Assembly (NCBI GenBank): GCA_017307505.1
Contig: JAFKEE010000021.1
Span: forward strand, 93,949 to 157,948
Source of the DNA: Acidobacteriota bacterium
GTDB lineage: Bacteria; Acidobacteriota; Terriglobia; Bryobacterales; Bryobacteraceae
DNA: 64,000 nt
Direction of reading: 5' to 3'
Shown here: positions 1 to 64,000 of the stretch, piece by piece
Layout: each line of letters begins with the position of its first letter
Numbering within the stretch: position 1 is the stretch's first letter
Translations under genes and position numbers: made by a program
The notes under the pieces: model-generated
What the model saw: only the letters and a program-made list of their open reading frames with translations
Told to the model about the DNA's origin: nothing
The model's database searches: none

Positions 1-1
1 C

Positions 2-571
2 AGTTATGCCGATGTGCAGGCCGTCCAGTCCATCGCCCAACTGGCCGCCACTCACGGCAGCAGCGTGAATGTCCACTTCGCCAGGGACTATCCCACCCGG
101 CGGCTGCAGACCTCCAATCTGATTCTGGTCGGCAGCAAGCGGGCCAACCTGTGGGCGGAACTGTTCGACGATCAACTCAATTTCCAGGTGGAGTACGACA
201 AGGAAACGGGCGGTAACGTGGTCGTTAACAGAAAGCCGCAGGCTGGTGAACAGCCCGTCTACTCCATCCTGACCAGGGATGCGGACATTCGAGACTCCCT
301 GGCCGTCATCGCCTTTGTCCCCAATCTTCAGCACACCGGCGAAGTGTTGCTTCTGGCCGGTACCGGCATGTCGGGTACCGAGGCCGCGGTCGGCGCCGTC
401 GTTTCGGCAGAGGGGTTTGCGCGGCTGGTGGCTACGTTGCCCGCAGCCGGACCGGGCCGCGTGCCTCATTTCGAGGCACTCATCCGATCCCACGCAGTAG
501 GTGGTGCGGCGCAGACCTTCGAGGTCTTAGCTGCCCGCCTGGTCCAACCCGCCGCCAAACCTCGCAATTGA
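2..571 (+). CDS. C-terminal part of an unidentified protein (5' end outside window)
   Basis: The reading frame is open from the first bases of the window, so the GTG at 14 is probably internal and the true start lies upstream. The visible ~190 residues have no signal peptide or membrane segment. They contain the segment NLILVGSKRANLWAELF and a later glycine-rich stretch (LLLAGTGMSGTEAAVGAV). The look is of a compact alpha/beta domain at the end of a longer soluble protein. I recall similar tails on acidobacterial winged-helix regulators, but that is memory and not demonstrated here. Function is unknown. A hairpin and repeats follow the stop codon. Confidence 0.6.
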   Translation, partial: SYADVQAVQSIAQLAATHGSSVNVHFARDYPTRRLQTSNLILVGSKRANLWAELFDDQLNFQVEYDKETGGNVVVNRKPQAGEQPVYSILTRDADIRDSLAVIAFVPNLQHTGEVLLLAGTGMSGTEAAVGAVVSAEGFARLVATLPAAGPGRVPHFEALIRSHAVGGAAQTFEVLAARLVQPAAKPRN

Positions 572-621
572 CTGTAAACACGCCTGTTGCCCGCCGGGCT
601 TACAGTAAACCTAACAGTAAA
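571..621. repeat. Inverted repeat plus tandem ACAGTAAA boxes after the first gene
   Basis: ACTGTAA (571-577) and TTACAGT (600-606) form an inverted repeat enclosing a GC-rich hairpin core, GCCC-GCC-GGGC. The box ACAGTAAA occurs at 602-609 and again at 614-621, a spacing of 12 bp. It could be the terminator of the upstream gene, or an operator region for the TonB receptor starting at 770. There is no T-tract, so termination is uncertain. Confidence 0.4.
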
Positions 622-769
622 TTCACTTGAGCCGGCGGGCGGGATCGATCAGACTCAATCCCATTGGGATGCTGGGGCCTCTTGAGAAACCAGGCGGTTG
701 CCGTTCGCACTGGAAACTCGTCCTCACTCCGTCGCCACGTCTCTGACGACACAACACAAGGTGGGTGTT

Positions 770-3700
770 ATGACTGCTCAATCGCTGAAACTGACCCGCG
801 GCCGCGCCGTTAACCGTGCCGCCCTCTTCCTGCTCGCTGTCATCCTCTTCGGTGGATTCACAGTGCCCGCCACGGCACAGCAGGTGACGGCCACGGTAGT
901 GGGAACGGTCACCGATGCAACCGGCGCGATTGTCCCGGGCGCCACCATCACAGCAACCAGCCTTTCCACGAACTCGGTTCGCGAAGCAACCTCGGACGCC
1001 TCCGGTTCCTATACGCTGCCGTTTCTGCAGGCAGGTGATTACTCGGTGAACGTGTCCGCCAAAGGTTTCCAGGGCCAGAAGGTCAGTCAGATCACGTTGC
1101 AGGTGCAGCAGACGGCTCGTGTCGACTTCACCCTGAAGGTCGGCGACGTCGCCGAGACGATCAATGTGGAAGCTTCGGCAGCCTCCTTGCAAACGGAAAA
1201 CTCCACCGTCGGCACGGTGATTGACTCCGGAAAGATCGTGGAGTTGCCGCTGAACGGGCGCAACTTCGTGCAACTCGCCCAACTGATCCCGGGCGTCCAG
1301 GCCGGAACGCCGGGTTCGATCACCGTACGGCGCGGACGAGGTTCCATCGGAGCCCAGGATTCGCCCTTCGGTTCGACTGGCATGTCCGCCAACGGCAGCC
1401 GTGACACGGCAAACCGGTATTTCCTGGATGGCGTCGAGTTCATGGACTACGACGCAATGACTTACTCCTTCAGCCCTTCAGTGGACGCGCTGGCCGAGTT
1501 CAAAGTGGAGACCAGTACCTATTCGGCGGAGGCCGGCGGCGCACCCGGCGGCCAGGTGAGCATCGTCACCAAACGCGGCGGAAACGCCTTTAAAGGCACA
1601 TTGTGGGAGTTCAATCGCAATGACGCGCTCACGCAGTCGTATGACGCCATCGCCGGAGTCAGTGCGACGCCCGCGCGATTGAATCGCAATCAGTACGGCG
1701 GCAACATCGGCGGCCCCATCTGGATTCCCAAGGTTTACAAAGGCAAGGATAAGACCTTCTTCTTTTTCAACTGGGAAGCCGGCAAACTGGCACAGGGCGC
1801 GGCCGCGGCCTACCGAATCGTCCCCACCAACGCCCAGCGTGGCGGCGACCTGAGCGGGCTGGTGAATGCACGCACCGGAGCCCCCATCGTCCTGAACGAT
1901 CCGCTAGGGGTTGGCATCGTCAACAATCAGATTCCGAAGTCGGCCTTGAGTCCGCAGGCGCAGGCCTTCCTGGCCTTCCAGCCAACGCCAAACACGCAGA
2001 ACGGCGTCTTCAACTTCCTGTCCACACCCGCCAGCGCCGTCTCCACGCAGGATACGTACACCGCTCGCGTGGATCACAACCTTTCGTCCCGCGACGTCCT
2101 CTCCGCGCGGTACGTTTTCAATGACACTTACGAGGCGGGTGTGCCCTTCTGGGGCCATGACGAGCGCAATAACCTGGGCCGCACCCAGAATCTGGCGCTC
2201 TCCTACACGCGGACTTTCACACCCACGCTGATCAATGAATTCCGGGCCGGCTGGCACAAGTTCAGTGAAACGGAGATCTTTGGAACCACCGGTGACGCCG
2301 CCTACGACGTGGTGGGCAAGATGGGCCTGCCGCTGGTGTCCCGGCTGCCTAAGGAATTCGGTCCGCCCACGATCAGCATCAGCGGCGCCGACGGCAGCTA
2401 CAGCATGTACGACCTGCAACGGCAGATTGGCCCGCGCGACCGGTCGAACAGCTTCATCCCGTTCACCGATACCCTTTCGTGGCAGCACGGGCGGCACTTC
2501 ATCAAGTTCGGCGCGGAACTGGACCGCCGGCTGGTCACCTTTGAGCAGGCGCGCGCGCCCCGGGGCTCGTTCACTTTTGATGGCACCTATACCGGCAGTG
2601 CGCTGGCGGACTTCCTGCTGGGCTACATCCGCAGCGACAGCATCAACCCGGCGCACACCTCCACCGATCTGAAGAACTTCTGGCAGGCCTACTACGTGAA
2701 TGACGACTGGAAGGTGACTTCGAACCTCACCTTGAACCTGGGCCTGCGCTATGACTACTTCCAGCCGTATAAGCAATCCGACGACAAGATGGTCAACATC
2801 GAGCAGAACGGGTTCATCGTGGCAGGACTCACGACGCCGCAGACCTCTGCCTACGGCCGTGGGCTCATCGCGCCCGACCGCAACAATTTCGGTCCGCGCG
2901 CCGGATTTGCCTACCGTCCAAAGTTCGCCAGCGACACCGTCATCCGCGGCGGCTATGGCATCTATTACACGCCGCAGATCTCCAACGCGATCTTTGCCAT
3001 GGCGGAGGGCGCGCAGGCCACGGCCGGAGCCACCATCACAGGCAATATCACCGGAAAACCGAATGTGTTCTTCAGCGACCCGTTCGCCGGCGCGGTGACC
3101 TCCGGCGCACTCAATTTCGCGGTGAGCAACGATCAGAACCTGCGGGACAGTTACATCCAGCAGTGGAATTTCAATATTCAAAAGAAAGTGATCGGCGACT
3201 TCATCCTCGACGCCGGGTATGTGGGCTCGAAGGGAACCCGCCTGATTGTCACCTTCCAGGACCTCAATCGCCCGCTCCAGATCGTCGATCCACGAACAGC
3301 GGGCCTCGCGTCGTTGAATGCCCGGCGGCCCAACCAGGCTTATCAACGCAGTGTGCGCTCTGATAAATCGATTGGGAACTCGATCTATCACGCCCTGCAG
3401 CTCAAGGGCGAGCGCCGCATGCGAAACGGCGTGACGTTCCTGGCCGCCTACACGTACTCCAAATCAATCTCCGGCCCGCTGGACATCGGCGGCCAGGTGG
3501 GTGGCGGGTCGTTTATCGGCGACGTGCAGGACATCTACAACCTGCGCGCGGAGCGGGCCGTGTCCGGCTTTGACGTAACCCAGCGCTTCGTGCAGACTCT
3601 GATCTACGACATCCCCTTCTTCAAGCACTCCAGCGGAGCCAAAAAGCTGCTGTTGGACGGCTGGCAGGCGTCGACCATCATGACAGCGCAATCGGGCTTC

Positions 3701-4114
3701 CCTGCTCCGATCTCCTTTGGAGTCGACACGACGGGCACGGGTATTGGTTCACGGCCTGACCTGACAGGCCAGGTGGCCAACCTCCCCGGCGACCAGCGCA
3801 CTTGGAAACGCTGGTTCAACGTCGATGCCTTCGCGCAAACGCCGTTTGGACGGTTCGGCACCTCCCCTCGTACCAATGCCATCCGCCTTCCCGGAATCTG
3901 GAACTTCGACTTCTCAGTGAACAAGAGTTTCCGGTTCGCCGAGACCCGCAGTGTGGAGTTCCGCACGGAGGTCTTCAACCTGTTCAACCAGTACAATCCG
4001 GATCCCGGCACGGTCGATCTCAACATCCGTTCCGCCACCTTCGGCATGGTAGGCGGCGGGGTCCGGGGCATCACGACCCGCGTGATTCAGTTGGGCGCCA
4101 AGTTGTACTTCTGA
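770..4114 (+). CDS. TonB-dependent receptor, Oar-like, with carboxypeptidase-regulatory domain
   Basis: A 1114-residue outer-membrane receptor. The ATG at 770 is chosen over an upstream in-frame start because AAGGTGG (758-764) precedes it and a signal peptide follows, ending near the PATAQQ site. Next comes a CarboxypepD_reg-like beta-sandwich (GTVTDATGAIVPGATI, about residues 40-125), then a plug domain with the hallmark LPLNGRNFVQL, then a long beta-barrel ending in KLYF with the terminal aromatic expected of barrel proteins. Family members import large or scarce nutrients using TonB energy; the substrate cannot be read from sequence. The downstream glycoside hydrolase and MBL-fold genes on the same strand suggest a carbohydrate-derived ligand. 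A hairpin follows the stop codon. Confidence 0.9.
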   Translation: MTAQSLKLTRGRAVNRAALFLLAVILFGGFTVPATAQQVTATVVGTVTDATGAIVPGATITATSLSTNSVREATSDASGSYTLPFLQAGDYSVNVSAKGFQGQKVSQITLQVQQTARVDFTLKVGDVAETINVEASAASLQTENSTVGTVIDSGKIVELPLNGRNFVQLAQLIPGVQAGTPGSITVRRGRGSIGAQDSPFGSTGMSANGSRDTANRYFLDGVEFMDYDAMTYSFSPSVDALAEFKVETSTYSAEAGGAPGGQVSIVTKRGGNAFKGTLWEFNRNDALTQSYDAIAGVSATPARLNRNQYGGNIGGPIWIPKVYKGKDKTFFFFNWEAGKLAQGAAAAYRIVPTNAQRGGDLSGLVNARTGAPIVLNDPLGVGIVNNQIPKSALSPQAQAFLAFQPTPNTQNGVFNFLSTPASAVSTQDTYTARVDHNLSSRDVLSARYVFNDTYEAGVPFWGHDERNNLGRTQNLALSYTRTFTPTLINEFRAGWHKFSETEIFGTTGDAAYDVVGKMGLPLVSRLPKEFGPPTISISGADGSYSMYDLQRQIGPRDRSNSFIPFTDTLSWQHGRHFIKFGAELDRRLVTFEQARAPRGSFTFDGTYTGSALADFLLGYIRSDSINPAHTSTDLKNFWQAYYVNDDWKVTSNLTLNLGLRYDYFQPYKQSDDKMVNIEQNGFIVAGLTTPQTSAYGRGLIAPDRNNFGPRAGFAYRPKFASDTVIRGGYGIYYTPQISNAIFAMAEGAQATAGATITGNITGKPNVFFSDPFAGAVTSGALNFAVSNDQNLRDSYIQQWNFNIQKKVIGDFILDAGYVGSKGTRLIVTFQDLNRPLQIVDPRTAGLASLNARRPNQAYQRSVRSDKSIGNSIYHALQLKGERRMRNGVTFLAAYTYSKSISGPLDIGGQVGGGSFIGDVQDIYNLRAERAVSGFDVTQRFVQTLIYDIPFFKHSSGAKKLLLDGWQASTIMTAQSGFPAPISFGVDTTGTGIGSRPDLTGQVANLPGDQRTWKRWFNVDAFAQTPFGRFGTSPRTNAIRLPGIWNFDFSVNKSFRFAETRSVEFRTEVFNLFNQYNPDPGTVDLNIRSATFGMVGGGVRGITTRVIQLGAKLYF

Positions 4115-4150
4115 TCTCTCGCCGCCGGTGTCTTCCGGCAAACAGGGGGC

Positions 4151-4187
4151 AAGGGCCGGCAGCTTCGAGTAGGAGCGCCGGCCCTTT
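4151..4187 (+). terminator. Probable terminator hairpin after the TonB receptor
   Basis: AAGGGCCGGC (4151-4160) pairs perfectly with GCCGGCCCTT (4177-4186), a 10-bp stem with a 16-nt loop, followed by only a short T run. It would separate the receptor gene from the glycoside hydrolase. Confidence 0.55.
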
Positions 4188-4297
4188 CAGTTATGTCCGG
4201 CACTCAGATTTGCGGGGCGGAACCGAACACAGTGGAGATTCGCTTGACCTGCGAGGTTTGTGCTGATAGCCTGCCTGAAGCATATCGATCACCACTT

Positions 4298-4309
4298 GCA
4301 TAAATATGC
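4298..4309. promoter_or_regulatory. Palindrome GCATA-AA-TATGC upstream of the glycoside hydrolase
   Basis: GCATAAATATGC is an inverted repeat with 5-bp arms, 28 bp before the hydrolase start, in a locally AT-rich stretch. It could be a transcription-factor site or part of the promoter. No regulator gene is adjacent, so this is inference. Confidence 0.3.
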
Positions 4310-4337
4310 GCAACCAAGATTCCCTGAGCTTCTGATC

Positions 4338-5849
4338 ATGTCGAACAAACACCTCTCCCTCTCGCGGCGCGACCTTTCCACCGCCCTTCTCGGATTGACC
4401 GCGGCATCCACCATGCAGGCCCAGGGCAGCGGGAACGTCGAACGCTGGAGCATCTTCTCCGCCTCATGGAGTGGCCCGACGAGCGGCAACCCGTTCCGGG
4501 ATGTCCAGCTGAAAGCGAAATTCACTCTCGGGCACCGCGTGGTGGAGGTGAATGGCTTCTACGACGGCAACGGTCAATATCGCGTGCGGTTCATGCCCGA
4601 CACACTAGGCCAGTGGAGCTTTGCAACCAGCAGCAATGTCGCGGCGCTGGATGGCAAGACGGGCAGTTTCACCTGCGTGGCGCCTTCGGCCGGCAATCAC
4701 GGGCCGGTGGGCGTCAACCACACGTGGCACTTCGCCTATGCGGATGGGACTCCCTACCGGCCGGTAGGCACCACCTGCTATGCCTGGAGCCACCAGACTA
4801 ATGTCCTGGAAGAACAGACACTGGCGACCTTGCGCACCGGCCCATTCAACAAGATGCGCATGTGCATCTTCCCAAAGGACTACGTCTACAACAAGAACGA
4901 ACCGCCCTTCTACCCGTTCCCCCGCGAGGGCGGCAGGAATGACTTCAGCCGTTTCGTGCCCGAATACTTCCAGCACCAGGAGAAGCGCATCGAACAACTG
5001 ATGGCGCTGGGGATCGAGGCGGACCTGATCCTGTTCCATCCCTACGACCGCTGGGGCTACAAGGTGATGCCGCCCGAAGTCGACGACGCCTACCTGCGTT
5101 ACCTGGTGGCGCGGCTGGCGGCCTACCGGAATGTCTGGTGGTCGATGGCGAACGAATGGGATTTCGTAAAAGAGAAGAAACTCTCCGATTGGGACCGCTA
5201 TTTCCAGATCGTGCAGGAGTGCGATCCTCACCAGCATCTGCGTTCGATCCACAACGGCTCAGTGCTCTACGATCACGGAAAGCCCTGGGTCACGCATACC
5301 TCAATCCAAGGTGATGACTTCCTGAAGACAGAAGAGTGGCTGCGCGCCTACAAAAAGCCGGTGATCTTCGACGAGTGCAAGTACGAAGGCAACATTCCCC
5401 GGCGCTGGGGGAACATCTCCGGCCTGGAAATGGTGCGCCGTTTCTGGCTGGCCACTGTCAACGGGGCGTACGGCGGCCATGGCGAGACGTTCCTGAATCC
5501 GGAAGAGGTGCTGTGGTGGTCGAAGGGCGGAGTGCTCCACGGGGAGAGCCCGCAGCGCCTGGCATTCCTGCGCAGGATTCTGGAGGAAGGACCCGCGGAG
5601 GGCCTGAATCCACTGCCGAATCAGAAGTACCCTGGCGCCGCGCGCGAGAACGAGTACTACCTCTTCTTTTACGACCTGCATCAGCCGGCGGAGATGGACT
5701 ACGACCTGCCGGAGAAGGTGAGCTTCCGCGCGGAGATCATCGACCCGTGGACAATGACGATCACCCCGGTGCCGGGAGTCCATCGCGGCAAGTTTGTCCT
5801 GAAGCTCCCTGGCAAGCCGTATCAGGCGGTGCGCTTCCGAAAAGCATAA
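4338..5849 (+). CDS. Exported glycoside hydrolase, DUF5060/DUF5605-type (TIM barrel)
   Basis: A 503-residue protein. The ATG at 4338 is preferred because a Tat-like signal follows (SRRDLSTALLGLTAAS, residues 9-24). Residues ~30-115 form a beta-sandwich of the DUF5060 type (FRDVQLKAKF, VNGFYDGNGQYRVRFMP). Residues ~125-430 form a TIM barrel. NEW at 272-274 (Glu273) fits the acid/base position of clan GH-A enzymes and FDECKYE (Glu346) the nucleophile. The C-terminus is a small beta domain (ITPVPGVHRGKFVLKLPG). Related proteins are putative secreted glycosidases of unclear substrate. No clear ribosome site precedes the start. It probably works on material imported by, or processed for, the TonB receptor upstream. 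Confidence 0.8.
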   Translation: MSNKHLSLSRRDLSTALLGLTAASTMQAQGSGNVERWSIFSASWSGPTSGNPFRDVQLKAKFTLGHRVVEVNGFYDGNGQYRVRFMPDTLGQWSFATSSNVAALDGKTGSFTCVAPSAGNHGPVGVNHTWHFAYADGTPYRPVGTTCYAWSHQTNVLEEQTLATLRTGPFNKMRMCIFPKDYVYNKNEPPFYPFPREGGRNDFSRFVPEYFQHQEKRIEQLMALGIEADLILFHPYDRWGYKVMPPEVDDAYLRYLVARLAAYRNVWWSMANEWDFVKEKKLSDWDRYFQIVQECDPHQHLRSIHNGSVLYDHGKPWVTHTSIQGDDFLKTEEWLRAYKKPVIFDECKYEGNIPRRWGNISGLEMVRRFWLATVNGAYGGHGETFLNPEEVLWWSKGGVLHGESPQRLAFLRRILEEGPAEGLNPLPNQKYPGAARENEYYLFFYDLHQPAEMDYDLPEKVSFRAEIIDPWTMTITPVPGVHRGKFVLKLPGKPYQAVRFRKA

Positions 5850-5892
5850 GCGCCGGGCACTGCGGATGAATCAAGGGGCCCCACCGGACGGC

Positions 5893-5941
5893 GGCCTGGA
5901 CGTGCACGCCCAGGCCCCGGGCACAGGGCGGGCCCGTGCTA
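5893..5941. other. Hairpin-rich intergenic stretch
   Basis: GGCCTGG (5893-5899) pairs with CCAGGCC (5910-5916), and a second GC-rich inverted repeat (GCAC...GTGC) follows at about 5921-5939. No T-tract is present. It may terminate or insulate the hydrolase gene from the MBL-fold pair. Confidence 0.35.
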
Positions 5942-6041
5942 TCATTGCCCATTCGGTCCTCTGATCGACCGCCGGATCCTCCTCCACGCTGAACCCTGAC
6001 ACCCCCGTCGCGTGAGTCTCCATTCCCCCCGGGAGGTCAAG

Positions 6042-7037
6042 ATGCGGCTTGTGTGCGTTTCCCTCGTGCTGGCGCTGGCGGTGCCGTCCGCCTGGACCCT
6101 GGATCACGATTACCGGACGGACGGCCCGGCGCCCGGCAGTATCCGATTCAAGTGGATCTCCGGTTCGATCTGTGCCGCCACCAACCGGGATCCGCGCATC
6201 CAGATCATCACCTACAACGAGGACACCTACCTGCTGCGCGAGAATATCGCGATCCACTACGACGCTCCGTTCACCTACCTGCTGATGGGCAACGCAGGCG
6301 CCCTCCTGATCGACACCGGCGCGACGCCGGAGGCCGGGTATTATCCCCTGCGATCGACGGTGGACGCCCTACTCAAACGCTGGGGCGACCTGCGCGGCAA
6401 GCCGGACATTCCGCTCACGGTCGTGCTCACCTCCGGCGAGTACCTGTCGCAGAATCAGGGCTACCAGCAGTTCCTGAAAAGGCCGAATACCAAGCTGGTC
6501 CCTCTGGACCTGGCCGGGATGAAGGCCTTCTACGGCCTGAGCGATTCCTGGCCCACGGGCACCGGCCGCATCGACCTGGGCGGACGCGTGATTACAGTGA
6601 TCCCGACACCCGGCGCCCACAAGGACGGCGTCACCTTCTACGACGCTTACAACGGCTTCCTGCACACCGGGCACTTCCTGTTCCCCGGACGCATCATGAT
6701 CTCCAACGACAGGGACTATGTCGAGTCGATGGGCCGCCTGCAGGCCTTTGCGAAGCAGCATCCCGTCAAGTGGGTCATGGGCGGCCAGATCGATATGAAG
6801 TTCCTGCCTGGCGTGGAATACATGCGGCTCATCCGCTACAAGCCGGACGAGCGTGTGCTGCAAATGGATGCGTCGCTGATTGACGAGGCCATGGCGACCG
6901 CAACGCGTCTGCAGGGCAAGGCCGAAGTCGCCGTCCGCCCTGATTTCGTCATGCGCAACCGCGTCGGACCCGACGAACGCCCGGCCAGCCGGCCCAAAGA
7001 CCTGCCGCGCATTCCTGACATGCCCCGCCTGCGATAA
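6042..7037 (+). CDS. Secreted metallo-beta-lactamase-fold protein lacking metal ligands
   Basis: A 331-residue protein; the start at 6042 is supported by GGGAGG at 6031-6036 and a signal peptide (residues 1-19). It aligns along its length with the next gene product (for example RENIAIHYDAPFTYLLMGN against RENKAYNYEAAFMYLYFGN). Where that paralogue has the zinc motif HLHGDH, this one reads SGEYLSQN. The Asp ligand (TGD) is His211 (HTGHFL) and the last His is Gln249 (MGGQIDM). Only the middle His (GAHKD, His193) remains. It therefore looks like a pseudoenzyme or a protein with a new role. The proline/arginine-rich C-terminal tail after residue ~310 is also absent from its neighbour. The downstream gene starts 9 bp after its stop. 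Confidence 0.8.
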   Translation: MRLVCVSLVLALAVPSAWTLDHDYRTDGPAPGSIRFKWISGSICAATNRDPRIQIITYNEDTYLLRENIAIHYDAPFTYLLMGNAGALLIDTGATPEAGYYPLRSTVDALLKRWGDLRGKPDIPLTVVLTSGEYLSQNQGYQQFLKRPNTKLVPLDLAGMKAFYGLSDSWPTGTGRIDLGGRVITVIPTPGAHKDGVTFYDAYNGFLHTGHFLFPGRIMISNDRDYVESMGRLQAFAKQHPVKWVMGGQIDMKFLPGVEYMRLIRYKPDERVLQMDASLIDEAMATATRLQGKAEVAVRPDFVMRNRVGPDERPASRPKDLPRIPDMPRLR

Positions 7038-7046
7038 GGAGCCTGA

Positions 7047-8006
7047 ATGAAACTGTTGCTGCTGCTGTGCCTGCTCTCCGCGGCTCATGCCGCCCCACCG
7101 GCTTCGCCGCACAGGATCGACTTCACGTCCAACCTGCCGGCCAGGGGGACTTTCCCCGAGAAGTGGATCCACGGCTCCAAATCGCTGCTGGATAATCACG
7201 ATCCGCCGGTGCAGGTGCACTGGTTCAACGATCACACCGTCGTGATGCGCGAGAACAAGGCCTACAACTACGAGGCGGCGTTCATGTACCTCTATTTCGG
7301 CAACGACCGGGCGATCCTGCTGGACCAGGGCTCAACGGCCTTGCGTTCAGAGTGGCCGCTGCGCGATGTGGTCGACGGTGTGGTCGCCCAGTGGTGCAAA
7401 AGGAACGGCCGCAAGGACATTCCCCTGGTGCTGGCATTCAGCCACCTGCATGGCGATCATTGGGCCGCGCAGAACCAGTTTGCTGACCGCCCGAACACAC
7501 ACATCATGGGCCTGACGCACGAGGAGATGGTGGGCTTCTGGGGCATGACCAAGTATCCGGATCAGCGCGTGGAGTTCGATCTCGGCGGAAGAAAGCTGCT
7601 CATCTGGGGGAGTCCGGGCCATGTCGAGGACGAGTTCGCCTATTACGACACCTACACGCAGATTCTGTTTACCGGAGACATGTTCTATCGCGGATACTGC
7701 TACATCACATTCTGGGAGAAGTGGATGCAAAGCATGGCCCGCCTGGTGCGATTTGCTGATGAGTACCCTATCGCATACGTGGTGGGATGCCATGTGGAGA
7801 TGAAGAAGACCGGGGAGTTCTTCACCTACGGGACAACCTACCAACCAGACGAAGCGCCAGTCCAGATGGACGTCGCGATGCTGCGCCGGACATACGAGTA
7901 TGCGAAGAAGATCACCAAACCGGGTGTGTACTATACCGGCGATGTCTACCTGTGCAACCAGACCCGCTTGACCAGCACCCTGGATGTGAATCCATATGTG
8001 TATTGA
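7047..8006 (+). CDS. Secreted metallo-beta-lactamase-fold hydrolase
   Basis: A 319-residue protein with a short signal peptide (residues 1-15), preceded by AAGGAG at 7036-7041. The MBL fold is intact: His133-Leu-His135-Gly-Asp137-His138, then GHVED (His192), TGD (Asp211) and GCHVE (His249), the standard dinuclear zinc set. The family includes lactonases, sulfatases, beta-lactamases and other hydrolases, and the substrate cannot be told. The coupling to a degenerate paralogue 9 bp upstream, with shared length and export signal, suggests the two act together or are divergent duplicates in one operon. Confidence 0.85.
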   Translation: MKLLLLLCLLSAAHAAPPASPHRIDFTSNLPARGTFPEKWIHGSKSLLDNHDPPVQVHWFNDHTVVMRENKAYNYEAAFMYLYFGNDRAILLDQGSTALRSEWPLRDVVDGVVAQWCKRNGRKDIPLVLAFSHLHGDHWAAQNQFADRPNTHIMGLTHEEMVGFWGMTKYPDQRVEFDLGGRKLLIWGSPGHVEDEFAYYDTYTQILFTGDMFYRGYCYITFWEKWMQSMARLVRFADEYPIAYVVGCHVEMKKTGEFFTYGTTYQPDEAPVQMDVAMLRRTYEYAKKITKPGVYYTGDVYLCNQTRLTSTLDVNPYVY

Positions 8007-8286
8007 ACGACAACCCGCATGCGCATTCAGGCTCTGCACGGGCCGCCATGGCGCTGCGTAACGCGCCCCGGCCATTCAGCCCGAAATCTCCCGGCTCGAG
8101 CATGCAGGCCAATCCGCCGGGCTGACTAGACAGAGCACGCGGGCGTCCTCTCGCCCGAACCTGTTCGTCACCGAGAACTACCAGTTGGTCACTAGCCACG
8201 CAGACGGTCTGGCGGCCTGGGCTATCCTACGAACTTAGGCGGAATCGGCCGGGGCCAGACCTCCTGCCGGTCTGCCTCGGGTTCGG

Positions 8287-9471
8287 ATGTTGCTGCTCAT
8301 GCTGAACTTCACCCAGAACAGGACATTCCGCCGCATCGGCATCCGCTTCCTGGCCTGGACCCTCCTGGGGCTCTTCATGTTCAGCCAGGGCATCGTGCAG
8401 AGCCGTTTTACGAACGACCCCAGTCCCTGGTGGCACCATCTCGCAGGCTGGATGGTGGGTGTGTATGTCTGGTTCGCCCTCACGCCGGTTGTCTTCTGGC
8501 TGGGCCACCGTTATCCGCTGGAGCGCCGGTATTGGATCCGCCGGACACTGCTCCACACTTCGTTCGCCTTCGTCATCGCCCCGCTGCAGCTCGCCCTGGA
8601 GGCCGCGGTTCTCAGCCAAATGGGCGTCTTCCCGATGTACATGAAAACGTTCGTGGCGGCCTTCTTCTTCCTGGTAATCCTCGCGTTCCATCAGGGGATC
8701 CTCACCTATTGGAGCGTGCTGGGCGTGCAACAGGGTTTCGCCTGGTACAGGCGCTATGAGGAACGCCAGCAGGAGGCGCTGCGCCTGGAGCTGCGCTCGT
8801 CCCAGTTGGAACGGCAGCTGGTTCAGGCCCACCTGGGCGCCCTGAAGATGCAGTTGCAGCCGCATTTCCTGTTCAACACTCTGAACGCGATCATGGTGCT
8901 GGTGCGGCAGCAGAAAGGCCGCGAAGCGGAGGAGATGCTGGGCCGCCTGAGCGATCTGCTGCGCTGCGTCCTGGAAGATGTCGATTCCCAGGAAATCCCG
9001 CTGCGCCGTGAACTGGAGTATCTGCAGCTGTACCTTTCCATCGAACAGGTGCGCTTCCAGGATCGAATGCGTGTGGAGATTGCCGCCGCCCCGGAGGTCA
9101 TGGACGCGGCGGTCCCGCACATGATCCTGCAGCCGATCGTCGAGAACGCCATTCGCCACGGTATCGGCAGGAGTTCCTCGGCCGGCCGGCTCCGGATCAG
9201 CGCCGCCCTGGTGGACGGCCAGTTGGAACTGCGTGTGTTGGATGATGGTCCGGGTCTGATACTCACCGCGCCCGCACCAAGCCGCGGCATCGGCCTGTCG
9301 AACACCCGCGCCCGGCTGGAGCAGTTGTACGGCCGCGCCGCCCGGCTCACCGTCGAGAACGCGCCAGAAGGCGGAGTCGCAGCCACCATCGTGTTGCCCT
9401 GCCGCCCTATGGAAATTGACCCGGGAACCTACCGGATGGAGACCAATGCCCTTCACGGCTTTGCTGGTTGA
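8287..9471 (+). CDS. Membrane sensor histidine kinase, LytS/YehU family
   Basis: A 394-residue kinase. Four hydrophobic segments lie between about residues 20 and 150, followed by a coiled-coil linker (YEERQQEALRLELRSSQLERQ). The His_kinase motif QPHFLFN holds the phospho-accepting His193. The ATP lid/N-box is PIVENAIRHG and the G-box is DDGPGL...GIGLSNTRARL. No large extracellular domain is visible, so it may sense a membrane-associated signal or partner. The response-regulator gene starts inside its 3' end (26-bp overlap), so the two are translationally coupled. Confidence 0.9.
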   Translation: MLLLMLNFTQNRTFRRIGIRFLAWTLLGLFMFSQGIVQSRFTNDPSPWWHHLAGWMVGVYVWFALTPVVFWLGHRYPLERRYWIRRTLLHTSFAFVIAPLQLALEAAVLSQMGVFPMYMKTFVAAFFFLVILAFHQGILTYWSVLGVQQGFAWYRRYEERQQEALRLELRSSQLERQLVQAHLGALKMQLQPHFLFNTLNAIMVLVRQQKGREAEEMLGRLSDLLRCVLEDVDSQEIPLRRELEYLQLYLSIEQVRFQDRMRVEIAAAPEVMDAAVPHMILQPIVENAIRHGIGRSSSAGRLRISAALVDGQLELRVLDDGPGLILTAPAPSRGIGLSNTRARLEQLYGRAARLTVENAPEGGVAATIVLPCRPMEIDPGTYRMETNALHGFAG

Positions 9472-10213
9472 CGACGAACCGCTGGCGCGCGAGGGCCTCC
9501 GCATGCTGCTGGCGGAGGATCCCGAGATCGCGGAAGTGCTGGAGGCGAAGAACGGACGCGAGGCCGTGGAGATTCTTCGCAGCGCCAAACCGGACCTCGT
9601 CTTTCTCGATGTGCAGATGCCCGAGATGGATGGGTTTGGCGTGATTCAGGAGCTCGGCCCGGAGTCGATGCCCGCCGTGGTCTTCGTCACGGCACACGAT
9701 GTCTATGCCATCCAGGCGTTCGAGATCAATGCCATCGACTACCTGCTGAAACCCGTCACGCGGGAGCGATTCGCGAAGTCGCTGGCCCGCGCCAAGGACC
9801 ATCTCCGCGCCCGGCCCGCGGGAGAGGCCAGCCGCCAGATCCTGTCGCTGCTCGAGACGATTGCGGCGCCCACGCGCACCGTGAAGCGTCTGGCGGTGCG
9901 CACGGCCGGCAAGACCGTCTTCGTGGAAGTCGAGGACATCGACTGGTTCGAAGCGGCCGAGAACTACGTCCAACTCCACGCCGGCCGCGCCGAGCACCTA
10001 CTGCACGTGACCATGAACAACCTGGAGAAGTCTCTGGATCCCGAGCTGTTCCTGCGCATTCACCGCTCCATCATCGTGAACGTAAGGCGAATCAAGGAAC
10101 TGCAGCCCGTGTCGCACGGCGAGTACGTCATCACCCTGGCCAACGGCGTGCGCCTGCAATCGGGCCGTATGTACAGCGACCGGGTGAAGACGCTGGCCGC
10201 GAATCCCTTCTGA
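9446..10213 (+). CDS. LytTR-type response regulator
   Basis: A 255-residue protein. The ATG at 9446 is chosen because GGATGGAG precedes it and the receiver fold begins at once (FTALLVDDEPLAREGL). The phospho-acceptor is Asp55 (LVFLDVQMPEMDG), with the conserved Thr/Ala (FVTAHD) and Lys (LLKPV). The C-terminal LytTR DNA-binding domain spans about residues 150-250 (FVEVEDIDWFEAAENYVQLH...FLRIHRSIIVNVRRI). It is the cognate partner of the overlapping kinase gene. LytTR regulators commonly control neighbouring transporters, so the ABC genes 90 bp downstream are likely targets; that is inference. Confidence 0.92.
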   Translation: MPFTALLVDDEPLAREGLRMLLAEDPEIAEVLEAKNGREAVEILRSAKPDLVFLDVQMPEMDGFGVIQELGPESMPAVVFVTAHDVYAIQAFEINAIDYLLKPVTRERFAKSLARAKDHLRARPAGEASRQILSLLETIAAPTRTVKRLAVRTAGKTVFVEVEDIDWFEAAENYVQLHAGRAEHLLHVTMNNLEKSLDPELFLRIHRSIIVNVRRIKELQPVSHGEYVITLANGVRLQSGRMYSDRVKTLAANPF

Positions 10214-10300
10214 GAGCCGCGGCGGCGGTTCGCCACGCCGCCAGTCCACCTCGTCAAACAGTACTTCTTGTTCCGGGCAGCCTCGGGCAAACTCGGAATC

Positions 10301-11197
10301 GTGCTACAGCAACAGACACTGGCTGAACTGTCGCGGGCCACAAAGCGCTTCGGCGCGGTGACGGCGCTCGATCAACTCGACCTCTCCGTGGGCGCCGGTG
10401 AACTGCTGGCCCTGCTTGGCCCCAACGGAGCCGGCAAGACCACGGCCATTTCCCTGCTGCTCGGGCTGCAGCAGGCCGATGGTGGCACGGCCCGGCTGTT
10501 CGGCAGGCCGCCCCATTCCGTCGACGCCCGGCGCCAGGTGGGCGTCATGATGCAGGAGGCCGCTCTGGCGCCCGAATTGCGCACTCGGGAACAGATCGAG
10601 TTGATCGCCAGCTACTATCCAGCGCCCATGGATGTGGACGAGACCCTGCGCGCAACCGGCACCCTGCCCATCGCCAGGCGGCCCTATTCCGCACTCTCCG
10701 GCGGCCAGAAGCGGCAGGTGCAATTTGCGCTGGCCGTGGTCGGCCGGCCCAGGCTGATCTTCCTGGACGAACCCACCGTGGGCCTGGATCTCCAGGCGCG
10801 CGAAATGGTGTGGGCCACCGTGCGAAAACTGGTCGACAGCGGTTGCTCCATCGTCCTCACCACGCACTATCTCGAAGAGGCGGAAGCCCTGGCCGACCGC
10901 GTGGCCGTGCTCTCCAAAGGCCGCCTGATCGCCTCCGGGTCGCTCAGTGAAATCCGGGCCCTGGTCGTCCGCAAGCGCATCACCTGCCGGACCCGCCTCA
11001 CTCCCAATGAGGTGGCCCGCTGGCCCGACGTGCAAACCGTGAACCTGGATCAGCGCGGTCTCCACATCACCGCCAGCAATACCGAGAATGTCGTGCGGCT
11101 CCTTCTGGACGCCGATCCGGATCTCCAGGATCTGGAGGTACAGCGCGCCGGTCTGGCCGAAGCATTCAGCGAACTGACACGGGAGGACGTGCAATGA
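10301..11197 (+). CDS. ABC transporter ATP-binding protein (ABC-2 export type)
   Basis: About 298 residues from a GTG at 10301; an upstream TTG at 10268 is possible, and neither has a strong ribosome site. Walker A is GPNGAGKTT, the signature is LSGGQKRQ, Walker B is LIFLDEP and the H-loop is LTTHYLEEAEALADR. The C-terminal ~80 residues form the accessory domain typical of drug/lipid/antibiotic-exporter ATPases. It overlaps the permease start by 4 bp (ATGA), so the two form one exporter. The preceding two-component pair is a likely regulator. Confidence 0.9.
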   Translation: MLQQQTLAELSRATKRFGAVTALDQLDLSVGAGELLALLGPNGAGKTTAISLLLGLQQADGGTARLFGRPPHSVDARRQVGVMMQEAALAPELRTREQIELIASYYPAPMDVDETLRATGTLPIARRPYSALSGGQKRQVQFALAVVGRPRLIFLDEPTVGLDLQAREMVWATVRKLVDSGCSIVLTTHYLEEAEALADRVAVLSKGRLIASGSLSEIRALVVRKRITCRTRLTPNEVARWPDVQTVNLDQRGLHITASNTENVVRLLLDADPDLQDLEVQRAGLAEAFSELTREDVQ

Positions 11198-11994
11198 GCT
11201 CAGCCTTGAGCCAATCCGCCGTCAACTTGACGATCCCGGGCGAGTCCATGCCGCCCAATCGCCTGCTGCGCGCCTACGCGATAGAGGCAAAGTACGAGAC
11301 GCTCCGCATGCTGCGCGCGCCGGCCTTCGCCGGACCGTTCCTGCTGCTGCCCGTCATCCTGTACCTGCTGTTTGCCGTGCTCCTCTTCGGACCCGGCATC
11401 GCCAAGGATCCCAGAGGCGCGCTGCTCACATTCATGGGCTTCTCGGTGTTCGGAGTCATGGGACCCGGCCTGTTCGGCTTCGGGATCAGCGTGGCCATGG
11501 AGCGCGAGCAGGGGCTGCTCAAGCTGAAGCGCGCACTGCCCATGCCGGCCGCCGCCTCGCTCGTCGCGAAGCTGCTCATGTCGATGGTCTTCGTGGCCAT
11601 TGTCATGGCCACCATGGCGGCCGCGGCGCCGTTCGGCCACCTGCGGCTGACCGCCGCGCAACTGCTAAGCCTGACGGTTGTCAATGTTCTCGGCGCCCTG
11701 CCCTTCTGCGCGATGGGCTTCCTGGTCGGTTCAATCAGTTCCGGCAAAGCCGCGCCTGCCTTTGTGAACCTCTTCTATCTGCCGATGATCTACCTCTCCG
11801 CGATCCTGCTGCCGCTGCCGAAGTCGCTGCAATGGATCGCGCTGCTCTCGCCCGCCTTCCACCTGGACCAGCTCGGCCTCGCCGCCATAGGCGAAGCCAG
11901 CGTTGGAGCCCCCGCGACTCACGTGCTGGTGCTCGCGGGCGTCACCCTCCTCTTCACCGCGCTGGCGCAGTATCGCCTGTCGCGTGTCGGCTAA
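11194..11994 (+). CDS. ABC-2 type transporter permease
   Basis: A 266-residue membrane protein with about six hydrophobic segments, beginning near residue 40 (FLLLPVILYLLFAVLLFGPGI) and ending near the C-terminus (VLVLAGVTLLFTALAQYRL). The loop GFGISVAMEREQGLLKLKRALPMP, cytoplasmic and close to the coupling helix, is typical of ABC2_membrane proteins. The 4-bp overlap with the ATPase gene indicates translational coupling and a two-subunit exporter. The substrate is unknown. Confidence 0.88.
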   Translation: MSSALSQSAVNLTIPGESMPPNRLLRAYAIEAKYETLRMLRAPAFAGPFLLLPVILYLLFAVLLFGPGIAKDPRGALLTFMGFSVFGVMGPGLFGFGISVAMEREQGLLKLKRALPMPAAASLVAKLLMSMVFVAIVMATMAAAAPFGHLRLTAAQLLSLTVVNVLGALPFCAMGFLVGSISSGKAAPAFVNLFYLPMIYLSAILLPLPKSLQWIALLSPAFHLDQLGLAAIGEASVGAPATHVLVLAGVTLLFTALAQYRLSRVG

Positions 11995-12006
11995 GGATCC
12001 AATCTC

Positions 12007-13218
12007 ATGTCCCCTACCGCATACAAACAGGAAGTCCCTCTGCACCCGCCCGCTCTGGCCACCGCTTACAACAACGCCATCGGCTATCTGCGAGCAGTCC
12101 TCGTGGTGATGGTGGTGGCCCACCATGCCGCTCTCGCCTATCACCCCTACGCGCCGCCCATCAACGCCACGCTGGCAGTGGAACCCCGCTGGTGGCAGGC
12201 CTTCCCGGTGGTGGACCCCCAGCGCTGGAGCGGCGCCCTGCTGCTCGTGGGCTTCAACGACATCTTCTTCATGTCGCTCATGTTCTTCCTCTCCGGTCTC
12301 TTCGTGTGGCCGGGCCTGAAGACCAAGGGCGCCTCAGCGTTCCTGCGCGACCGCGCGCTCAGGCTCGGCCTGCCGTTCGTCGTGGCGGCCGTCATTCTCG
12401 CACCGCTCGCCTACTACCCTTCTTACCTTCAACTAGCCGAGCACTCCGGCTTCTGGAACCAATGGCTCTCCCTGGGCCAGTGGCCCGCCGGCCCGGCCTG
12501 GTTCATCTGGGTCCTGCTCGCCTTTGATGCGATCGCGGCACTCTTGTATGCCTTGCGGCCAGGATGGGGCGAGACCCTTGCAGCCAGGCTGCCCGGCGCC
12601 TCCGGACGGCCGCTGGTGGCCTTCCTGTCGTTGACTGCGATCACCGCGCTGGTGTACATCCCACTCGCAATCGCCTTCAATCCCATGCGCTGGAGCGCCT
12701 TTGGTCCGTTCACATTCCAGACCAGCCGCATCCTACACTACTTCACTTACCTCGTCGCAGGCATCGGGGTGGGCGCACTCGGCCTGGAAAGCGGGCTGCT
12801 CTCCACCAGTGGGAATCTGGCCCGGCGCTGGGGACGCTGGACGGCCGCCGGACTCGTTGCCTTCGTAATCGCGGCCGGACTCACGATTGCCGCCACCACC
12901 AACTTGCAATCGCAAGGCTGGGCCGCCGCCGCACACGCGGGCTTCGTCGTCTCCTGTGCGGCCATCAGCTTCGCGTTCCTGGCCCTGTTCCTGCGATTCG
13001 CCAACCGGCAGTCCAGCCGGATGGACAGCCTGCGGCGCAACTCTTACGGCATCTACCTGTTGCACTATGCCTTCGTAAGCTGGCTGCAATATGCGTTGCT
13101 GCCCACTGGCATGCCGGGCGGCGCCAAGTTTGCCATCTCGTTCCTCGGGGCCGTAGCCCTGAGTTGGATGACGGCGGCAGCGCTCCGCCGCATCCCTGCG
13201 ATCGCCCGTGTTGTCTAG
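12007..13218 (+). CDS. Membrane acyltransferase, acyltransferase-3 family
   Basis: A 403-residue polytopic protein with about ten hydrophobic segments. The early conserved histidine pair (VMVVAHHAALAYH, about residues 36-48) and the arginine-rich loop (FLRDRALRLGLPFVVA) match Acyl_transf_3 (OafA/OpgC-like) proteins, which move acyl groups onto extracytoplasmic glycans, lipids or antibiotics. It starts 12 bp after the ABC permease gene on the same strand, so it is probably co-transcribed with the exporter and could modify the exported molecule or the envelope. The acceptor is unknown. Confidence 0.85.
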   Translation: MSPTAYKQEVPLHPPALATAYNNAIGYLRAVLVVMVVAHHAALAYHPYAPPINATLAVEPRWWQAFPVVDPQRWSGALLLVGFNDIFFMSLMFFLSGLFVWPGLKTKGASAFLRDRALRLGLPFVVAAVILAPLAYYPSYLQLAEHSGFWNQWLSLGQWPAGPAWFIWVLLAFDAIAALLYALRPGWGETLAARLPGASGRPLVAFLSLTAITALVYIPLAIAFNPMRWSAFGPFTFQTSRILHYFTYLVAGIGVGALGLESGLLSTSGNLARRWGRWTAAGLVAFVIAAGLTIAATTNLQSQGWAAAAHAGFVVSCAAISFAFLALFLRFANRQSSRMDSLRRNSYGIYLLHYAFVSWLQYALLPTGMPGGAKFAISFLGAVALSWMTAAALRRIPAIARVV

Positions 13219-13270
13219 AGCCTGCTGCGAACCGCGACTGGTAAGGAGCGGGCCACGGACACACGAAGAC

Positions 13271-15337
13271 TCACTCTTCGATCCGGATCCGCTCCTTGGC
13301 CTTGCTATAGTGCGCCACGGCCGGAGCAAATTCCTTCTCCACTTCCGCCCTGCCGAGCGGTGCACCCAAGGCATTCCTCAACGACTGCAGCCGCAATTCC
13401 CGCGGCGCAATCGCCAGAGCCAGATCCGGCAGATCGAACTCGCTAAGCACACCCGGCACCACACTCATGATGCGATCTTTATGGATCTTCGCGCGGGCCA
13501 GCGTCATGAACGAAGCCATCATTTCTTTCACGGTCACAGAGGCAATTCGCGGCTCCAACGCAGCGGCGTAGATCGCGATCATTCCACCGTCCCGCACACC
13601 CATCACGCCGATATTCGCCGCATCAATCCCCGGCCGCGTCCGCAGCCACTCGTACGCCCGCAATGCCTGGAAGGTCTGGATCCCCGGCAGAGGCCGGCCA
13701 ATCAACATCGCGCGCTGCGCCAGTTGCCAGTCGCCCGAATATCCGCTGGCTCCGGCCGGCGGAGCGCTTTCGCCCCACCCACTCAGATCCACCGCCAGCA
13801 CCGCGGTCTTCTGCGCCACCAGTTGATCGATCTCGCTCGACGACGCTGCCTTGCCGCGCGAGTCCAGCAGAATCACCGCCGGCCGTTTCCCTGCCCCTGT
13901 CGGCTCGATGAGCACCGCCGGCACCTGCAGCCCCGGCTGTGTCTCCAGCAGCAGCTTCGTGACCTTCCGACTCGCCTCGCTGGAAGAAGCCACTTCCGTA
14001 ACGCCCGCCGCACCTCGTCGAGCCGGAACATTCAGCACTTTTGTGAGCGCGGCACGCAGCGCCGCCGGATTCGACCCACGCAGCACCGCTCGCGTCGCAA
14101 ACTGCTGCTCCGCCCTGCGCAGATTGATCGATTGCACCGTCTCTCCGCCCAGCGAAGTCGCCAGTTGTCCTGTCTTCGTCGCATTGAGAGTGGCCTCTTC
14201 TTCGGGCTTGATCTCGGGCTCCGTGCCGTCGTCGTCCCGGCCTTGCAGCCACTTCGTCAGCCAGCGATACGTCGCCTCCCGCCGCGGCTTGCTCCAGCCG
14301 TGCGGATCGTCATATTCGAAATAGCCGGCGTGCACCTCCGCATCCGCCAGGCTGAAGACCTTCTTCGTCTCGGCAAAAGTAGCCCGCCCGCCCGCGATCG
14401 GAAAGAAGTCCTGGATACCCGCCAGCATCGTGACCGGCTTCGGTGCAAAGGCCAACATGAAATCGCCGAAGTCGTACCCGGCACTCAGGAAACCCGGGAA
14501 ATCCTGCTCCGCATCCTGCGGACCAGGCGTCGTCCACAACTGTTCCCAGCCCGTCATGTAGCAGGAGATCACGGAAGCCGCCAGACGAGGCTCCACCACC
14601 GACAGGTACGCGGACTGCGTGCCGCCGCCGGAGTTGCCCGCCACGCCGATCTTCTGCCCGTCGACGTCCGGCCGCGTCAGCAGGTAGTCGAAAGCCCGGA
14701 TCCCGTCCCACGCCTCATACAGCGCAAAGGTCGACCCGGTGAGCAGACACTGCGTACCCGCCATGTCGTGCTGCCGCGTACCAATCGACACGGTCGACTT
14801 GCCCAGCGTCTTGTCGAAGTACTCACTGCGCTCCCCCTGCCCGGGTGGATCAAACGCCAGCACGAGAAACCCGCGTTTCACCAGCCCGATCCACGCGTAT
14901 TGATACGTCGAGATCGCCTTCCCCGAGACGCTGTGACCGGCCGTACCCAGCACCGCCGGATAGGGCGGCTTCGCATTGGTCGGGACATAAACGTTCGCCG
15001 TGACATAGAACCCGGGCAGGCTTTCGAAGATCAGGTGCTCCACACGATATCCGTCTCGCGTGAAGCCCCCGGTGATCTTCGCATTCAGAGGGGTCTTCTC
15101 CGGGAAGCCGCCCATGGCCTTCGTCAACCACGAACGAAACTCCTGCTGGCGCTTCTCCAGGTCCCTGGCATTGCGCAGGCCGGCGATCGTGGCATGACGT
15201 GCGTTCCAGTGGACCGCCGCCTCCCGGGTCAGGTAGTCCGCCAACTCCTTCGACAGCCGGCCGTCTTCGGCCACCTTCAGATCGGCGGCCGCGCAACAGG
15301 CGGCCGCCGCAATCAGCATGGACAAGAGTCGTCGCAA
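13271..15337 (-). CDS. Exported tandem alpha/beta-hydrolase (acetyl-xylan-esterase-like)
   Basis: A 688-residue protein. A TTG at 15337 is chosen because GGGAGA lies just upstream and the resulting N-terminus (MRRLLSMLIAAAACCAAA) is a good signal peptide. The first hydrolase domain (~90-365) has the nucleophile elbow GNSGGG (Ser236) and DDPHGW (His346), with Asp310 as a possible acid. A second alpha/beta domain (~470-650) repeats the architecture (AVDLSGWGESAPP; IGVMGVRDGGMIAIY), but the elbow carries Asp583 instead of Ser. The second half is thus either inactive or uses an aspartate nucleophile. The gene begins 13 bp after the TonB receptor stop on the same strand, so the receptor and esterase form a likely uptake/degradation unit. 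Confidence 0.8.
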   Translation of the reverse strand: MRRLLSMLIAAAACCAAADLKVAEDGRLSKELADYLTREAAVHWNARHATIAGLRNARDLEKRQQEFRSWLTKAMGGFPEKTPLNAKITGGFTRDGYRVEHLIFESLPGFYVTANVYVPTNAKPPYPAVLGTAGHSVSGKAISTYQYAWIGLVKRGFLVLAFDPPGQGERSEYFDKTLGKSTVSIGTRQHDMAGTQCLLTGSTFALYEAWDGIRAFDYLLTRPDVDGQKIGVAGNSGGGTQSAYLSVVEPRLAASVISCYMTGWEQLWTTPGPQDAEQDFPGFLSAGYDFGDFMLAFAPKPVTMLAGIQDFFPIAGGRATFAETKKVFSLADAEVHAGYFEYDDPHGWSKPRREATYRWLTKWLQGRDDDGTEPEIKPEEEATLNATKTGQLATSLGGETVQSINLRRAEQQFATRAVLRGSNPAALRAALTKVLNVPARRGAAGVTEVASSSEASRKVTKLLLETQPGLQVPAVLIEPTGAGKRPAVILLDSRGKAASSSEIDQLVAQKTAVLAVDLSGWGESAPPAGASGYSGDWQLAQRAMLIGRPLPGIQTFQALRAYEWLRTRPGIDAANIGVMGVRDGGMIAIYAAALEPRIASVTVKEMMASFMTLARAKIHKDRIMSVVPGVLSEFDLPDLALAIAPRELRLQSLRNALGAPLGRAEVEKEFAPAVAHYSKAKERIRIEE

Positions 15338-15350
15338 GGGATTCTCCCGA

Positions 15351-18300
15351 TCAGAACTCAAACCGCAAGGCAATCTGAACAATTCTAGGATCACCGGCAC
15401 TCTCGATGCGGCCGAACCGCGTAGCGCTGTTGGCCAGCGCATACGGAGTACTGAAGTTCACATTGTTGAACGCATTGAAGAACTCACCGCGCAACTGCGC
15501 TCGCAGCCGTTCCGTAATCGGGATCGCCTTCACCGCCGACAGATCGAAATTGATCGACTTCGGCCCACGCAGGAAATTACGCGGTGCATTGCCGAACGTG
15601 CCAGCCGCCGCCAGCGTGAACGCCGACGTATTGAAGTAGCGCGCAATCTGCTCGGCCCTCGATCGGCCGCCGGCCAGGTTCGCGTCTCCAATGACATCCG
15701 CATAGTCCTGCCCGATGCTGCTGAGGGCGCGATCCGTTCCGGACCTCACCGTGAACGGGAAACCGCTGCGGAACGTCGCAATGCCCGACGTCTGCCAGCC
15801 GCCCAGCGTGGCCCGGATCACCCGGTGCGCCGTCTTCAGTTCCGGCAAATTCCACACCCACGAGGAGACGAAGCGGTGCGTGTTGTCGAAGTCCGAGACC
15901 GCCCGGCCCGAACGGCGGTCGTACGGAATCGGGATCGACGTGCTCTGGCCCGGGGTCGTATCGTCGCTGAGTTCGTCAATCGACTTCGACCACGTGTAGT
16001 TCGCCTCGATGCTGAACCCCTTCGCCAGCCGCCGCTCCACGGAGAACTGCAGCCCGTGGTAGCTCGAGCTGCTGCCGGAGTCGGCCACGAGAATCGAGTT
16101 GAAGTTGCGATACGGCCGGCGCGCCTGGATGTTGCCCGTCGTAGCGCCCGCCGCGTACCGCGCCCAGTTTGTGTCGTAGTTGTACGAGAGCCGCCGGCCC
16201 ATATTGCCGATATAGCTGGCACGGGCCAGCAGTCCATTAAAGACCTCGTGCTCCACCGTGAAGTTGAACGACTCCTGGTAGCTGGGCTTGAACCCGTTGG
16301 AAAACGCACCGAAGGTCCCCAGAGGAGTGACGAACGACGAATTCGTCGGCGGGTCGAAGGGAGCGAATGAACCTGGGAACGGATTCGGAGTATTCGCATA
16401 CGGGTTGCTGAAGTTCACACCGTTCAGCGTGATCTGGGGGCTGAACGGTGCCGAATTCACAAAGCCGTTATAGAGCACCGTGAACTGGGGATTCCAGAAG
16501 AGCCCGGCGCCGCCGCGCAGCACCGTGCGTCCTCCACCTGGCCGCCAGGCGTAGCCGAAGCGCGGTGCGAACGCCTGTTTGTAGCTGTCGAAGCCGCCCA
16601 TCGGGCAGCTCGGATCGCCCGCGTTCAGATAACCGTTGGGCGCGTTCGGGAAGCGTGTGGACTGAACGCCCGGAGCAAAGCACTGCGTGCGGCCGATCGA
16701 ATCCTGGTAGGGCAGGAACGGTTCCCAGCGCAAGCCCAGGTTGAGCGTCAGATTCGTGGTGACGCGCCAGTCATCCTGCACGAACAATCCGATGCGGTGG
16801 CCGCCCAGATCCTTGTACTCGCCGCCGCCCTGCCAGAACTGGTAGACCTCGCCCAGCATGTAATCCGCCATCGGATCGCCGGAGATCGACCCGTTGAAAT
16901 CGAAGTTGCCCATGGTGCGGAAGTCGTTCGTGATGCTGTTGCTCACATGCAGGTACTCGCCGCCGATCTTCACCTGGTGCGAACCCAGCATCCAGGTCAG
17001 CGTATCCGATACGTGATAGTCGCGATCTTTCTTGTCGTAGTTCCAGCCCGGCCGCGCCAGGAAATAGTTGCTGATGTTGACATACACCGAGGCCGGATCC
17101 TTCACGGCAATTCCAGCCACACCCGCTTTGGCAAAGTCGATGGGCAGCTTCACCGAAGCCCAGTCGTTGAACGTCCGCCGGCTGCGGATGGCGAAGGTTC
17201 CGTTGTTGATGATGTTCGGCGAAATCACCCAGACGTCGCTGAACGTCCAGTGTGAGTAAGGCTGCGTCGACCGGCCGACGTCCGAAGTGAACATCGACGC
17301 CAGATCCCCGGTGTTGCCGGTGAACGGCCGTGTGAACGTCCGCCGGAAGTAGCGGCCCGAGAAGCGGTGCGTGTTCCAGTTGTAGTCGCCTCGCACGGTG
17401 TACTCGTCCTCCACCGGCTTACCCTGATACCCGGTAAAGCGCTCGCCTGTGGGCGTCGCCGGAACGGGAATGTACTTCAGCAGCGACTGCGATACCGGAC
17501 TCAGCCGGCTGACCGGAATCTGATTCCCGGCAAACGGCTGCTTCGTCAGCGGATCGATCACAGACTTCGTCAGGTTTGAGAAGTTGCCGTCCCGCATGGC
17601 CTGCGTCGGCAGGAACTGCCGCGTCAACTGCGGATCCGTCCGCAGCCGCGTCCCCTGGTAACCAAAGAAGAAGAACGCCTTGTTCTTCACGATGGGACCG
17701 CCCAGCGTCCCGCCGAACTGCGAGCGCTTCAGATTGTCGCGCTTCGCGGCAAAGAAGTTGCGCGCGTTGAAGACACCGTTCCTCAGAAACTCGAACGCCG
17801 AGCCGTGGAACTGATTCGTACCCGACTTTGTGATCACACTCACCACCGCGCCCGTCGCATTGCCGAACTCGGCCGTGAAGTTGTTTTTCTGGATGCTGAA
17901 CTCCTGCACCGCATCGGGATTCGGGAACAGGCCGCTGTTGTTGCGGTATGAATCCGTATTCATGCCGCCGTCCAGCATGTAGTAGATGCCATTCCCGCGG
18001 TTGCCATTCACCGAATAGGCGTTGCCTTCGCTCGAAGACGAACTGCGCGGAATGACACCAGCCTGGATCGCCACCAACTGCGTGACATCTCGCCCGTTCA
18101 GCGGCAGGTTCACGATGCGCTGCTGATCCACCATGCCGCGCAGTGAGCCCGTTTGCGTCTCCAGCAGCGGAGCCTGGGCCGTCACCTCCACCGCTTCCGA
18201 CACCGCGCCTACCTGCAGAGTGATGTCCACCGTAACGGTCGTATCCACCGTCAGAGTCAGTCCGGCCCGCGTGAAGGGCTGGAATCCGTTGGCCTTCGTC

Positions 18301-18632
18301 TGCAGCCGGTACTCACCCACCGGCAGCAGCGGCAGCGAATACGTGCCGTCGGTAAGGCTGGTACGGGTCAGTTCGAATCCAGTATTGACATTCACCGCCG
18401 TGACTTCCGCGCCCGGCACCGAAGCGCCCGAGCCATCCTTCACCGTTCCGGCGATCCGGCCGCTCGCCTGGGCGCGCAGATCCCGGACGGAAACAAGGGC
18501 AAGAAGCAGCAGCAGCGCCGGAAAGGCCCGGCGGTCACAGAGACCGTAAAGAAGCGCCACACGTGGATGCATGCCCCAGTGACGGACCGCCGGCCGGGAA
18601 TTCAGGGCCGCGTGCTGAAACTTTTTTGTCAT
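15351..18632 (-). CDS. TonB-dependent receptor, Oar-like (paralogue of the receptor at 20893)
   Basis: Up to 1093 residues. The ATG at 18632 has a modest AGGG upstream. An internal ATG at 18572 gives a shorter N-terminus before the hydrophobic signal (FPALLLLLALVSVRDLRAQ) and is an alternative. A carboxypeptidase-regulatory domain (GRIAGTVKDGSGASVPGAEV) precedes the plug (LPLNGRDVTQLV) and a long barrel ending in ALRFEF. It shares long matching segments with the receptor at 20893 (DFRTMGNFDFNG, LGEVYQFWQGGGEYK, LYNGFVNSAPFSPQ), so the two are diverged duplicates. The tandem hydrolase is downstream, and an ECF sigma gene is divergently oriented 74 bp away. Confidence 0.9.
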   Translation of the reverse strand: MTKKFQHAALNSRPAVRHWGMHPRVALLYGLCDRRAFPALLLLLALVSVRDLRAQASGRIAGTVKDGSGASVPGAEVTAVNVNTGFELTRTSLTDGTYSLPLLPVGEYRLQTKANGFQPFTRAGLTLTVDTTVTVDITLQVGAVSEAVEVTAQAPLLETQTGSLRGMVDQQRIVNLPLNGRDVTQLVAIQAGVIPRSSSSSEGNAYSVNGNRGNGIYYMLDGGMNTDSYRNNSGLFPNPDAVQEFSIQKNNFTAEFGNATGAVVSVITKSGTNQFHGSAFEFLRNGVFNARNFFAAKRDNLKRSQFGGTLGGPIVKNKAFFFFGYQGTRLRTDPQLTRQFLPTQAMRDGNFSNLTKSVIDPLTKQPFAGNQIPVSRLSPVSQSLLKYIPVPATPTGERFTGYQGKPVEDEYTVRGDYNWNTHRFSGRYFRRTFTRPFTGNTGDLASMFTSDVGRSTQPYSHWTFSDVWVISPNIINNGTFAIRSRRTFNDWASVKLPIDFAKAGVAGIAVKDPASVYVNISNYFLARPGWNYDKKDRDYHVSDTLTWMLGSHQVKIGGEYLHVSNSITNDFRTMGNFDFNGSISGDPMADYMLGEVYQFWQGGGEYKDLGGHRIGLFVQDDWRVTTNLTLNLGLRWEPFLPYQDSIGRTQCFAPGVQSTRFPNAPNGYLNAGDPSCPMGGFDSYKQAFAPRFGYAWRPGGGRTVLRGGAGLFWNPQFTVLYNGFVNSAPFSPQITLNGVNFSNPYANTPNPFPGSFAPFDPPTNSSFVTPLGTFGAFSNGFKPSYQESFNFTVEHEVFNGLLARASYIGNMGRRLSYNYDTNWARYAAGATTGNIQARRPYRNFNSILVADSGSSSSYHGLQFSVERRLAKGFSIEANYTWSKSIDELSDDTTPGQSTSIPIPYDRRSGRAVSDFDNTHRFVSSWVWNLPELKTAHRVIRATLGGWQTSGIATFRSGFPFTVRSGTDRALSSIGQDYADVIGDANLAGGRSRAEQIARYFNTSAFTLAAAGTFGNAPRNFLRGPKSINFDLSAVKAIPITERLRAQLRGEFFNAFNNVNFSTPYALANSATRFGRIESAGDPRIVQIALRFEF

Positions 18633-18673
18633 GCGACCCTGAATTGAGCCGCCCTGATTCGTCAGTAGGTAGA

Positions 18674-18689
18674 CAGTCCACCGGGACTG
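18674..18689. promoter_or_regulatory. Inverted repeat in the divergent sigma/TonB promoter region
   Basis: CAGTCC-ACCG-GGACTG sits in the 74-bp gap between the divergent TonB receptor and sigma-factor genes. It may be a binding site controlling either gene, or a leader hairpin. GAGGT at 18696-18700 is the ribosome site for the sigma TTG start. Confidence 0.35.
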
Positions 18690-18706
18690 GGTTTTGAGGT
18701 CGAATC

Positions 18707-19273
18707 TTGGATGACAGCACCGCCATTCCCCTGGTGTTGAGCGGGGAGATCAGTTCACGCGTGGAGCAGAGTCCGGATCAATTCGTGGCCGACCTGTATG
18801 CGGTGCATGCCAACAGCCTGCATCGCTATCTCCTGCTGACCGGCAGCCGGCCAGCCGATGCCGACGAACTGCTCCAGGACGCCTTCCTGCGCCTGTTCCG
18901 CTGCCTGCGCGAGGGAGAACAGGTGGAGAAGCCGAAGGCCTGGCTCATCCGGACTCTTCAGAATCTGCGCACCGACCGTGCTCGCCGTGAGTCCGGCCAC
19001 ATCTCGCTGCTCGGCAATGTCGTTCAGCGCAGCCAGCTCGCCTGGACGACCCGCGCGCTCAGCCCCGAAGAAGCGATGCTCGACCATGAGCGCCTCGACC
19101 GGCTGCAGAGGGCGATGGGCAGCCTCACCGAAAGGCAACATCAGTACGTACTTATGCGCTCGGAAGGAATGACGTTGCGGGAGATCGCCGCCATGCACGG
19201 GGTCACGGTCCAGTCCGTGGCCGAGACCTGCGCCCGCGCCATTGAGCGGTTGGGGAAGTTGACCCATGAGTGA
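18707..19273 (+). CDS. ECF-type RNA polymerase sigma factor
   Basis: A 188-residue protein from a TTG preceded at proper spacing by GAGGT; no ATG is available in frame. Region 2 reads ADELLQDAFLRLFRCLREGE...PKAWLIRTLQNLRTDRARR. Region 4 reads LTERQHQYVLMRSEGMTLREIAAMHGVTVQSV, with the expected helix-turn-helix. It directs RNA polymerase to a stimulus-specific promoter set. The anti-sigma-like gene overlaps its last 8 bp. It lies between two related TonB receptors, which makes them the obvious candidates for regulation, as in surface-signalling systems. Confidence 0.88.
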   Translation: MDDSTAIPLVLSGEISSRVEQSPDQFVADLYAVHANSLHRYLLLTGSRPADADELLQDAFLRLFRCLREGEQVEKPKAWLIRTLQNLRTDRARRESGHISLLGNVVQRSQLAWTTRALSPEEAMLDHERLDRLQRAMGSLTERQHQYVLMRSEGMTLREIAAMHGVTVQSVAETCARAIERLGKLTHE

Positions 19274-20846
19274 GCCACTACATCCCTCCGGGCATCCGGC
19301 TCCAGCCGACCTGCTGCTCCACCTGGAGGAGCCGTCGGAGCCCATCCGCAACCACCTCGCTGGATGCGTGTCCTGCCAGTCTCTGCTGGCTGACCTCCTG
19401 GCAGGCGAAAGCAATCTGGCCGAATGGCGCGACGCCCTCACCGCCCAGGCGCCCCCTCCGCCGCCGGTCGCCGCCCTCCAAGCCCGCATGCGCACTGAAA
19501 CCGCGCCCCTCTCCTGGTGGCGGCGCAATCGCTCCGCCGTGCGCTGGACGCCTGCCATCGCCCTCGCCGCCGCGGCTGCCTGCCTCGTCCTGATCTTCAA
19601 TCCGAATGGGATCTGGAACCCCGTCGCCGTTGAAGCCGCCGAGATCCTGCGCCATGCCAGCGAGCAGGTCCACCAGACCCGAGCCGCCAAGACGGCGGCA
19701 GCGCCACGCCGCTACCGCATCCGGCAGGCCGGCCGCGACCTCCAGACCCTCGATGAAGGAAAGCTGCAACTCGCCCGGATCGACCGTCACGATCCCCTGA
19801 ATCCCGACGACTACGCCCGCTGGCGCTCGGAACAAACAGAGAAACAGGACACCATTACCCGCGGCAACGGCTGGGTCCGCCTCTCCACGGCGGTGTTGGG
19901 CAGCCACGATATCGAATCGGCCTCGCTCACCGTGGATAGCCGCGATTGGCGGCCGCTCCTCCGCAGCGTCCATTTCCGGGGCGAAGACGAGATTCAAATG
20001 GAGGCCGCGCCGGTCGAAGCCGAGATCAGCCGTCAGGGCGCACCAGGCGGTTCGAGGTCCGAAGAGGCAAGCCCCTTGAAGCCACCCGCACCCCTGGAAG
20101 CGGCTACGCCCGCAGCCAACTCCGAGATCGCCATGTGGGAGGTTCTCCATGCCGCCGGGGCCGACATCCACTCCGCGGCCCAACTCAGGCGGCAGGACGG
20201 CTCGGTCTGCTACGAACTCTGGTCTGAGCCCGGCGAACGAGACAAGGTCGCCCGGGCCATGCAGGCCATCCCTGGCGCGAAGCCATGCAGCCAGTCCAAA
20301 TCTCCTGAGCGCGAGAAGCTCCTGGAGCCTATCTCCGCCGGAACCGCCGCGGAATCGCCCAGCCTCGCCCTCCTCACGGCCCGCTTCGGCGACAAGGACC
20401 GCGCCAGTCAGTATCTCGATGACGTGACCCGCCAATATGTTGTGCTGTTGGCGCAAGTCACGGCGCTGGACCGCTATCTGCGCTGGTTCCCCCCGTCTCG
20501 CGTGGACGCCCTGGACGGCCCAACCCGGCAGCGCGTCGCAGCCATCGCCCTGAGCGATGCCGAAGCTGTCACCACCGAAGCCAATCAGTATCTCCGCCTC
20601 GTCGGAGAAGGTCTTGCAGCCCTGGCGGCCAGGCCCGCGCCCGCGTCTCCCGGCGGGCCGGCGTCCTCCGCCGTACGCTGCACCAGTATCGAATCGGCCT
20701 CCTCGTTGCTGGAGGATCTGCGGTCACTCCACCGCGAGTTCGTGACCCTGTTCGGATCCGGATCGGAGCTAGCCTCCTCCGTTGAACGGACAGCACGGAC
20801 GCGTGATGCGTTGGAGCACCGCATTGCTGCGCTCTGCGTGAAGTAA
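19266..20846 (+). CDS. Zinc-type anti-sigma factor-like membrane protein with long periplasmic region
   Basis: A 526-residue protein overlapping the sigma gene by 8 bp. The N-terminal domain has His30-x3-Cys34-x2-Cys37 (RNHLAGCVSC), the zinc-binding pattern of anti-sigma factors. A single membrane segment lies at about 93-111 (WTPAIALAAAAACLVLIF). The remaining ~410 residues would be periplasmic and hold no domain I recognise: a beta-rich part (residues ~140-230), a proline-rich linker and a helical end (~370-526). It probably holds the sigma factor inactive until a periplasmic signal is sensed, but the large sensor region is unusual for the class. Confidence 0.75.
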   Translation: MSEPLHPSGHPAPADLLLHLEEPSEPIRNHLAGCVSCQSLLADLLAGESNLAEWRDALTAQAPPPPPVAALQARMRTETAPLSWWRRNRSAVRWTPAIALAAAAACLVLIFNPNGIWNPVAVEAAEILRHASEQVHQTRAAKTAAAPRRYRIRQAGRDLQTLDEGKLQLARIDRHDPLNPDDYARWRSEQTEKQDTITRGNGWVRLSTAVLGSHDIESASLTVDSRDWRPLLRSVHFRGEDEIQMEAAPVEAEISRQGAPGGSRSEEASPLKPPAPLEAATPAANSEIAMWEVLHAAGADIHSAAQLRRQDGSVCYELWSEPGERDKVARAMQAIPGAKPCSQSKSPEREKLLEPISAGTAAESPSLALLTARFGDKDRASQYLDDVTRQYVVLLAQVTALDRYLRWFPPSRVDALDGPTRQRVAAIALSDAEAVTTEANQYLRLVGEGLAALAARPAPASPGGPASSAVRCTSIESASSLLEDLRSLHREFVTLFGSGSELASSVERTARTRDALEHRIAALCVK

Positions 20847-20867
20847 ACCGCGGCGCAGCCCCGATTC

Positions 20868-20886
20868 CAGGGTGAGTGGTACCCTG
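20868..20886. promoter_or_regulatory. Inverted repeat just before the TonB receptor start
   Basis: CAGGGT (20868-20873) and ACCCTG (20881-20886) are perfect inverted arms with a 7-nt loop, ending 6 bp before the ATG at 20893. It could act as an operator or as an RNA hairpin limiting translation. It overlaps the alternative GTG start at 20872. Confidence 0.3.
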
Positions 20887-20892
20887 TGCTCT

Positions 20893-23800
20893 ATGCGTGG
20901 AACGAGGGAGGGGACATGCCTGGCTCTGCTCTTGGCCTGCGCCTCCGCGTGCGTTCTGCAAGCCCAGGATCACGCCGCCATCTCAGGCTGCGTCAAGGAC
21001 ATTCATGGTGCCATGATCCCGCAGGCCGATGTTCTGGTCTGGAATCAGGAGACCGGCCTCAGCCGCAACGGTCATTCCGATGAAACGGGCCAGTACAGCT
21101 TCAGCACCCTGCAGCCGGGCCTCTACACGGTTCACGTCTCGGCCCGTGGCTTTCGCAGCCTGACCCGCGCCAACATCCGGCTTGGCGCGTCTGAGCGCGC
21201 ATCGCTCGACGTCATGCTCCAGATCGGGCGTCTCGAAGAAAGCATCACCGTCAACGCGGACGAAGCAGCCCTGCCGGCCACCTCGGGCAGCCTGCGCGGT
21301 GCGGTGGATCAGCGCCGGATTGAGGATCTGCCGCTCAACGGCCGCGACGTCACGCAACTCGTCCTGACCCAGGCCGGAGTCGTGATGGGCACCCGCTCCA
21401 CGTCGGAAGGCAACGGTTATGCCGTTAACGGCGGCCGTCAGAATGGAATCCATTACACGCTGGACGGCGGCACGAACACCGACGCCTACCGCCACCAGAG
21501 CGGCGTCTTCCCCAACTCCTCCGCCATCGCGGAAGTCGTCATCGAACGCGGCAACCTTAGCGCCGAGCACGGCAATTCCGCGGGCACTGTGGTCAGCGTC
21601 GTCACCCGCAGCGGAACCAATATGCTCCACGGCTCCGCCTTCGAGTTCGCCCGCAATGGCGCCTTGAACGCCCGTGACTTCTTTACCACCAATCGCGACA
21701 ACCTCAAGCGGTCGCAGTTCGGCGGCACCCTGGGCGGACCCGTTATCCGCAATCGCATGTTCTTCTTCGGCAGCTACCAGGGCACGCGCGGCCGCGCCGA
21801 GACACAGTACACACGCCAGTTCCTGCCCACGGCCGCCATGCGCGGCGGCGATCTCTCCGCCACGGTCAACCGCCTGGTCGATCCACTCACACTCAACCCG
21901 TTCCCGGCGAACCGGATCCCCGCCAGCCGCTTGAGCCCGGTCTCCCAGCAACTGCTGCGCTACATTGCAATGCCTGTATCCGCCAGCGGCGAACGCCAGG
22001 TGAGCATCCGCGACCGCACCGGCGAAGACGAGTACACTGCCCGGCTCGACTACAACACGTTCGCGCACCGCCTCACCGGGCACCTCTTCCAGCGCAATCT
22101 GGAGACACCCTTTTCCGGCAACCCGCAGGACCTCGCTTCCATGTTCGGCCCCGGCGTCGGCCGCTCCGTGCAGCCCTACCTTCATGCCACCTTCACAGAC
22201 GTGTGGATGCTCTCCGGCTCCGTCATCCATAGCCTGACCTTCGCCGTCCGCGACCGTCGCACACTCAACGATTGGGACTCCGTCCGCCTGCCCGTCAACT
22301 TCGCCCAGGCCGGTGTTCAGGGCATCGCCGTGAAGAGCCCAGCCGCGATGTACGTCAATGTCTACGGCAACTTCATGGCCCGGCCCGGCTGGAACTACGA
22401 CAAACGCGATCGCGACTACCACCTCTCCGACAGCCTCAGTTGGATGGCCGGGCGCCACGAGCTCAAGGCCGGTGCCGAAGTCCTGGGCCTGCGCAACCAG
22501 ATCCGCAACGACTTCCGCACCATGGGCAACTTCGATTTCAATGGCGCCGCCAGCGGCGACCCCATGGCCGATTTCCTGCTCGGCGAGGTCTACCAGTTCT
22601 GGCAGGGTGGCGGCGAATACAAGGAGCTCTCCGGCCTGCGGACCGCCCTCTTCCTGCAGGACTCCTGGCGCATCAGCAGCCGCTTCACTCTGAACACTGG
22701 CCTGCGCTGGGACCCGTCTACCCCCTATCAGGACTCGCTCGGCCGCATCCAGTGCTTCGTGCCGGGCGTCCGGTCGACCCGCTTTCCGAACGCGCCGCTC
22801 GGTTATCTGAACGCAGGAGACTGGGCTTGCCCGCAGGGCGGCTTCCGCGACTTCCGCAAATCCTTCGCGCCCCGCCTCGGCTTCGCCTGGCGGCCGCGCG
22901 GCACCGATCTCGTGGTGCGCGGCGGTGCCGGCATCTTCTGGGTCCCGCTGGCCACCATGCTCTATAACGGCTTCGTCAACTCCGCGCCCTTCAGCCCGCA
23001 GGTGACCCGCAACGGAGTCCAGTTCAGCGATCCGTTCGCCAATACGGTGAATCCGTTCCCGGGTTCGTTCGCACCCTTCCAGCCGTCGAAGGACGTGAAG
23101 TTCTCCACGCCGATGGGCCAGTTCGGCACCTTCTCGCCCGGCTTCCGCCCGGGCTATTCCGAGGGCTTCAATCTTACGGTGGAGCGCCCCTTTGGCAAAG
23201 CATGGACCGGCCGAGCTTCCTACGTCGGCAACCTGGGCCGGAATCTCTCCTACGCATACGATCTGAACTACGCCCGCTACGCCGCTGGAGCCACAGCTTC
23301 GAACCTCCAGCAGCGCCGGCCCTACCCCGACTTCGCCAGCCTCATCGTGTCGGAGTCCGGAGCCAGTTCCAGCTACCATGCGCTCGAAACAGCGGTCACG
23401 CGGCGCGCCCCCACGGGGTTGATCCTTGAAGCGAATTACACGTGGTCGAAGGCGATTGACGAGAGCTCGGAAGACACCATCCCAGGGCAAAGCGCTTCGA
23501 TCGCCATGCCGTCGGACCGCCGGGCGGGCCGGGCCTTGGCGAACTTCGACGTGCCGCACCGGCTGGCTGCCTCGTGGGTCTGGCCCATACCCGCAACACC
23601 GTTCAGCAACCGCTGGGTTCGTTTCGTCGCTCATGGCTGGGTCACCTCCGGGATGGCCACCTGGCGCGGAGGCATGCCGTTTTCGGTTCGTTCCGGAACT
23701 GACAGGGCCCTGAGCGGTGTCGGCCAGGATTTCGCCGACCTCACAGGGGACCCTCGACTGAACAGCGGGCGATCGAAACAGGAGACCATTAGCCGCTACT

Positions 23801-24084
23801 TCAATACGGCTGCCTTCCAGTTGGCGGCGCCCGGCACCTTCGGCAATGCGCCCCGCAACCTGCTGCGCGGACCCGGCATGCTCAACTTCGACCTCGCCCT
23901 GGCGCGGGAGATCCCCCTGCACGACCGGTTTCGCACACAACTGCGCGCCGAGTTCTTCAACGCCTTGAATCAACCGGCCCTGGCCAATCCATATGCGCTA
24001 GTCAACAATCCCGCCCGTTTCGGCCGGATCGAAAGCTCCGGACCCGCCCGCACCATTCAGCTGGCCCTGAAGCTGAGCTTCTGA
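20893..24084 (+). CDS. TonB-dependent receptor, Oar-like, next to the inositol operon
   Basis: A 1063-residue protein from the ATG at 20893, which places the signal peptide at the N-terminus (TCLALLLACASACVLQAQ); a GTG at 20872 would add seven residues. It has a carboxypeptidase-regulatory domain (ISGCVKDIHGAMIPQADV), a plug with LPLNGRDVTQLV, and a barrel ending in ALKLSF. It is closely related to the receptor at 15351-18632 across plug and barrel. It lies directly upstream of the lacI-iol operon, which has no transporter gene of its own, so it may import an inositol-containing compound. This is a neighbourhood argument only. ECF regulation is also possible. Confidence 0.9.
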   Translation: MRGTREGTCLALLLACASACVLQAQDHAAISGCVKDIHGAMIPQADVLVWNQETGLSRNGHSDETGQYSFSTLQPGLYTVHVSARGFRSLTRANIRLGASERASLDVMLQIGRLEESITVNADEAALPATSGSLRGAVDQRRIEDLPLNGRDVTQLVLTQAGVVMGTRSTSEGNGYAVNGGRQNGIHYTLDGGTNTDAYRHQSGVFPNSSAIAEVVIERGNLSAEHGNSAGTVVSVVTRSGTNMLHGSAFEFARNGALNARDFFTTNRDNLKRSQFGGTLGGPVIRNRMFFFGSYQGTRGRAETQYTRQFLPTAAMRGGDLSATVNRLVDPLTLNPFPANRIPASRLSPVSQQLLRYIAMPVSASGERQVSIRDRTGEDEYTARLDYNTFAHRLTGHLFQRNLETPFSGNPQDLASMFGPGVGRSVQPYLHATFTDVWMLSGSVIHSLTFAVRDRRTLNDWDSVRLPVNFAQAGVQGIAVKSPAAMYVNVYGNFMARPGWNYDKRDRDYHLSDSLSWMAGRHELKAGAEVLGLRNQIRNDFRTMGNFDFNGAASGDPMADFLLGEVYQFWQGGGEYKELSGLRTALFLQDSWRISSRFTLNTGLRWDPSTPYQDSLGRIQCFVPGVRSTRFPNAPLGYLNAGDWACPQGGFRDFRKSFAPRLGFAWRPRGTDLVVRGGAGIFWVPLATMLYNGFVNSAPFSPQVTRNGVQFSDPFANTVNPFPGSFAPFQPSKDVKFSTPMGQFGTFSPGFRPGYSEGFNLTVERPFGKAWTGRASYVGNLGRNLSYAYDLNYARYAAGATASNLQQRRPYPDFASLIVSESGASSSYHALETAVTRRAPTGLILEANYTWSKAIDESSEDTIPGQSASIAMPSDRRAGRALANFDVPHRLAASWVWPIPATPFSNRWVRFVAHGWVTSGMATWRGGMPFSVRSGTDRALSGVGQDFADLTGDPRLNSGRSKQETISRYFNTAAFQLAAPGTFGNAPRNLLRGPGMLNFDLALAREIPLHDRFRTQLRAEFFNALNQPALANPYALVNNPARFGRIESSGPARTIQLALKLSF

Positions 24085-24116
24085 GTCGAGCACGAATCTG
24101 ACCTCGAATCGGATAA

Positions 24117-24145
24117 TTGACTTCTTTTCTCAGAAACTGTAAGAT
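24117..24145 (+). promoter_or_regulatory. Sigma-70-like promoter of the lacI-iol operon
   Basis: TTGACT (24117-24122) and TAAGAT (24140-24145) are separated by 17 bp, giving 5/6 and 4/6 matches to the -35 and -10 consensus. Transcription would begin near 24152, immediately before the palindrome at 24160-24177. Confidence 0.6.
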
Positions 24146-24159
24146 TCGATCGTTAGGGT

Positions 24160-24177
24160 CATGCACACGTTTGCATG
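24160..24177. promoter_or_regulatory. LacI-family operator candidate
   Basis: CATGCACACGTTTGCATG is an 18-bp palindrome with one mismatched pair and a central CG, the shape typical of LacI/GalR-family sites. It lies 15 bp downstream of the -10 box and 14 bp before the regulator start codon, so a bound repressor would block the whole operon, including its own gene. Confidence 0.6.
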
Positions 24178-24191
24178 AGAGGCAGCACCAC

Positions 24192-25205
24192 GTGAGACGC
24201 GCTTCCATCAAAGACATAGCCCGCTTGGCCAATGTCTCCCATTCCACCGTCTCCCGTGCGCTTCGCGGAAGCTCGCTCATCAGTCCCCAAACCATCACCC
24301 GCATCCGCCAGATCGCAGCCGATTCCGGCTACCGTCCCAGCGCCGCCGCCCGCAGCCTCGTCACCAGCCGTTCCGCTACTATCGGTGTAGTTGTCACCAG
24401 CATCGCCGATCCCTTCGCCGCCGAGGTCGTGCTCGGCATCGAGGACGCCGCCGATCAGCGCGACTACTCCGTCATCCTGGCCAACTCCAACGCCCAACCG
24501 GACCGCGAAATGCGCGTCGTCCGCGCGTTCGAAGAGCGCCGCGTCGACGGCATCATCGTCACCTCCTCGCGCGTCGGCGCGGTCTACGCCGAACTGCTTT
24601 CCCAGACCCGCGTGCCGATCGTCCTCCTGAACAATCAGCACCCCAGCGAGTTCATGCACTCGGTGATGATCGAGAACCTGGCCGCCAGCCGCCAGGCGAC
24701 CCAACACCTGATCGATCTCGGCCACAAGCGCATCGCCTACATCGGCGATCGCTTTGGCTGCCAATCAGATACCGAGCGGTTCAACGGCTACCAATCCGCC
24801 TTGGAGGGCGCCAGCCTGCCAATCCGGACGGAATATGTCGGATACGGGAACGGCACCTCGGAAGGCGGCGACGCTGCCATGTCGGAACTGCTTGCGCTCC
24901 CACAGCCGCCCACCGCGGTCTTCTGCTACAACGACATGACGGCCTTTGGCGCAATGCGCGCCATCGCGGCTCGTGGCCTGCGGATCCCCGCCGATCTCTC
25001 CATCGTCGGCTTCGATGATCTTTTCTTTGCTCAGTTTGCGGCGCCGCCGCTCACCACCGTCCGTCAGCCGATGCGGGATATGGGCCGGCTGGCCGTGGAA
25101 AGCCTGCTGCACCTGTTGGCCGGCACCCAAACCGAACCCAACCTCAAAATGCCCGGCGAACTGATCGTTCGCCAATCTACCGCTTCCCCACAGGAGAATG
25201 CCTGA
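24192..25205 (+). CDS. LacI-family transcriptional regulator of the inositol operon
   Basis: A 337-residue protein from a GTG at 24192 (GAGAGG at 24176-24181). An upstream TTG at 24117 is rejected because it coincides with the -35 box. The HTH is at the N-terminus (SIKDIARLANVSHSTVSRALRG), followed by the hinge (YRPSAAARSL) and a periplasmic-binding-protein-like sensor domain (TIGVVVTSIADPFAAEVVLGIEDA...SIVGFDD). It overlaps iolB (TGATG), so it is the first gene of the operon. The likely inducer is an inositol or one of its breakdown products. Other iol systems use DeoR/RpiR- or LacI-type repressors. Confidence 0.9.
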   Translation: MRRASIKDIARLANVSHSTVSRALRGSSLISPQTITRIRQIAADSGYRPSAAARSLVTSRSATIGVVVTSIADPFAAEVVLGIEDAADQRDYSVILANSNAQPDREMRVVRAFEERRVDGIIVTSSRVGAVYAELLSQTRVPIVLLNNQHPSEFMHSVMIENLAASRQATQHLIDLGHKRIAYIGDRFGCQSDTERFNGYQSALEGASLPIRTEYVGYGNGTSEGGDAAMSELLALPQPPTAVFCYNDMTAFGAMRAIAARGLRIPADLSIVGFDDLFFAQFAAPPLTTVRQPMRDMGRLAVESLLHLLAGTQTEPNLKMPGELIVRQSTASPQENA

Positions 25206-26017
25206 TGTCCCTCCTCGTTCATCCGGACACAACCGGAACCCAGATTGAGACTTTCGGATTTGAATTGCTGGCGATCAAGATCGTCAAGCTCCAGGCCGGC
25301 CAGAGTGTCGAGGAGGATACCGCCGCACGCGAGCTCGCGATTGTCCCACTCGGCGGCGTCTGTTCCGTCAGTTCGTCCGCTGGCGACTTCCCTTCAGTCG
25401 GAGGCCGGGCGAATGTCTTCAGCGGCCTGCCTCATACGCTGTATCTTCCTATCGCGACACGGTTTACTCTGACCGCACAGACCGATTGCGACCTGGCTTT
25501 CTGCTACTCCAAAGCGGAAGAATCGCATGCCGCGGCATTGGTCGGGCCCGCAGATGTCCGGGTAGAGATTCGCGGCGGCGGCAACGCCACCCGCCAGATC
25601 AACCACATGATCCAGCCCGGCTTCCCGGCCCAGCGCATCCTGGTCTGCGAGGTCTATACTCCCAGCGGCAACTGGTCCAGCTATCCGCCGCACAAACACG
25701 ATGTCCACAATCCCCCTGGAGAAGTGGACCTGGAAGAGTTCTACTACTACCGCATCGACAAGCCGGAAGGCTACGCCATCCAGAAGGTCTATAGCGCCGA
25801 TCGGCGGATCGACGAAACCCTCACGGTCCGCGACGGCGAACTGGTCCTGGTTCCGGAAGGCTACCACCCCGTGGTGGCCGCCCACGGCTACAACGCCTAC
25901 TATTTGAACGTCCTGGCCGGCTCGGCCCGCTCAATGGCCGCCTCCGACGATCCCGAATACGCCTGGGTCCGCGACACGTGGCGCGAGCAGGACCCGAGAC
26001 TCCCCCTGGTCCGCTGA
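25205..26017 (+). CDS. iolB: 5-deoxy-glucuronate isomerase IolB
   Basis: A 270-residue cytoplasmic cupin protein. IolB converts 5-deoxy-glucuronate to 5-dehydro-2-deoxy-D-gluconate in myo-inositol breakdown. The C-terminal cupin carries the signature around SSYPPHKHDVHNPP (metal-binding histidines) and EEFYYYRIDKPEGYAIQKVYS, then VPEGYHPVVAAHGYNAYYLNVLAG, all characteristic of the family. Length is normal. The start overlaps the regulator stop by one base. It is the first enzyme gene of the operon. Confidence 0.95.
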   Translation: MSLLVHPDTTGTQIETFGFELLAIKIVKLQAGQSVEEDTAARELAIVPLGGVCSVSSSAGDFPSVGGRANVFSGLPHTLYLPIATRFTLTAQTDCDLAFCYSKAEESHAAALVGPADVRVEIRGGGNATRQINHMIQPGFPAQRILVCEVYTPSGNWSSYPPHKHDVHNPPGEVDLEEFYYYRIDKPEGYAIQKVYSADRRIDETLTVRDGELVLVPEGYHPVVAAHGYNAYYLNVLAGSARSMAASDDPEYAWVRDTWREQDPRLPLVR

Positions 26018-26027
26018 GGTGACACCC

Positions 26028-26978
26028 ATGGATATCGCAATTCTCGGCCGCATCGGCTACGACCTCTACTCCGAAGAGCCGCACGTACCCCTGCCCCAGG
26101 CCCGGCGGTTTTCCCGCTACCTGGGCGGCTCCAGCGCCAATATGGCGGTGGGCTTGTCTCGCCTTGGCGCCAATGTCGGCATCGTGAGCTGCCTGGGCAA
26201 CGACAGCCTCAGCCAGTTTCTGATCGACTATCTAAACGAAGCCAAAGTGGACACCAGCCGTGTCCAGTCCCGGCCCGGCTACCTGCCATCCCTCTGTCTC
26301 ACCGAGGTTTCTCCACCCGACCGCTTCCCGCAGGTCTTCTACCGCCACAACGCGGTGGACACCCTTCTCACCACCGCGCCCGGCGACCTCGAATACGTCT
26401 CCGCCGCGAAGATGTTCATCACGAACGGCACCTCGCTCTGCGCCTCGCCTTCTCGCGAAGCCACCTACCTGGCGCTGGAACGAGCGCATCAGGCCGGCTG
26501 CCGCGTCGTGTTCGACGTCGATTTCCGCTCGATGTCCTGGCCCAGCCCCGCCGAAGCCGGACTCGCCGTGCGCCTGGCACTCCCGTTTATTGACGTATTG
26601 ATCGGGAATCAGCCGGAGCTGATGCTGGTCGCCGGCGAATCCACGCTGGAGGCAGCGACGGCGAAACTTCGCAGCCTGCCGATGCTCGTGTCGAAACTCG
26701 GCGAGCAGGGGACCCGCGTCTGGACCGGAGAAAACTCCGTGTTTCTGCCGCCCTACAAGGTGGACGTCTGCACCACCATCGGCGCCGGCGACGGCTTCGC
26801 CTCAGGCTTCCTGTACGCGCTTCTGCAGAATCTGCCGGTGGAGGAATGCCTCCATTACGGGAACGCCGCGGCGGCGATTGTGGTCAGTCGCCTCAGTTGC
26901 TCCGAAGCTATGCCTACGATGGCAGAGGTGCAGGCGCTCCTCAGTGAACAGCGGAAGCCCGCGGAGCCTGCCCGATAA
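26028..26978 (+). CDS. iolC: 5-dehydro-2-deoxygluconokinase IolC
   Basis: A 316-residue PfkB-family kinase. The ATG at 26028 is chosen because TGAGGTGA precedes it at good spacing. The N-terminal motif is GRIGYDLYSEEPHVPL, the substrate region is YLGGSSANMAVGLSRLGANVG, and the catalytic signature TTIGAGDGFASGF near residue 245 contains the Asp base. It phosphorylates 5-dehydro-2-deoxygluconate at O6. It is not fused to a DUF2090 aldolase domain as in some organisms; a separate aldolase candidate follows. Confidence 0.93.
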   Translation: MDIAILGRIGYDLYSEEPHVPLPQARRFSRYLGGSSANMAVGLSRLGANVGIVSCLGNDSLSQFLIDYLNEAKVDTSRVQSRPGYLPSLCLTEVSPPDRFPQVFYRHNAVDTLLTTAPGDLEYVSAAKMFITNGTSLCASPSREATYLALERAHQAGCRVVFDVDFRSMSWPSPAEAGLAVRLALPFIDVLIGNQPELMLVAGESTLEAATAKLRSLPMLVSKLGEQGTRVWTGENSVFLPPYKVDVCTTIGAGDGFASGFLYALLQNLPVEECLHYGNAAAAIVVSRLSCSEAMPTMAEVQALLSEQRKPAEPAR

Positions 26979-26992
26979 CGTACGGAGGTTTC

Positions 26993-28003
26993 ATGTTCTC
27001 CAGTCAGCAGTTTCTGCCAGATGCCGTGATGGCGCGGCTCACCGAAGTCCGGGTCACTGACCCGGATTGCGCCTGGCGCTCGGCCCAGACCCGCCGCCGC
27101 CGGCACGGTCTCGTGAACGGGGGCAAGCTCAACATTCTGGCCGCCGATCATCCGGCCCGCCGGGTCACCAAAGTCGGAACCAATCCCATCGCCATGGCCG
27201 ACCGGCAGGACTACCTCGCCAGGATTGTCCGTGTCATGTCGGCCGAAGGCATCGACGGCCTGATGGCCACCATGGACATCCTGGAAGACCTGTTCATCCT
27301 GGATGCCCTCATCAGAAAAGCGGGCGGTACGTCGCTCGTGGATGGAAAAGTCCTCATTGGCAGCCTGAACCGGGGCGGCCTCGCGGGCTCATGTTGGGAG
27401 TTGGACGACCCGATCACGGGACCCACTCCGGCCACCTGCGCGGCATGGCACCTGGATGGAGCGAAGCTGTTGCTGCGCATCGCCGACGACGACGCCGGGT
27501 CGTTGAAGACCATGCTCGCCAGCGCGCAGGCGATCAATGAATGCAACGCTTTGCACCTGCCGATGTTCCTGGAGCCTCTGCCGGTTACCCGCAAGGACTC
27601 CGGTTGGGCCGTCCAGAAGGAACGCGAGGCCCTGGCCCGCATCGCCGGAGTGGCCTCGGCGCTGGGCGACAGCAGCCGCTACCTCTGGCTGAAACTGCCC
27701 TACTGTGAGGGGTACGAAACGGTGGCCCGGTCCACCTCGCTGCCCATCCTGCTATTAGGCGGCGAATCCGCCGGCAATCCCGCTCCGTTCCTCGGTGAAC
27801 TCGCTTCCGCCATGAAGTCTGGCCCGAACGTCCGCGGCGCCCTGGTGGGCCGGAACGTACTGTATCCCGGGGACGAGGACCCCTTGGCCATGGCCTGCGC
27901 CGTCGGCGGCATCATTCATCAAACCTGGACGGTCGACCAGGCCCTGGAATCTCTGCCGGCCAACCGCGGCCGGGCGCTCGACTCGATTTCGCAACTCTTC
28001 TGA
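26993..28003 (+). CDS. Cgl0158-type (beta/alpha)8-barrel protein, probable iol-pathway aldolase
   Basis: A 336-residue soluble protein preceded by GGAGG. The segment KLNILAADHPARRVTKVG and the barrel-like alternation (DGLMATMDILEDL, LWLKLPYCEGYE, ILLLGGESAGNP, GALVGRNVLYPG) match the protein family commonly found in actinobacterial iol clusters. Its position between iolC and iolD, and the absence of an iolJ-type or DUF2090 aldolase, suggest it cleaves 2-deoxy-5-keto-gluconate 6-phosphate to dihydroxyacetone phosphate and malonate semialdehyde. The role is inferred from pathway completeness; the family is recognised from memory. Confidence 0.78.
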   Translation: MFSSQQFLPDAVMARLTEVRVTDPDCAWRSAQTRRRRHGLVNGGKLNILAADHPARRVTKVGTNPIAMADRQDYLARIVRVMSAEGIDGLMATMDILEDLFILDALIRKAGGTSLVDGKVLIGSLNRGGLAGSCWELDDPITGPTPATCAAWHLDGAKLLLRIADDDAGSLKTMLASAQAINECNALHLPMFLEPLPVTRKDSGWAVQKEREALARIAGVASALGDSSRYLWLKLPYCEGYETVARSTSLPILLLGGESAGNPAPFLGELASAMKSGPNVRGALVGRNVLYPGDEDPLAMACAVGGIIHQTWTVDQALESLPANRGRALDSISQLF

Positions 28004-28028
28004 TCCACGCAGCTTAGGAGGTATCTTA

Positions 28029-29903
28029 ATGGAAACAAAACGATTGACGATGGGGCAGGCCCTGCTGGGCTTCCTGAAGAACCAGTACGTCGAACGCGAT
28101 GGCGTGGAAAACCGCTTTATCGAGGGCGCCTGGGGCATCTTCGGCCACGGCATCATCGCCGGCTTCGGCCAGGCGCTGCAGCAGAATCCGGACTTCCCCT
28201 ATTACATGTGCCGGAATGAGCAGGCTGCCGTGCACATCGCCACGGCCTTCGCAAAATCACGGATGCGCCTGTCGACCTTCGCCTGCCTCTCGTCGATCGG
28301 GCCCGGCGCCACGAACATGATCACCGGCGCCGCCACTGCCACCATCAACCGGATCCCGGTCCTCCTGCTGCCCGGCGACATCTTTGCCCGCCGGAACGTG
28401 GCTCCGGTGCTCCAGCAGATTGAATCCGAGCAGGGACAGGACTTTTCCGTCAACGATTGCTTCAAGCCGGTATCCCGGTACTGGGACCGCATCAGCCGGC
28501 CCGATCAACTGCCCTGTTCCGTGGTGGAGGCAATGCGTGTCCTGACATCTCCGGTGCACACCGGCGCGGTGGTCCTCGCCCTGCCCCAGGATGTCCAGGC
28601 CGAAGCCTGGGACTACCCGGTGGAGATGTTCGAGAAGCGCGTCTGGCACATCCCTCGGCCCGTGCCGGAACTGGTTATGCTGGCCCGCGCCACGGAGTGG
28701 ATTCGCAGTGCGAAACGGCCCATCATCGTGGCCGGCGGCGGCGTCCTCTACAGCATCGCCAGCGGAGCACTGGCCCGCTTCGCGGAACGAACGGGAATCC
28801 CGGTGGGCGAAACGCAGGCCGGCAAGGGTTCCCTGCCCTACGACCATCCGCAAAACCTCGGGGCGATCGGCGTGACAGGCACGCCCGGCGCGAACATCGC
28901 CGCCCGGGAAGCCGACCTCGTCATCGCAATTGGAACGCGGCTCAGCGACTTCACCACGGCCTCCAAGACCGCCTTCCAGAACCCGAACGTCCGGTTTATC
29001 AACCTGAATGTGGCCGAGTTCGATGCCTTCAAACACGCCGGGTTGCCGCTGATTGCCGACGCCCGCGTGGGCCTGGAGCAACTCGATGCCGCCGTGAACG
29101 GCTATGCCGTCGATGCGGACTATTCGGCCGCGATCGCTCAGTGGAAGGCGCGGTGGGAAGAAGAGACCGACAGGATCTACAACATCCAGCACGGTCCGCC
29201 CATCAGCCAGGGCGAAGTGGTGGGCGCTGTCGCCAGGGTGGCACAACCCAACGACGTCGTACTGAATGCAGCGGGCAGCCTGCCCGGCGACCTGCACAAG
29301 CTGTGGCGGACGAGCAAACCCGGCGGATACCACATGGAGTACGGCTACTCCTGCATGGGGTATGAGATCGCCGGCGGTTTGGGCGTCAAGATGGCGGATC
29401 CTTCCCGGGAAGTGTACGTCATGGTGGGCGACGCTTCGTTCCTGATGATGTCGTCAGAAATCGCGACCTCGGTGCAGGAAGGCTACAAGCTGAACATCAT
29501 TGTTCTCGACAACCACGGCTACTCCAGCATCGGCGGGCTCTCCAAGGCGATCGGCTCAGGCGGCTTTGGGACGAACTACCGCTGCCGGACCGAGAGCGGC
29601 AGCCTGGACGGCGAGAACGTTCCAGTCGATTTCGCGGCATTGTGTTCCGGCCTGGGCGCCCGTACCGTACGGGTCACCACTCGGGCCGAACTGGAAAAGG
29701 CACTGGCCGAAATGCGCACGCACACAACTACGACGGCCGTGGTGGTCGAGGTCGACAAAGAAATGCGCGTGCCCGGTTACGAATCGTGGTGGGACGTGCA
29801 GATTGCGGAAGTCTCGGAGATTGAGAGCGTCCGCCAGGCCAGAGCCGAGTACGAACAGGCAGTCAGGAAAGAGCGGCGCCACGAGATCGCCGCGCCCAGG
29901 TAA
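28029..29903 (+). CDS. iolD: 3D-(3,5/4)-trihydroxycyclohexane-1,2-dione acylhydrolase IolD
   Basis: A 624-residue thiamine-diphosphate enzyme with a strong ribosome site (AGGAGGT). It opens the cyclohexane ring of the diketo-inositol intermediate to give 5-deoxy-glucuronate. The ThDP-activating Glu lies in CRNEQAAVHIATAFAK, the central domain holds IIVAGGGVLYS, and the ThDP/Mg motif is VMVGDASFLMMSSEIATSVQEGYKLNIIVLDNHGYSSIG. The N-terminal LTMGQALLGFLKNQYVERDGVENRFIEGAWGIFGHG is diagnostic of IolD. The next gene begins 7 bp after the stop. Confidence 0.95.
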   Translation: METKRLTMGQALLGFLKNQYVERDGVENRFIEGAWGIFGHGIIAGFGQALQQNPDFPYYMCRNEQAAVHIATAFAKSRMRLSTFACLSSIGPGATNMITGAATATINRIPVLLLPGDIFARRNVAPVLQQIESEQGQDFSVNDCFKPVSRYWDRISRPDQLPCSVVEAMRVLTSPVHTGAVVLALPQDVQAEAWDYPVEMFEKRVWHIPRPVPELVMLARATEWIRSAKRPIIVAGGGVLYSIASGALARFAERTGIPVGETQAGKGSLPYDHPQNLGAIGVTGTPGANIAAREADLVIAIGTRLSDFTTASKTAFQNPNVRFINLNVAEFDAFKHAGLPLIADARVGLEQLDAAVNGYAVDADYSAAIAQWKARWEEETDRIYNIQHGPPISQGEVVGAVARVAQPNDVVLNAAGSLPGDLHKLWRTSKPGGYHMEYGYSCMGYEIAGGLGVKMADPSREVYVMVGDASFLMMSSEIATSVQEGYKLNIIVLDNHGYSSIGGLSKAIGSGGFGTNYRCRTESGSLDGENVPVDFAALCSGLGARTVRVTTRAELEKALAEMRTHTTTTAVVVEVDKEMRVPGYESWWDVQIAEVSEIESVRQARAEYEQAVRKERRHEIAAPR

Positions 29904-29910
29904 AGAATCC

Positions 29911-31386
29911 ATGGCAACCAAAGAAATTCTGAACTACATCGGCGGAGCGTGGCTGCGCCCCGTCTCCGGCGCGGGACTGCCGGTGATCAATCCGGCCACC
30001 GGCGAGACGCTCGCCGTTTCCCCGGAAGGCTCGCAGGCCGACGTGGAAGCCGCGGTCCAGGCCGCGGCGGCCGCCTTCCCGGAATGGCGCGCCGTGCCTC
30101 CGGCCGAGCGCATCCAGTACCTTTTCAAGTTCAAGCAGCTTTTGGAAGAGCACTTCGACGAGATCGCCCGGATCGTCACGATTGAGAACGGCAAGACCCT
30201 GGCGGAAGCGCGCGGCGAACTGCGGCGCGGCGTGGAGAACGTGGAAGTGGCCTGCGGGATTCCGATCCTGATGCAGGGTTACAACCTGGAAGACGTTGCC
30301 CGCGGCATTGATGAGCTGATGTTCCGCCAGCCGCTGGGCGTCGTGGCCGCCATCACGCCTTTCAACTTCCCGGCGATGATCCCGCTATGGTTCCTGCCCT
30401 ACGCGATCGCCTGCGGCAACACCTTCATCCTGAAGCCGGCCGATCGCGTGCCGTTGTCGATGATTCGCATCATGGAGCTTCTGCATGAAACGGGACTGCC
30501 GGCCGGTGTGGTCAATCTGGTGAACGGCGGCAAAGCGGCCGTCGATGCCCTGTTGGACCACCCGCAAGTTCCGGCGATCAGCTTTGTCGGTTCCACCCCC
30601 GTGGCCCGCTACATCTACGCCCGAGCCTCGGCCAACGGCAAACGAGTGCAGTGCCAGGGTGGCGCAAAGAATCACGTCGTCGTCCTGCCCGATGCCGAAC
30701 CGGAGACGACGACGCAGATCATCGCCGACAGTGCCTATGGCTGCGCCGGGCAGCGCTGCCTCGCCGTGTCAGTCGCTGTAACGGTGGGCGACGCCCAGCA
30801 GTGGTTCCGGGATTCCATCACGAAAACCGCCGCTTCGATGAAGATCGGCGACGGGCTGGCGCAGGGCGTCCAAATGGGCCCGGTGATCTCGCAGGCCAGC
30901 CGGAAGAGGATTGAAGGGCTCATCACTACCGGGACACAGCAGGGAGCGAAAGCCGCCGTCGACGGACGCGAGGCCGTAGCCGCTGGATTGGAGAGTGGCA
31001 GTTTTGTCGGTCCCACCGTTTTGGACGGAGTGCCGGCAGGCGGCGATCTGGCGGAAACCGAAATCTTCGGACCCGTCCTCAGCCTCATTCACGCCGGCGA
31101 TGTCGACGAAGCAATGGCGATCATTGCGAAGAACTCCTACGGCAACGCGTCCTCGATTTTCACCTCCAGCGGAGCCGCGGCGCGCAAGTTCCGCAATCAG
31201 ATTCCTACCGGGAACGTGGGGGTGAACATCGGAGTTGCGGCCCCGATGGCCTACTTCCCGTTCAGCGGTTGGAAGGGCAGCTTCCTGGGTGTCCTGCACG
31301 CGCAGGGACGCGATGCGGTGGAGTTCTACACGGACAAGAAGGTCGTGATCGAACGCTGGCCCCGGGAGTGGAGCAGAAAGTTCTAG
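29911..31386 (+). CDS. iolA: CoA-acylating (methyl)malonate-semialdehyde dehydrogenase IolA/MmsA
   Basis: A 491-residue NAD-dependent aldehyde dehydrogenase. The ATG at 29911 follows iolD by 7 bp; the frame stays open upstream but overlaps iolD and is not credible. The Rossmann part includes AAITPFNFPAMIPLWFLPYAIA, the glycine motif is FVGSTPVA, and the catalytic thiol is Cys283 in GCAGQRCLAVS. The segments ITPFNFPAMIP and FFPFSG-like YFPFSGWKGS are typical of MmsA/IolA. It turns malonate semialdehyde into acetyl-CoA and carbon dioxide, completing the pathway. Confidence 0.94.
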   Translation: MATKEILNYIGGAWLRPVSGAGLPVINPATGETLAVSPEGSQADVEAAVQAAAAAFPEWRAVPPAERIQYLFKFKQLLEEHFDEIARIVTIENGKTLAEARGELRRGVENVEVACGIPILMQGYNLEDVARGIDELMFRQPLGVVAAITPFNFPAMIPLWFLPYAIACGNTFILKPADRVPLSMIRIMELLHETGLPAGVVNLVNGGKAAVDALLDHPQVPAISFVGSTPVARYIYARASANGKRVQCQGGAKNHVVVLPDAEPETTTQIIADSAYGCAGQRCLAVSVAVTVGDAQQWFRDSITKTAASMKIGDGLAQGVQMGPVISQASRKRIEGLITTGTQQGAKAAVDGREAVAAGLESGSFVGPTVLDGVPAGGDLAETEIFGPVLSLIHAGDVDEAMAIIAKNSYGNASSIFTSSGAAARKFRNQIPTGNVGVNIGVAAPMAYFPFSGWKGSFLGVLHAQGRDAVEFYTDKKVVIERWPREWSRKF

Positions 31387-31398
31387 AGGTAAGTCACA

Positions 31399-32325
31399 GT
31401 GGCAATCCTGAAGGTAGGAAACGCCCCCTGTTCCTGGGGCACCCTTGAATTCGAATCGGCCAAAGGCGAGCAGATCGGTTACAGCCGCATGCTGGATGAG
31501 CTGGCGGCTACGGGCTATACCGGCACCGAACTGGGCGACTGGGGCTACATGCCTACGGATCCGCCGGTGCTCTCCGCCGAGTTGGAACGGCGCGGCCTGG
31601 CGATGCTGGGCGCGTTCGTCCCGGTCGCCATGAAATACCGGGCCGCGCATGCCCCCGGTGTCGCGGCGGCGGTCAAGACCGCGAAGCTGCTGGCGGCGGT
31701 GGGCACGGATCCGAAGCCGTTCCTCGTCCTGGCCGATGACAACGGGTCAGTGCCGGAGCGGACACAAAACGCAGGCCGTGTCACACCGCAGATGGAGCTG
31801 ACCCGAGAAGAATGGCAGGTCTTTGCGGAAGGTGCGAACCTGGTGGCCCGCACCGTGCTGGCCGAGACCGGCTTGCGCACCGTATTTCACCATCACTGCG
31901 CGGGGTACGTCGAGACACCGCACGAGATCGCCCGCTTTCTTGAGTTGACTGACCCGGAAGCCATCGGCCTGGTGTTCGACACGGGCCACTACGCCTACGG
32001 CGCGGGCAGCGCGGACGTGGTGGCCGGGTTGCAGCGCTTCAAGGACCGCATCTGGTATGTCCACTTCAAAGACTGCCAGCCCGAGGTCGCGGCCCAGGCT
32101 CGGGTCCAGGGTTGGGATTACTTCCAGGCCCTGCGGAACGGTGTCTTCTGCGAACTGGGTCAGGGCTGCGTCGATTTCCCGGCCGCCCTGCGCTGGCTGA
32201 AGCAGGCGGGCTACGACGGCTACACGCTGGTGGAGCAGGACGTTCTGCCGGGCATGGGCGCTCCGGCGGAAAGCGCCCGCCGCAACCGCGAATACCTGCG
32301 CTCCATCGAATCCAATTTCGCCTAG
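31399..32325 (+). CDS. iolE: Inosose dehydratase IolE
   Basis: A 308-residue sugar-isomerase-type TIM barrel from a GTG preceded by GAGGTAAG. The N-terminus [15 protein letters not shown] and the metal-ligand regions ([46 protein letters not shown]) match IolE/AP-endonuclease-2-family enzymes. It dehydrates scyllo-inosose (2-keto-myo-inositol) to the diketone used by IolD. It sits between iolA and iolG with gaps of 12 bp on both sides. Confidence 0.93.
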
Positions 32326-32337
32326 GAAGGAAAGGCC

Positions 32338-33369
32338 ATGATGAAAAGACTCAATATCGGCATAATCGGTGCGGGGCGCATCGGAAAGGTCCACGCCGAA
32401 TCGCTGGCCTTCCGTATCCCGGAAGCGAATCCGGAAGTGATCACGGACGTGAACCAGCCGGCCGCGCAGGAGGCAATGGAGCGCTTCGGGATCCCCAGGA
32501 TAGCCGCCTCAGCGGGGGAAGTTCTGTCGGACCCCGGTATCGACGCGGTGCTCATTTGCTCCTCGACGAACACCCACGCCGATCTGATCGTGGAGGCCGC
32601 TAAGGCGGGCAAGCACATCTTCTGCGAAAAGCCGGTGGATCACAGTCTGGAAAAGATCGATCGGGCTTTGGACGCGGTGGCTCAGGCAGGCGTGAAGCTC
32701 CAGATCGGCTTCAACCGGCGCTTCGATTCCAATTTTGCGCGCGTGCGGACGGCAGTGGCCAACGGCGAAATTGGGACACCCCAGATGGTGCATATCATCA
32801 GCCGTGATCCCGCGCCGCCGCCTCCCTGGTATGTGAAGGTTTCCGGTGGGATGTTCCTGGACATGACCATCCACGACTTCGACATGGCCCGGTTCCTGAT
32901 CCAGGACGAGGTGGAAGAGGTCTACACCGCGGCGGGTGTCATGGTGGATCCGGCCATCGGCGCCGAAGGCGATGTGGATACCGCTGTGATTACCCTGCGG
33001 TTCCGCAACGGAGTGATCGGCACGATCGATAACAGCCGCAAGGCGGTCTACGGATACGACCAGCGGGTGGAAGTGTTCGGCAGCGCGGGTTCGATCGCAA
33101 GCGCCAACCGGTATGCGAACCAGACGGTGCTGAGCACGGCAGAGTCGATCCACCAGGATCTGCCGATGAACTTCTTCATGGACCGCTATACCGAGAGCTT
33201 CGTCAGCGAATTGCGGTGCTTTGTGCAGGCAGTGTTGGAAGACAAGCCGACTCCTGTGACGGGCATCGACGGCCGGATCCCGGTAGTGATGGCCCTGGCG
33301 GCAAGAAAGTCGTATGACGAACGCCGTCCGGTGCGTCTGGAAGAGGTGGATTCGTTGGCGCACGCATAA
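32338..33369 (+). CDS. iolG: Inositol 2-dehydrogenase IolG (Gfo/Idh/MocA family)
   Basis: A 343-residue NAD-dependent dehydrogenase; two adjacent ATG codons follow AAGGAAAGG. The Rossmann motif is IGIIGAGRIGKVHAES, the family lysine lies in HIFCEKPVDHSLEK, and the active-site helix is GGMFLDMTIHDFDMARFL, with DxxxH-type residues as in characterised IolG. It oxidises myo-inositol to scyllo-inosose, the first step. It is the last gene of the operon, and the nested hairpin region begins about 25 bp after its stop. Confidence 0.94.
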   Translation: MMKRLNIGIIGAGRIGKVHAESLAFRIPEANPEVITDVNQPAAQEAMERFGIPRIAASAGEVLSDPGIDAVLICSSTNTHADLIVEAAKAGKHIFCEKPVDHSLEKIDRALDAVAQAGVKLQIGFNRRFDSNFARVRTAVANGEIGTPQMVHIISRDPAPPPPWYVKVSGGMFLDMTIHDFDMARFLIQDEVEEVYTAAGVMVDPAIGAEGDVDTAVITLRFRNGVIGTIDNSRKAVYGYDQRVEVFGSAGSIASANRYANQTVLSTAESIHQDLPMNFFMDRYTESFVSELRCFVQAVLEDKPTPVTGIDGRIPVVMALAARKSYDERRPVRLEEVDSLAHA

Positions 33370-33393
33370 TACGCGGAGCGCCTTCCGCCGAGC

Positions 33394-33460
33394 GGGGACG
33401 GCGTTTGGGTTCCGGAGCGCTGCACGCAGCCGGCTCCGGAACAGGGGGTGCGCCGTCCCC
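33394..33460. repeat. Nested double inverted repeat after the inositol operon
   Basis: An outer pair GGGGACGGCG (33394-33403)/CGCCGTCCCC (33451-33460) encloses an inner pair GTTCCGGAGC (33409-33418)/GCTCCGGAAC (33433-33442). Both stems are 10 bp and perfect, giving a long two-tier hairpin in either strand. No T-tract follows, so it is not a classic terminator. It could protect the iol mRNA end, act as a bidirectional terminator between iolG and the convergent esterase gene, or be a dispersed palindromic repeat. The rest of 33370-33654 holds no gene that I can support. Confidence 0.7.
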
Positions 33461-33654
33461 TGGGGTGCCTGATTGGGCGAGTAAGTTCCTTTACAACTGG
33501 GACGACGGGCGAGGTTGGACTACCTCAGGCAAGCGCGCCGTACAGACGCTTCCGCGTCACACACTATGAAGCCTCACGCCGGTGATTGACCCACCTTTTG
33601 CCAGCCGGGATTTTCCACGCCCGGTCCTCTGCTGTGGCTTACTGAGAATGAAAG

Positions 33655-34797
33655 CTACTTCGCGCTGTTGATGGGATACCCCTGCCACACATACTCGAGC
33701 GCCTGCGGCAAAGTCTGCATCTTCACGGCCCGATCAGTGTGCCCCGCATTGCGCGCGAACACGAACTGATAGTGGTAGCCCTTAGCCGCCAGCACCCGAG
33801 CCATATTTTCATTGGCCAGCACCCAGTCGTGCATGTTGTCGCGCATGACGTTCGCATTCAGATTGTCGCGGTCGCCCACTTCCATCCATAGCCGGATCGG
33901 CTTCGGCGGGCTGTTGGGAATCAGACGCTCGTGAAACTCCCACGCGCCATGCGGAATCTCGGGATTCGAGGGCCACTGCTGATTCACATAGGTTCCGGAG
34001 TACGTCAGCACGCGATGGTAGAGTTCCGGATGATACCAGGCCATGATCAGCGCGCACGATCCACCGGAACTGCCGCCCATAGTGGCGCGGCCTTCGGGAT
34101 CCTTCGTCAGCTTGACGTTGAACCGGCTTTCCACCTGCGGCAACACTTCGGACTCAACGAACTCCGCGTAGAGGCCCGACATCGTGTCGTACTCGAGCCC
34201 GCGCTGGCTGCCCTGCGCATCCCCTCCGCCATTGCTGATGGAGATCGCGATCATCACAGGAACACGCCGCTGCGCGATGAGATTGTCCAGCGCGGTAAAG
34301 AGCATCTTGTCCGGACCATCGGCGCCGACAATGAAAGGCGCGGCGGTGCCCGGGACATACTGCTTCGGCACATAGACGGTGACACGGCGCGAATACGGCG
34401 CAGGATGGCTGGTGGTGACGATCATCTTCGCCGGATCGTTGGGATCCGCCTTGCCGAAGGTGCCGGGCTCGCGCATGATGCCAGGGTAGATCTTGCTGTC
34501 CTTCGACTCCATGACGAACTCGGAAACCGTGCCCTGCGGCACGCCCTCCTGCACCGACATCTCCGGAGCGGGATTGTGAGTGGGCCCCAGGATGAAATTG
34601 CCGTCGACATTGATGGGCGCATTGCGGCCATCGATGAGTTCGGTCGCGGTGACGTAGCCGGGCGAGTGCGGATCGCGCGTAGGCGGCGTCGGACGAGGCG
34701 GCCGGGCTGGCGCCGGGGCGGGCGGCGTTTGGGCCGGGCTCCAGGTGGAACTGATCGAGAGACCGGACAGCAAGGCAATGCTGAGCAGACGGGACAT
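33655..34797 (-). CDS. Secreted esterase, esterase-D/ferulic-acid-esterase-like family
   Basis: A 380-residue protein. The ATG at 34797 is preferred because a GAGGGGG ribosome site lies upstream and a signal peptide follows. A proline-rich linker (residues ~24-42) leads to the catalytic domain. The nucleophile is Ser244 in MGGSSGGSCALIMAW, and the likely catalytic His is in RNAGHTDRAV near the C-terminus. This matches the putative-esterase (PF00756-type) family, which cuts ester decorations from plant polysaccharides or other acyl esters. It is convergent with the inositol operon and downstream of the sugar permease on the same strand, so it may share that transcript. Confidence 0.85.
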   Translation of the reverse strand: MSRLLSIALLSGLSISSTWSPAQTPPAPAPARPPRPTPPTRDPHSPGYVTATELIDGRNAPINVDGNFILGPTHNPAPEMSVQEGVPQGTVSEFVMESKDSKIYPGIMREPGTFGKADPNDPAKMIVTTSHPAPYSRRVTVYVPKQYVPGTAAPFIVGADGPDKMLFTALDNLIAQRRVPVMIAISISNGGGDAQGSQRGLEYDTMSGLYAEFVESEVLPQVESRFNVKLTKDPEGRATMGGSSGGSCALIMAWYHPELYHRVLTYSGTYVNQQWPSNPEIPHGAWEFHERLIPNSPPKPIRLWMEVGDRDNLNANVMRDNMHDWVLANENMARVLAAKGYHYQFVFARNAGHTDRAVKMQTLPQALEYVWQGYPINSAK

Positions 34798-34922
34798 CGG
34801 AACCCCCTCTATATCGGGAAGAATTGGAGCGCCGCGGGCGAGACCGCACACGGCCGGCTGCGGACCACCAGACCAGCGGGCGGCACTGCTTCACCCGCTG
34901 CTCCGGAAACAACTGCACCAGC

Positions 34923-36221
34923 TTAAGAGAACTTCGTGCGGCGCCACAAGAGCAGGCCGCAGACGATCAGGAATGCGAGCGTCGCCACACTCAGGATGCC
35001 CATCCAGATCGGATTGGCCTCGATGGGCGCCCGTTCGGCATTGATCCCCAGGTAAACGAACATGCCCAGGGCGGCGACCGCCACCAGGGCCTCCCACCAG
35101 TGACGCTTCGGCTCTTTCAATGCGAGAACGTCTTCTCCGCGCATGCAGCGTTCGACTTTCTCCCGATCCATGCCATAGCGCTCGCACTCCCGCTCCATGG
35201 CGCTGTCCCAGGAGGTGTGCTCGGATTCAGGCGCCTCGGCGAAGCTGATGGCGGCCGCTCCGGCAATCATGATGAGCGAACCGACAACCACCAGGACCTG
35301 GGCCGTCGTCGACTGTCCGGCCAGCTCTCCAAACACAAGAGCGCCCCAGGCGAGTCCCCAGAGCTGGTTCGTATTCGAGAGCGGGATGCCGCGTCCGATG
35401 CCGATGTACTTGGCCGCGTATTGCTGGAAGAGGTCACCTAGGACCCAGCAGAAGCCGCCCAGGAAGAGCCAGAACATAACAGGCTTGGCCTTGCTGAGAT
35501 CGGCCGCCACCTGATCGTACCCGCCGCCGAAAATCAGCGCCAGCGCGAAGACCGTCCCAAGTTCGCCGAAGGTAAAGACAGTGACGAAGGATAGCGGGTT
35601 CATGCCGCTGATGTAGGCTTTGCGGTAAGGGATGTACATGGTGCCCCAGAGCAGGCCCGCGCCCAGAGCAGCGGCGATGCCCAGCGCGGCTGCGCCCTGA
35701 GGGCCGGTGCTTGTCTGGTGCGAAGTGGCCAATGCCAGTACACAGGCACCCACGACTATGCCGGCCGCGCCGCCAAGAACTTTCATCCATTGTTGTGCGC
35801 CGGAGTTCTTCAATTCATTGAACAGCAGCCAGCCCCAGAACAGGCCGACGAGGCTGTTGGTGTTCCAGAGCGGAAAGGCGATGGAGAGGCCGACGTTCTT
35901 GATGGCGAATACCGTGAGCGTGTTGGCCACGGCCCACAGCATGCCCGCGAGGATCGCCCAGACCATCAGGTGCTTCTTCTCTTTGAGGTCCATCCAGATG
36001 TAGCCGGTGCCCTTGAGAAGCATAGGGACGGTCCAGCGGGCGACAAAGACTCCGGCCACCATGCCCAGCGAGATGATGAAGGGCGAGAAGCCCGCCGTCA
36101 CCAGTTTGGTGGGCGCTTCAGCCGCCCCCAGCCACGCGCCTGCGCCAAATCCGCAGGAGACACCCAGCCAGTGCAGGGTGCGGGCGGAATGCTGAACAGC
36201 GGAACCCGATTTGTTCGCCAT
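34923..36221 (-). CDS. GRP/DMT-superfamily sugar permease with C-terminal extension
   Basis: A 432-residue polytopic protein with an ATG at 36221 and GAGG seven bases upstream. About ten hydrophobic helices occupy residues 15-335, with motifs of the glucose/ribose porter class (IAFPLWNTNSLVGLFWGWLLFNEL and, as its internal repeat, GIPLSNTNQLWGLAWGALVFGEL). The family's usual ten-helix core then continues into a charged cytoplasmic segment (~340-385, SWDSAMERECERYGMDREKVERCMRGED) and two extra membrane helices. That extension is unusual. It is likely a proton-coupled sugar or polyol importer. A 33-residue membrane peptide is encoded 4 bp upstream, so the two are coupled. Confidence 0.85.
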   Translation of the reverse strand: MANKSGSAVQHSARTLHWLGVSCGFGAGAWLGAAEAPTKLVTAGFSPFIISLGMVAGVFVARWTVPMLLKGTGYIWMDLKEKKHLMVWAILAGMLWAVANTLTVFAIKNVGLSIAFPLWNTNSLVGLFWGWLLFNELKNSGAQQWMKVLGGAAGIVVGACVLALATSHQTSTGPQGAAALGIAAALGAGLLWGTMYIPYRKAYISGMNPLSFVTVFTFGELGTVFALALIFGGGYDQVAADLSKAKPVMFWLFLGGFCWVLGDLFQQYAAKYIGIGRGIPLSNTNQLWGLAWGALVFGELAGQSTTAQVLVVVGSLIMIAGAAAISFAEAPESEHTSWDSAMERECERYGMDREKVERCMRGEDVLALKEPKRHWWEALVAVAALGMFVYLGINAERAPIEANPIWMGILSVATLAFLIVCGLLLWRRTKFS

Positions 36222-36225
36222 CACC

Positions 36226-36327
36226 CTACCTCACCGCCATCAGTACACTGATCCCAATCACGAGCACGGCCACGGGCAGCCAGAAATGCCCATCGGTGAG
36301 AATCGCCTTCCACACAGGCTGTTTCAA
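36226..36327 (-). CDS. 33-residue single-pass membrane peptide upstream of the sugar permease
   Basis: This short frame starts at TTG (36327) with a near-perfect AGGAGG five bases upstream and ends in TAG four bases before the permease ATG. The predicted peptide has a polar, Trp-containing N-terminus (KQPVWKAILTDGHFW) and one strongly hydrophobic helix (LPVAVLVIGISVLMAV) ending in Arg. The ribosome site, tight spacing and clean membrane segment argue that it is a real coding sequence. It may be an accessory or regulatory subunit of the permease, comparable in size to KdpF-like small proteins, but no family is recognised. Confidence 0.6.
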   Translation of the reverse strand: MKQPVWKAILTDGHFWLPVAVLVIGISVLMAVR

Positions 36328-36961
36328 AGAGACCTCCTGCCATCGACAGAGATGACGCGTCATTCCGACCGCGCCGAAGCAACTTTGTCATTGTACGCCC
36401 AAGGGTAGGGGGAACTGTCGAAGTTCTCCCCGGCCGGCACCGCCCCGGCAGCAAGCGGCCTCTCTCGCCGGTCAGAGTGTGGCTGCCGCTACAGTCTGTT
36501 GGATTTTCCACTAATCAAAAGAAGGCACCACATCGAGGTGGACATCCTGATTGCGCTTAATTACGGATTTCACTCACACTGAATTGGGCTCGCTGGATAT
36601 CACACTCGACACAGGCGCCATTATCGCTTCGGCCAAAGCGGAATCCCTGTCCTACATTCCGGCATTTTGCGTGACACCGCGCGCATTCCTTTATCGGCTC
36701 GCTAATTCTCCCTGGATGGGCGTACCATACTTACCGGTAAGAATTTACCTAGGCGGTAACTGTTGCCCTCAGAAAATGTGTAATACCTCCAACACTGGCC
36801 TAGGATCCTTCACTAATTGAATGGCCGCAAAAATGCTTGTAGACTGCGGCTACCTGGCCATGGCGCGGGTCTGGGGATTGACGCGCCGGGGATACCGATC
36901 TGGATCAAAGGACAACAGAACACAATCGCTCGGGATCCCGGCCAAAGCCAAGGAGAGTAAC
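36328..36961. other. 634-bp intergenic region, locally AT-rich, with operator-like palindromes
   Basis: No credible gene. On the minus strand a possible -10 (TACAAT, complement of 36390-36395) and a hairpin at 36408-36431 lie ahead of the permease peptide. The middle (about 36500-36830) is distinctly less GC-rich than its surroundings. It carries a 12-bp perfect palindrome CTTACCGGTAAG (36730-36741) and, four bases on, TTACC-N5-GGTAA (36745-36759). CCTAGG occurs twice (36748 and 36799). A long leader therefore precedes the molybdenum hydroxylase genes. A riboswitch was considered but no known consensus was seen. Confidence 0.55.
36730..36759. promoter_or_regulatory. Paired TTACC/GGTAA palindromes
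   Basis: Two inverted repeats of the same half-site TTACC lie side by side. One has arms that abut (TTACCGGTAA inside CTTACCGGTAAG) and the other has a 5-bp spacer. This looks like a double binding site for one regulator, about 200 bp before the [2Fe-2S] subunit gene. Confidence 0.45.
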
Positions 36962-37402
36962 TTGACCACACTTACGCTTAATGTGAACGGTGCTAACCGC
37001 ACCGTCAGTGTCAGCGATCCGAGCATGCCGCTGCTCTGGGTGTTGCGCGATCTGATCGGATTAACCGGGACAAAGTACGGCTGCGGAATTGAAGTGTGCG
37101 GTGCCTGCACCGTGCTCATCGACGGCCAACCGGAACACTCCTGTGTCTTCGACACCTCCTCCGCTGTGGGGAAAAAGGTTGTCACCATTGAGGGACTCTC
37201 GGCGAACACCAGTCATCCGGCCCAGAAGGCGTGGATCGATCATCAGGTGCCGCAGTGCGGTTATTGCCAGTCGGGCATGATTATGTCCTGCGCGGGCGCA
37301 ATGGCCGCAGGTCATCACGGCTCCGAGATCCTGGGTGAACTACAGAACCTGTGCGTCTGCGGGACCTACCAGCGAATCAAGGAAGCCGTCTCGACCCTCT
37401 AG
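36962..37402 (+). CDS. [2Fe-2S] subunit of molybdenum hydroxylase (IorA-like)
   Basis: A 146-residue protein. A TTG at 36962 is chosen because AAGGAG lies just upstream and the ferredoxin fold begins at once (LTLNVNGANRTVSVSDPSMPLLWVLRD). Cysteines for two clusters are present: YGCGIEVCGACTVLIDG...SC (plant-ferredoxin type) and QCGYCQSGMIMS...NLCVCGTY (C-terminal helical cluster). It passes electrons from the molybdenum site of the large subunit encoded 16 bp downstream. This two-subunit arrangement without a flavoprotein resembles isoquinoline 1-oxidoreductase and other periplasmic aldehyde oxidoreductases. Confidence 0.92.
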   Translation: MTTLTLNVNGANRTVSVSDPSMPLLWVLRDLIGLTGTKYGCGIEVCGACTVLIDGQPEHSCVFDTSSAVGKKVVTIEGLSANTSHPAQKAWIDHQVPQCGYCQSGMIMSCAGAMAAGHHGSEILGELQNLCVCGTYQRIKEAVSTL

Positions 37403-37418
37403 AGGAGAAGCACCAGTC

Positions 37419-39695
37419 ATGGCAACAACTACACCCGAAGTGCGTCCCGCAACCGATACCAGGCAGAATGTCGGCCGCAGAGGATTCCTGGCCAGTGCCG
37501 CCGGCGGCTTGACCCTCGCCTTCTTCATCCCCGAAGTCTCCAGATTGAGTGACGTCGAGGCCGCCGGGCTCCCGGGCCAGGTGAACGCCTGGCTTCAGGT
37601 GGGCACCGATGGCAGTATCACGCTCACCATTGGGTCCTCTGAGATGGGACAGGGCTCCATGTCCGGTCTGGCGCAGGTCCTCGCCGAAGAACTGGTCGTG
37701 GACTACGCGAAAGTCAAAGTCGTCCAGGGCGGACCTTCCCTGGTGAACCCTGTACCCGTCGGCGCCGCGATCAACACCGTGGGCAGCAGCGTGATCCGAA
37801 CAAATTTCTGGAAGATGCGGGATGCCGCGGCTTCGGCCAGGGAGACCCTCGTTCAGGCCGCAATGAACGCGAAGAACGATCAGACACGCTCCGATTTCAC
37901 CGTGAGCAATGGCGTCGTCACGCACGTTCCGTCCGGCACTTTGCTCCCCTATGCCCAACTGGCATCGGCCGCCGCTCTGCTGCAGCCGGCCGCGAATGCG
38001 CCGCTCATCCCGGACAGCCAGTTCAAGCTGATTGGCAAGACGGTCCCGAGAGTCGACATCCCCTCCAAGGTGAATGGCTCGGCGAAGTACGGTCTGGACG
38101 TCCGGGTGGACGGCATGGTGTATGCGGTGATCAAGCACTGCCCCACATTCGGAGGAACCCTCGCCAGCACTCCCTCTGTGCCTTCCGGCATGCTGGCCGT
38201 GGTCCCCACCAAGGTGTTCGCCGGCACGGGCCGGGGCACGGAAGTCACCGACAACGTGAATGCGGTGGCGGTGGTCGGGCCCAACACCTGGGACACCTGG
38301 CAGGCCGCCAAACGTCTGAATGTGGCGTGGAATCTGCCTTCGAATGCGGCCAACCTGAACAACGCCAAGTTCCTCAGTGACGCGCAGACTCTCCTCACCA
38401 CGGCCACGCCGTTCGTGGCAGGCGGAGCAAACCCCGCAGGCACGCTCTACACCGTGGAAGGCGCCGCCGGCAATGTCACGTCAGCCAACACATCGGCCGC
38501 AAAGATAGTGGAGGCCACCTACACGCTGCCCTACGTGTCGCACGCCTGCATGGAAGTGCTCAACTGCACGGTCAACTATGTGCCCGGGGTGAGTTGCGAA
38601 GTCTGGGCGCCCACTCAGTCGGCCAAGGCGGTTCTCTCCCTGGTGATTGCCATGACCGGACTGCCCGCTTCGGCTGTCACCGTTCACACCATGTACCTGG
38701 GCGGCGGCCTCGGCCGTAAGGCTGAAGTTGATTTCGTCAGCCAGGCGGTCCAGGTCGCCATGCAGGTGAAGAAGCCTGTGAAGCTGATGTGGCCGCGCGA
38801 AGAAGACTTCACCCGCGACCAGTACAGGCCAATGGGCGTGATTCACGGCAAAGCGGGCCTGGACAGCTCCGGAAACATCCTGGGCTGGTCTTACCGTAAC
38901 GTTTCGCCATCGATCCTCGGCCAGCGCGGCGTCCCACTCGGGGCCGCCGGAGACAGCCAGGGCATCGAAGGAGCCGTCAATCTCCCCTACAATTTCGGCG
39001 CGCGCGTCACGGAGTGGGTATCGCATCCTTCACCGATCCCCGTAGGCTTCTGGCGCTCGGTCGGAGCCTCGCTCAACACCTTCGGCGTGGAATGCATGAT
39101 CGATGAACTGGCGTTCGCGGCCGGCCAGGACCCCTATCAGTTCCGGCGCGCGAAGCTGACGGATCCGCGTTGGATTGCCGTGCTCGACGCAGCCGCGGTC
39201 CTGGGCAACTGGACCTCCGCGCCGCCTTCCGGCCGGGCGCGCGGTATCGCCATCGGCGCCGCCTTCAACAGCATCGTCGCGGAAGTGGTGGAGATCTCGA
39301 ACCTGACCACCACGGGCCTGCGGGTCAATCGGGTGTCGTGCGCGATCGACTGCTACATCCCCGTCAATCCCGGCTCCATCCAGGCACAACTGCAGGGTGG
39401 CATCGTGCACGGGCTCAACGCCGCTCTCTACGGGCAGCAGACGTTCGTCAGCGGAGTGGCACAGGCGAAGAACTTCAACAAGAGCCGCATGATCCGCCTG
39501 GGCGAGATGCCGCAGATCGGCATCACCATCATTCCAGGACCCGCCGCCTCCGACCGTTCCGTCAATATCGGCGGAGCCGGTGAACTGGGTGTGCCTACGT
39601 TCGCTCCGGCGCTGGCCAACGCCTACTTCAAACTCACCGGGAAGCGGGTACGATCGTTGCCGCTATTCCCGGGCGCCACGATGGGTGGTCTGTAG
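37419..39695 (+). CDS. Molybdopterin-binding large subunit of aldehyde/isoquinoline oxidoreductase (IorB-like), Tat-exported
   Basis: A 758-residue protein from the ATG at 37419, preceded by GAGGAG. A Tat signal is present (NVGRRGFLASAAGGLTLAFFIP), implying export of the folded cofactor-loaded complex. Molybdenum-cofactor motifs of the xanthine-dehydrogenase family follow, including GSSEMGQGSMSGLAQVLAEEL near residue 70, THE YLGGGLGRKAEVDF region near 430, the GFWRSVGASLN segment and the late GGAGELGVPTFAPALANAYF with the conserved Glu. Substrates in the family are aldehydes and N-heterocycles. Maturation genes follow directly. Confidence 0.92.
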   Translation: MATTTPEVRPATDTRQNVGRRGFLASAAGGLTLAFFIPEVSRLSDVEAAGLPGQVNAWLQVGTDGSITLTIGSSEMGQGSMSGLAQVLAEELVVDYAKVKVVQGGPSLVNPVPVGAAINTVGSSVIRTNFWKMRDAAASARETLVQAAMNAKNDQTRSDFTVSNGVVTHVPSGTLLPYAQLASAAALLQPAANAPLIPDSQFKLIGKTVPRVDIPSKVNGSAKYGLDVRVDGMVYAVIKHCPTFGGTLASTPSVPSGMLAVVPTKVFAGTGRGTEVTDNVNAVAVVGPNTWDTWQAAKRLNVAWNLPSNAANLNNAKFLSDAQTLLTTATPFVAGGANPAGTLYTVEGAAGNVTSANTSAAKIVEATYTLPYVSHACMEVLNCTVNYVPGVSCEVWAPTQSAKAVLSLVIAMTGLPASAVTVHTMYLGGGLGRKAEVDFVSQAVQVAMQVKKPVKLMWPREEDFTRDQYRPMGVIHGKAGLDSSGNILGWSYRNVSPSILGQRGVPLGAAGDSQGIEGAVNLPYNFGARVTEWVSHPSPIPVGFWRSVGASLNTFGVECMIDELAFAAGQDPYQFRRAKLTDPRWIAVLDAAAVLGNWTSAPPSGRARGIAIGAAFNSIVAEVVEISNLTTTGLRVNRVSCAIDCYIPVNPGSIQAQLQGGIVHGLNAALYGQQTFVSGVAQAKNFNKSRMIRLGEMPQIGITIIPGPAASDRSVNIGGAGELGVPTFAPALANAYFKLTGKRVRSLPLFPGATMGGL

Positions 39696-39700
39696 ACGCC

Positions 39701-40870
39701 ATGGACGAGTTCGGCGCAATCCTGGCAGCCCGGCGCGAGTTGGGCGATGGCGATCAGGACGCTGTACTCGCGACCGTTGTGCACGTACGGGGCTCCGCTT
39801 ACCGGCGCCCCGGCGCGCGCATGCTCATCCTGCCGGACGGCCGCCGCATCGGTTCCATCAGCGGCGGCTGCCTGGAAGGAGATGTCGCGAAGAAGGCCTG
39901 GTGGTTCACCGCGGACGGCCGTCCGTCGGTTCGTGTCTACGACACGTCGTCCGACGAGGATGCGGTCTGGGAGTTCGGCCTCGGCTGCAATGGCGAAATC
40001 CAGGTCCTGCTGGAACGGGTCGGGACTCCTTCGGCCCGGGAAGCACTCGACTTTGCCGGAACCTGCCGCGAATCCGGCGGCGGCGTCATGGCCGTGGTCA
40101 TTCGCAGCACGTCGTCGTCCGGCGTCTCAGTCGGCGACAGGCTGCTCTACAGCTGCAATGGTGGTGTTATCGGCAATGCCTCCGGCCTTTGGCCGAGCCT
40201 GTCAGCGTTCGTGAGTGAGACCGTGAGCGAGCGCCAAAGCCGCCTCGTCGGGTTGGACGATTGCGAAGTGTTCCTCGAATGGATCGCCCCGCCTCAGGAG
40301 TTGGTGATCCTTGGAGCAGGCCACGACGCGCTGCCGGTGGTCTCGCTGGCGAAGTTACTCGGTTGGACAGTGACGGTCGCCGATGGCCGCCCGGCCTATG
40401 CCTCTCCGGCCCGTTTTCCATTGGCGGATCGGGTTGTTGTCATGAAGCCGGATGCCCCCCTGGCCGGAATACGGATTCACAAAGAGGCCGCCGTCGTCAT
40501 GATGACCCACAACTTTGCTCAGGATGCGAAGCTTCTACGGGCAATCCTGCCCCTGCGGCCGCGATACCTGGGCCTGCTGGGCCCCGCGAATCGGGCGGAC
40601 CGCTTATTCCACGACCTGGGCGTGCGCCGCGATTCCTTCGACGTCCACGCACCGGTGGGTCTGGATATCGGCGCCTCCACACCGGAGGCGATTGCGCTCT
40701 CCATCATCAGCGAGATCCAGGCGGAACTGGCCGGCCGGCCCGGCTTGAAGTTGAGGCACCGCCGCGACTCGATCCACACACCCGCCCTGGAAGCAGGCGC
40801 AACGAATCACTTCTCTCTCCCCTTGCCCGAGATTCCGGTCTGCGAGATCGGCCAACTGGAGGAAGTCTGA
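39701..40870 (+). CDS. XdhC/CoxI-family molybdenum-cofactor maturation factor
   Basis: A 389-residue protein starting 5 bp after the large-subunit gene, with only a weak ribosome site. The N-terminal XdhC_CoxI domain (ATVVHVRGSAYRRPGARMLILPDGRRIGSISGGCLEGDV) and the C-terminal Rossmann-like domain (ELVILGAGHDALPVVSLAKLLGWTVTVADGR...YLGLLGPANR) are both present. XdhC proteins bind the cofactor, aid its sulfuration and insert it into the hydroxylase. The ATGA overlap with the next gene links it to cofactor modification for the hydroxylase upstream. Confidence 0.92.
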   Translation: MDEFGAILAARRELGDGDQDAVLATVVHVRGSAYRRPGARMLILPDGRRIGSISGGCLEGDVAKKAWWFTADGRPSVRVYDTSSDEDAVWEFGLGCNGEIQVLLERVGTPSAREALDFAGTCRESGGGVMAVVIRSTSSSGVSVGDRLLYSCNGGVIGNASGLWPSLSAFVSETVSERQSRLVGLDDCEVFLEWIAPPQELVILGAGHDALPVVSLAKLLGWTVTVADGRPAYASPARFPLADRVVVMKPDAPLAGIRIHKEAAVVMMTHNFAQDAKLLRAILPLRPRYLGLLGPANRADRLFHDLGVRRDSFDVHAPVGLDIGASTPEAIALSIISEIQAELAGRPGLKLRHRRDSIHTPALEAGATNHFSLPLPEIPVCEIGQLEEV

Positions 40871-41463
40871 TGCAGGCCGTCACGGCCATTCTGCTGGCTG
40901 CCGGAAACGCCTCCCGCATGGGTGCGCCCAAACAGCAGTTGGACTATGGCGGAAAGCCGCTGTTGCGCCACGCTGCCGAAACGGCCCTGGCTTCGCAATG
41001 CAACACGGTGATTGTGGTGCTCGGCGCCAATGCCGGCGAACTGGCGCCGCTGTTGGACGGCCTGGCCGTCACAGTCGTCGTGAATCCCAGATGGTCTGAG
41101 GGGATGGGCACTTCCATTCACACAGGGGTGCAAGCAGCGGCGCAGGGTGGGGCCGAGGCCGTTCTACTGACCCTGGCCGACCAACCGCTGGTCACAGCGG
41201 ACTTCCTCGATCAACTGATCGATCTTCACGCGGAGACCGGCCAGCCAATCGTTGCCGCCCGCTACGCCGGCACGGTCGGAGTCCCCGTGCTCTTCGCACG
41301 GCCATACTTTGATGGCCTGGAATCGCTGCTTCCAACGCAGGGCTGCAAAAAATTGATCGTGGCAAACGCAGACAACGCTCTTCTGATCGATTGCCCGGAG
41401 GCTGAGTTCGACGTTGATACGCCGGACGACTATGGGCGGCTGCAGGCCCTGTTGAAGGGCTGA
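40870..41463 (+). CDS. MocA-like nucleotidyltransferase for molybdenum cofactor
   Basis: A 197-residue protein whose ATG overlaps the xdhC-like stop. The nucleotide-binding signature is AILLAAGNASRMGAPKQQLDYGGKPLLRHA, followed by LTLADQPLVTADFLDQLI and a C-terminal DVDTPDDYGRL. This is the MobA/MocA transferase pattern; MocA adds CMP to the molybdenum cofactor to give the MCD form used by hydroxylases with a Tat-exported or CO-dehydrogenase-type subunit. The position in this operon supports cytidylylation, but GMP transfer cannot be excluded from sequence alone. Confidence 0.88.
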   Translation: MQAVTAILLAAGNASRMGAPKQQLDYGGKPLLRHAAETALASQCNTVIVVLGANAGELAPLLDGLAVTVVVNPRWSEGMGTSIHTGVQAAAQGGAEAVLLTLADQPLVTADFLDQLIDLHAETGQPIVAARYAGTVGVPVLFARPYFDGLESLLPTQGCKKLIVANADNALLIDCPEAEFDVDTPDDYGRLQALLKG

Positions 41464-41507
41464 GCACAGTTCTCCATCTGGCCATCGCACGAAGCAACAC
41501 GAAACGC

Positions 41508-42323
41508 TCAAAAGAACAGCTGCTCGGCCGTCTTCCCAAGCATCCAGGACTTGTCCTCGCTACGGAGGAACGGCAACCCCTCGGCCAGCAGGGCAAGCGA
41601 GTCCGAGTAAGTGTGGCCGTCCTGGATCTGAAACGGGCAGTCGCTACCCCACAGCAGGCGCTGCGGCCCGAAGGCGTCGAACACCTGTTGCAGGAACGGC
41701 AGCAGGTCGTGATACGGCGCCCGCCGTTGGCCCAGGGCATAAAACGCCGACACCTTCACATACACCTTCGGGTGCTTTGCAAGGGAGCAGAGTTGCCGCC
41801 TGTCCTCCGGCCGGATCACTCCATCCACACCGATACGGCCCAGGTGATCGACGACAACCGGCGTCTCCGGATGCCTCTGGCACAGGCGGTCCAGCGCTTC
41901 CAGGGCGTGCGGGTTGACCAGCGGGCAGACCGCCAGTTGTTCCTCGGCGGCGCAGCGCCACATCGACCCCATCCCCGGATCCGCCAGCCACTCTTCGGCG
42001 GACGACTCCGTGTGGATGCGGAAGCCCCTTACACCGTGCCGCGCGAGTGCCAGCATGGCCGCGCCCACCTCGGGCGTGCTCCAGTCCACCACGCCGATTG
42101 CCCCGAACACACCAGGGTGAGCACGCAGGCAGTCCAGCATGAACGAGTTGTCGCAGCCGTAGAAGCTCATCTGGACCAGCACCGCTCGCGCCACACCATT
42201 GGGGAGTGAGTGGCGAAAGAGTTTCTCCGGCGGGAAATGCAGCGGAGCGAACTCCGTACCGGGCCAAACACGCGGGTATCGATCACAGTCATCGGTCCAC
42301 ACGTGAACATGGGCGTCGATCAT
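41508..42323 (-). CDS. Amidohydrolase-2-family metal-dependent hydrolase
   Basis: A 271-residue TIM-barrel protein. The ATG at 42323 is chosen because the metal motif DAHVHVW then sits at residues 3-9 as in the family; a longer frame lacks conserved content. Further features are TPVVVDHLGRIG near residue 155 (metal His) and LLWGSDCPFQI (conserved Asp) near 230. Such enzymes hydrolyse lactones, such as rhamnono- or fucono-lactone, or act as decarboxylases. The divergent MFS permease 49 bp away suggests a small sugar-acid or lactone module. Confidence 0.85.
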   Translation of the reverse strand: MIDAHVHVWTDDCDRYPRVWPGTEFAPLHFPPEKLFRHSLPNGVARAVLVQMSFYGCDNSFMLDCLRAHPGVFGAIGVVDWSTPEVGAAMLALARHGVRGFRIHTESSAEEWLADPGMGSMWRCAAEEQLAVCPLVNPHALEALDRLCQRHPETPVVVDHLGRIGVDGVIRPEDRRQLCSLAKHPKVYVKVSAFYALGQRRAPYHDLLPFLQQVFDAFGPQRLLWGSDCPFQIQDGHTYSDSLALLAEGLPFLRSEDKSWMLGKTAEQLFF

Positions 42324-42372
42324 ATTGCTTCTGGGAGGAAGACCCCTTAGTATACCCAGGTACCCCTCGCTC

Positions 42373-43632
42373 ATGCCCTTTTCCCCATTCCATTCCGCAA
42401 ACGGCATCCTTGTCCTCCTCATCGTCTCTATCGCGATCAACTATGTCGATCGAGGCGCGCTCTCTGTCGCCGCGCCGCTGGTCTCGAGCGAACTGAAACT
42501 GACCACATCCCAGATGGGGCTGCTCTTCTCAGCCTTCTTCTGGAGCTACGCCAGCTGCCAGGTGGTGGGCGGCTGGCTGGTGGATCGTTACCCGGTCCGC
42601 TGGGTATACGCCGGCGGATTCCTGCTGTGGTCCCTGGCCACTGCGGCCGTCGGCCTGGTCGGCAGCCTCCCTGCCCTGTTGGTCACGAGATTCCTGCTCG
42701 GGGCCGGTGAGAGCGTCGCCTATCCGGCCTGCTCCAAATTCCTGGCTCGTGAATTCCCTGAGGAACGCCGTGGCTTTGCGAACGCCGCCATCGACGCCGG
42801 CACGAAGCTCGGGCCCGCGCTCAGCATCCTGCTCGGCGGGCTTGTCGTCGGCCGGTTCGGCTGGCGTTCCCTGTTCGTGATCGTGGGCCTGGGCAGCCTC
42901 TTGTGGCTCATCCCTTGGTTCGCCTGGACCAGCCGCGGCAGCCGCATCTCCCCAGACGCCACGGAGCAGGGGCCGGGCTGGCTGCAACTGCTGCGGAAGC
43001 GCCAGATGTGGGGCACGGCCCTGGGCATGTTCGCGCTTGGATACGCCTGGTATTTCCTCCTCTCCTGGCTGCCCAGCTACCTGGTCCGCGAGCGCGGCCT
43101 CTCCACCGCCGACATGTCCTTCCTCGGCTCCATTCCGTTCTGGGGCATGGCCGCCGCCGCGCTGCTGGGCGGCTGGAGTTCAGACGCCTGGATTCGCGCC
43201 GGGGGCGATCCGAGCCATGTCCGGCGCCTCTTCATCGGGGGCGGGCTGCTGCTGTGCGGCATGGCCTTGCTGCCTGCCGCCCTCGTGCAGGACGCCACTG
43301 TGAGCATCGCGCTCGTCACTCTTGCCTGTCTCTGCCTCGGCCTGTTCACCTCCAATGTCTGGGCGGCCACGCAGACGCTCGCCGGACCCAGCGCTGCGGG
43401 CAAATGGACCGCTATCCAAAACACCGTCGGCAACCTAGGCGGCGTCGTCTCTCCCCTGGTCACCGGTTGGATCGTCGACGCTACAGGATCCTTCCTGCTC
43501 GCCTTCGCCGTCGCTTCCGGCATCCTCTTCGCCGGCGCCGCGGTCTACCTGGCCATGGTGACGCCGGTGCAGCCCGTGGCCTGGCAGGAGACACCACCGG
43601 CCGCGAAGGCTGCTACCGCAAGCCGGCTTTGA
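42373..43632 (+). CDS. MFS permease, anion:cation symporter (sugar-acid) type
   Basis: A 419-residue, 12-helix protein from the ATG at 42373. The early motif NYVDRGALSVAAPLVSSEL followed by MGLLFSAFFWSYASCQVVGGWLVDRYPVRWVYAGGF is typical of the ACS (hexuronate/glucarate/galactonate) family, as is the GAGESVAYPACSKFLAREFPEERRG loop. It probably imports an organic acid such as a sugar acid with protons. It is transcribed divergently from the amidohydrolase gene, and its last 20 bp overlap the convergent glycosidase-like gene. Confidence 0.88.
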   Translation: MPFSPFHSANGILVLLIVSIAINYVDRGALSVAAPLVSSELKLTTSQMGLLFSAFFWSYASCQVVGGWLVDRYPVRWVYAGGFLLWSLATAAVGLVGSLPALLVTRFLLGAGESVAYPACSKFLAREFPEERRGFANAAIDAGTKLGPALSILLGGLVVGRFGWRSLFVIVGLGSLLWLIPWFAWTSRGSRISPDATEQGPGWLQLLRKRQMWGTALGMFALGYAWYFLLSWLPSYLVRERGLSTADMSFLGSIPFWGMAAAALLGGWSSDAWIRAGGDPSHVRRLFIGGGLLLCGMALLPAALVQDATVSIALVTLACLCLGLFTSNVWAATQTLAGPSAAGKWTAIQNTVGNLGGVVSPLVTGWIVDATGSFLLAFAVASGILFAGAAVYLAMVTPVQPVAWQETPPAAKAATASRL

Positions 43633-45778
43633 GAACCGCCCGGCACCAAAGAATCTTTTCGCGTACATCCTGCGGCAGGTAAAAGTACTGCAGCGAGGCT
43701 TCGAAACCGACTCGTGGATCCGCTTCGCAAATCGGCAGGAACTGCTCGGCGATCTGCAACTCGCGCTCGACCAGCGTCCGCAGACGCCCCGCGCTGCCCG
43801 GCTTCTCTCGAATGCTGTGAATCTCCACCTGATTCGCGATGCTCTCAAAGTACAACTGGCCGGCCACGTGAATCCGCTGATCCGCCTGCGCCTTGGCACC
43901 ACAGGCCCGAGCCACGGGCTCGAATGCGCGCACACCCTCTCTCCAGGCCGCGGCCATCCCGCGAAACGCCTGGCTGACCGCTTCCGGGCCGTACGGCTGA
44001 GTCCATCCCAAATTATCGAAGCTGTTCAGGATCTTCGGCCGCTGGCCGGATGGCTGGAGCCAGAGAGGATGCGCGGGGCCCTGCTGCACCACGCTCGAAT
44101 AGACCAGGCTGTTCGAGTAGGGGTAATCAGAAAACGCCCGCGAGAAGATCGACCACGCCTTCCGGGCACCTTCCACTCCGGCTCGCCCGTACCGCTGCTC
44201 GGCCGCCCGCGTCAAGGCCTCTTCCACGCTAGGAACTTTCTCACCAAAGAACTCACGGGCCACCAGCCAGTTGGCGCTCGGCCACGTGCCCAGGGTCCAC
44301 GAGAGCATCGCACCCTGGACGCCGCTTCTCCGCAGCGCCGCGCATTTCGCCGCGATGAGATCGGGCACGGGAATGAATGGCAGAAGTCCGAGCTCCCAAC
44401 TATTCCCGATCTGTACCTTGGCCATAGCACTCAGCCCGCGCTCTTTTGCCTGTGCGATGTGACGTTCCGCACGAGGCGATGGTCCTGGAATCGAAAGCGA
44501 GTACTCATCGATCAGCGTCCGGCGGCCCATGCGAACGGCCGGCGTGCCGCGTTCGAAATCCACCTGGAGCGTCACGTCCTGTGGCAGCGCCGCGATCGTC
44601 TCCCGTTGTGGATCATCTTCCACAACGCCCCAGCTCCAATCCCAGGCGTGAATTCGAACCTGCGGCGCAACACTCTGCGCACCCTGACGGATCTCGTCCA
44701 CCACCTCACCGATCACGCTGGCCGCCGAACGCCGGCTGCAGCGCGGGCAGGACGTCTTCCGGCGGAGGGAATAGCAGTTGGTCGTGTTCTCGGATGCCGT
44801 GATGAGAATCAGGCCGGCCAGACGCGGTGCCTTCTCCATCAACTGCCGTACGGCCGCCCGCAACCATTGCCGCACGGGCTCTGTACTCGTGCACAAGGAC
44901 GTCAACCCGTCGCCCGGCCGCCCGGCATCGCCCCGCAGTTCAGGATGCGCATCGAAGAAAGCAGTCGGCATCGCTCGCGGCTCATTCAGGTAGAGATACA
45001 CGCCCAGGCCGTGAGCGGCACTGCGTTCGATCAGGCCATTGAGCCTCTGGAGCCGGAGACCCGCTTCTTTACCGTACCCGGGCAGCATCGGGTGAACGGT
45101 CAACTCCCGTAGCAGTCCGTGCAGCCAGAGCCCGTTGAGACCCTGCTGCTTCAGAGACTCCAGAACTTCATCCGGATAGTAACCATCGAAATCCGGATCG
45201 CCCAGCACATCCCCGTATACCGCGGAATACGGGAAGCCGATGCGCGGCTCGAAAACCACACGGCCGGCCCGGGCCGGATCCCCCGGCATGTCGCGCTGCA
45301 GACTCCGTGTGAAATCGAACCGTGCTACGGGTTCAGCCGCTCCGCGAATGGCATAGTCGAGGCCCATGCGCCGAGCCTCCTCGATGCGGATCCTCCGGGC
45401 TGCCGGCTTTGCGCCAAGGTGTCCGTTATAGAACGCGTCCTCCGCCAGTAGCGCCGTGATCTCCTCTTCGGACATGTTCACCAGGACGGTCAACTGCTCC
45501 ATGGGCACAAAGGTCCAATTGCGCCGCAGGACCTGAAAGCGTTGGCGCCGGGCGTGCCGCTGGTCCGGCTCTCGCGGCGTCAAGCCCATCTCCCGGGCGA
45601 GTGGAACCACAGCGGAACTTGGGCACGACAGAGCCTTGGCGATGCGCTGCAACGGCACGAGGTCCCAGTTCCGCCAGACCAGCTGATGAGCGAGAGTGGC
45701 GAACTGCGGCAATGGCCGCTCCGGCGCTTGCGCCAGCAGCGGGGCAGTAAGCAACCCGGTAAATTCGCGGCGTCTCAT
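43613..45778 (-). CDS. Exported glycosidase-like TIM-barrel protein with N-terminal RNW repeats (short paralogue)
   Basis: A 721-residue protein from the ATG at 45778 that overlaps the permease stop (ATGA). A short Arg-rich signal-like start (RRREFTGLLTAPLLAQA) resembles a Tat signal. Residues ~25-125 hold two similar units beginning VWRNWDLVPLQRIAKAL and LRRNWTFVPMEQLTVLV, each followed by a helix-turn-helix-like stretch. The TIM-barrel part (~180-520) has LYLNEPRAMP (Glu266), TASENTTNC (Glu330) and CPRC (344-347), then HAWDWSWG. These are shared with the paralogue at 50030 and suggest a retaining-type catalytic pair and a metal or disulfide site. I cannot name the family or substrate. Unlike its paralogue it lacks the ~100-residue GH20-like beta domain. 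Confidence 0.75.
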   Translation of the reverse strand: MRRREFTGLLTAPLLAQAPERPLPQFATLAHQLVWRNWDLVPLQRIAKALSCPSSAVVPLAREMGLTPREPDQRHARRQRFQVLRRNWTFVPMEQLTVLVNMSEEEITALLAEDAFYNGHLGAKPAARRIRIEEARRMGLDYAIRGAAEPVARFDFTRSLQRDMPGDPARAGRVVFEPRIGFPYSAVYGDVLGDPDFDGYYPDEVLESLKQQGLNGLWLHGLLRELTVHPMLPGYGKEAGLRLQRLNGLIERSAAHGLGVYLYLNEPRAMPTAFFDAHPELRGDAGRPGDGLTSLCTSTEPVRQWLRAAVRQLMEKAPRLAGLILITASENTTNCYSLRRKTSCPRCSRRSAASVIGEVVDEIRQGAQSVAPQVRIHAWDWSWGVVEDDPQRETIAALPQDVTLQVDFERGTPAVRMGRRTLIDEYSLSIPGPSPRAERHIAQAKERGLSAMAKVQIGNSWELGLLPFIPVPDLIAAKCAALRRSGVQGAMLSWTLGTWPSANWLVAREFFGEKVPSVEEALTRAAEQRYGRAGVEGARKAWSIFSRAFSDYPYSNSLVYSSVVQQGPAHPLWLQPSGQRPKILNSFDNLGWTQPYGPEAVSQAFRGMAAAWREGVRAFEPVARACGAKAQADQRIHVAGQLYFESIANQVEIHSIREKPGSAGRLRTLVERELQIAEQFLPICEADPRVGFEASLQYFYLPQDVREKILWCRAVLKAGLR

Positions 45779-46767
45779 GCGGCCATCCTGTTCGAAACGC
45801 CCAGGCCCAGAATGGCCAGGCACAGGAGCCCCACGCCAATCCATAGCCGGCGCAGCGCGGACTGCGGCGCCCCCCGCCACTCGCCGGTCACGATGCCAAG
45901 CACATTGGCCGTCATCACCATGGAACCCATCAGCACCGACCAGCCGAACGAAGGACCCATGCTGCCGAGTTGCCGGGTCCCGGCCCCATACAGGACAAAA
46001 CCCAGCATCCACAACACGCCCATGGCAACACCCAGCAACAGGTTCCGGCCGGCTCCGGCTGTGGTGAACAGGCTGGCGCTGCGTTGCTGGAACAGCTTGA
46101 AGCCGGTGTAGCCCGCGTTACACAGGAACAAGGACACCGTCAACAACGACCACACCACATTCGGCGCAAAATCGGGGGAGACTCCGAATGCGACGGCCAG
46201 ATCAATGATCGGTTTTCCCAGTACCAGCCCGATGTTTCCGCACGAAGACAGAAGCCCGGAGAGGATACAGAGCAGCACACCCACTCCGTAGCGCGGCTTG
46301 CCTTCGACAGCTTCCCGCCACCGGCCCGCCAGCGAGCAGACCGCGACACCGCCCAACATCACGGCCAGCGAGACCAGCGTCAACACCAGCACCTCGGTTC
46401 GCGGGGGAGCCTCATTCAGGACCAACAGCGGCACCAGGGTTCCGCTCGTCGCCGCCACTCCCAGGATCACAGCAAACCCGATGGACAAGCCCAGCGCATC
46501 CACGCCCAGCCCAAAGGTCAGCGCGCCAAGCCCCCACAGCAGCCCCATCGCCATGACCAGACTGATCCGCGACTGCCCGGCCGCCTGGTAGATCTGCCAC
46601 ACATCGGGAGCGGTCATGGCCACAAACAGCCAGGGGCAGACCAGGTAGGCAGTGCACGCGAAGACCAGCCAGCCGTTCTCCCACTTCCAGCCGCGCATCA
46701 GCTTCATGGGCGCCATGAAGCCGCCCTGGCACAGTCCCGCGGCCAGCACCAACAGCCAGCCTGTCAT
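45775..46767 (-). CDS. RhaT-like (L-rhamnose/proton symporter family) sugar permease
   Basis: A 330-residue, ten-helix protein; the ATG at 46767 overlaps the aminotransferase stop (ATGA). The N-terminal LAAGLCQGGFMAPMKLMRGWKWENGWLVFACTAYLVCPW and later LLWGLGALTFGLGVDALGLSIGFAVILG match the RhaT family of drug/metabolite-superfamily sugar transporters. It probably carries the sugar or sugar acid released by this operon's periplasmic enzymes into the cell. The family includes L-rhamnose and fucose-type substrates, but no certain prediction can be made here. Confidence 0.88.
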   Translation of the reverse strand: MTGWLLVLAAGLCQGGFMAPMKLMRGWKWENGWLVFACTAYLVCPWLFVAMTAPDVWQIYQAAGQSRISLVMAMGLLWGLGALTFGLGVDALGLSIGFAVILGVAATSGTLVPLLVLNEAPPRTEVLVLTLVSLAVMLGGVAVCSLAGRWREAVEGKPRYGVGVLLCILSGLLSSCGNIGLVLGKPIIDLAVAFGVSPDFAPNVVWSLLTVSLFLCNAGYTGFKLFQQRSASLFTTAGAGRNLLLGVAMGVLWMLGFVLYGAGTRQLGSMGPSFGWSVLMGSMVMTANVLGIVTGEWRGAPQSALRRLWIGVGLLCLAILGLGVSNRMAA

Positions 46768-47882
46768 GCCCCCAACACTTTCCGAAGGGCGTCCACCAGC
46801 AGCCGGATGTCCGCATCGTCGCTGTAGTAGTGAACAGACGCCCGCACCCGTCCGTCTCCACCCCAAACCACGACACCATGCTCACCCAGCGCCCGCATTA
46901 CCCGGTCGCCCTGAGGATGCTCGAACGAGACGATGCCTGAAGTGAGATCGTCACCGGCGGGCGTCAGCAAAGGCAGTCCCATAGCGGCAAGCTCGGCTCG
47001 CAGATGGCGAGTCAATTGGTCCGCTCGCTTCTGCTCCACATCGAAATCCAGGCTGAGCAGCCATTTCAACGAAGCGGTCATCGCATAGAGTGCGGCGAAA
47101 TTGGGCATCCCGGCGACCAGGCACGCCGCGCCCGGCTTCAGCTCGTAGGCCCCTGTTCGAACGGCGCCCATGGCATCTTCCACCGAATACCAGCCGACCC
47201 CCGCCAGCGCAAACTTCTCACGGAGCAAAGGGGACATGTAGGTCACGGCCGCTCCATGCAAACCCAGCAGCCATTTGAAGGTGCTGGCCATCAGGAAATC
47301 GACGCCGGCCAGCGGAACACGGCAGCGCCCCAGCGCCTGCGTCGCATCCACGCACAACACGCCGCCCACCGCATGGACGGCTTCGCCCAAGCTCTGAGTA
47401 TGTGGAAACCAGGCGCCCGTCTTGTAGCTCACCTGGCTCACGGTCACCAGGCGCGTCCGGTTGTCGATTGCACCGATCAGGTCCTCCAACCGCAGGGCGC
47501 CGTCCCGGGAAGCCACCACCTGCACGTCGACGCCTCGCTCGCGAAGCGCCAGCCACGGCAGCACATTGGAGGGAAACTCGAGATCCGTCGTCACCACCCG
47601 GTCGCCGGGCTTCCAGGGCAGCGACGCCGCCAGGATGTTCAATGCGTCCGAAGCCGTGGGCAGAAAGACCGTGTCCTCAACAGGCGCGCCCAATAAGGTC
47701 GCAGCCAGAGTCCTCGCCTCGGTTTCCACGGCGAAATGCCGCAACCGGCCAGGCGTCCCTTTTCCCTTCTCCCCCAGGTACTCCGCGACGGCTTCGCTGA
47801 CGCCGGGCGCCGGCAAGCCCTCCGCCGCTGTATCGAGATAACCGCCCAGGACGGCGCGAGGAAACAGTTCACGGCAGCTCAT
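46764..47882 (-). CDS. Class V aminotransferase (cysteine-desulfurase-like PLP enzyme)
   Basis: A 372-residue PLP enzyme beginning one base after the M20 gene stop. The PLP lysine is in ASTFKWLLGLHG, and the cofactor Asp/Gln region is GGVLCVDATQALGRCRV. The segments TVFLPTASDALNILAASLPWKPGDRVVTTDLEFPSNVLPW and RVRASVHYYSDDADI are typical of class V enzymes such as isopenicillin-N-epimerase-like and aminotransferase-like proteins. It acts in the cytoplasm on an amino acid or amino-carbonyl compound. Its presence in an otherwise carbohydrate-type operon suggests that an amino group is handled. Confidence 0.88.
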   Translation of the reverse strand: MSCRELFPRAVLGGYLDTAAEGLPAPGVSEAVAEYLGEKGKGTPGRLRHFAVETEARTLAATLLGAPVEDTVFLPTASDALNILAASLPWKPGDRVVTTDLEFPSNVLPWLALRERGVDVQVVASRDGALRLEDLIGAIDNRTRLVTVSQVSYKTGAWFPHTQSLGEAVHAVGGVLCVDATQALGRCRVPLAGVDFLMASTFKWLLGLHGAAVTYMSPLLREKFALAGVGWYSVEDAMGAVRTGAYELKPGAACLVAGMPNFAALYAMTASLKWLLSLDFDVEQKRADQLTRHLRAELAAMGLPLLTPAGDDLTSGIVSFEHPQGDRVMRALGEHGVVVWGGDGRVRASVHYYSDDADIRLLVDALRKVLGA

Positions 47883-47883
47883 A

Positions 47884-49020
47884 TCAGAATCCGCGGATAA
47901 TTTCTTTGTAGACGTTCACAGCCTGCAACACCTGCTCCATCGCTACATATTCGGCCGCCGTGTGTGCCTGATCAATCGAGCCCGGACCCATGACTATGCT
48001 AGGGATCCCGGCGCGCGTGAACTTGCTGGCATCACTGCCAAACGGCACTCCGGCCGGCTCGGAGGGAAGGTTCAGCCGTCCCAGTGCCTCCTGCGCCGTG
48101 CGCACAATATGGCTGTCGGGGGATGTCTCCATCGGCCAGTCTTCCAGGAGTGTGGTGTGTGTAATCTGCATGTCGGGAAAACGTTCCCGCAGGGTCTCCG
48201 ACAGCTGCTCATACTGGCGTTGGATCTCCGGCGGCGCTTCGCCCGGCACCAGCCGGCGGTCGATCTCCACCTGACACTGCTCGGGCACAATATTGACCTG
48301 CGCGCCGCCGCGAATCAGGCCCACATTCAGCGTCGGCTCACCCACCAGCGGATGCCGCAGGGTCCTTAACGAGGTGTCCCCCTCTTCCATCACTACGATG
48401 AGCCGAGCCATGCGGGAGATGGCGTTGATGCCCAGGTGAGGCGTTGAACTATGAGCGGCGCGCCCGCCAATGGCCACCCTCCAGCGCAAACAGCCTTTGC
48501 TTGCGACCACCAGCCGCAACTCTGTGGGTTCGGCAACAATAGCGGCGTCCGCCGTGAAATGCTCGCACAGATGGGCGGCTCCTCGATAGGTCGCCTCTTC
48601 ATCCATCGTGGCCGCCAGTACGACATCGCAGGAAGGAACGAATCCCTCCACATGGAGTTCCACCAGCGCATGCATCATTGCGGCCAGGCCGCCCTTGGTA
48701 TCGCAAGCGCCGCGGCCATAAATTCGGCCCTGCAGCATCGACGGCTCGAACGGCGGAGACACCATATTCTCCACGCCGGCTGTGTCGACATGCGCCTCCA
48801 GCAGTAGCCGGCGCGAACGGTCGCGGCCCTGCAGCGTCGCCAGGAGATTTGGACGCTCAGGGAAAACCTCCACCAGCTCCGCCGGAATCCCAGCGCTGGC
48901 AAAAAAGTCCTGGATCCAGGCCTGAATGCGGCCCTCGGGCTGCCCCGAGGCATAGGCCGGATTCACACTGTTGATGCGGATCAACTCCTGGAGAGTAGTA
49001 ATGACGGATTGTGGTCTCAT
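47884..49020 (-). CDS. M20-family metallopeptidase/deacylase (ArgE/DapE/carboxypeptidase G2-like)
   Basis: A 378-residue cytoplasmic enzyme whose ATG overlaps the oxidoreductase stop by one base. The metal-site motifs are LLEAHVDTAGV (His), GRGACDTKGGLAAM (bridging Asp), TMDEEATYRGA (Glu catalytic and ligand) and VAEPTEL; the dimerisation domain follows at about 175-285. Family members cleave N-acyl or peptide bonds to amino acids. In this operon it may release an acyl or peptide moiety from an imported conjugate, followed by the aminotransferase encoded next. Confidence 0.88.
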   Translation of the reverse strand: MRPQSVITTLQELIRINSVNPAYASGQPEGRIQAWIQDFFASAGIPAELVEVFPERPNLLATLQGRDRSRRLLLEAHVDTAGVENMVSPPFEPSMLQGRIYGRGACDTKGGLAAMMHALVELHVEGFVPSCDVVLAATMDEEATYRGAAHLCEHFTADAAIVAEPTELRLVVASKGCLRWRVAIGGRAAHSSTPHLGINAISRMARLIVVMEEGDTSLRTLRHPLVGEPTLNVGLIRGGAQVNIVPEQCQVEIDRRLVPGEAPPEIQRQYEQLSETLRERFPDMQITHTTLLEDWPMETSPDSHIVRTAQEALGRLNLPSEPAGVPFGSDASKFTRAGIPSIVMGPGSIDQAHTAAEYVAMEQVLQAVNVYKEIIRGF

Positions 49021-50033
49021 TACCCGACGGGGCTCCAGCTCTGCAATTCAACATCGCGGCCCAATTGTGCCGACTCCACCAGCGCCAGGGCCGTGCGCAT
49101 GGTGTTCGTTGCTTCTGCCGGAGTGATGGCGGCGATCCCCTGCCCGCTCGCCAGGCAGCGGTAGAAGTACAGCAGCTCATTCAACAGCGCGCCATGAGCC
49201 GCGCCATACATCCGGGTCTCATAGCCCGCGTCCGGCGCCGAATACCCTCTCTCTGTCCACACACTCAAGCCGGCTGGCTGCATCGCCAGCGACAGGCTGC
49301 CCAACTGGCCCGTGATCTGGAGCCCATCGTCCAGCCCGATGCCCGCCGCGTCCGGCAGCAGCCAGTTCGTCTCCACGCGCCCAATGGCGCCGCTGGCAAA
49401 CTCGAGAATGCCCATCACCCAGTCAGGATTCAGCGTGGAATGAACCTTCCGTTCGAAGCCTCGAACCCGCACCACGGGCGACCGGTCGAGGCTCAGCAGG
49501 ATATCGATGTCGTGGACACAGTTGCAGAGTGCGGGATGCGTGCGCTCGTACATGGAAAAGCCGCCCCGCATCCGGCCGCGCCTCGCACTCATGGCGACAA
49601 TCCGGCCGATCCGCCCTGCCGCGGTCTCCTCCCGCAGCACGGCATAGCGAGGATCGAAGCGCAGCAGATGACCGACCATCAGCGCGCGGCCCGACGCTTG
49701 CGACGCCTCGGTCATCGCCGCACAGTCTTCCAGTGAAGTGGCGAACGGCTTTTCCACCAGGACATCCTTGCCCGCCTGCAAAGCCGCAATCACGGGCTCG
49801 CGGTGGCAGTGCTCCGGAGTCGCAACATGGACCACGTCCACCCCAGCGTTGAGCAACTCCTCTAAACTGCGCGCCACCACCGGAATCTGGTACTTCGCGG
49901 CCAGCGCGGACGCGCGAGCCACATCCAGATCGAACACAGCCGCCACCGTCACACCCGGCACGGCCTGCAGCGCCGAGAGGTGGCTCTCCCCGAATAGGCC
50001 GCAGCCCACCAGCCCCGTTCGAAACTCCCTCAT
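49020..50033 (-). CDS. Gfo/Idh/MocA-family oxidoreductase
   Basis: A 337-residue NAD(P)-dependent enzyme overlapping its neighbours at both ends (ATGA upstream, TAATG downstream). The Rossmann motif is GLVGCGLFGESHLSAL and the family lysine is in DVLVEKPFATSLED. The C-terminal domain contains CNCVHDIDILLSL and the usual beta-sheet face. Members oxidise or reduce sugars, inositols or amino-sugar derivatives. No signal peptide is present, so it acts in the cytoplasm on the imported product. Confidence 0.9.
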   Translation of the reverse strand: MREFRTGLVGCGLFGESHLSALQAVPGVTVAAVFDLDVARASALAAKYQIPVVARSLEELLNAGVDVVHVATPEHCHREPVIAALQAGKDVLVEKPFATSLEDCAAMTEASQASGRALMVGHLLRFDPRYAVLREETAAGRIGRIVAMSARRGRMRGGFSMYERTHPALCNCVHDIDILLSLDRSPVVRVRGFERKVHSTLNPDWVMGILEFASGAIGRVETNWLLPDAAGIGLDDGLQITGQLGSLSLAMQPAGLSVWTERGYSAPDAGYETRMYGAAHGALLNELLYFYRCLASGQGIAAITPAEATNTMRTALALVESAQLGRDVELQSWSPVG

Positions 50034-52564
50034 GCCTTCTCCTTCGTGGAACCGATCGGAGCACCCCCACGCAACTCTGCCATCACCTGCTCACAATTCA
50101 GCACCTTCTCCAGCAGGTCAATCGGCGTGTAGTAGTAGTGATTCGAAGCCTCGTAGCCGATCAACGACTCCTCGCGCACCACCGCATACTGCTGCAAGGC
50201 CAGCGCCCGCTCACGTTCCGCAATGGCAATCATCCGCGCCCGGATCTGCTTCCCGCGATCCGCCGCAGCGCCCGGAGCCTCATCGCGCAGCAGGTAGAAC
50301 TCCAGCTGATTCGCCGTACTCTCAAAATGCGTGTGGCAGGTGCGCGCAATCGCGAGTTCCAGCGCCGCCTCTTTGCCGGCCGGCCGGATCTTCTCGAGAA
50401 TCGCGACGCCCTCGCCCCAACGCTTCGCCATCTTCGCTATCAAGTCCCGCACCGTCGCCGCCGGATACGCGCCCTTCCACGATTTGTAGGCGTCATACGG
50501 AAACAGGATCATGCCCGGGGCCAGCCCTGTCGGCTGCAGGCGCAAAGGGTTGGCCGGTCCATGCTGCACTGGCAGGACGTAGATCGCCACCCCATACGGG
50601 AACGATTGGAACGCCTCACTGAATACCGTCCACGCGCGAACCGCTTCCTGGGCGCCCGCCGCCCCATACAGCCGCGTCGCCTCCTGCATCAGAATCTGGT
50701 CCCGCGACGGCCGCGGCTCAAACGCATACGCCGACGACGCGCGGAGATTGGACGAGGGATACCCGCCGCAGGTCCACGACGCCATCACGCCCGTGATGCC
50801 TTCCTTGGCCAGGTTCTCGCAGTGGTCCAGCACCAGCGGCAGCACCGGGATGTACGGCACCGCCGAGATCTCCCAGGTATTGTTGAACTGCGTCTTGGCA
50901 ATCGCGCCCAGCCCGCGTTCCTTGGCCAGTTTCCAGTTCCGGCTCGCGCGCGGGCCAGGCCCTACCACCGACATCGAATATTCGCCGACCTCCGTCTTCA
51001 CACCCCCACGGAACACAGGCTGCGACCATTCGCTGATGCTGATGATGCTCGTGTCCTGCGGCAGCTTCGGGATCAGGCTCTTCGCCATGGGCGTGCCCCA
51101 ACCCCAGTCATAGGACATAATCTCGGCGGTCTTGCTGTGCTCGCGCACCCCATCGCGCAGGGTCTGGATGAACTCGGCGATCGTCTCGGCGCCAGTCCTC
51201 TTCGAACAACGCGGGCACCCCGTAGCCTTCGGATCCCGGTCGCCCCACGCGCCGCCATGCGAGAAACAGTTCGTATGATTCTCTGACATCGTAATCGTCA
51301 GGAGCCCGCCCAGTCCCGGCGTCTTCTGAAACACATGGCCGATGCTCCCGCGCAGCCAGTCGCGGACTTCCTGCGTCGAGGTGCACATCGCAAAGACATT
51401 CTTGTCCTGCGTCCCCTTCAGCCCCGGATGCTTCGTAAAGAACTCGGCCGGCATCGCGCGTGGTTCGTTCAGGTATAGGTAGATGTTCAGGCCATAGCGC
51501 GAGGCCCGCTCCACCAGGGCATTCAGATTCCGGATCCGCGTCTCCCAGCCTTTGCCGAATTCCGGAAAGCTGCGGGCCGGAGCCAGCGTGTTCAATACGC
51601 CCTGGATCCAGACGCCATCGGCGCCGCTCTCCGCCGCGCGGTCCAGATATCCATCCGGCAACCCGGCCGCGTCACCCTCCATCAGCGGATCCCCATACAG
51701 CGCAAAGTACGAGTACAGGAACCGCGGCGCCCAGATCTCCTTCGTCGAGGTCTTGCCCGCCGGCCACTGCTGCTGGCTTCGCAACGCGTACAACCCGCGA
51801 ATGGCAGCCCGTTCCGTCGCCGCTGTAATGCGCGCCCCTTCGGTGGTAGGCTCCACGGTGAAACTGCCCGGGCCGCCGGCATCCGACAGCACAACCTCAA
51901 TGCGCTTACCGGAACCACCGGCTTTGCCCAAACGCCGCGCGGCGGCAGCCAACGCCGGCCGTCCCGCAGGCACTTGCACTTGCCAGCCGGGTCCTGCTTC
52001 GAGAGCCGACAACTGTTCGACAAATGCGAAGCGCGGCTGCCCCAGGTTCTTCACGCCCCCCGGCACGGCCCGGCTGAGACTCGTCCGGATCGCAGCGGCC
52101 TTCGCCCGTTCCTGGGCGCTCGGAGCCGCGTACCTCAACTCCGCGCACGCAGGCTTGGCCAGACCCAGCTTGTGCTCGAGAAAATCGTCTTCCTTCAGCG
52201 TGAACTCAAACCGCTCTGCATCCCAGCCCAACAACTGGATGATCTGCGCCTCCGGCAGCACATGCCAGTTCTGCTTGATCACCGTGATGTAGATCCGGCG
52301 CTGTGTATCCGCGCTGACAGGCCGCTTCGCCGGCAGGCCCATCTCCGCGCCCAGCCGAGCCAGGTCCGCGGGTTGCGCTTTCACCACTTCCGCCATCCGG
52401 TCCAGGTTCACCAGGTCCCAGTTCCGCCACACGAACTGATACAGGCGGTTGGGAAAATGCGGCTCCGGCACCGCGCGGACCGGAGGCAGCGCCGCATGTG
52501 CGCTGCCTCCCCAGGACCACAACAGTGCCGGTGGGACGGTCTTGAGAAATGTCCGCCGTTCCAT
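50030..52564 (-). CDS. Exported glycosidase-like protein with RNW repeats and GH20-type N-domain (long paralogue)
   Basis: An 844-residue protein with a Tat-like signal (MERRTFLKTVPPALLWSWGGSAHAA). Residues ~40-135 contain two RNW/QNW units (VWRNWDLVNLDRMAEVV; IKQNWHVLPEAQIIQLL) as in the short paralogue. Residues ~185-265 form a GH20 zincin-like beta domain (RIEVVLSDAGGPGSFTVEP...ATERAAIRGLYAL), present only here. The barrel (~280-640) has LYLNEPRAMP (Glu367), TMSENHTNCFSH (Glu428), CPRC (450-453) and SYDWGWG. It starts 3 bp after the TonB receptor stop and overlaps the oxidoreductase gene by 4 bp. Probably a periplasmic glycosidase of unknown specificity. Confidence 0.75.
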   Translation of the reverse strand: MERRTFLKTVPPALLWSWGGSAHAALPPVRAVPEPHFPNRLYQFVWRNWDLVNLDRMAEVVKAQPADLARLGAEMGLPAKRPVSADTQRRIYITVIKQNWHVLPEAQIIQLLGWDAERFEFTLKEDDFLEHKLGLAKPACAELRYAAPSAQERAKAAAIRTSLSRAVPGGVKNLGQPRFAFVEQLSALEAGPGWQVQVPAGRPALAAAARRLGKAGGSGKRIEVVLSDAGGPGSFTVEPTTEGARITAATERAAIRGLYALRSQQQWPAGKTSTKEIWAPRFLYSYFALYGDPLMEGDAAGLPDGYLDRAAESGADGVWIQGVLNTLAPARSFPEFGKGWETRIRNLNALVERASRYGLNIYLYLNEPRAMPAEFFTKHPGLKGTQDKNVFAMCTSTQEVRDWLRGSIGHVFQKTPGLGGLLTITMSENHTNCFSHGGAWGDRDPKATGCPRCSKRTGAETIAEFIQTLRDGVREHSKTAEIMSYDWGWGTPMAKSLIPKLPQDTSIISISEWSQPVFRGGVKTEVGEYSMSVVGPGPRASRNWKLAKERGLGAIAKTQFNNTWEISAVPYIPVLPLVLDHCENLAKEGITGVMASWTCGGYPSSNLRASSAYAFEPRPSRDQILMQEATRLYGAAGAQEAVRAWTVFSEAFQSFPYGVAIYVLPVQHGPANPLRLQPTGLAPGMILFPYDAYKSWKGAYPAATVRDLIAKMAKRWGEGVAILEKIRPAGKEAALELAIARTCHTHFESTANQLEFYLLRDEAPGAAADRGKQIRARMIAIAERERALALQQYAVVREESLIGYEASNHYYYTPIDLLEKVLNCEQVMAELRGGAPIGSTKEKA

Positions 52565-52567
52565 GCT

Positions 52568-55500
52568 TTAGAACTCCGCGCGTAGACCAAACTGGAAGCG
52601 CCGCGGATTGTTCTTGCCGAAGATCTTGCCGTAGTTCGGACTCACCAGCGACGTATTCGGCGTATTCCAGTTCTGGATGTTGAACACACTATAGGACTCC
52701 GCCCTGAAGTCGAGCCGCACCCGCTCCAGGTGGAACGACCGCGCCAGCGACACATCGTACGACTGCGTCGGAGGAGCCGTCAGGATATTCCTGCCCGCGT
52801 TGCCGAACTGGTTCGCCGGAGGAGCTACAAAGCAGTTCGTGTCGAAGTAGCGATCCATCGTTCCTCCGCCCAACCGGCCATCACACACACGGTTCGGCCG
52901 TGCCTTGGTGAAGGTCGCGGCCACATTCGGCCACGAGGTCGGCATGGAAAGCGAGAGCGGCAAACCGGACCGGTGCTGGATGATCGTCGACAACTGCCAG
53001 TCGCCCAGAACCGCGGCACCCAGCCCGCCCTGAGCAAAGGACTTGCCCTTGCCGAACGGCAGTTCATACACAATGCCCGTTGTGAAGGCATGCGTCTGGT
53101 CGTAGTCGGACCGGCCCCTGTCGAGTTGCGTGTTGCGCGCATCCTGGTTGTCCCATCCGCCGCTGTTCGACGAGAACAGGTCCAGGCTCTTGCTGTAGGT
53201 GTAGCTCGCGGTCAGGTCCAGGCCCTTCGACATGGTCCGGCGGACATGCAGGTAGGCGCCGTTGTACGAAGAGTTCGCACTGTTGCCCTGCAGCAGGATG
53301 TCGCTGAAGAAAGGATAGGGCCTGCGATCCTGCAAGGACTTCGGATTCGCGGGGTCGAACAGCGACGCCTGGTTCACGTTGTAAGGCGCCATCAGGTGGC
53401 GGCCCAGAAATGCGTTGTAGCCCGCGCTCAACAGCCAGCGCTCACCCAGCTGATGCTCCACTGAGAAGGTGGCCTGGTGGACGAACGACTGCGGAGCATA
53501 TGCGTCCTGAGTCACAAACAGTGTGCCCGGCGTGATCTCCCCAATCGGCGGAGCCGGGAAGATCTGTGTATCCAGACGAGCCGGAGTCAACGAAGTGGGA
53601 TCGTTCACCACGTTCGTGTTGTTCGTGAACGGCGGGCCGCCAAAGCCCAGCGAGGAGAACAGCTGGAAGTTCGCCATACCCTGCGTGTAATAGATGCCAT
53701 AAGCGGCGCGGATCGTCGTCTTGGGCGTCAGCAGGTAGGCCAGGCTCACGCGCGGGGAGAAGTTCGTCTTCTTCCAGTTCTTGAAGACGCCGCGCGGCAG
53801 GTCGCCGCTAAGCGTGCTGTAGTCCTGCTGGAAGTTCAGCGGATTCTTCAACACGAAGACCAGCTTGCCCTGGTTCTGGTCGAAGGCCACCATGCGGTTG
53901 TAGCGCTCCACCGGCGGCGTCCAGTAATCCCAGCGCAGGCCGAACGTCATCGTCAGGCGGCGCGACATCTTGATCTGGTCCTGAGCGAACCAGCCATAGT
54001 ACGTCGTATTCAGGATCGGAGCAAAGCCGGTCGGATTCCCGGCCGCCGACGCAAAGGCGCCCAGCACGAAATCCGCAATCCCTGCTCCGCCCGCACCGCC
54101 CGGAGCCTGTCTGGTGAATCCACCGTCATAGCTCAGGCTGCCGCGCGGATAGATGCCATTGTTCTGCGGATACTGTGATGGCTGAATCGTGAAGCCGAGA
54201 TCGATGGTGTGCCTTCCCGTGAAGAACGAGATGTTTTCGTTCACGCCCAGACGGGTGGTCGCCCGGTTCAGGTTGAAGATCGCCGTGCCCGGCACGCTTA
54301 CCCCGGTCACGCCCACATTGGGCAACCCGAAAAAGGCCGAGTTCCGGCTGATATTCTTCAGGCCCAGTTCGCTGCCGGCGATGTCCTGAGTCGTCGGCAC
54401 CGCCCCGTAGTTGGTCTCGGAACGGAAGAACCCGACCCGCAATTGATTCACGATCCGTCCGCCGATCGGCTGCGTGTACTCCACCGAAGCGGTCTGCCCC
54501 TTCAATGGCTGCGCGAAGCCGGCGAACGTCGACAGCCCGTAGGAGTAAGCGCCCACGTTGTCCCAGAAATACTTGAAGAACAACCGCCCGCTGGTGCCCA
54601 GCGACTGGTCGATGCGCGTCAGGTACTGCGTATCGTCATTGCGCTGCGATCCGAACACCGACAGGTTCGGCTGCCCGAACGCCGCCGCGCCCAGATTCGG
54701 CAGCGGGACATACTTCTTGTAACCCTGAGCAAACGGGCTCAGCAGGCTGGCCGGAATTCGATTCCCGGCAAACGGACGGCGCGTGTTGTTCGTGGTGTCC
54801 ACGTCGAATGGATTGTAGATGGTTTGCGGGTACTGCGAAAAGTCGCCCGCCCACTGAGCTTCCGTCGGCACGATCGCCTGCTGGTTGCTGCCCGAGCGCT
54901 GCCTCGTCACCTGGGCCGAAAAGAAGAAGAAGGTTCGGTTCTTCCCGTCGTACAGGCCCGGTATCACTACCGGACCGCCCAGTGTCGCGCCCGCCTGGTT
55001 GTAGACCAGCGGCGGAACCGCCAGCGCGCCGTTCGTCCGGGCATTCGTCACCTTGTTCTGCAGGAACCAGAACAGCGAGCCGTGCAGGTCGTTCGTACCA
55101 GCCTTCGAGCTCGTATACACTACCGACGGGGAACCGCCGAACTGAGCGGAGTCATAGCCCCTCACAATCCGGTAGCTCTGCAGTGCTTCGACAGACGGCT
55201 GGTACAACGCGCCGCCATAAATCGGATCCCGAACGTCGAAGCCGTCTTCCACAAAGCCCGTGAACTCCGGCGGGCCGCCTGAGATGTTCGCGCTAATCGG
55301 TTTGAAGACCGCGCCGCCCGTCTGCGACTGGCCAAACACCACGCTGCCGATGTTGCCGCCCAGGATGGGCGATACGCCCGGCGACAGGATCAATGTCGAT
55401 ATGTAGCTGCGGCCCAATGCGGGCAGTTCCACAAGTTGCTTCGAAGCAACCGTCACCGCCAGGGACGCATTCTCCGTCTGCAGCAGCGGCGAGGTCGCGG

Positions 55501-55873
55501 CCACGGCAATGCTCTGTTGCGAATTGCCGATCTGGAGCTGGAAATCGGCGCGCAGGTCCAACTGCTGCGTCAACTGCTGCGCCGAGCGGGTGGAGACCTG
55601 AAACCCTGCGCGCTCCACGGTGATGTCATAGATACCCGAGGGGATTCCGGTAAAGGTGTACTGCCCCTGGGTGTTCGTCTCTTGCGAGCGGGTGAAGCCC
55701 GTCTGTGTTTCCCTGATCGTGACCTGCGCCCCGGGCACCGCCGCGCCGGAGGCATCCGTCACGAATCCGTTCAGCGAACTGGTGATGACCTGCGCGGTAG
55801 CCAGGACGGTGAGGAAGATTACCAGCAGAAACAGCTGGGTTCGTTTGAGGAGAAGCTTCGGAATATGTTGCAC
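52568..55873 (-). CDS. TonB-dependent receptor heading the glycosidase/aminotransferase operon
   Basis: 1101 residues from a GTG with CAGGAG eight bases upstream. A signal peptide (LFLLVIFLTVLATAQ) precedes the carboxypeptidase-regulatory domain (NGFVTDASGAAVPGAQVTI), the plug (VELPALGRSYISTLILSPGV) and a barrel ending in GLRAEF. The plug sequence differs from the LPLNGR form seen in the other three receptors in this window, so the ligand is probably different. It is the first gene of the seven-gene operon ending at 43613, and a divergent LysR regulator gene lies 120 bp away. Confidence 0.92.
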   Translation of the reverse strand: MQHIPKLLLKRTQLFLLVIFLTVLATAQVITSSLNGFVTDASGAAVPGAQVTIRETQTGFTRSQETNTQGQYTFTGIPSGIYDITVERAGFQVSTRSAQQLTQQLDLRADFQLQIGNSQQSIAVAATSPLLQTENASLAVTVASKQLVELPALGRSYISTLILSPGVSPILGGNIGSVVFGQSQTGGAVFKPISANISGGPPEFTGFVEDGFDVRDPIYGGALYQPSVEALQSYRIVRGYDSAQFGGSPSVVYTSSKAGTNDLHGSLFWFLQNKVTNARTNGALAVPPLVYNQAGATLGGPVVIPGLYDGKNRTFFFFSAQVTRQRSGSNQQAIVPTEAQWAGDFSQYPQTIYNPFDVDTTNNTRRPFAGNRIPASLLSPFAQGYKKYVPLPNLGAAAFGQPNLSVFGSQRNDDTQYLTRIDQSLGTSGRLFFKYFWDNVGAYSYGLSTFAGFAQPLKGQTASVEYTQPIGGRIVNQLRVGFFRSETNYGAVPTTQDIAGSELGLKNISRNSAFFGLPNVGVTGVSVPGTAIFNLNRATTRLGVNENISFFTGRHTIDLGFTIQPSQYPQNNGIYPRGSLSYDGGFTRQAPGGAGGAGIADFVLGAFASAAGNPTGFAPILNTTYYGWFAQDQIKMSRRLTMTFGLRWDYWTPPVERYNRMVAFDQNQGKLVFVLKNPLNFQQDYSTLSGDLPRGVFKNWKKTNFSPRVSLAYLLTPKTTIRAAYGIYYTQGMANFQLFSSLGFGGPPFTNNTNVVNDPTSLTPARLDTQIFPAPPIGEITPGTLFVTQDAYAPQSFVHQATFSVEHQLGERWLLSAGYNAFLGRHLMAPYNVNQASLFDPANPKSLQDRRPYPFFSDILLQGNSANSSYNGAYLHVRRTMSKGLDLTASYTYSKSLDLFSSNSGGWDNQDARNTQLDRGRSDYDQTHAFTTGIVYELPFGKGKSFAQGGLGAAVLGDWQLSTIIQHRSGLPLSLSMPTSWPNVAATFTKARPNRVCDGRLGGGTMDRYFDTNCFVAPPANQFGNAGRNILTAPPTQSYDVSLARSFHLERVRLDFRAESYSVFNIQNWNTPNTSLVSPNYGKIFGKNNPRRFQFGLRAEF

Positions 55874-55947
55874 GGTGAGACTCCTGAATCCACGTGCCGG
55901 AAGGCCGACATCTCAGTCGAGTATGGGTTCAAGCTCTCTGTCAGTCC

Positions 55948-55976
55948 ATTAGAATATTCCGACAGCTCGTTCTAAT
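55948..55976. promoter_or_regulatory. Candidate LysR binding site between TonB receptor and lysR genes
   Basis: ATTAGAA (55948-55954) and TTCTAAT (55970-55976) are perfect inverted arms separated by 15 bp, a spacing compatible with the T-N11-A style recognition sites of LysR-type regulators. The site is 17 bp upstream of the lysR start and 75 bp from the receptor start, so one protein could control both directions. Confidence 0.55.
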
Positions 55977-55993
55977 TGTGATACAGATAATCC

Positions 55994-56953
55994 ATGGACC
56001 TGCGCCAGATGGAAATGCTCGTGCACCTGCTGGAAGCCGGCAGCTATGCCGCCGCCGGCGAGCGCCTCCATGTGGCCCACTCCGCCGTCCATCGCCAGAT
56101 CCGCCTGCTCGAGGAGGAACTGGGCCAGCGGCTCGTCTACCGCGATGGCGGCGCCATCCACCCGACCGCCGCGGGCAAGGATGTCATCGAGGTCGCGCGC
56201 CGGGTGTTGAAGGACATCAGCAACCTCTCCCACCGCCTGGCCGGCGAAAGAGCTCTGCGCACCGGACACATCCTGCTGGGCACCGGAACCACGATGTTTC
56301 TCTACTTCCTGCCCAAGGTGCTGTCCATCTTTCGCGATCAGTTCCCCCTCGTCGACGTCCAGATCCTCACCGGTTCGGCCACGGAGATTCTCACCGGCAT
56401 CCGCGAATCCACCATCGATCTGGGCATCGTGTTCTCCGACGTGCCGGACGAACCGGCTTCCGGTGGTGTGCAGTTCGAGCCCTTGTACACAGAGGAGTTC
56501 GTCCTCATCGTGCCCCCCGGACACCCGCTCGAATCGGCCCGCTCCCCCGTCGTATCCCAATTGAATGGCGTCCCCCTGATCTCGCTCTCCCGCACCAGCC
56601 GGATCCGACACATGATTGAGACCCGGCTCGAAGCCGCCCGGGTCTCCATGCGCGTGGTCATGGAACTCGAGAACGAAGAGGCCATTGAGAAGATGGTCGG
56701 CATCGGCGTCGGCACGGGCTTCATCAGCCGCCGTCGCGCCGAAGTCGGCGGCTTGCGGTATCTGCGCCTCAAGGATCTGAAACTGCTCGCCTACACCTGC
56801 GCGGCCTACTCCACCCGCATCCCCATCGGCCCGGCCGCCCAGGCCTTCCTCGCCATGTGCCTGGAACAGGCCCGCCTCCCCATGCCGCAGGCGGCTCCTG
56901 CCCTGAAATCGGCCAAGCCGGGGAGAACCCGCCCGCGGCCGGCCGCCAAGTAA
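55994..56953 (+). CDS. LysR-family transcriptional regulator of the divergent operon
   Basis: A 319-residue protein. The winged HTH is at the N-terminus (MEMLVHLLEAGSYAAAGERLHVAHSAVHRQIRLLEEELGQRLVYR), and the effector-binding domain runs from ~90 to 295 (ILLGTGTTMFLYFLPKVLSIFRDQFPLVDVQILTG). The C-terminus is a proline/arginine-rich tail (KPGRTRPRPAAK). LysR regulators usually control a divergent operon and respond to a pathway metabolite, here probably the substrate of the 43613-55873 operon. A 14-bp perfect palindrome (56958-56971) follows its stop codon. Confidence 0.9.
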   Translation: MDLRQMEMLVHLLEAGSYAAAGERLHVAHSAVHRQIRLLEEELGQRLVYRDGGAIHPTAAGKDVIEVARRVLKDISNLSHRLAGERALRTGHILLGTGTTMFLYFLPKVLSIFRDQFPLVDVQILTGSATEILTGIRESTIDLGIVFSDVPDEPASGGVQFEPLYTEEFVLIVPPGHPLESARSPVVSQLNGVPLISLSRTSRIRHMIETRLEAARVSMRVVMELENEEAIEKMVGIGVGTGFISRRRAEVGGLRYLRLKDLKLLAYTCAAYSTRIPIGPAAQAFLAMCLEQARLPMPQAAPALKSAKPGRTRPRPAAK

Positions 56954-56957
56954 CTTG

Positions 56958-56971
56958 CTGAAATATTTCAG
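56958..56971. promoter_or_regulatory. 14-bp perfect palindrome CTGAAATATTTCAG
   Basis: The perfect palindrome CTGAAATATTTCAG starts 5 bp after the lysR stop and ends 57 bp before the next gene. It has the length and symmetry of a dimeric repressor site and no T-tract, so an operator is more likely than a terminator. Confidence 0.4.
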
Positions 56972-57028
56972 GGCCTTCGGAACAACCAGGGGGTGGCGAC
57001 CGTACAGGGAAACAGGAGCCGACACATT

Positions 57029-57988
57029 ATGCTTCGCAGAACAGTTCTTACCCTCACCCTCGCCGCCGGCTGGGCTTTCGCCAGCGACCCAACCCTGCTC
57101 AAACTCGTCCCCAGCGACGCCAAAATGGTCGCCGGCCTCGACTGCGAGCGCGCCAAAGGCTCTGCCCTCGGTCAACGCATCCTCTCCGAAATGAAGGACG
57201 AAGACCAGGGCTTTCAGAAGTTTATCGAAGCAACCGGCTTCGATCCGAGACGAGACCTGCGCGAGGTCGTCATGGCCTCGGACGGCAATTCCAAGGGCGA
57301 GCGCGCTCTGGTGGTGGTCAGCGGGACCTTTGACCAGTCGAAGATCAACAGCTTCCTGCGCACCGAGGGCGCTGTCCAGGCGATCTACGGCGGAGTGGAA
57401 ATCTGGAACAACCCTAAGAAAGGCGACGACGGCTCCGTCGCCATCCTGAACCGGTCGCTCGCCCTGTTCGGCAAAGACGCCTCGGTGAAGGCCGCCATCG
57501 ATCGCCGCAACTCCGGCGGCACCGTGCTCCCCGCCGACCTGCAGAAGAAGGTGGACGAGTGGTCAGTGAACGACGCCTGGTTCGTTTCCACTGCTGGCTT
57601 CACCCAAATGGGTGTAAATTCCGACGGCAAGAACAAGGTAATGCCCATGGGCGTCCCTGTTGAGGCCATTCAGGCGGCCAGCGCCGGCGTCCGCTTCGGA
57701 AGCGACCTGCAGGTTTCCGCGGAAGCCCTCACACGGTCCGACAAGGACGCCCAGGCTCTCGTGGACGTCTTCAAATTCGTGGCTTCGATGGTTCGGCTAA
57801 ACTCCGACAAGCCCAATGCCGATCAACTCGTGAAGATCTTCGACACCATGCAACTCAGCACCTCGGGCGCGACGATGAAGTTCTCCCTCACCATCCCCGA
57901 AGACCAGTTTGAGAAGTTTTTCCAGCACAAAAACAACGGCGTGCGCATGAAGGCCGTGCGGAATAATCGCGCCGGCAATGCCCTTTAA
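57029..57988 (+). CDS. Hypothetical exported protein
   Basis: A 319-residue protein. The ATG at 57029 has CAGGAG upstream and opens a signal peptide (MLRRTVLTLTLAAGWAFAS); a longer frame from 56993 is less likely. The mature part begins DPTLLKLVPSDAKMVAGLDCERAKGSALGQRIL and continues with alternating beta strands and helices (GVEIWNNPKKGDDGSVAILNRSLALFGKDASVKAAIDR). Such proteins are common in Acidobacteria and resemble DUF3352-like periplasmic proteins, but the function is unknown. A strong terminator follows. Confidence 0.8.
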   Translation: MLRRTVLTLTLAAGWAFASDPTLLKLVPSDAKMVAGLDCERAKGSALGQRILSEMKDEDQGFQKFIEATGFDPRRDLREVVMASDGNSKGERALVVVSGTFDQSKINSFLRTEGAVQAIYGGVEIWNNPKKGDDGSVAILNRSLALFGKDASVKAAIDRRNSGGTVLPADLQKKVDEWSVNDAWFVSTAGFTQMGVNSDGKNKVMPMGVPVEAIQAASAGVRFGSDLQVSAEALTRSDKDAQALVDVFKFVASMVRLNSDKPNADQLVKIFDTMQLSTSGATMKFSLTIPEDQFEKFFQHKNNGVRMKAVRNNRAGNAL

Positions 57989-58016
57989 TCCGGCTGAAAC
58001 TCTCTCCTGACGAAGC

Positions 58017-58058
58017 AATCCGGGCCGCGCGTTGACTGGCGCGCGGCCCGGATTTTTT
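58017..58058 (+). terminator. Strong rho-independent terminator
   Basis: AATCCGGGCCGCGCG (58017-58031) pairs with CGCGCGGCCCGGATT (58040-58054), a perfect 15-bp stem with an 8-nt loop, and runs into six T residues ending at 58058. It ends the hypothetical-protein transcript and, read the other way, lies about 20 bp from the end of the convergent sugar-nucleotide gene. Confidence 0.9.
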
Positions 58059-58078
58059 GTGTCGATTTGAGGCCTGAA

Positions 58079-59008
58079 TTAGACGGGAACCCGGAAGTAT
58101 TCGATCGTGTACGTCAGGCCTTCGTCCAGCCCGACTCGCGGGGCCCAGCCCAACACCTCGTTTGCCTTGGTGATGTCCGGGCGCCTCCGCTGGGGATCGT
58201 CCTGCGGCAGTGGCTCGAAAACGATCGGCGAGGTCGCCCGCGTGAGGGCTTTGATCCGTTCCGCAAACTCCAGCACGGTGAGTTCCAGAGGATTGCCCAG
58301 GTTCACCGGCAGCCGCTCGTCGGAGTGGACCAGACGGAGCAGGCCATCCACCAGGTCACTGACGTAGCAGAAACTGCGCGTCTGGGAACCGGTGCCGAAA
58401 ACCGTCATGGGCGCGTTGCGCAGCGCCTGGTCGATGAACGCCGGCACAATACGGCCGTCATACAAATTCATACGGGGCCCGTACGTATTGAAGATGCGCG
58501 CGATTGTCGTACGAACGCCATGCTTTCTGTGATACGCCATGGTCACGGCTTCGGCGTACCGCTTGCTCTCGTCGTAACAGGACCGGGGGCCGATCGGATT
58601 CACATTCCCCCAGTAGGTCTCCTTTTGCGGATGCTCCAGCGGGTCGCCATAGCACTCCGACGTGGATGTGAGGAGAAATCCGGCGTTCTTTTCCAACGCG
58701 ATTTCCAGCAGATTCCGGGTGCCTTCTGAGCCGACACGCAGGGTTTCCACCGGATAGTCCATGTAATCTTTCGGGCTCGCCGGAGAAGCGAGGTTTAGGA
58801 CGTAGTCCAGGGGGCCGTCCACGTGGAGCGGCTGGATTACATCATGCTTTACAAATTGAAAACGGGGCCGGCTCTTGAGATGAGCAATGTTTCGCTCTGC
58901 CCCGGTGATGAAATTGTCTACAGCGAAAACTTCGTGGCCTTCAGCGATCAAACGATCGCACAAATGGGAGCCGACAAATCCGGCAGCCCCCGCTACGAGA
59001 TAACGCAA
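58079..59008 (-). CDS. UDP-glucuronate decarboxylase (UDP-xylose synthase) SDR
   Basis: A 309-residue extended-SDR enzyme. It starts at TTG with GGAGG four bases upstream. The NAD motif is [14 protein letters not shown] and the catalytic set is [14 protein letters not shown] followed by [11 protein letters not shown]. The long segment [28 protein letters not shown] and the C-terminal [19 protein letters not shown] are typical of UDP-glucuronate decarboxylase, which makes UDP-xylose for cell-surface glycans. A dTDP-glucose dehydratase-like role is less likely. It stands alone on the minus strand and is divergent from the Fe-S oxidoreductase gene. Confidence 0.88.
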
Positions 59009-59107
59009 TGGACCTCCAATACCCAGGCTAATAGTCTACGACGACCGGTTCAGCCCTGCCAATCGGGGTTTAGACCCATGCGCCGGGTGCGCTACGATGA
59101 TGGGTCA

Positions 59108-60952
59108 ATGGTGGAGAAAATTCTATTCTTCGTGGTGGCGGCTGGGTCGCTATTTGCATTCTGGGGGCGCTTCGCCACCATTTGCCAGACGATCCTTCGA
59201 TCCAAGCGCGATTCGGACTTCCAACTGGCCCCCGTCGGCAAGCGAATCTGGGACTTCTTCTGGGAGGTTCTCTGCCAGGCTAAAGTCATCAAAGAACGGC
59301 CTTTACCAGGGTTGGCCCATGCTTTCGTCTTTTGGGGTTTCTGCGCCTTCGGCATCGTCACGCTGAATCATCTGGCGGCCGGCGCAGGTTTGCGTCTGAT
59401 GGGCCGCGACAACCTCATTTTCGTCCCCGCGGTTCTCTTCTCCTTCCTTGTCACAATCTCGATTCTGGGCCTCGCCATTCGCCGTTTTATCGTCCGTCCC
59501 AAGTGGCTTGGATCTAAGGTCTCCTGGGAATCGGGCTTCATCGCCTTGCTGATCGCCACCCTGATGCTCACCTTCCTCGCCGACTATCTTCTGCGCCCGG
59601 AAGAAGGCTCGGTGCTCGATCGCACACTGTGGTGGTCCCATACCCTTGCGCTGCTCATCTTTCTTCCCTTGCTGCCGAACACCAAGCACCTCCACCTGGT
59701 GCTCAGCCCGCTGACCATCTTCCTTTCCCGGGGCCAATTCAGCCGCATCCCGCCCCTCGAAGGCGACGAGGATTTCGGCCTCGATACCGGCAAGGACGTC
59801 ACCCAGCTCCTGGCCCTGCAGGCCTTTTCGTGCGTGGAGTGCGGACGTTGCCAGGAACACTGCCCCGCCAACAACACCGGCAAGCTGCTCAACCCAAAGG
59901 AGATCGCCCTGGGCCTCCGCAGCTACCTAAAGGAAAACGGCGCGGCCGGCGAACAGCCCCTGCTCGGTGTCCACCTGCAGGAGGAAGCGGTCTTCCAATG
60001 CACCACCTGCGGAGCCTGTGAATACCAGTGTCCGGTCGGAATCGAACATCTGCCGCTCATCGTCGGCCTCCGCCGCGGCGCCGTCAACACAGGCAAGTGG
60101 GAAGACGAGTACGGCGGACAGCTCTTCCTGAAACTGGAGCGCAACGGCAATCCACTGGGGATGGCCGCCCTCGAACGCGACCGCTTTATCCAGCGCAGCG
60201 AACTGCCCATTTTCGACGGGACCCAGGAATACTGCCTCTGGCTTGGCTGCATGGGTTCGTATGATCCCAAGGGCCGCGAGATCGTTCTCTCGCTGGTCCG
60301 CATTCTCAAGCACCTGGGCGTCACCTACGGCGTCCTGAAGAAGGAGAAATGCACCGGCGACTCGGCCCGCCGCCTCGGCAACGACCTTGCTTTCCAACAG
60401 CTTGCCGAGTTCAACATCGGTCAGATGAAGGCCGCCAAGGTCACGAAGCTGCTCTCCATCTGCCCCCACTGCGTGCGGACGATCCGCGAAGACTGGAAGG
60501 AGTTCGGCGTCGAATTCGAAATCGAACACCACTCCGTCTTCCTGGCCCGCCATCAGGCGAAACTGCCGGCCGCGGCCGGCTCCGATAAGATCGTCTATCA
60601 CGACCCCTGCTACCTTGGCCGCTACCAGGACGTCTACGACGAACCGCGCGAAGTAGTCAAAGCTTCGGGCACGCTGCTGGAGGCCGGCAAATCCAAGGAG
60701 AAGAGCTTCTGCTGCGGCGCCGGCGGAGGCCTCGCTTTCCTGGGCGAAGAGAAAGGCGACCGCGTCAGTCACGAGCGCACCAACCAACTGCTGGCCACAG
60801 GCGCCAATGTCGTCGCCGCGGCCTGCCCGTTCTGCAACACCATGTTCCGCGACGCACTCTCCGCCGTCAAACCTCAGGGGGCTCCGCAACTGCTGGACAT
60901 CGCTCAGATTGCGGCCGCCCGGCTGCCCGCGGAAGTGCAGAATCCGCAGTAA
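59108..60952 (+). CDS. FadF-like Fe-S membrane oxidoreductase (heterodisulfide-reductase-related)
   Basis: A 614-residue protein from the ATG at 59108; an in-frame ATG at 59078 is possible, and neither has a clear ribosome site. Residues 1-200 contain about five membrane helices with histidines, like the nitrate-reductase gamma-type cytochrome-b part. Two [4Fe-4S] motifs follow (Cys242-x2-245-x2-248-x3-252 and Cys298-x2-301-x2-304-x3-308), then two CCG domains with CPHC, HDPCYLGR and CCGAGGG. Such proteins pass electrons from soluble flavoproteins such as ETF to the quinone pool, commonly in fatty-acid or amino-acid oxidation. No ETF genes are adjacent. Confidence 0.87.
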   Translation: MVEKILFFVVAAGSLFAFWGRFATICQTILRSKRDSDFQLAPVGKRIWDFFWEVLCQAKVIKERPLPGLAHAFVFWGFCAFGIVTLNHLAAGAGLRLMGRDNLIFVPAVLFSFLVTISILGLAIRRFIVRPKWLGSKVSWESGFIALLIATLMLTFLADYLLRPEEGSVLDRTLWWSHTLALLIFLPLLPNTKHLHLVLSPLTIFLSRGQFSRIPPLEGDEDFGLDTGKDVTQLLALQAFSCVECGRCQEHCPANNTGKLLNPKEIALGLRSYLKENGAAGEQPLLGVHLQEEAVFQCTTCGACEYQCPVGIEHLPLIVGLRRGAVNTGKWEDEYGGQLFLKLERNGNPLGMAALERDRFIQRSELPIFDGTQEYCLWLGCMGSYDPKGREIVLSLVRILKHLGVTYGVLKKEKCTGDSARRLGNDLAFQQLAEFNIGQMKAAKVTKLLSICPHCVRTIREDWKEFGVEFEIEHHSVFLARHQAKLPAAAGSDKIVYHDPCYLGRYQDVYDEPREVVKASGTLLEAGKSKEKSFCCGAGGGLAFLGEEKGDRVSHERTNQLLATGANVVAAACPFCNTMFRDALSAVKPQGAPQLLDIAQIAAARLPAEVQNPQ

Positions 60953-61029
60953 GCCCAGCCCGGTCTTACGACAACCCATTCAGACGGTGGGCTGCCCGCA
61001 GGAAATCTAGGTAGTTTGGCTTCGCCATG

Positions 61030-61059
61030 TTGCCTGAAGACCAAACGGTCCGCTATAGT
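61030..61059 (+). promoter_or_regulatory. Promoter of tRNA-Lys
   Basis: TTGCCT (61030-61035) and TATAGT (61054-61059), separated by 18 bp, place transcription start about 14-15 bp before the tRNA 5' end at 61080. Both boxes match consensus well. Confidence 0.55.
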
Positions 61060-61079
61060 AGGAAGTGCCGCAGCGTTGT

Positions 61080-61155
<76 letters not shown>

Positions 61156-61205
61156 TCCCCAATCCTGTTTGCTTCCGGCTGTTCAGGCCGGTTACTCTCC
61201 CCGTA

Positions 61206-62204
61206 TCAATTCCTGCCTTGGCCCGCCGCCTGCCGTTTCTTCGACGCCCCCGCTTCCGGCAATTCCTGCGTTGAACTGCCTTCCTCCACCAACACCACCA
61301 CTTTGCCCCGTCCTCGCCTTGGAAGTGCGCTCAGGTATGCTTCCGGCGCCTTGGCCAGCGGCACGATCGTATCGACCACCGTCCGCAGCGCGCCGGAACG
61401 TAGCATCTCGGCGATCAGGTACAGTTGCTTCTGGTTCGGCACCACGATGAAGAATGCTTCCTTCACGCGGGCATCGCTCGTGCCCTCTTCGCTGGCCGCA
61501 ATCGTCACCATCCGCCCGTTGGGTTTCAGGACACTCCACGACCGCTGGAGCGTCTCGCCGCCGACACCATCGAACACGACATCCATGTCCCGGACCTGTT
61601 CCTCAAAGGGCGCCTTCGAATAGTCGATGACTTCGTCCGCCCCCAACCCGGCCACAAATTCCAGGTTGCGGTCCGACGCTGTGGCCACCACGTGCGCGCC
61701 CCTGTACTTCGCCAGTTGAACGGCGAAGATCCCAACGGCGCCGGCTCCGCCCTGCACCAGCACGCGCTCACCAGGCTGCAGATTCGCGCGGTCAAACAGA
61801 CCCTGCCACGCCGTCAATGCTCCAATTGGGACCGAGGCGGCTTCCACATGGGTCAGGTTTGGCGGCTTCGGTGCAACCGCTTCGAACGGCGCAATACAGC
61901 ATTCCGCCGTTGCGCCCTCGGCAAACCAGTCATTCATGCCGTACACTTCCCGGCCGGATTCCAACAACCCGACACCGGGTCCGACGGCCTCCACAACGCC
62001 CGAGAACTCATGGCCGGGCACCGCGCCTTCCCGCGCGTTGCCCTCTTTTGTGTGAGAAGTCGGATACCACTCCAATTCCGTCGGCGTAACCCCGGCGGCG
62101 CGTACACGAATCAGCACTTCGCCCGGACCTGGGATTGGCTGTCTGGCCTCGCGCTCTACCAGGCTCGGGCCGCCGGGTTTGGGAACTAACTGGATGGTCT
62201 TCAT
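61206..62204 (-). CDS. NADP-dependent quinone-oxidoreductase-like alcohol dehydrogenase (zinc-free MDR)
   Basis: A 332-residue medium-chain dehydrogenase/reductase. The ATG at 62204 follows GAGGATCACC. The N-terminal GroES-like domain (PGPGEVLIRVRAAGVTPTELEW; VPGHEFSGVVEAVGPGV) and the Rossmann domain (VLVQGGAGAVGIFAVQLAKYRGAHVVATAS) match quinone-oxidoreductase-like enzymes. No structural zinc cysteines are seen. It probably reduces quinones or enones using NADPH. The C-terminus has an unusual lysine/glycine-rich tail (GASKKRQAAGQGRN). Divergent from the GH106-like gene. Confidence 0.87.
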   Translation of the reverse strand: MKTIQLVPKPGGPSLVEREARQPIPGPGEVLIRVRAAGVTPTELEWYPTSHTKEGNAREGAVPGHEFSGVVEAVGPGVGLLESGREVYGMNDWFAEGATAECCIAPFEAVAPKPPNLTHVEAASVPIGALTAWQGLFDRANLQPGERVLVQGGAGAVGIFAVQLAKYRGAHVVATASDRNLEFVAGLGADEVIDYSKAPFEEQVRDMDVVFDGVGGETLQRSWSVLKPNGRMVTIAASEEGTSDARVKEAFFIVVPNQKQLYLIAEMLRSGALRTVVDTIVPLAKAPEAYLSALPRRGRGKVVVLVEEGSSTQELPEAGASKKRQAAGQGRN

Positions 62205-62463
62205 GGTGATCCTCAATCGTGGAAGCTGGGCTGCCGGCACCGTATCCCGGCACCGGCGCCATCAGCTCAACTATGCCGGGCGCAGCCGCCGGCGTCGCCC
62301 CAATTTCGTGGATTGATTGACTACCCCTTAACTGATGGGACGGTCTACCACTTTTGGGTGAGCCGCCGGGCAAGGCGCTCCCGGCAAGACTCCGCGGCAA
62401 GTTGGCGATATCATCTCAGAGGTCCAAGCCCCGCCGGCTGACCAAGCGTAGAGGATCACCGGA

Positions 62464-64000
62464 ATGAGAAGTACCCTCCTTGCCCGCTGCATCTGCCTGC
62501 TGTTCGCCTCGCTCACTGCGTTCGGCCAAGCCCAACCCGCCGCCGCACCGGACCCGCTGCATCGCGACTTTCTGAACCCGCCCGGGACGGCCCGGCCGCG
62601 TGTCTGGTGGCACTGGATGAACGGCAACATAACGAAAGAGGGCATCCAGCTCGACCTCTCCTGGATGAAACGTGTCGGCATCGGCGGCCTGCAGAACTTC
62701 GACGCCGCCCTGGCCACGCCACAGGTGGTGGAGAAACGGCTGGCCTACATGACCCCGGAATGGAAGGAGGCTTTCCGCTACGCGGCCGGACTCGCCGACG
62801 AACTCGGCCTGGAGATGGCCATCGCCTCGTCACCCGGCTGGAGCGAAACCGGAGGCCCGTGGGTGAAGCCGGAACAGGCCATGAAGAAGCTCGTCTGGAG
62901 CGAGACCCACCTCGCCGGCGGCCAGCCATACCGCGGCACTCTACCCAAGCCACCCACCATCACAGGGCCTTTCCAGTCCGTACCCTTTCGGGATGATATG
63001 CCCCTGCCCGGAGTCGAAAAGACGCCGCCTCAATATTACCGGGACGCCGCCGTGGTCGCGTATCCCCTCCGTCGAGCGTCCAGCTCCGCCACCGCCACAG
63101 TGACCTCCAGCGCCGGTCCTGTCGAAACCACATTGCTCACTGACGGGGATCTCACCAAAGGCATCAAGATCCCAGCCGGTGGCAGTGCGCCAGGCGGCTG
63201 GCTGCGCTACGAATTCCCTGCCCCGCAAACCGTATACGCCATCACACTGGCGCGGCCCATGGTCGGCATGTTCATGCCGGCTCCTCCGGTCAAACTGCAG
63301 CTCGAAGCCAGCGAGGACGGCCAGACCTACCGGACCATCGTGGACCTCCCTTCCACGCGGGTCGCCCAGCAGACCGTCTCCTTCCCGCCTGTCACTGCGC
63401 GTTTCTTCCGGCTGACGACGCAGCCGGCTGCGCCGGCCAGTCTGATGGATGCATTCGAACCAGCTCCCGGCGCGGACATGGGCTTCTTCGGAGCCCTTGC
63501 GGCGAACACGAAGGCCGAAGTTCAGATCAATGAATGCCTGCTGCATTCCACTCCGCGCATCAACCGGTTTGAGGAGAAAGCAGGCTTCGGCCTGGTTCCG
63601 GACTACTATGCCATCGCCTCGCCAACGGTCTCGGCGGAAGACGCCATTCTCCCGGCGTCGGTCGTGGATCTCACCGCCCGCATGAAGCCGGACGGATCCC
63701 TGGACTGGACGCCGCCCGCCGGCGAATGGGTTGTCCTGCGGCTGGGCTACTCGCTGACCGGGAAGCTGAACCATCCCGCCACAGCCGAGGCAACGGGACT
63801 CGAGGTCGACAAGCTCGATCGGAATGCCGTGAAGGACTACATCGATACGTATCTCGGCACTTACACCGAAATCCTGGGGCCGCAGCTCATGGGGCGGCGC
63901 GGCGTGAAGGCGCTCCTGACGGACAGTATCGAAGTGGGCGCCTACAACTGGACCGCCGGGATGCTGGCCCAGTTCCAGCGGCTGCGCGGCTATGACCCCA
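62464..64000 (+). CDS. Secreted GH106-like glycosyl hydrolase (3' end outside window)
   Basis: The gene is open from an ATG at 62464 to the window edge (512 codons seen). GAGG about ten bases upstream and a signal peptide (MRSTLLARCICLLFASLTAFGQA) support the start. The segment PRVWWHWMNGNITKEGIQLDLSWMKRVGIGGLQNFDA and, further on, MAIASSPGWSETGGPWVKPEQAMKKLVWSE are hallmarks of the GH106/alpha-L-rhamnosidase-type barrel. Also visible are a discoidin/F5-8-like beta-sandwich region (residues ~200-350) and LLTDSIEVGAYNWT. It is probably an exo-acting rhamnosidase or related enzyme on plant or bacterial glycans. Confidence 0.85.
   Translation, partial: MRSTLLARCICLLFASLTAFGQAQPAAAPDPLHRDFLNPPGTARPRVWWHWMNGNITKEGIQLDLSWMKRVGIGGLQNFDAALATPQVVEKRLAYMTPEWKEAFRYAAGLADELGLEMAIASSPGWSETGGPWVKPEQAMKKLVWSETHLAGGQPYRGTLPKPPTITGPFQSVPFRDDMPLPGVEKTPPQYYRDAAVVAYPLRRASSSATATVTSSAGPVETTLLTDGDLTKGIKIPAGGSAPGGWLRYEFPAPQTVYAITLARPMVGMFMPAPPVKLQLEASEDGQTYRTIVDLPSTRVAQQTVSFPPVTARFFRLTTQPAAPASLMDAFEPAPGADMGFFGALAANTKAEVQINECLLHSTPRINRFEEKAGFGLVPDYYAIASPTVSAEDAILPASVVDLTARMKPDGSLDWTPPAGEWVVLRLGYSLTGKLNHPATAEATGLEVDKLDRNAVKDYIDTYLGTYTEILGPQLMGRRGVKALLTDSIEVGAYNWTAGMLAQFQRLRGYDP

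Follow-up and report, generated by a model that had tools for sequence, protein, structure and literature searches.

An operon of sugar and amino-acid enzymes in an Acidobacteriota genome: a candidate for oxidative breakdown of an N-acylated amino sugar

Genes and features of the locus

Seven genes, all on the minus strand, occupy positions 43613-55873 of the window (the whole 64,000-nucleotide stretch analysed here). In order of reading they encode an Oar-like outer-membrane receptor (52568-55873), an exported protein of an unnamed glycosidase-like family, here called GHa (50030-52564), a Gfo/Idh/MocA dehydrogenase (GFO; 49020-50033), an M20 deacylase of the ArgE/DapE group (47884-49020), a class V PLP enzyme (AT5; 46764-47882), a RhaT-family sugar permease (45775-46767) and a second exported member of the same unnamed family, GHb (43613-45778). 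The tight operon reported in the preliminary description is confirmed, as neighbouring genes either overlap or lie 1-3 bp apart: from the receptor to GHb the junctions are a gap of 3 bp, overlaps of 4 and 1 bp, a gap of 1 bp and two overlaps of 4 bp. All seven genes show a GC3 of 0.72-0.82, compared to 0.46-0.50 at codon position 2. The start of GHb is most likely the ATG at 45778 rather than the mechanical ORF start at 46012, and its N-terminus was judged by eye to be twin-arginine-like.

The locus extends beyond this operon. An MFS permease of sugar-acid type (PF07690) is encoded on the plus strand (mechanical ORF 42325-43632, likely start 42373), and the 3' ends of this gene and GHb share 20 bp; a lactonase-like amidohydrolase, missed in the preliminary description, follows on the minus strand (mechanical ORF 41508-42440, homologues suggesting a start near 42323); and a divergent LysR-type regulator (PF00126 and PF03466) lies on the plus strand at 55994-56953. 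The region between receptor and regulator (55874-55993) contains the palindrome GAATATTC and is likely an operator/promoter, given that its DNA is 95-97% identical to that of two genomes of the same genus (G005 and G006), compared to 79-90% for the surrounding genes. The position of the regulator is kept in both. Promoter and terminator scans returned sites no more numerous than in shuffles.

The receptor had been introduced as a TonB receptor. It is of the Oar-like type, with CarboxypepD_reg and OMP_b-brl_4 domains (PF25183, 8.7e-201, and PF13620); TonB_dep_Rec_b-barrel is matched weakly (31.7 bits, cut-off 27), and its listed Pfam matches include no plug domain. A 53% identical homologue in G312 adjoins GFO, GHa and cl13 genes. 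The RhaT-family permease scored 90.6 bits for PF06379 (cut-off 27) and has homologues (48-57%) in seven of 38 family loci, while the best NCBIfam model of the MFS permease was the D-galactonate transporter (237 bits, cut-off 395), its homologues (55-64%) adjoining module genes in six of the 38.

Among the cytoplasmic enzymes, GFO falls in the Gfo/Idh/MocA superfamily (PF01408, 1.3e-28; 100.5 bits against a cut-off of 24), and its E94-K95-P96 and H174/D175 are invariant across nine homologues. It stays under every listed equivalog cut-off, the best NCBIfam model being UDP-GlcNAc 3-dehydrogenase (134.6 bits, cut-off 450), and its nearest relatives are inositol 2-dehydrogenases and glycoside oxidoreductases rather than any known sugar 1-dehydrogenase. 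Its PDB matches include DgpA-type enzymes and a sugar 3-ketoreductase, and no signal peptide was seen by eye. The M20 protein belongs to the ArgE/DapE group (TIGR01910, 233.4 bits, cut-off 217.6) and lies below the ArgE equivalog TIGR01892 (240.5 bits against 297.7); H77, D79, D107, E141, E142, E164 and H353, which we take to be metal ligands and the catalytic Glu, are invariant across 15 homologues. The PLP enzyme (PF00266, 8.8e-42) is nearest to cysteine desulfurases and the cystine lyase C-DES, with a predicted fold like SufS (Z 42) and Lys203 invariant in 14 homologues; it reached 104.6 of the 475 bits set for SufS/CsdA (TIGR01979), and the same 14 homologues share no invariant Cys. Housekeeping roles as ArgE (M20), inositol dehydrogenase (GFO) and cysteine desulfurase (PLP enzyme) were rejected, all three lying under the curated cut-offs; the window moreover has its own IolG (469 bits), carried by an inositol catabolic locus about 8 kb from the lactonase-like gene. 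The latter belongs to superfamily PF04909 (131 bits), scored 85.1 bits (5.9e-24) for the L-fucono-1,5-lactonase model NF052480, below its cut-off of 400, and has a 57% identical counterpart adjoining the module in G014.

The glycosidase-like pair

GHa and GHb are paralogues (39% identity over 561 columns). Neither had a Pfam or NCBIfam match (for GHa, no Pfam family even at E 0.1), and a PDB sequence search with GHa gave no significant match. They represent a large glycosidase-like family, absent by name from the searched libraries, which counts 208 relatives in one genome collection, most of the family coming from phyla that are poorly represented in culture. A restriction of GHb to the genus was considered and dropped because of a 50% identical homologue in G334.

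In the AlphaFold model of GHa (pLDDT 85.5), residues 193-837 resemble GH20C, GH84 and GH67 (VIA Z 20-21; for the GH67 structure 1l8n, Z 20.1 and rmsd 4.8 over 482 aligned residues), from which the GHa model differs by an additional, apparently helical part at the N-terminus (about residues 30-190). By its predicted fold, it thus resembles families acting on N-acetylhexosamines or uronic acids. Profile comparison with GH67 was weak (hhalign 56.5% probability in local mode, nothing in global mode), as were the matches to PF07488 (GH67) in three of 16 family members, at best 0.055, GHa itself remaining unmatched. A true GH67 is present elsewhere in the genome. Placed by model position only, Ser427-Glu428 follow barrel strand 4, where GH20 enzymes have adjacent Asp-Glu and GH84 enzymes adjacent Asp-Asp; the weak profile alignment pairs Glu428 with the glutamate of the GH67 DSEG motif. 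Of 116 family members, 111 have Ser and 113 have Glu at these positions. Candidate catalytic residues of GHa are Glu428, Glu512 and Glu565.

Conservation across genomes

The seven genes are kept in order in G005 and G006, two of eight other genomes of the genus, with proteins 85-98% identical. As these and the window's genome are the only instances found, a widespread seven-gene unit was rejected. The core is shared more broadly. Members of the PLP and M20 clades lie within 7 kb of each other in 11 of 13 PLP-clade genomes from nine genera, and GFO lies within 7 kb of M20 or PLP in nine of 11 genomes; these clade counts leave out M20 matches of 36-39% identity in three genomes, GFO matches of 34-37% at four places and any PLP match under 46%. 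The preliminary description had suggested that the operon serves to import and degrade an amino compound carrying a glycosyl or acyl group, a proposal that is partly supported. A lack of co-conservation, which would speak against it, does not apply to the core, because GFO, M20 and PLP are co-conserved with partners across nine genera.

The MFS permease and the lactonase-like amidohydrolase belong to the module as well. Over 121 genomes, the lactonase-like and M20 genes occur together in 19, each alone in three and neither in 96 (phylogeny ignored), so that the lactonase-like gene accompanies the M20 clade in 19 of its 22 genomes. Within these 19, the two lie at most 7 kb apart in seven, and on different contigs or farther apart in 12.

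GHa and GHb are loosely attached to the module, the members of their family being otherwise mostly located elsewhere. In four of the 11 genomes holding the GFO clade, a member of the GHa family is found no more than 10 kb from it (GHa genomes, n = 23). Six of eight other same-genus genomes searched have a GHa relative, four of them with no partner gene in the stretch taken, two such stretches being whole short contigs. In 80 loci holding relatives of the glycosidase family from the genome collection, a search at E 1e-6 found M20 in none, the PLP enzyme in one (26% identity), GFO in five and RhaT in one; in these loci, some of them short, no clustered partner was common to more than eight, save the family itself and antisense ORFs.

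Related loci add further genes. In G014, an HpaI-type aldolase precedes a consecutive series of receptor, glycosidase, GFO, M20, PLP, RhaT and GntR genes, and in G295 such an aldolase follows GHa by 3 bp; it was found in two of 52 stretches searched and is absent from the window. So is a GH151 homologue, present at three module loci. In G344 this neighbour matched 6tvk with 387 bits over residues 50-702 of 704, i.e. with full-length homology to GH151; 6TVK is described as the GH151 enzyme ALfuk2 (PMC10154630). A kinship of the GHL6 neighbours with GH156 sialidase was considered but found no support in the literature consulted; GHL6 there matched the GH151 structure instead. A KdgK-like kinase near M20 in two of the 38 family loci (L166 and L167) was given no weight, being separated from M20 by about 4-5 kb and by intervening genes.

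Proposed pathway and alternatives

From the protein families, gene order, co-conservation and predicted fold we infer each reaction and the substrate of the reading that we tentatively prefer, while rating it at somewhat less than an even chance: an operon for uptake and oxidative breakdown of an N-acylated 2-amino-2-deoxy sugar, without sugar phosphorylation. A glycoside would be taken up by the outer-membrane receptor and cleaved in the periplasm by GHa and GHb, after which the RhaT-type and MFS permeases would bring in the free sugar or sugar acid. GFO would oxidise C1 to a lactone, to be opened by the amidohydrolase (41508-42440) into a 2-acylamino-2-deoxy-aldonate, chemically an N-acyl alpha-amino acid. 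From this, M20 could strip the acyl group; the amino group could then be removed by the class V PLP enzyme, either by elimination to a 2-keto-3-deoxy acid or by transamination to a 2-keto acid; elsewhere in the family, the HpaI-type aldolase would cleave the 2-keto-3-deoxy acid. The lactonase-like gene would thus give a chemical reason for sugar and amino-acid enzymes to share an operon. If true, this offers a rule for the odd combination of genes: once oxidised at C1, an N-acyl amino sugar has become an N-acyl amino acid, and both kinds of enzyme can work in one pathway.

A 6-deoxy L-sugar is a possible substrate, N-acetyl-L-fucosamine being one example. The L configuration is the one that M20 and class V enzymes usually accept; the acid of such a sugar would be L-configured and would suit both, and the GH151 fucosidase homologue or HpaI-type aldolase at some related loci hints at a 6-deoxy sugar. 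A search of the open-licence literature, which shows little, found no report of N-acetyl-L-fucosamine catabolism by such genes. The preferred reading is supported by the gene order kept in three genomes, the co-conserved core, the retained active-site residues of M20 and PLP, the modelled fold of GHa, the aldolases of G014 and G295 and the GH151 homologues. Against it weigh the rarity of the aldolase, its absence and that of GH151 from the window, the separation of lactonase-like and M20 genes in most genomes having both, the greater similarity of GFO to other oxidoreductases than to a known sugar 1-dehydrogenase and the proximity of the PLP enzyme to SufS. A NagA-like gene in the genome, below cut-off (195 bits against 226), also counts against it, as the usual route may exist; the counts over ten genomes (NagA over cut-off in three, NagB in none) were weighed neither for nor against. 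A more far-reaching reading seems rather improbable: that N-acylated 6-deoxy L-amino sugars (for instance N-acetyl-L-fucosamine) are oxidised non-phosphorylatively to N-acyl L-amino acids, which enzymes of ordinary amino-acid metabolism then process, and that the sugars are supplied by a widespread, new family of glycosidases cutting bacterial polysaccharides at linkages of N-acyl amino sugars.

So read, the locus works like the ong cluster, the oxidative chitin pathway of Pseudoalteromonas prydzensis, but is distinct from it (PMC9537276; PMC12017989). Both have a receptor, a periplasmic glycosidase and an inner-membrane permease; ong deacetylates a 2-acetamido-aldonate and deaminates the product with a PLP enzyme to a 2-keto-3-deoxy acid, as the present locus would. 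The deacylase, however, is M20 here and a D-aminoacylase-like amidohydrolase (OngB-type barrel) in ong; the PLP enzyme here is of class V, different families provide the permeases and regulators, the dehydrogenase and lactonase-like gene would form the acid intracellularly, and a kinase is absent from the locus. The oxidative L-fucose route (L-fucose dehydrogenase, L-fucono-lactonase, L-fuconate dehydratase) shares the dehydrogenase and an amidohydrolase-type lactonase; L-fuconate dehydratase was unmatched among the locus genes tested, and M20 and PLP would occupy its place. A known aminotransferase-type PLP enzyme converting an amino-aldonate into a 2-keto-3-deoxy acid is a precedent for the last step, although it uses a phosphorylated D-form and is not among the matches listed for the locus enzyme.

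Among the alternatives, a sugar or cyclitol conjugated to an N-acyl amino acid or amide fares best, although we consider it unlikely. The operon would then combine two short routes, with glycosidases, GFO and lactonase-like enzyme acting on the sugar part and M20 and PLP on the amino-acid part, as for mycothiol-like molecules (inositol, glucosamine, N-acetylcysteine). Enzymes of the ArgE/DapE group and class V normally use ordinary amino acids, and the kinship of the PLP enzyme with cysteine desulfurases and C-DES, the resemblance of GFO to inositol dehydrogenases and the nearby inositol locus agree with this; yet the PLP clade lacks an invariant cysteine, the inositol locus has its own IolG, and the tight lactonase-M20 association is unexpected for separate parts.

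That these steps act instead on N-acetyl-D-glucosamine, or on the C1-oxidised derivative that chitin yields, is improbable. D-glucosaminate is a D-amino acid handled by the D-aminoacylase-like OngB, whereas M20 usually takes L; OngB, OngC, KdgK, an SSS permease and an RpiR-type gene were unmatched among the operon proteins, and the GH151 and RhaT homologues point toward 6-deoxy sugars. In favour are the predicted fold of GHa, which resembles GlcNAc-cleaving families, and the ong pathway itself, which proves the logic in Pseudoalteromonas (PMC9537276, PMC12017989).

That GFO acts as a glycoside 3-dehydrogenase/3-keto reductase loosening glycosidic bonds, with M20 and PLP merely scavenging acyl amino acids released from the same material, would agree with its best model and its DgpA-type and 3-ketoreductase matches, but is very unlikely given its apparent lack of a signal peptide, the lactonase-like gene left unexplained, and the absence among matches of the operon proteins of the AP_endonuc_2-type partner usual in 3-keto sugar routes.

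Outside these comparisons, M20 was detected in one of 149 Planctomycetota genomes at E 1e-80, where a weak GFO-like gene (32%) lies about 140 bp downstream.

Operon layout and flanking genes

Seven genes are found on the minus strand between 43613 and 55873, encoding, from 5′ to 3′, an Oar-like outer-membrane receptor (52568-55873), the glycosidase-like protein GHa (50030-52564), a Gfo/Idh/MocA dehydrogenase (GFO; 49020-50033), an M20 deacylase (47884-49020), a class V PLP enzyme (46764-47882), a RhaT-family permease (45775-46767) and a second glycosidase-like protein, GHb (43613-45778); the identities other than those of GHa and GHb were assigned by Pfam. The tight seven-gene operon proposed in the preliminary description was confirmed, all junctions being overlaps of 1-4 or gaps of 1-3 bases (in order: gap 3, overlap 4, overlap 1, gap 1, overlap 4, overlap 4). 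The locus extends past these genes. Below GHb, the end of an MFS permease gene (42325-43632, plus strand) overlaps that of the GHb gene by 20 bp, followed by a divergent lactonase-like amidohydrolase gene (41508-42440, minus strand), which comes closest, among named models, to L-fucono-1,5-lactonase, though its 85 bits fall short of the cut-off of 400. A LysR gene (55994-56953, plus strand) is divergently oriented above the receptor, and all three neighbours keep their positions in two genomes of the same genus (G005 and G006). The 120-bp LysR-receptor intergenic region shares 95-97% identity with those genomes, compared to 79-90% for the surrounding genes, and holds a GAATATTC palindrome, which makes it a likely operator.

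Beside LysR, a 331-residue protein (56993-57988, plus strand; 92% identity in G006) had no match in Pfam and NCBIfam searches. A molybdenum hydroxylase subunit, an XdhC-type protein and a MobA-like nucleotidyltransferase (37335-41463, plus strand) directly precede the lactonase-like gene. The window also carries a myo-inositol catabolic locus (24117-33369, plus strand) with a LacI-type regulator, KduI/IolB, IolC, a Cgl0159-like aldolase, an AP_endonuc_2 protein and a true IolG; IolC (350 bits) and IolG (469 bits) score above their cut-offs.

Conservation of the core and its variable glycosidases

The clades of the three core enzymes were searched in the same 121 family genomes (identity floors: PLP 46%, M20 49%, GFO 43%) and occurred in 13 (PLP), 22 (M20) and 11 (GFO). 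The PLP and M20 genes are at most 7 kb apart in 11 of the 13 PLP genomes, spanning nine genera, and GFO lies within 7 kb of either in nine of its 11. The co-conservation that the preliminary description proposed to test therefore holds for the core, and the module is real and extends beyond the genus, whereas the exact seven-gene order is restricted to it. The lactonase-like gene was found in 22 genomes, 19 of them with M20 and three without; three other genomes had M20 alone and 96 neither (Fisher p ~3e-16, uncorrected for relatedness of genomes), and the two genes lie within 7 kb in seven of these 19. At least two module genes were present in 17 of 38 family loci fetched around module genes or GHa relatives, with homologues of RhaT in seven, MFS in six and a GntR-type regulator in seven. 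In two genomes of another genus (L187, L188), MFS separates the lactonase-like gene from M20, the lactonase-like gene and MFS diverging just as they do in the window. DUF1549/DUF1553 cytochrome-type proteins adjoin module loci in two genomes (L187 11154-13859; L154 5712-9586, where DUF1501 is also a neighbour).

GHa-family genes occur in 23 of the 121 genomes, but only four of the 11 genomes with the GFO clade have one within 10 kb of it: the window's, G005, G312 (GHa-GFO-PLP-RhaT) and G325 (GHa-GFO-metallo-beta-lactamase-fold protein-M20-PLP-RhaT). Elsewhere the module is accompanied by a GH151 fucosidase homologue, a GH42M/GHL6 protein or cl13, a protein distantly related to GHa and GHb. The G344 locus encodes a full-length homologue of the fucosidase 6tvk, named GH151 ALfuk2 in PMC10154630, and 62-64% homologues of the G344 protein are present in G334 and G312. 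The inner core is thus constant and the outer glycosidase variable, as would be expected if different polymers release one monosaccharide. In G312, a BNR-repeat protein whose fold family is sialidase-like (L189 3032-4090) adjoins a second GHa relative, and a 53% homologue of the window receptor follows nearby. Two genomes have, 6-8 kb from a GHa relative, a DHDPS-family protein with an export-like start (L011 2134-3117; L015 418-1551).

An unnamed glycosidase-like family

The most solid new element is the family of GHa and GHb, which matched neither Pfam at E 0.1 nor NCBIfam at E 0.01 and, at 39% identity over 561 columns, are paralogues. A genome-collection scan gave 284 pattern matches, and a relative was encoded by 208; the best 80 of these, for the most part MAGs, belong to Hydrogenedentota, Planctomycetota, Verrucomicrobiota, Armatimonadota-type, Acidobacteriota and other records. 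Among 116 members, Glu428 and Glu512 are each conserved in 113, and Glu565, Cys433, Cys450 and Cys453 in 114 each. Residues 193-837 of the GHa AlphaFold model (pLDDT 85.5) matched GH20C (Z 21.1, rmsd 6.5, 510 aligned), GH84 (Z 21.0, rmsd 9.1, 468 aligned) and GH67 (Z 20.1, rmsd 4.8, 482 aligned), which on this predicted structure are ties; Foldseek matches include GH89. A local profile alignment with 20 same-order GH67 proteins, of 181 columns and 56.5% probability, has at its end Glu428 opposite the DSEG-motif Glu of GH67, the catalytic acid of that family; global alignment with these proteins gave no match. We regard GHa and GHb as an unnamed family distantly related to the GH67/GH20/GH84 group, and do not assign it to any one of the three.

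Proposed route and candidate sugar

Judged by eye, GHa and GHb both start with a twin-arginine-like export signal and none was found in GFO, M20 or the PLP enzyme, which would place the former in the periplasm and the latter in the cytoplasm. The preliminary description pointed out the unusual mix of sugar and N-acyl amino-acid enzymes in this operon, and one chemical idea could join them: C1 oxidation of a 2-acylamino-2-deoxy sugar and lactonase opening would yield an N-acyl alpha-amino acid, to be deacylated by M20 and deaminated by the PLP enzyme. M20 retains all the metal ligands and the catalytic Glu of M20 enzymes. Lys203, the Schiff-base residue, is retained in the PLP enzyme, in which no Cys is invariant, making a desulfurase role unlikely. 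HpaI-type aldolases cleave 2-keto-3-deoxy acids; one heads the G014 module, with an unknown gene and an SDR, and another lies 3 bp after GHa in G295. Their occurrence in only two of 52 stretches, and not in the window, counts against the route. The oxidative route is chemically coherent, but we infer its every reaction and regard it as tentative, somewhat more doubtful than probable.

The GH151 homologues, the RhaT-family permease and the fuconolactonase-like amidohydrolase hint at a 6-deoxy sugar. Most M20 and class V enzymes act on L-amino acids; D-GlcNAc or D-GalNAc would give acids of D configuration and L-FucNAc one of L configuration, which favours, without proof, an L-series amino sugar. 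The nearest solved relatives of GFO, inositol dehydrogenases and glycoside oxidoreductases, are neutral to slightly unfavourable to this reading.

As outlined in PMC9537276, the same logic is followed for chitin by the ong pathway of Pseudoalteromonas, which has a receptor, a hexosaminidase, a permease, a deacetylase acting on the sugar oxidised at C1, a PLP deaminase and a KDG kinase. Its deacetylase is described in PMC12017989 as a D-aminoacylase-like amidohydrolase, in contrast to the M20 enzyme here, so by its deacylase the window locus stands outside that pathway and would embody the same idea, put together independently. There is a precedent for the loss of ammonia: PMC9529869 outlines an aminotransferase-type enzyme that removes it from a phosphorylated amino-aldonate. 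A related route from glucosamine is predicted in a haloarchaea genome paper (PMC12343721).
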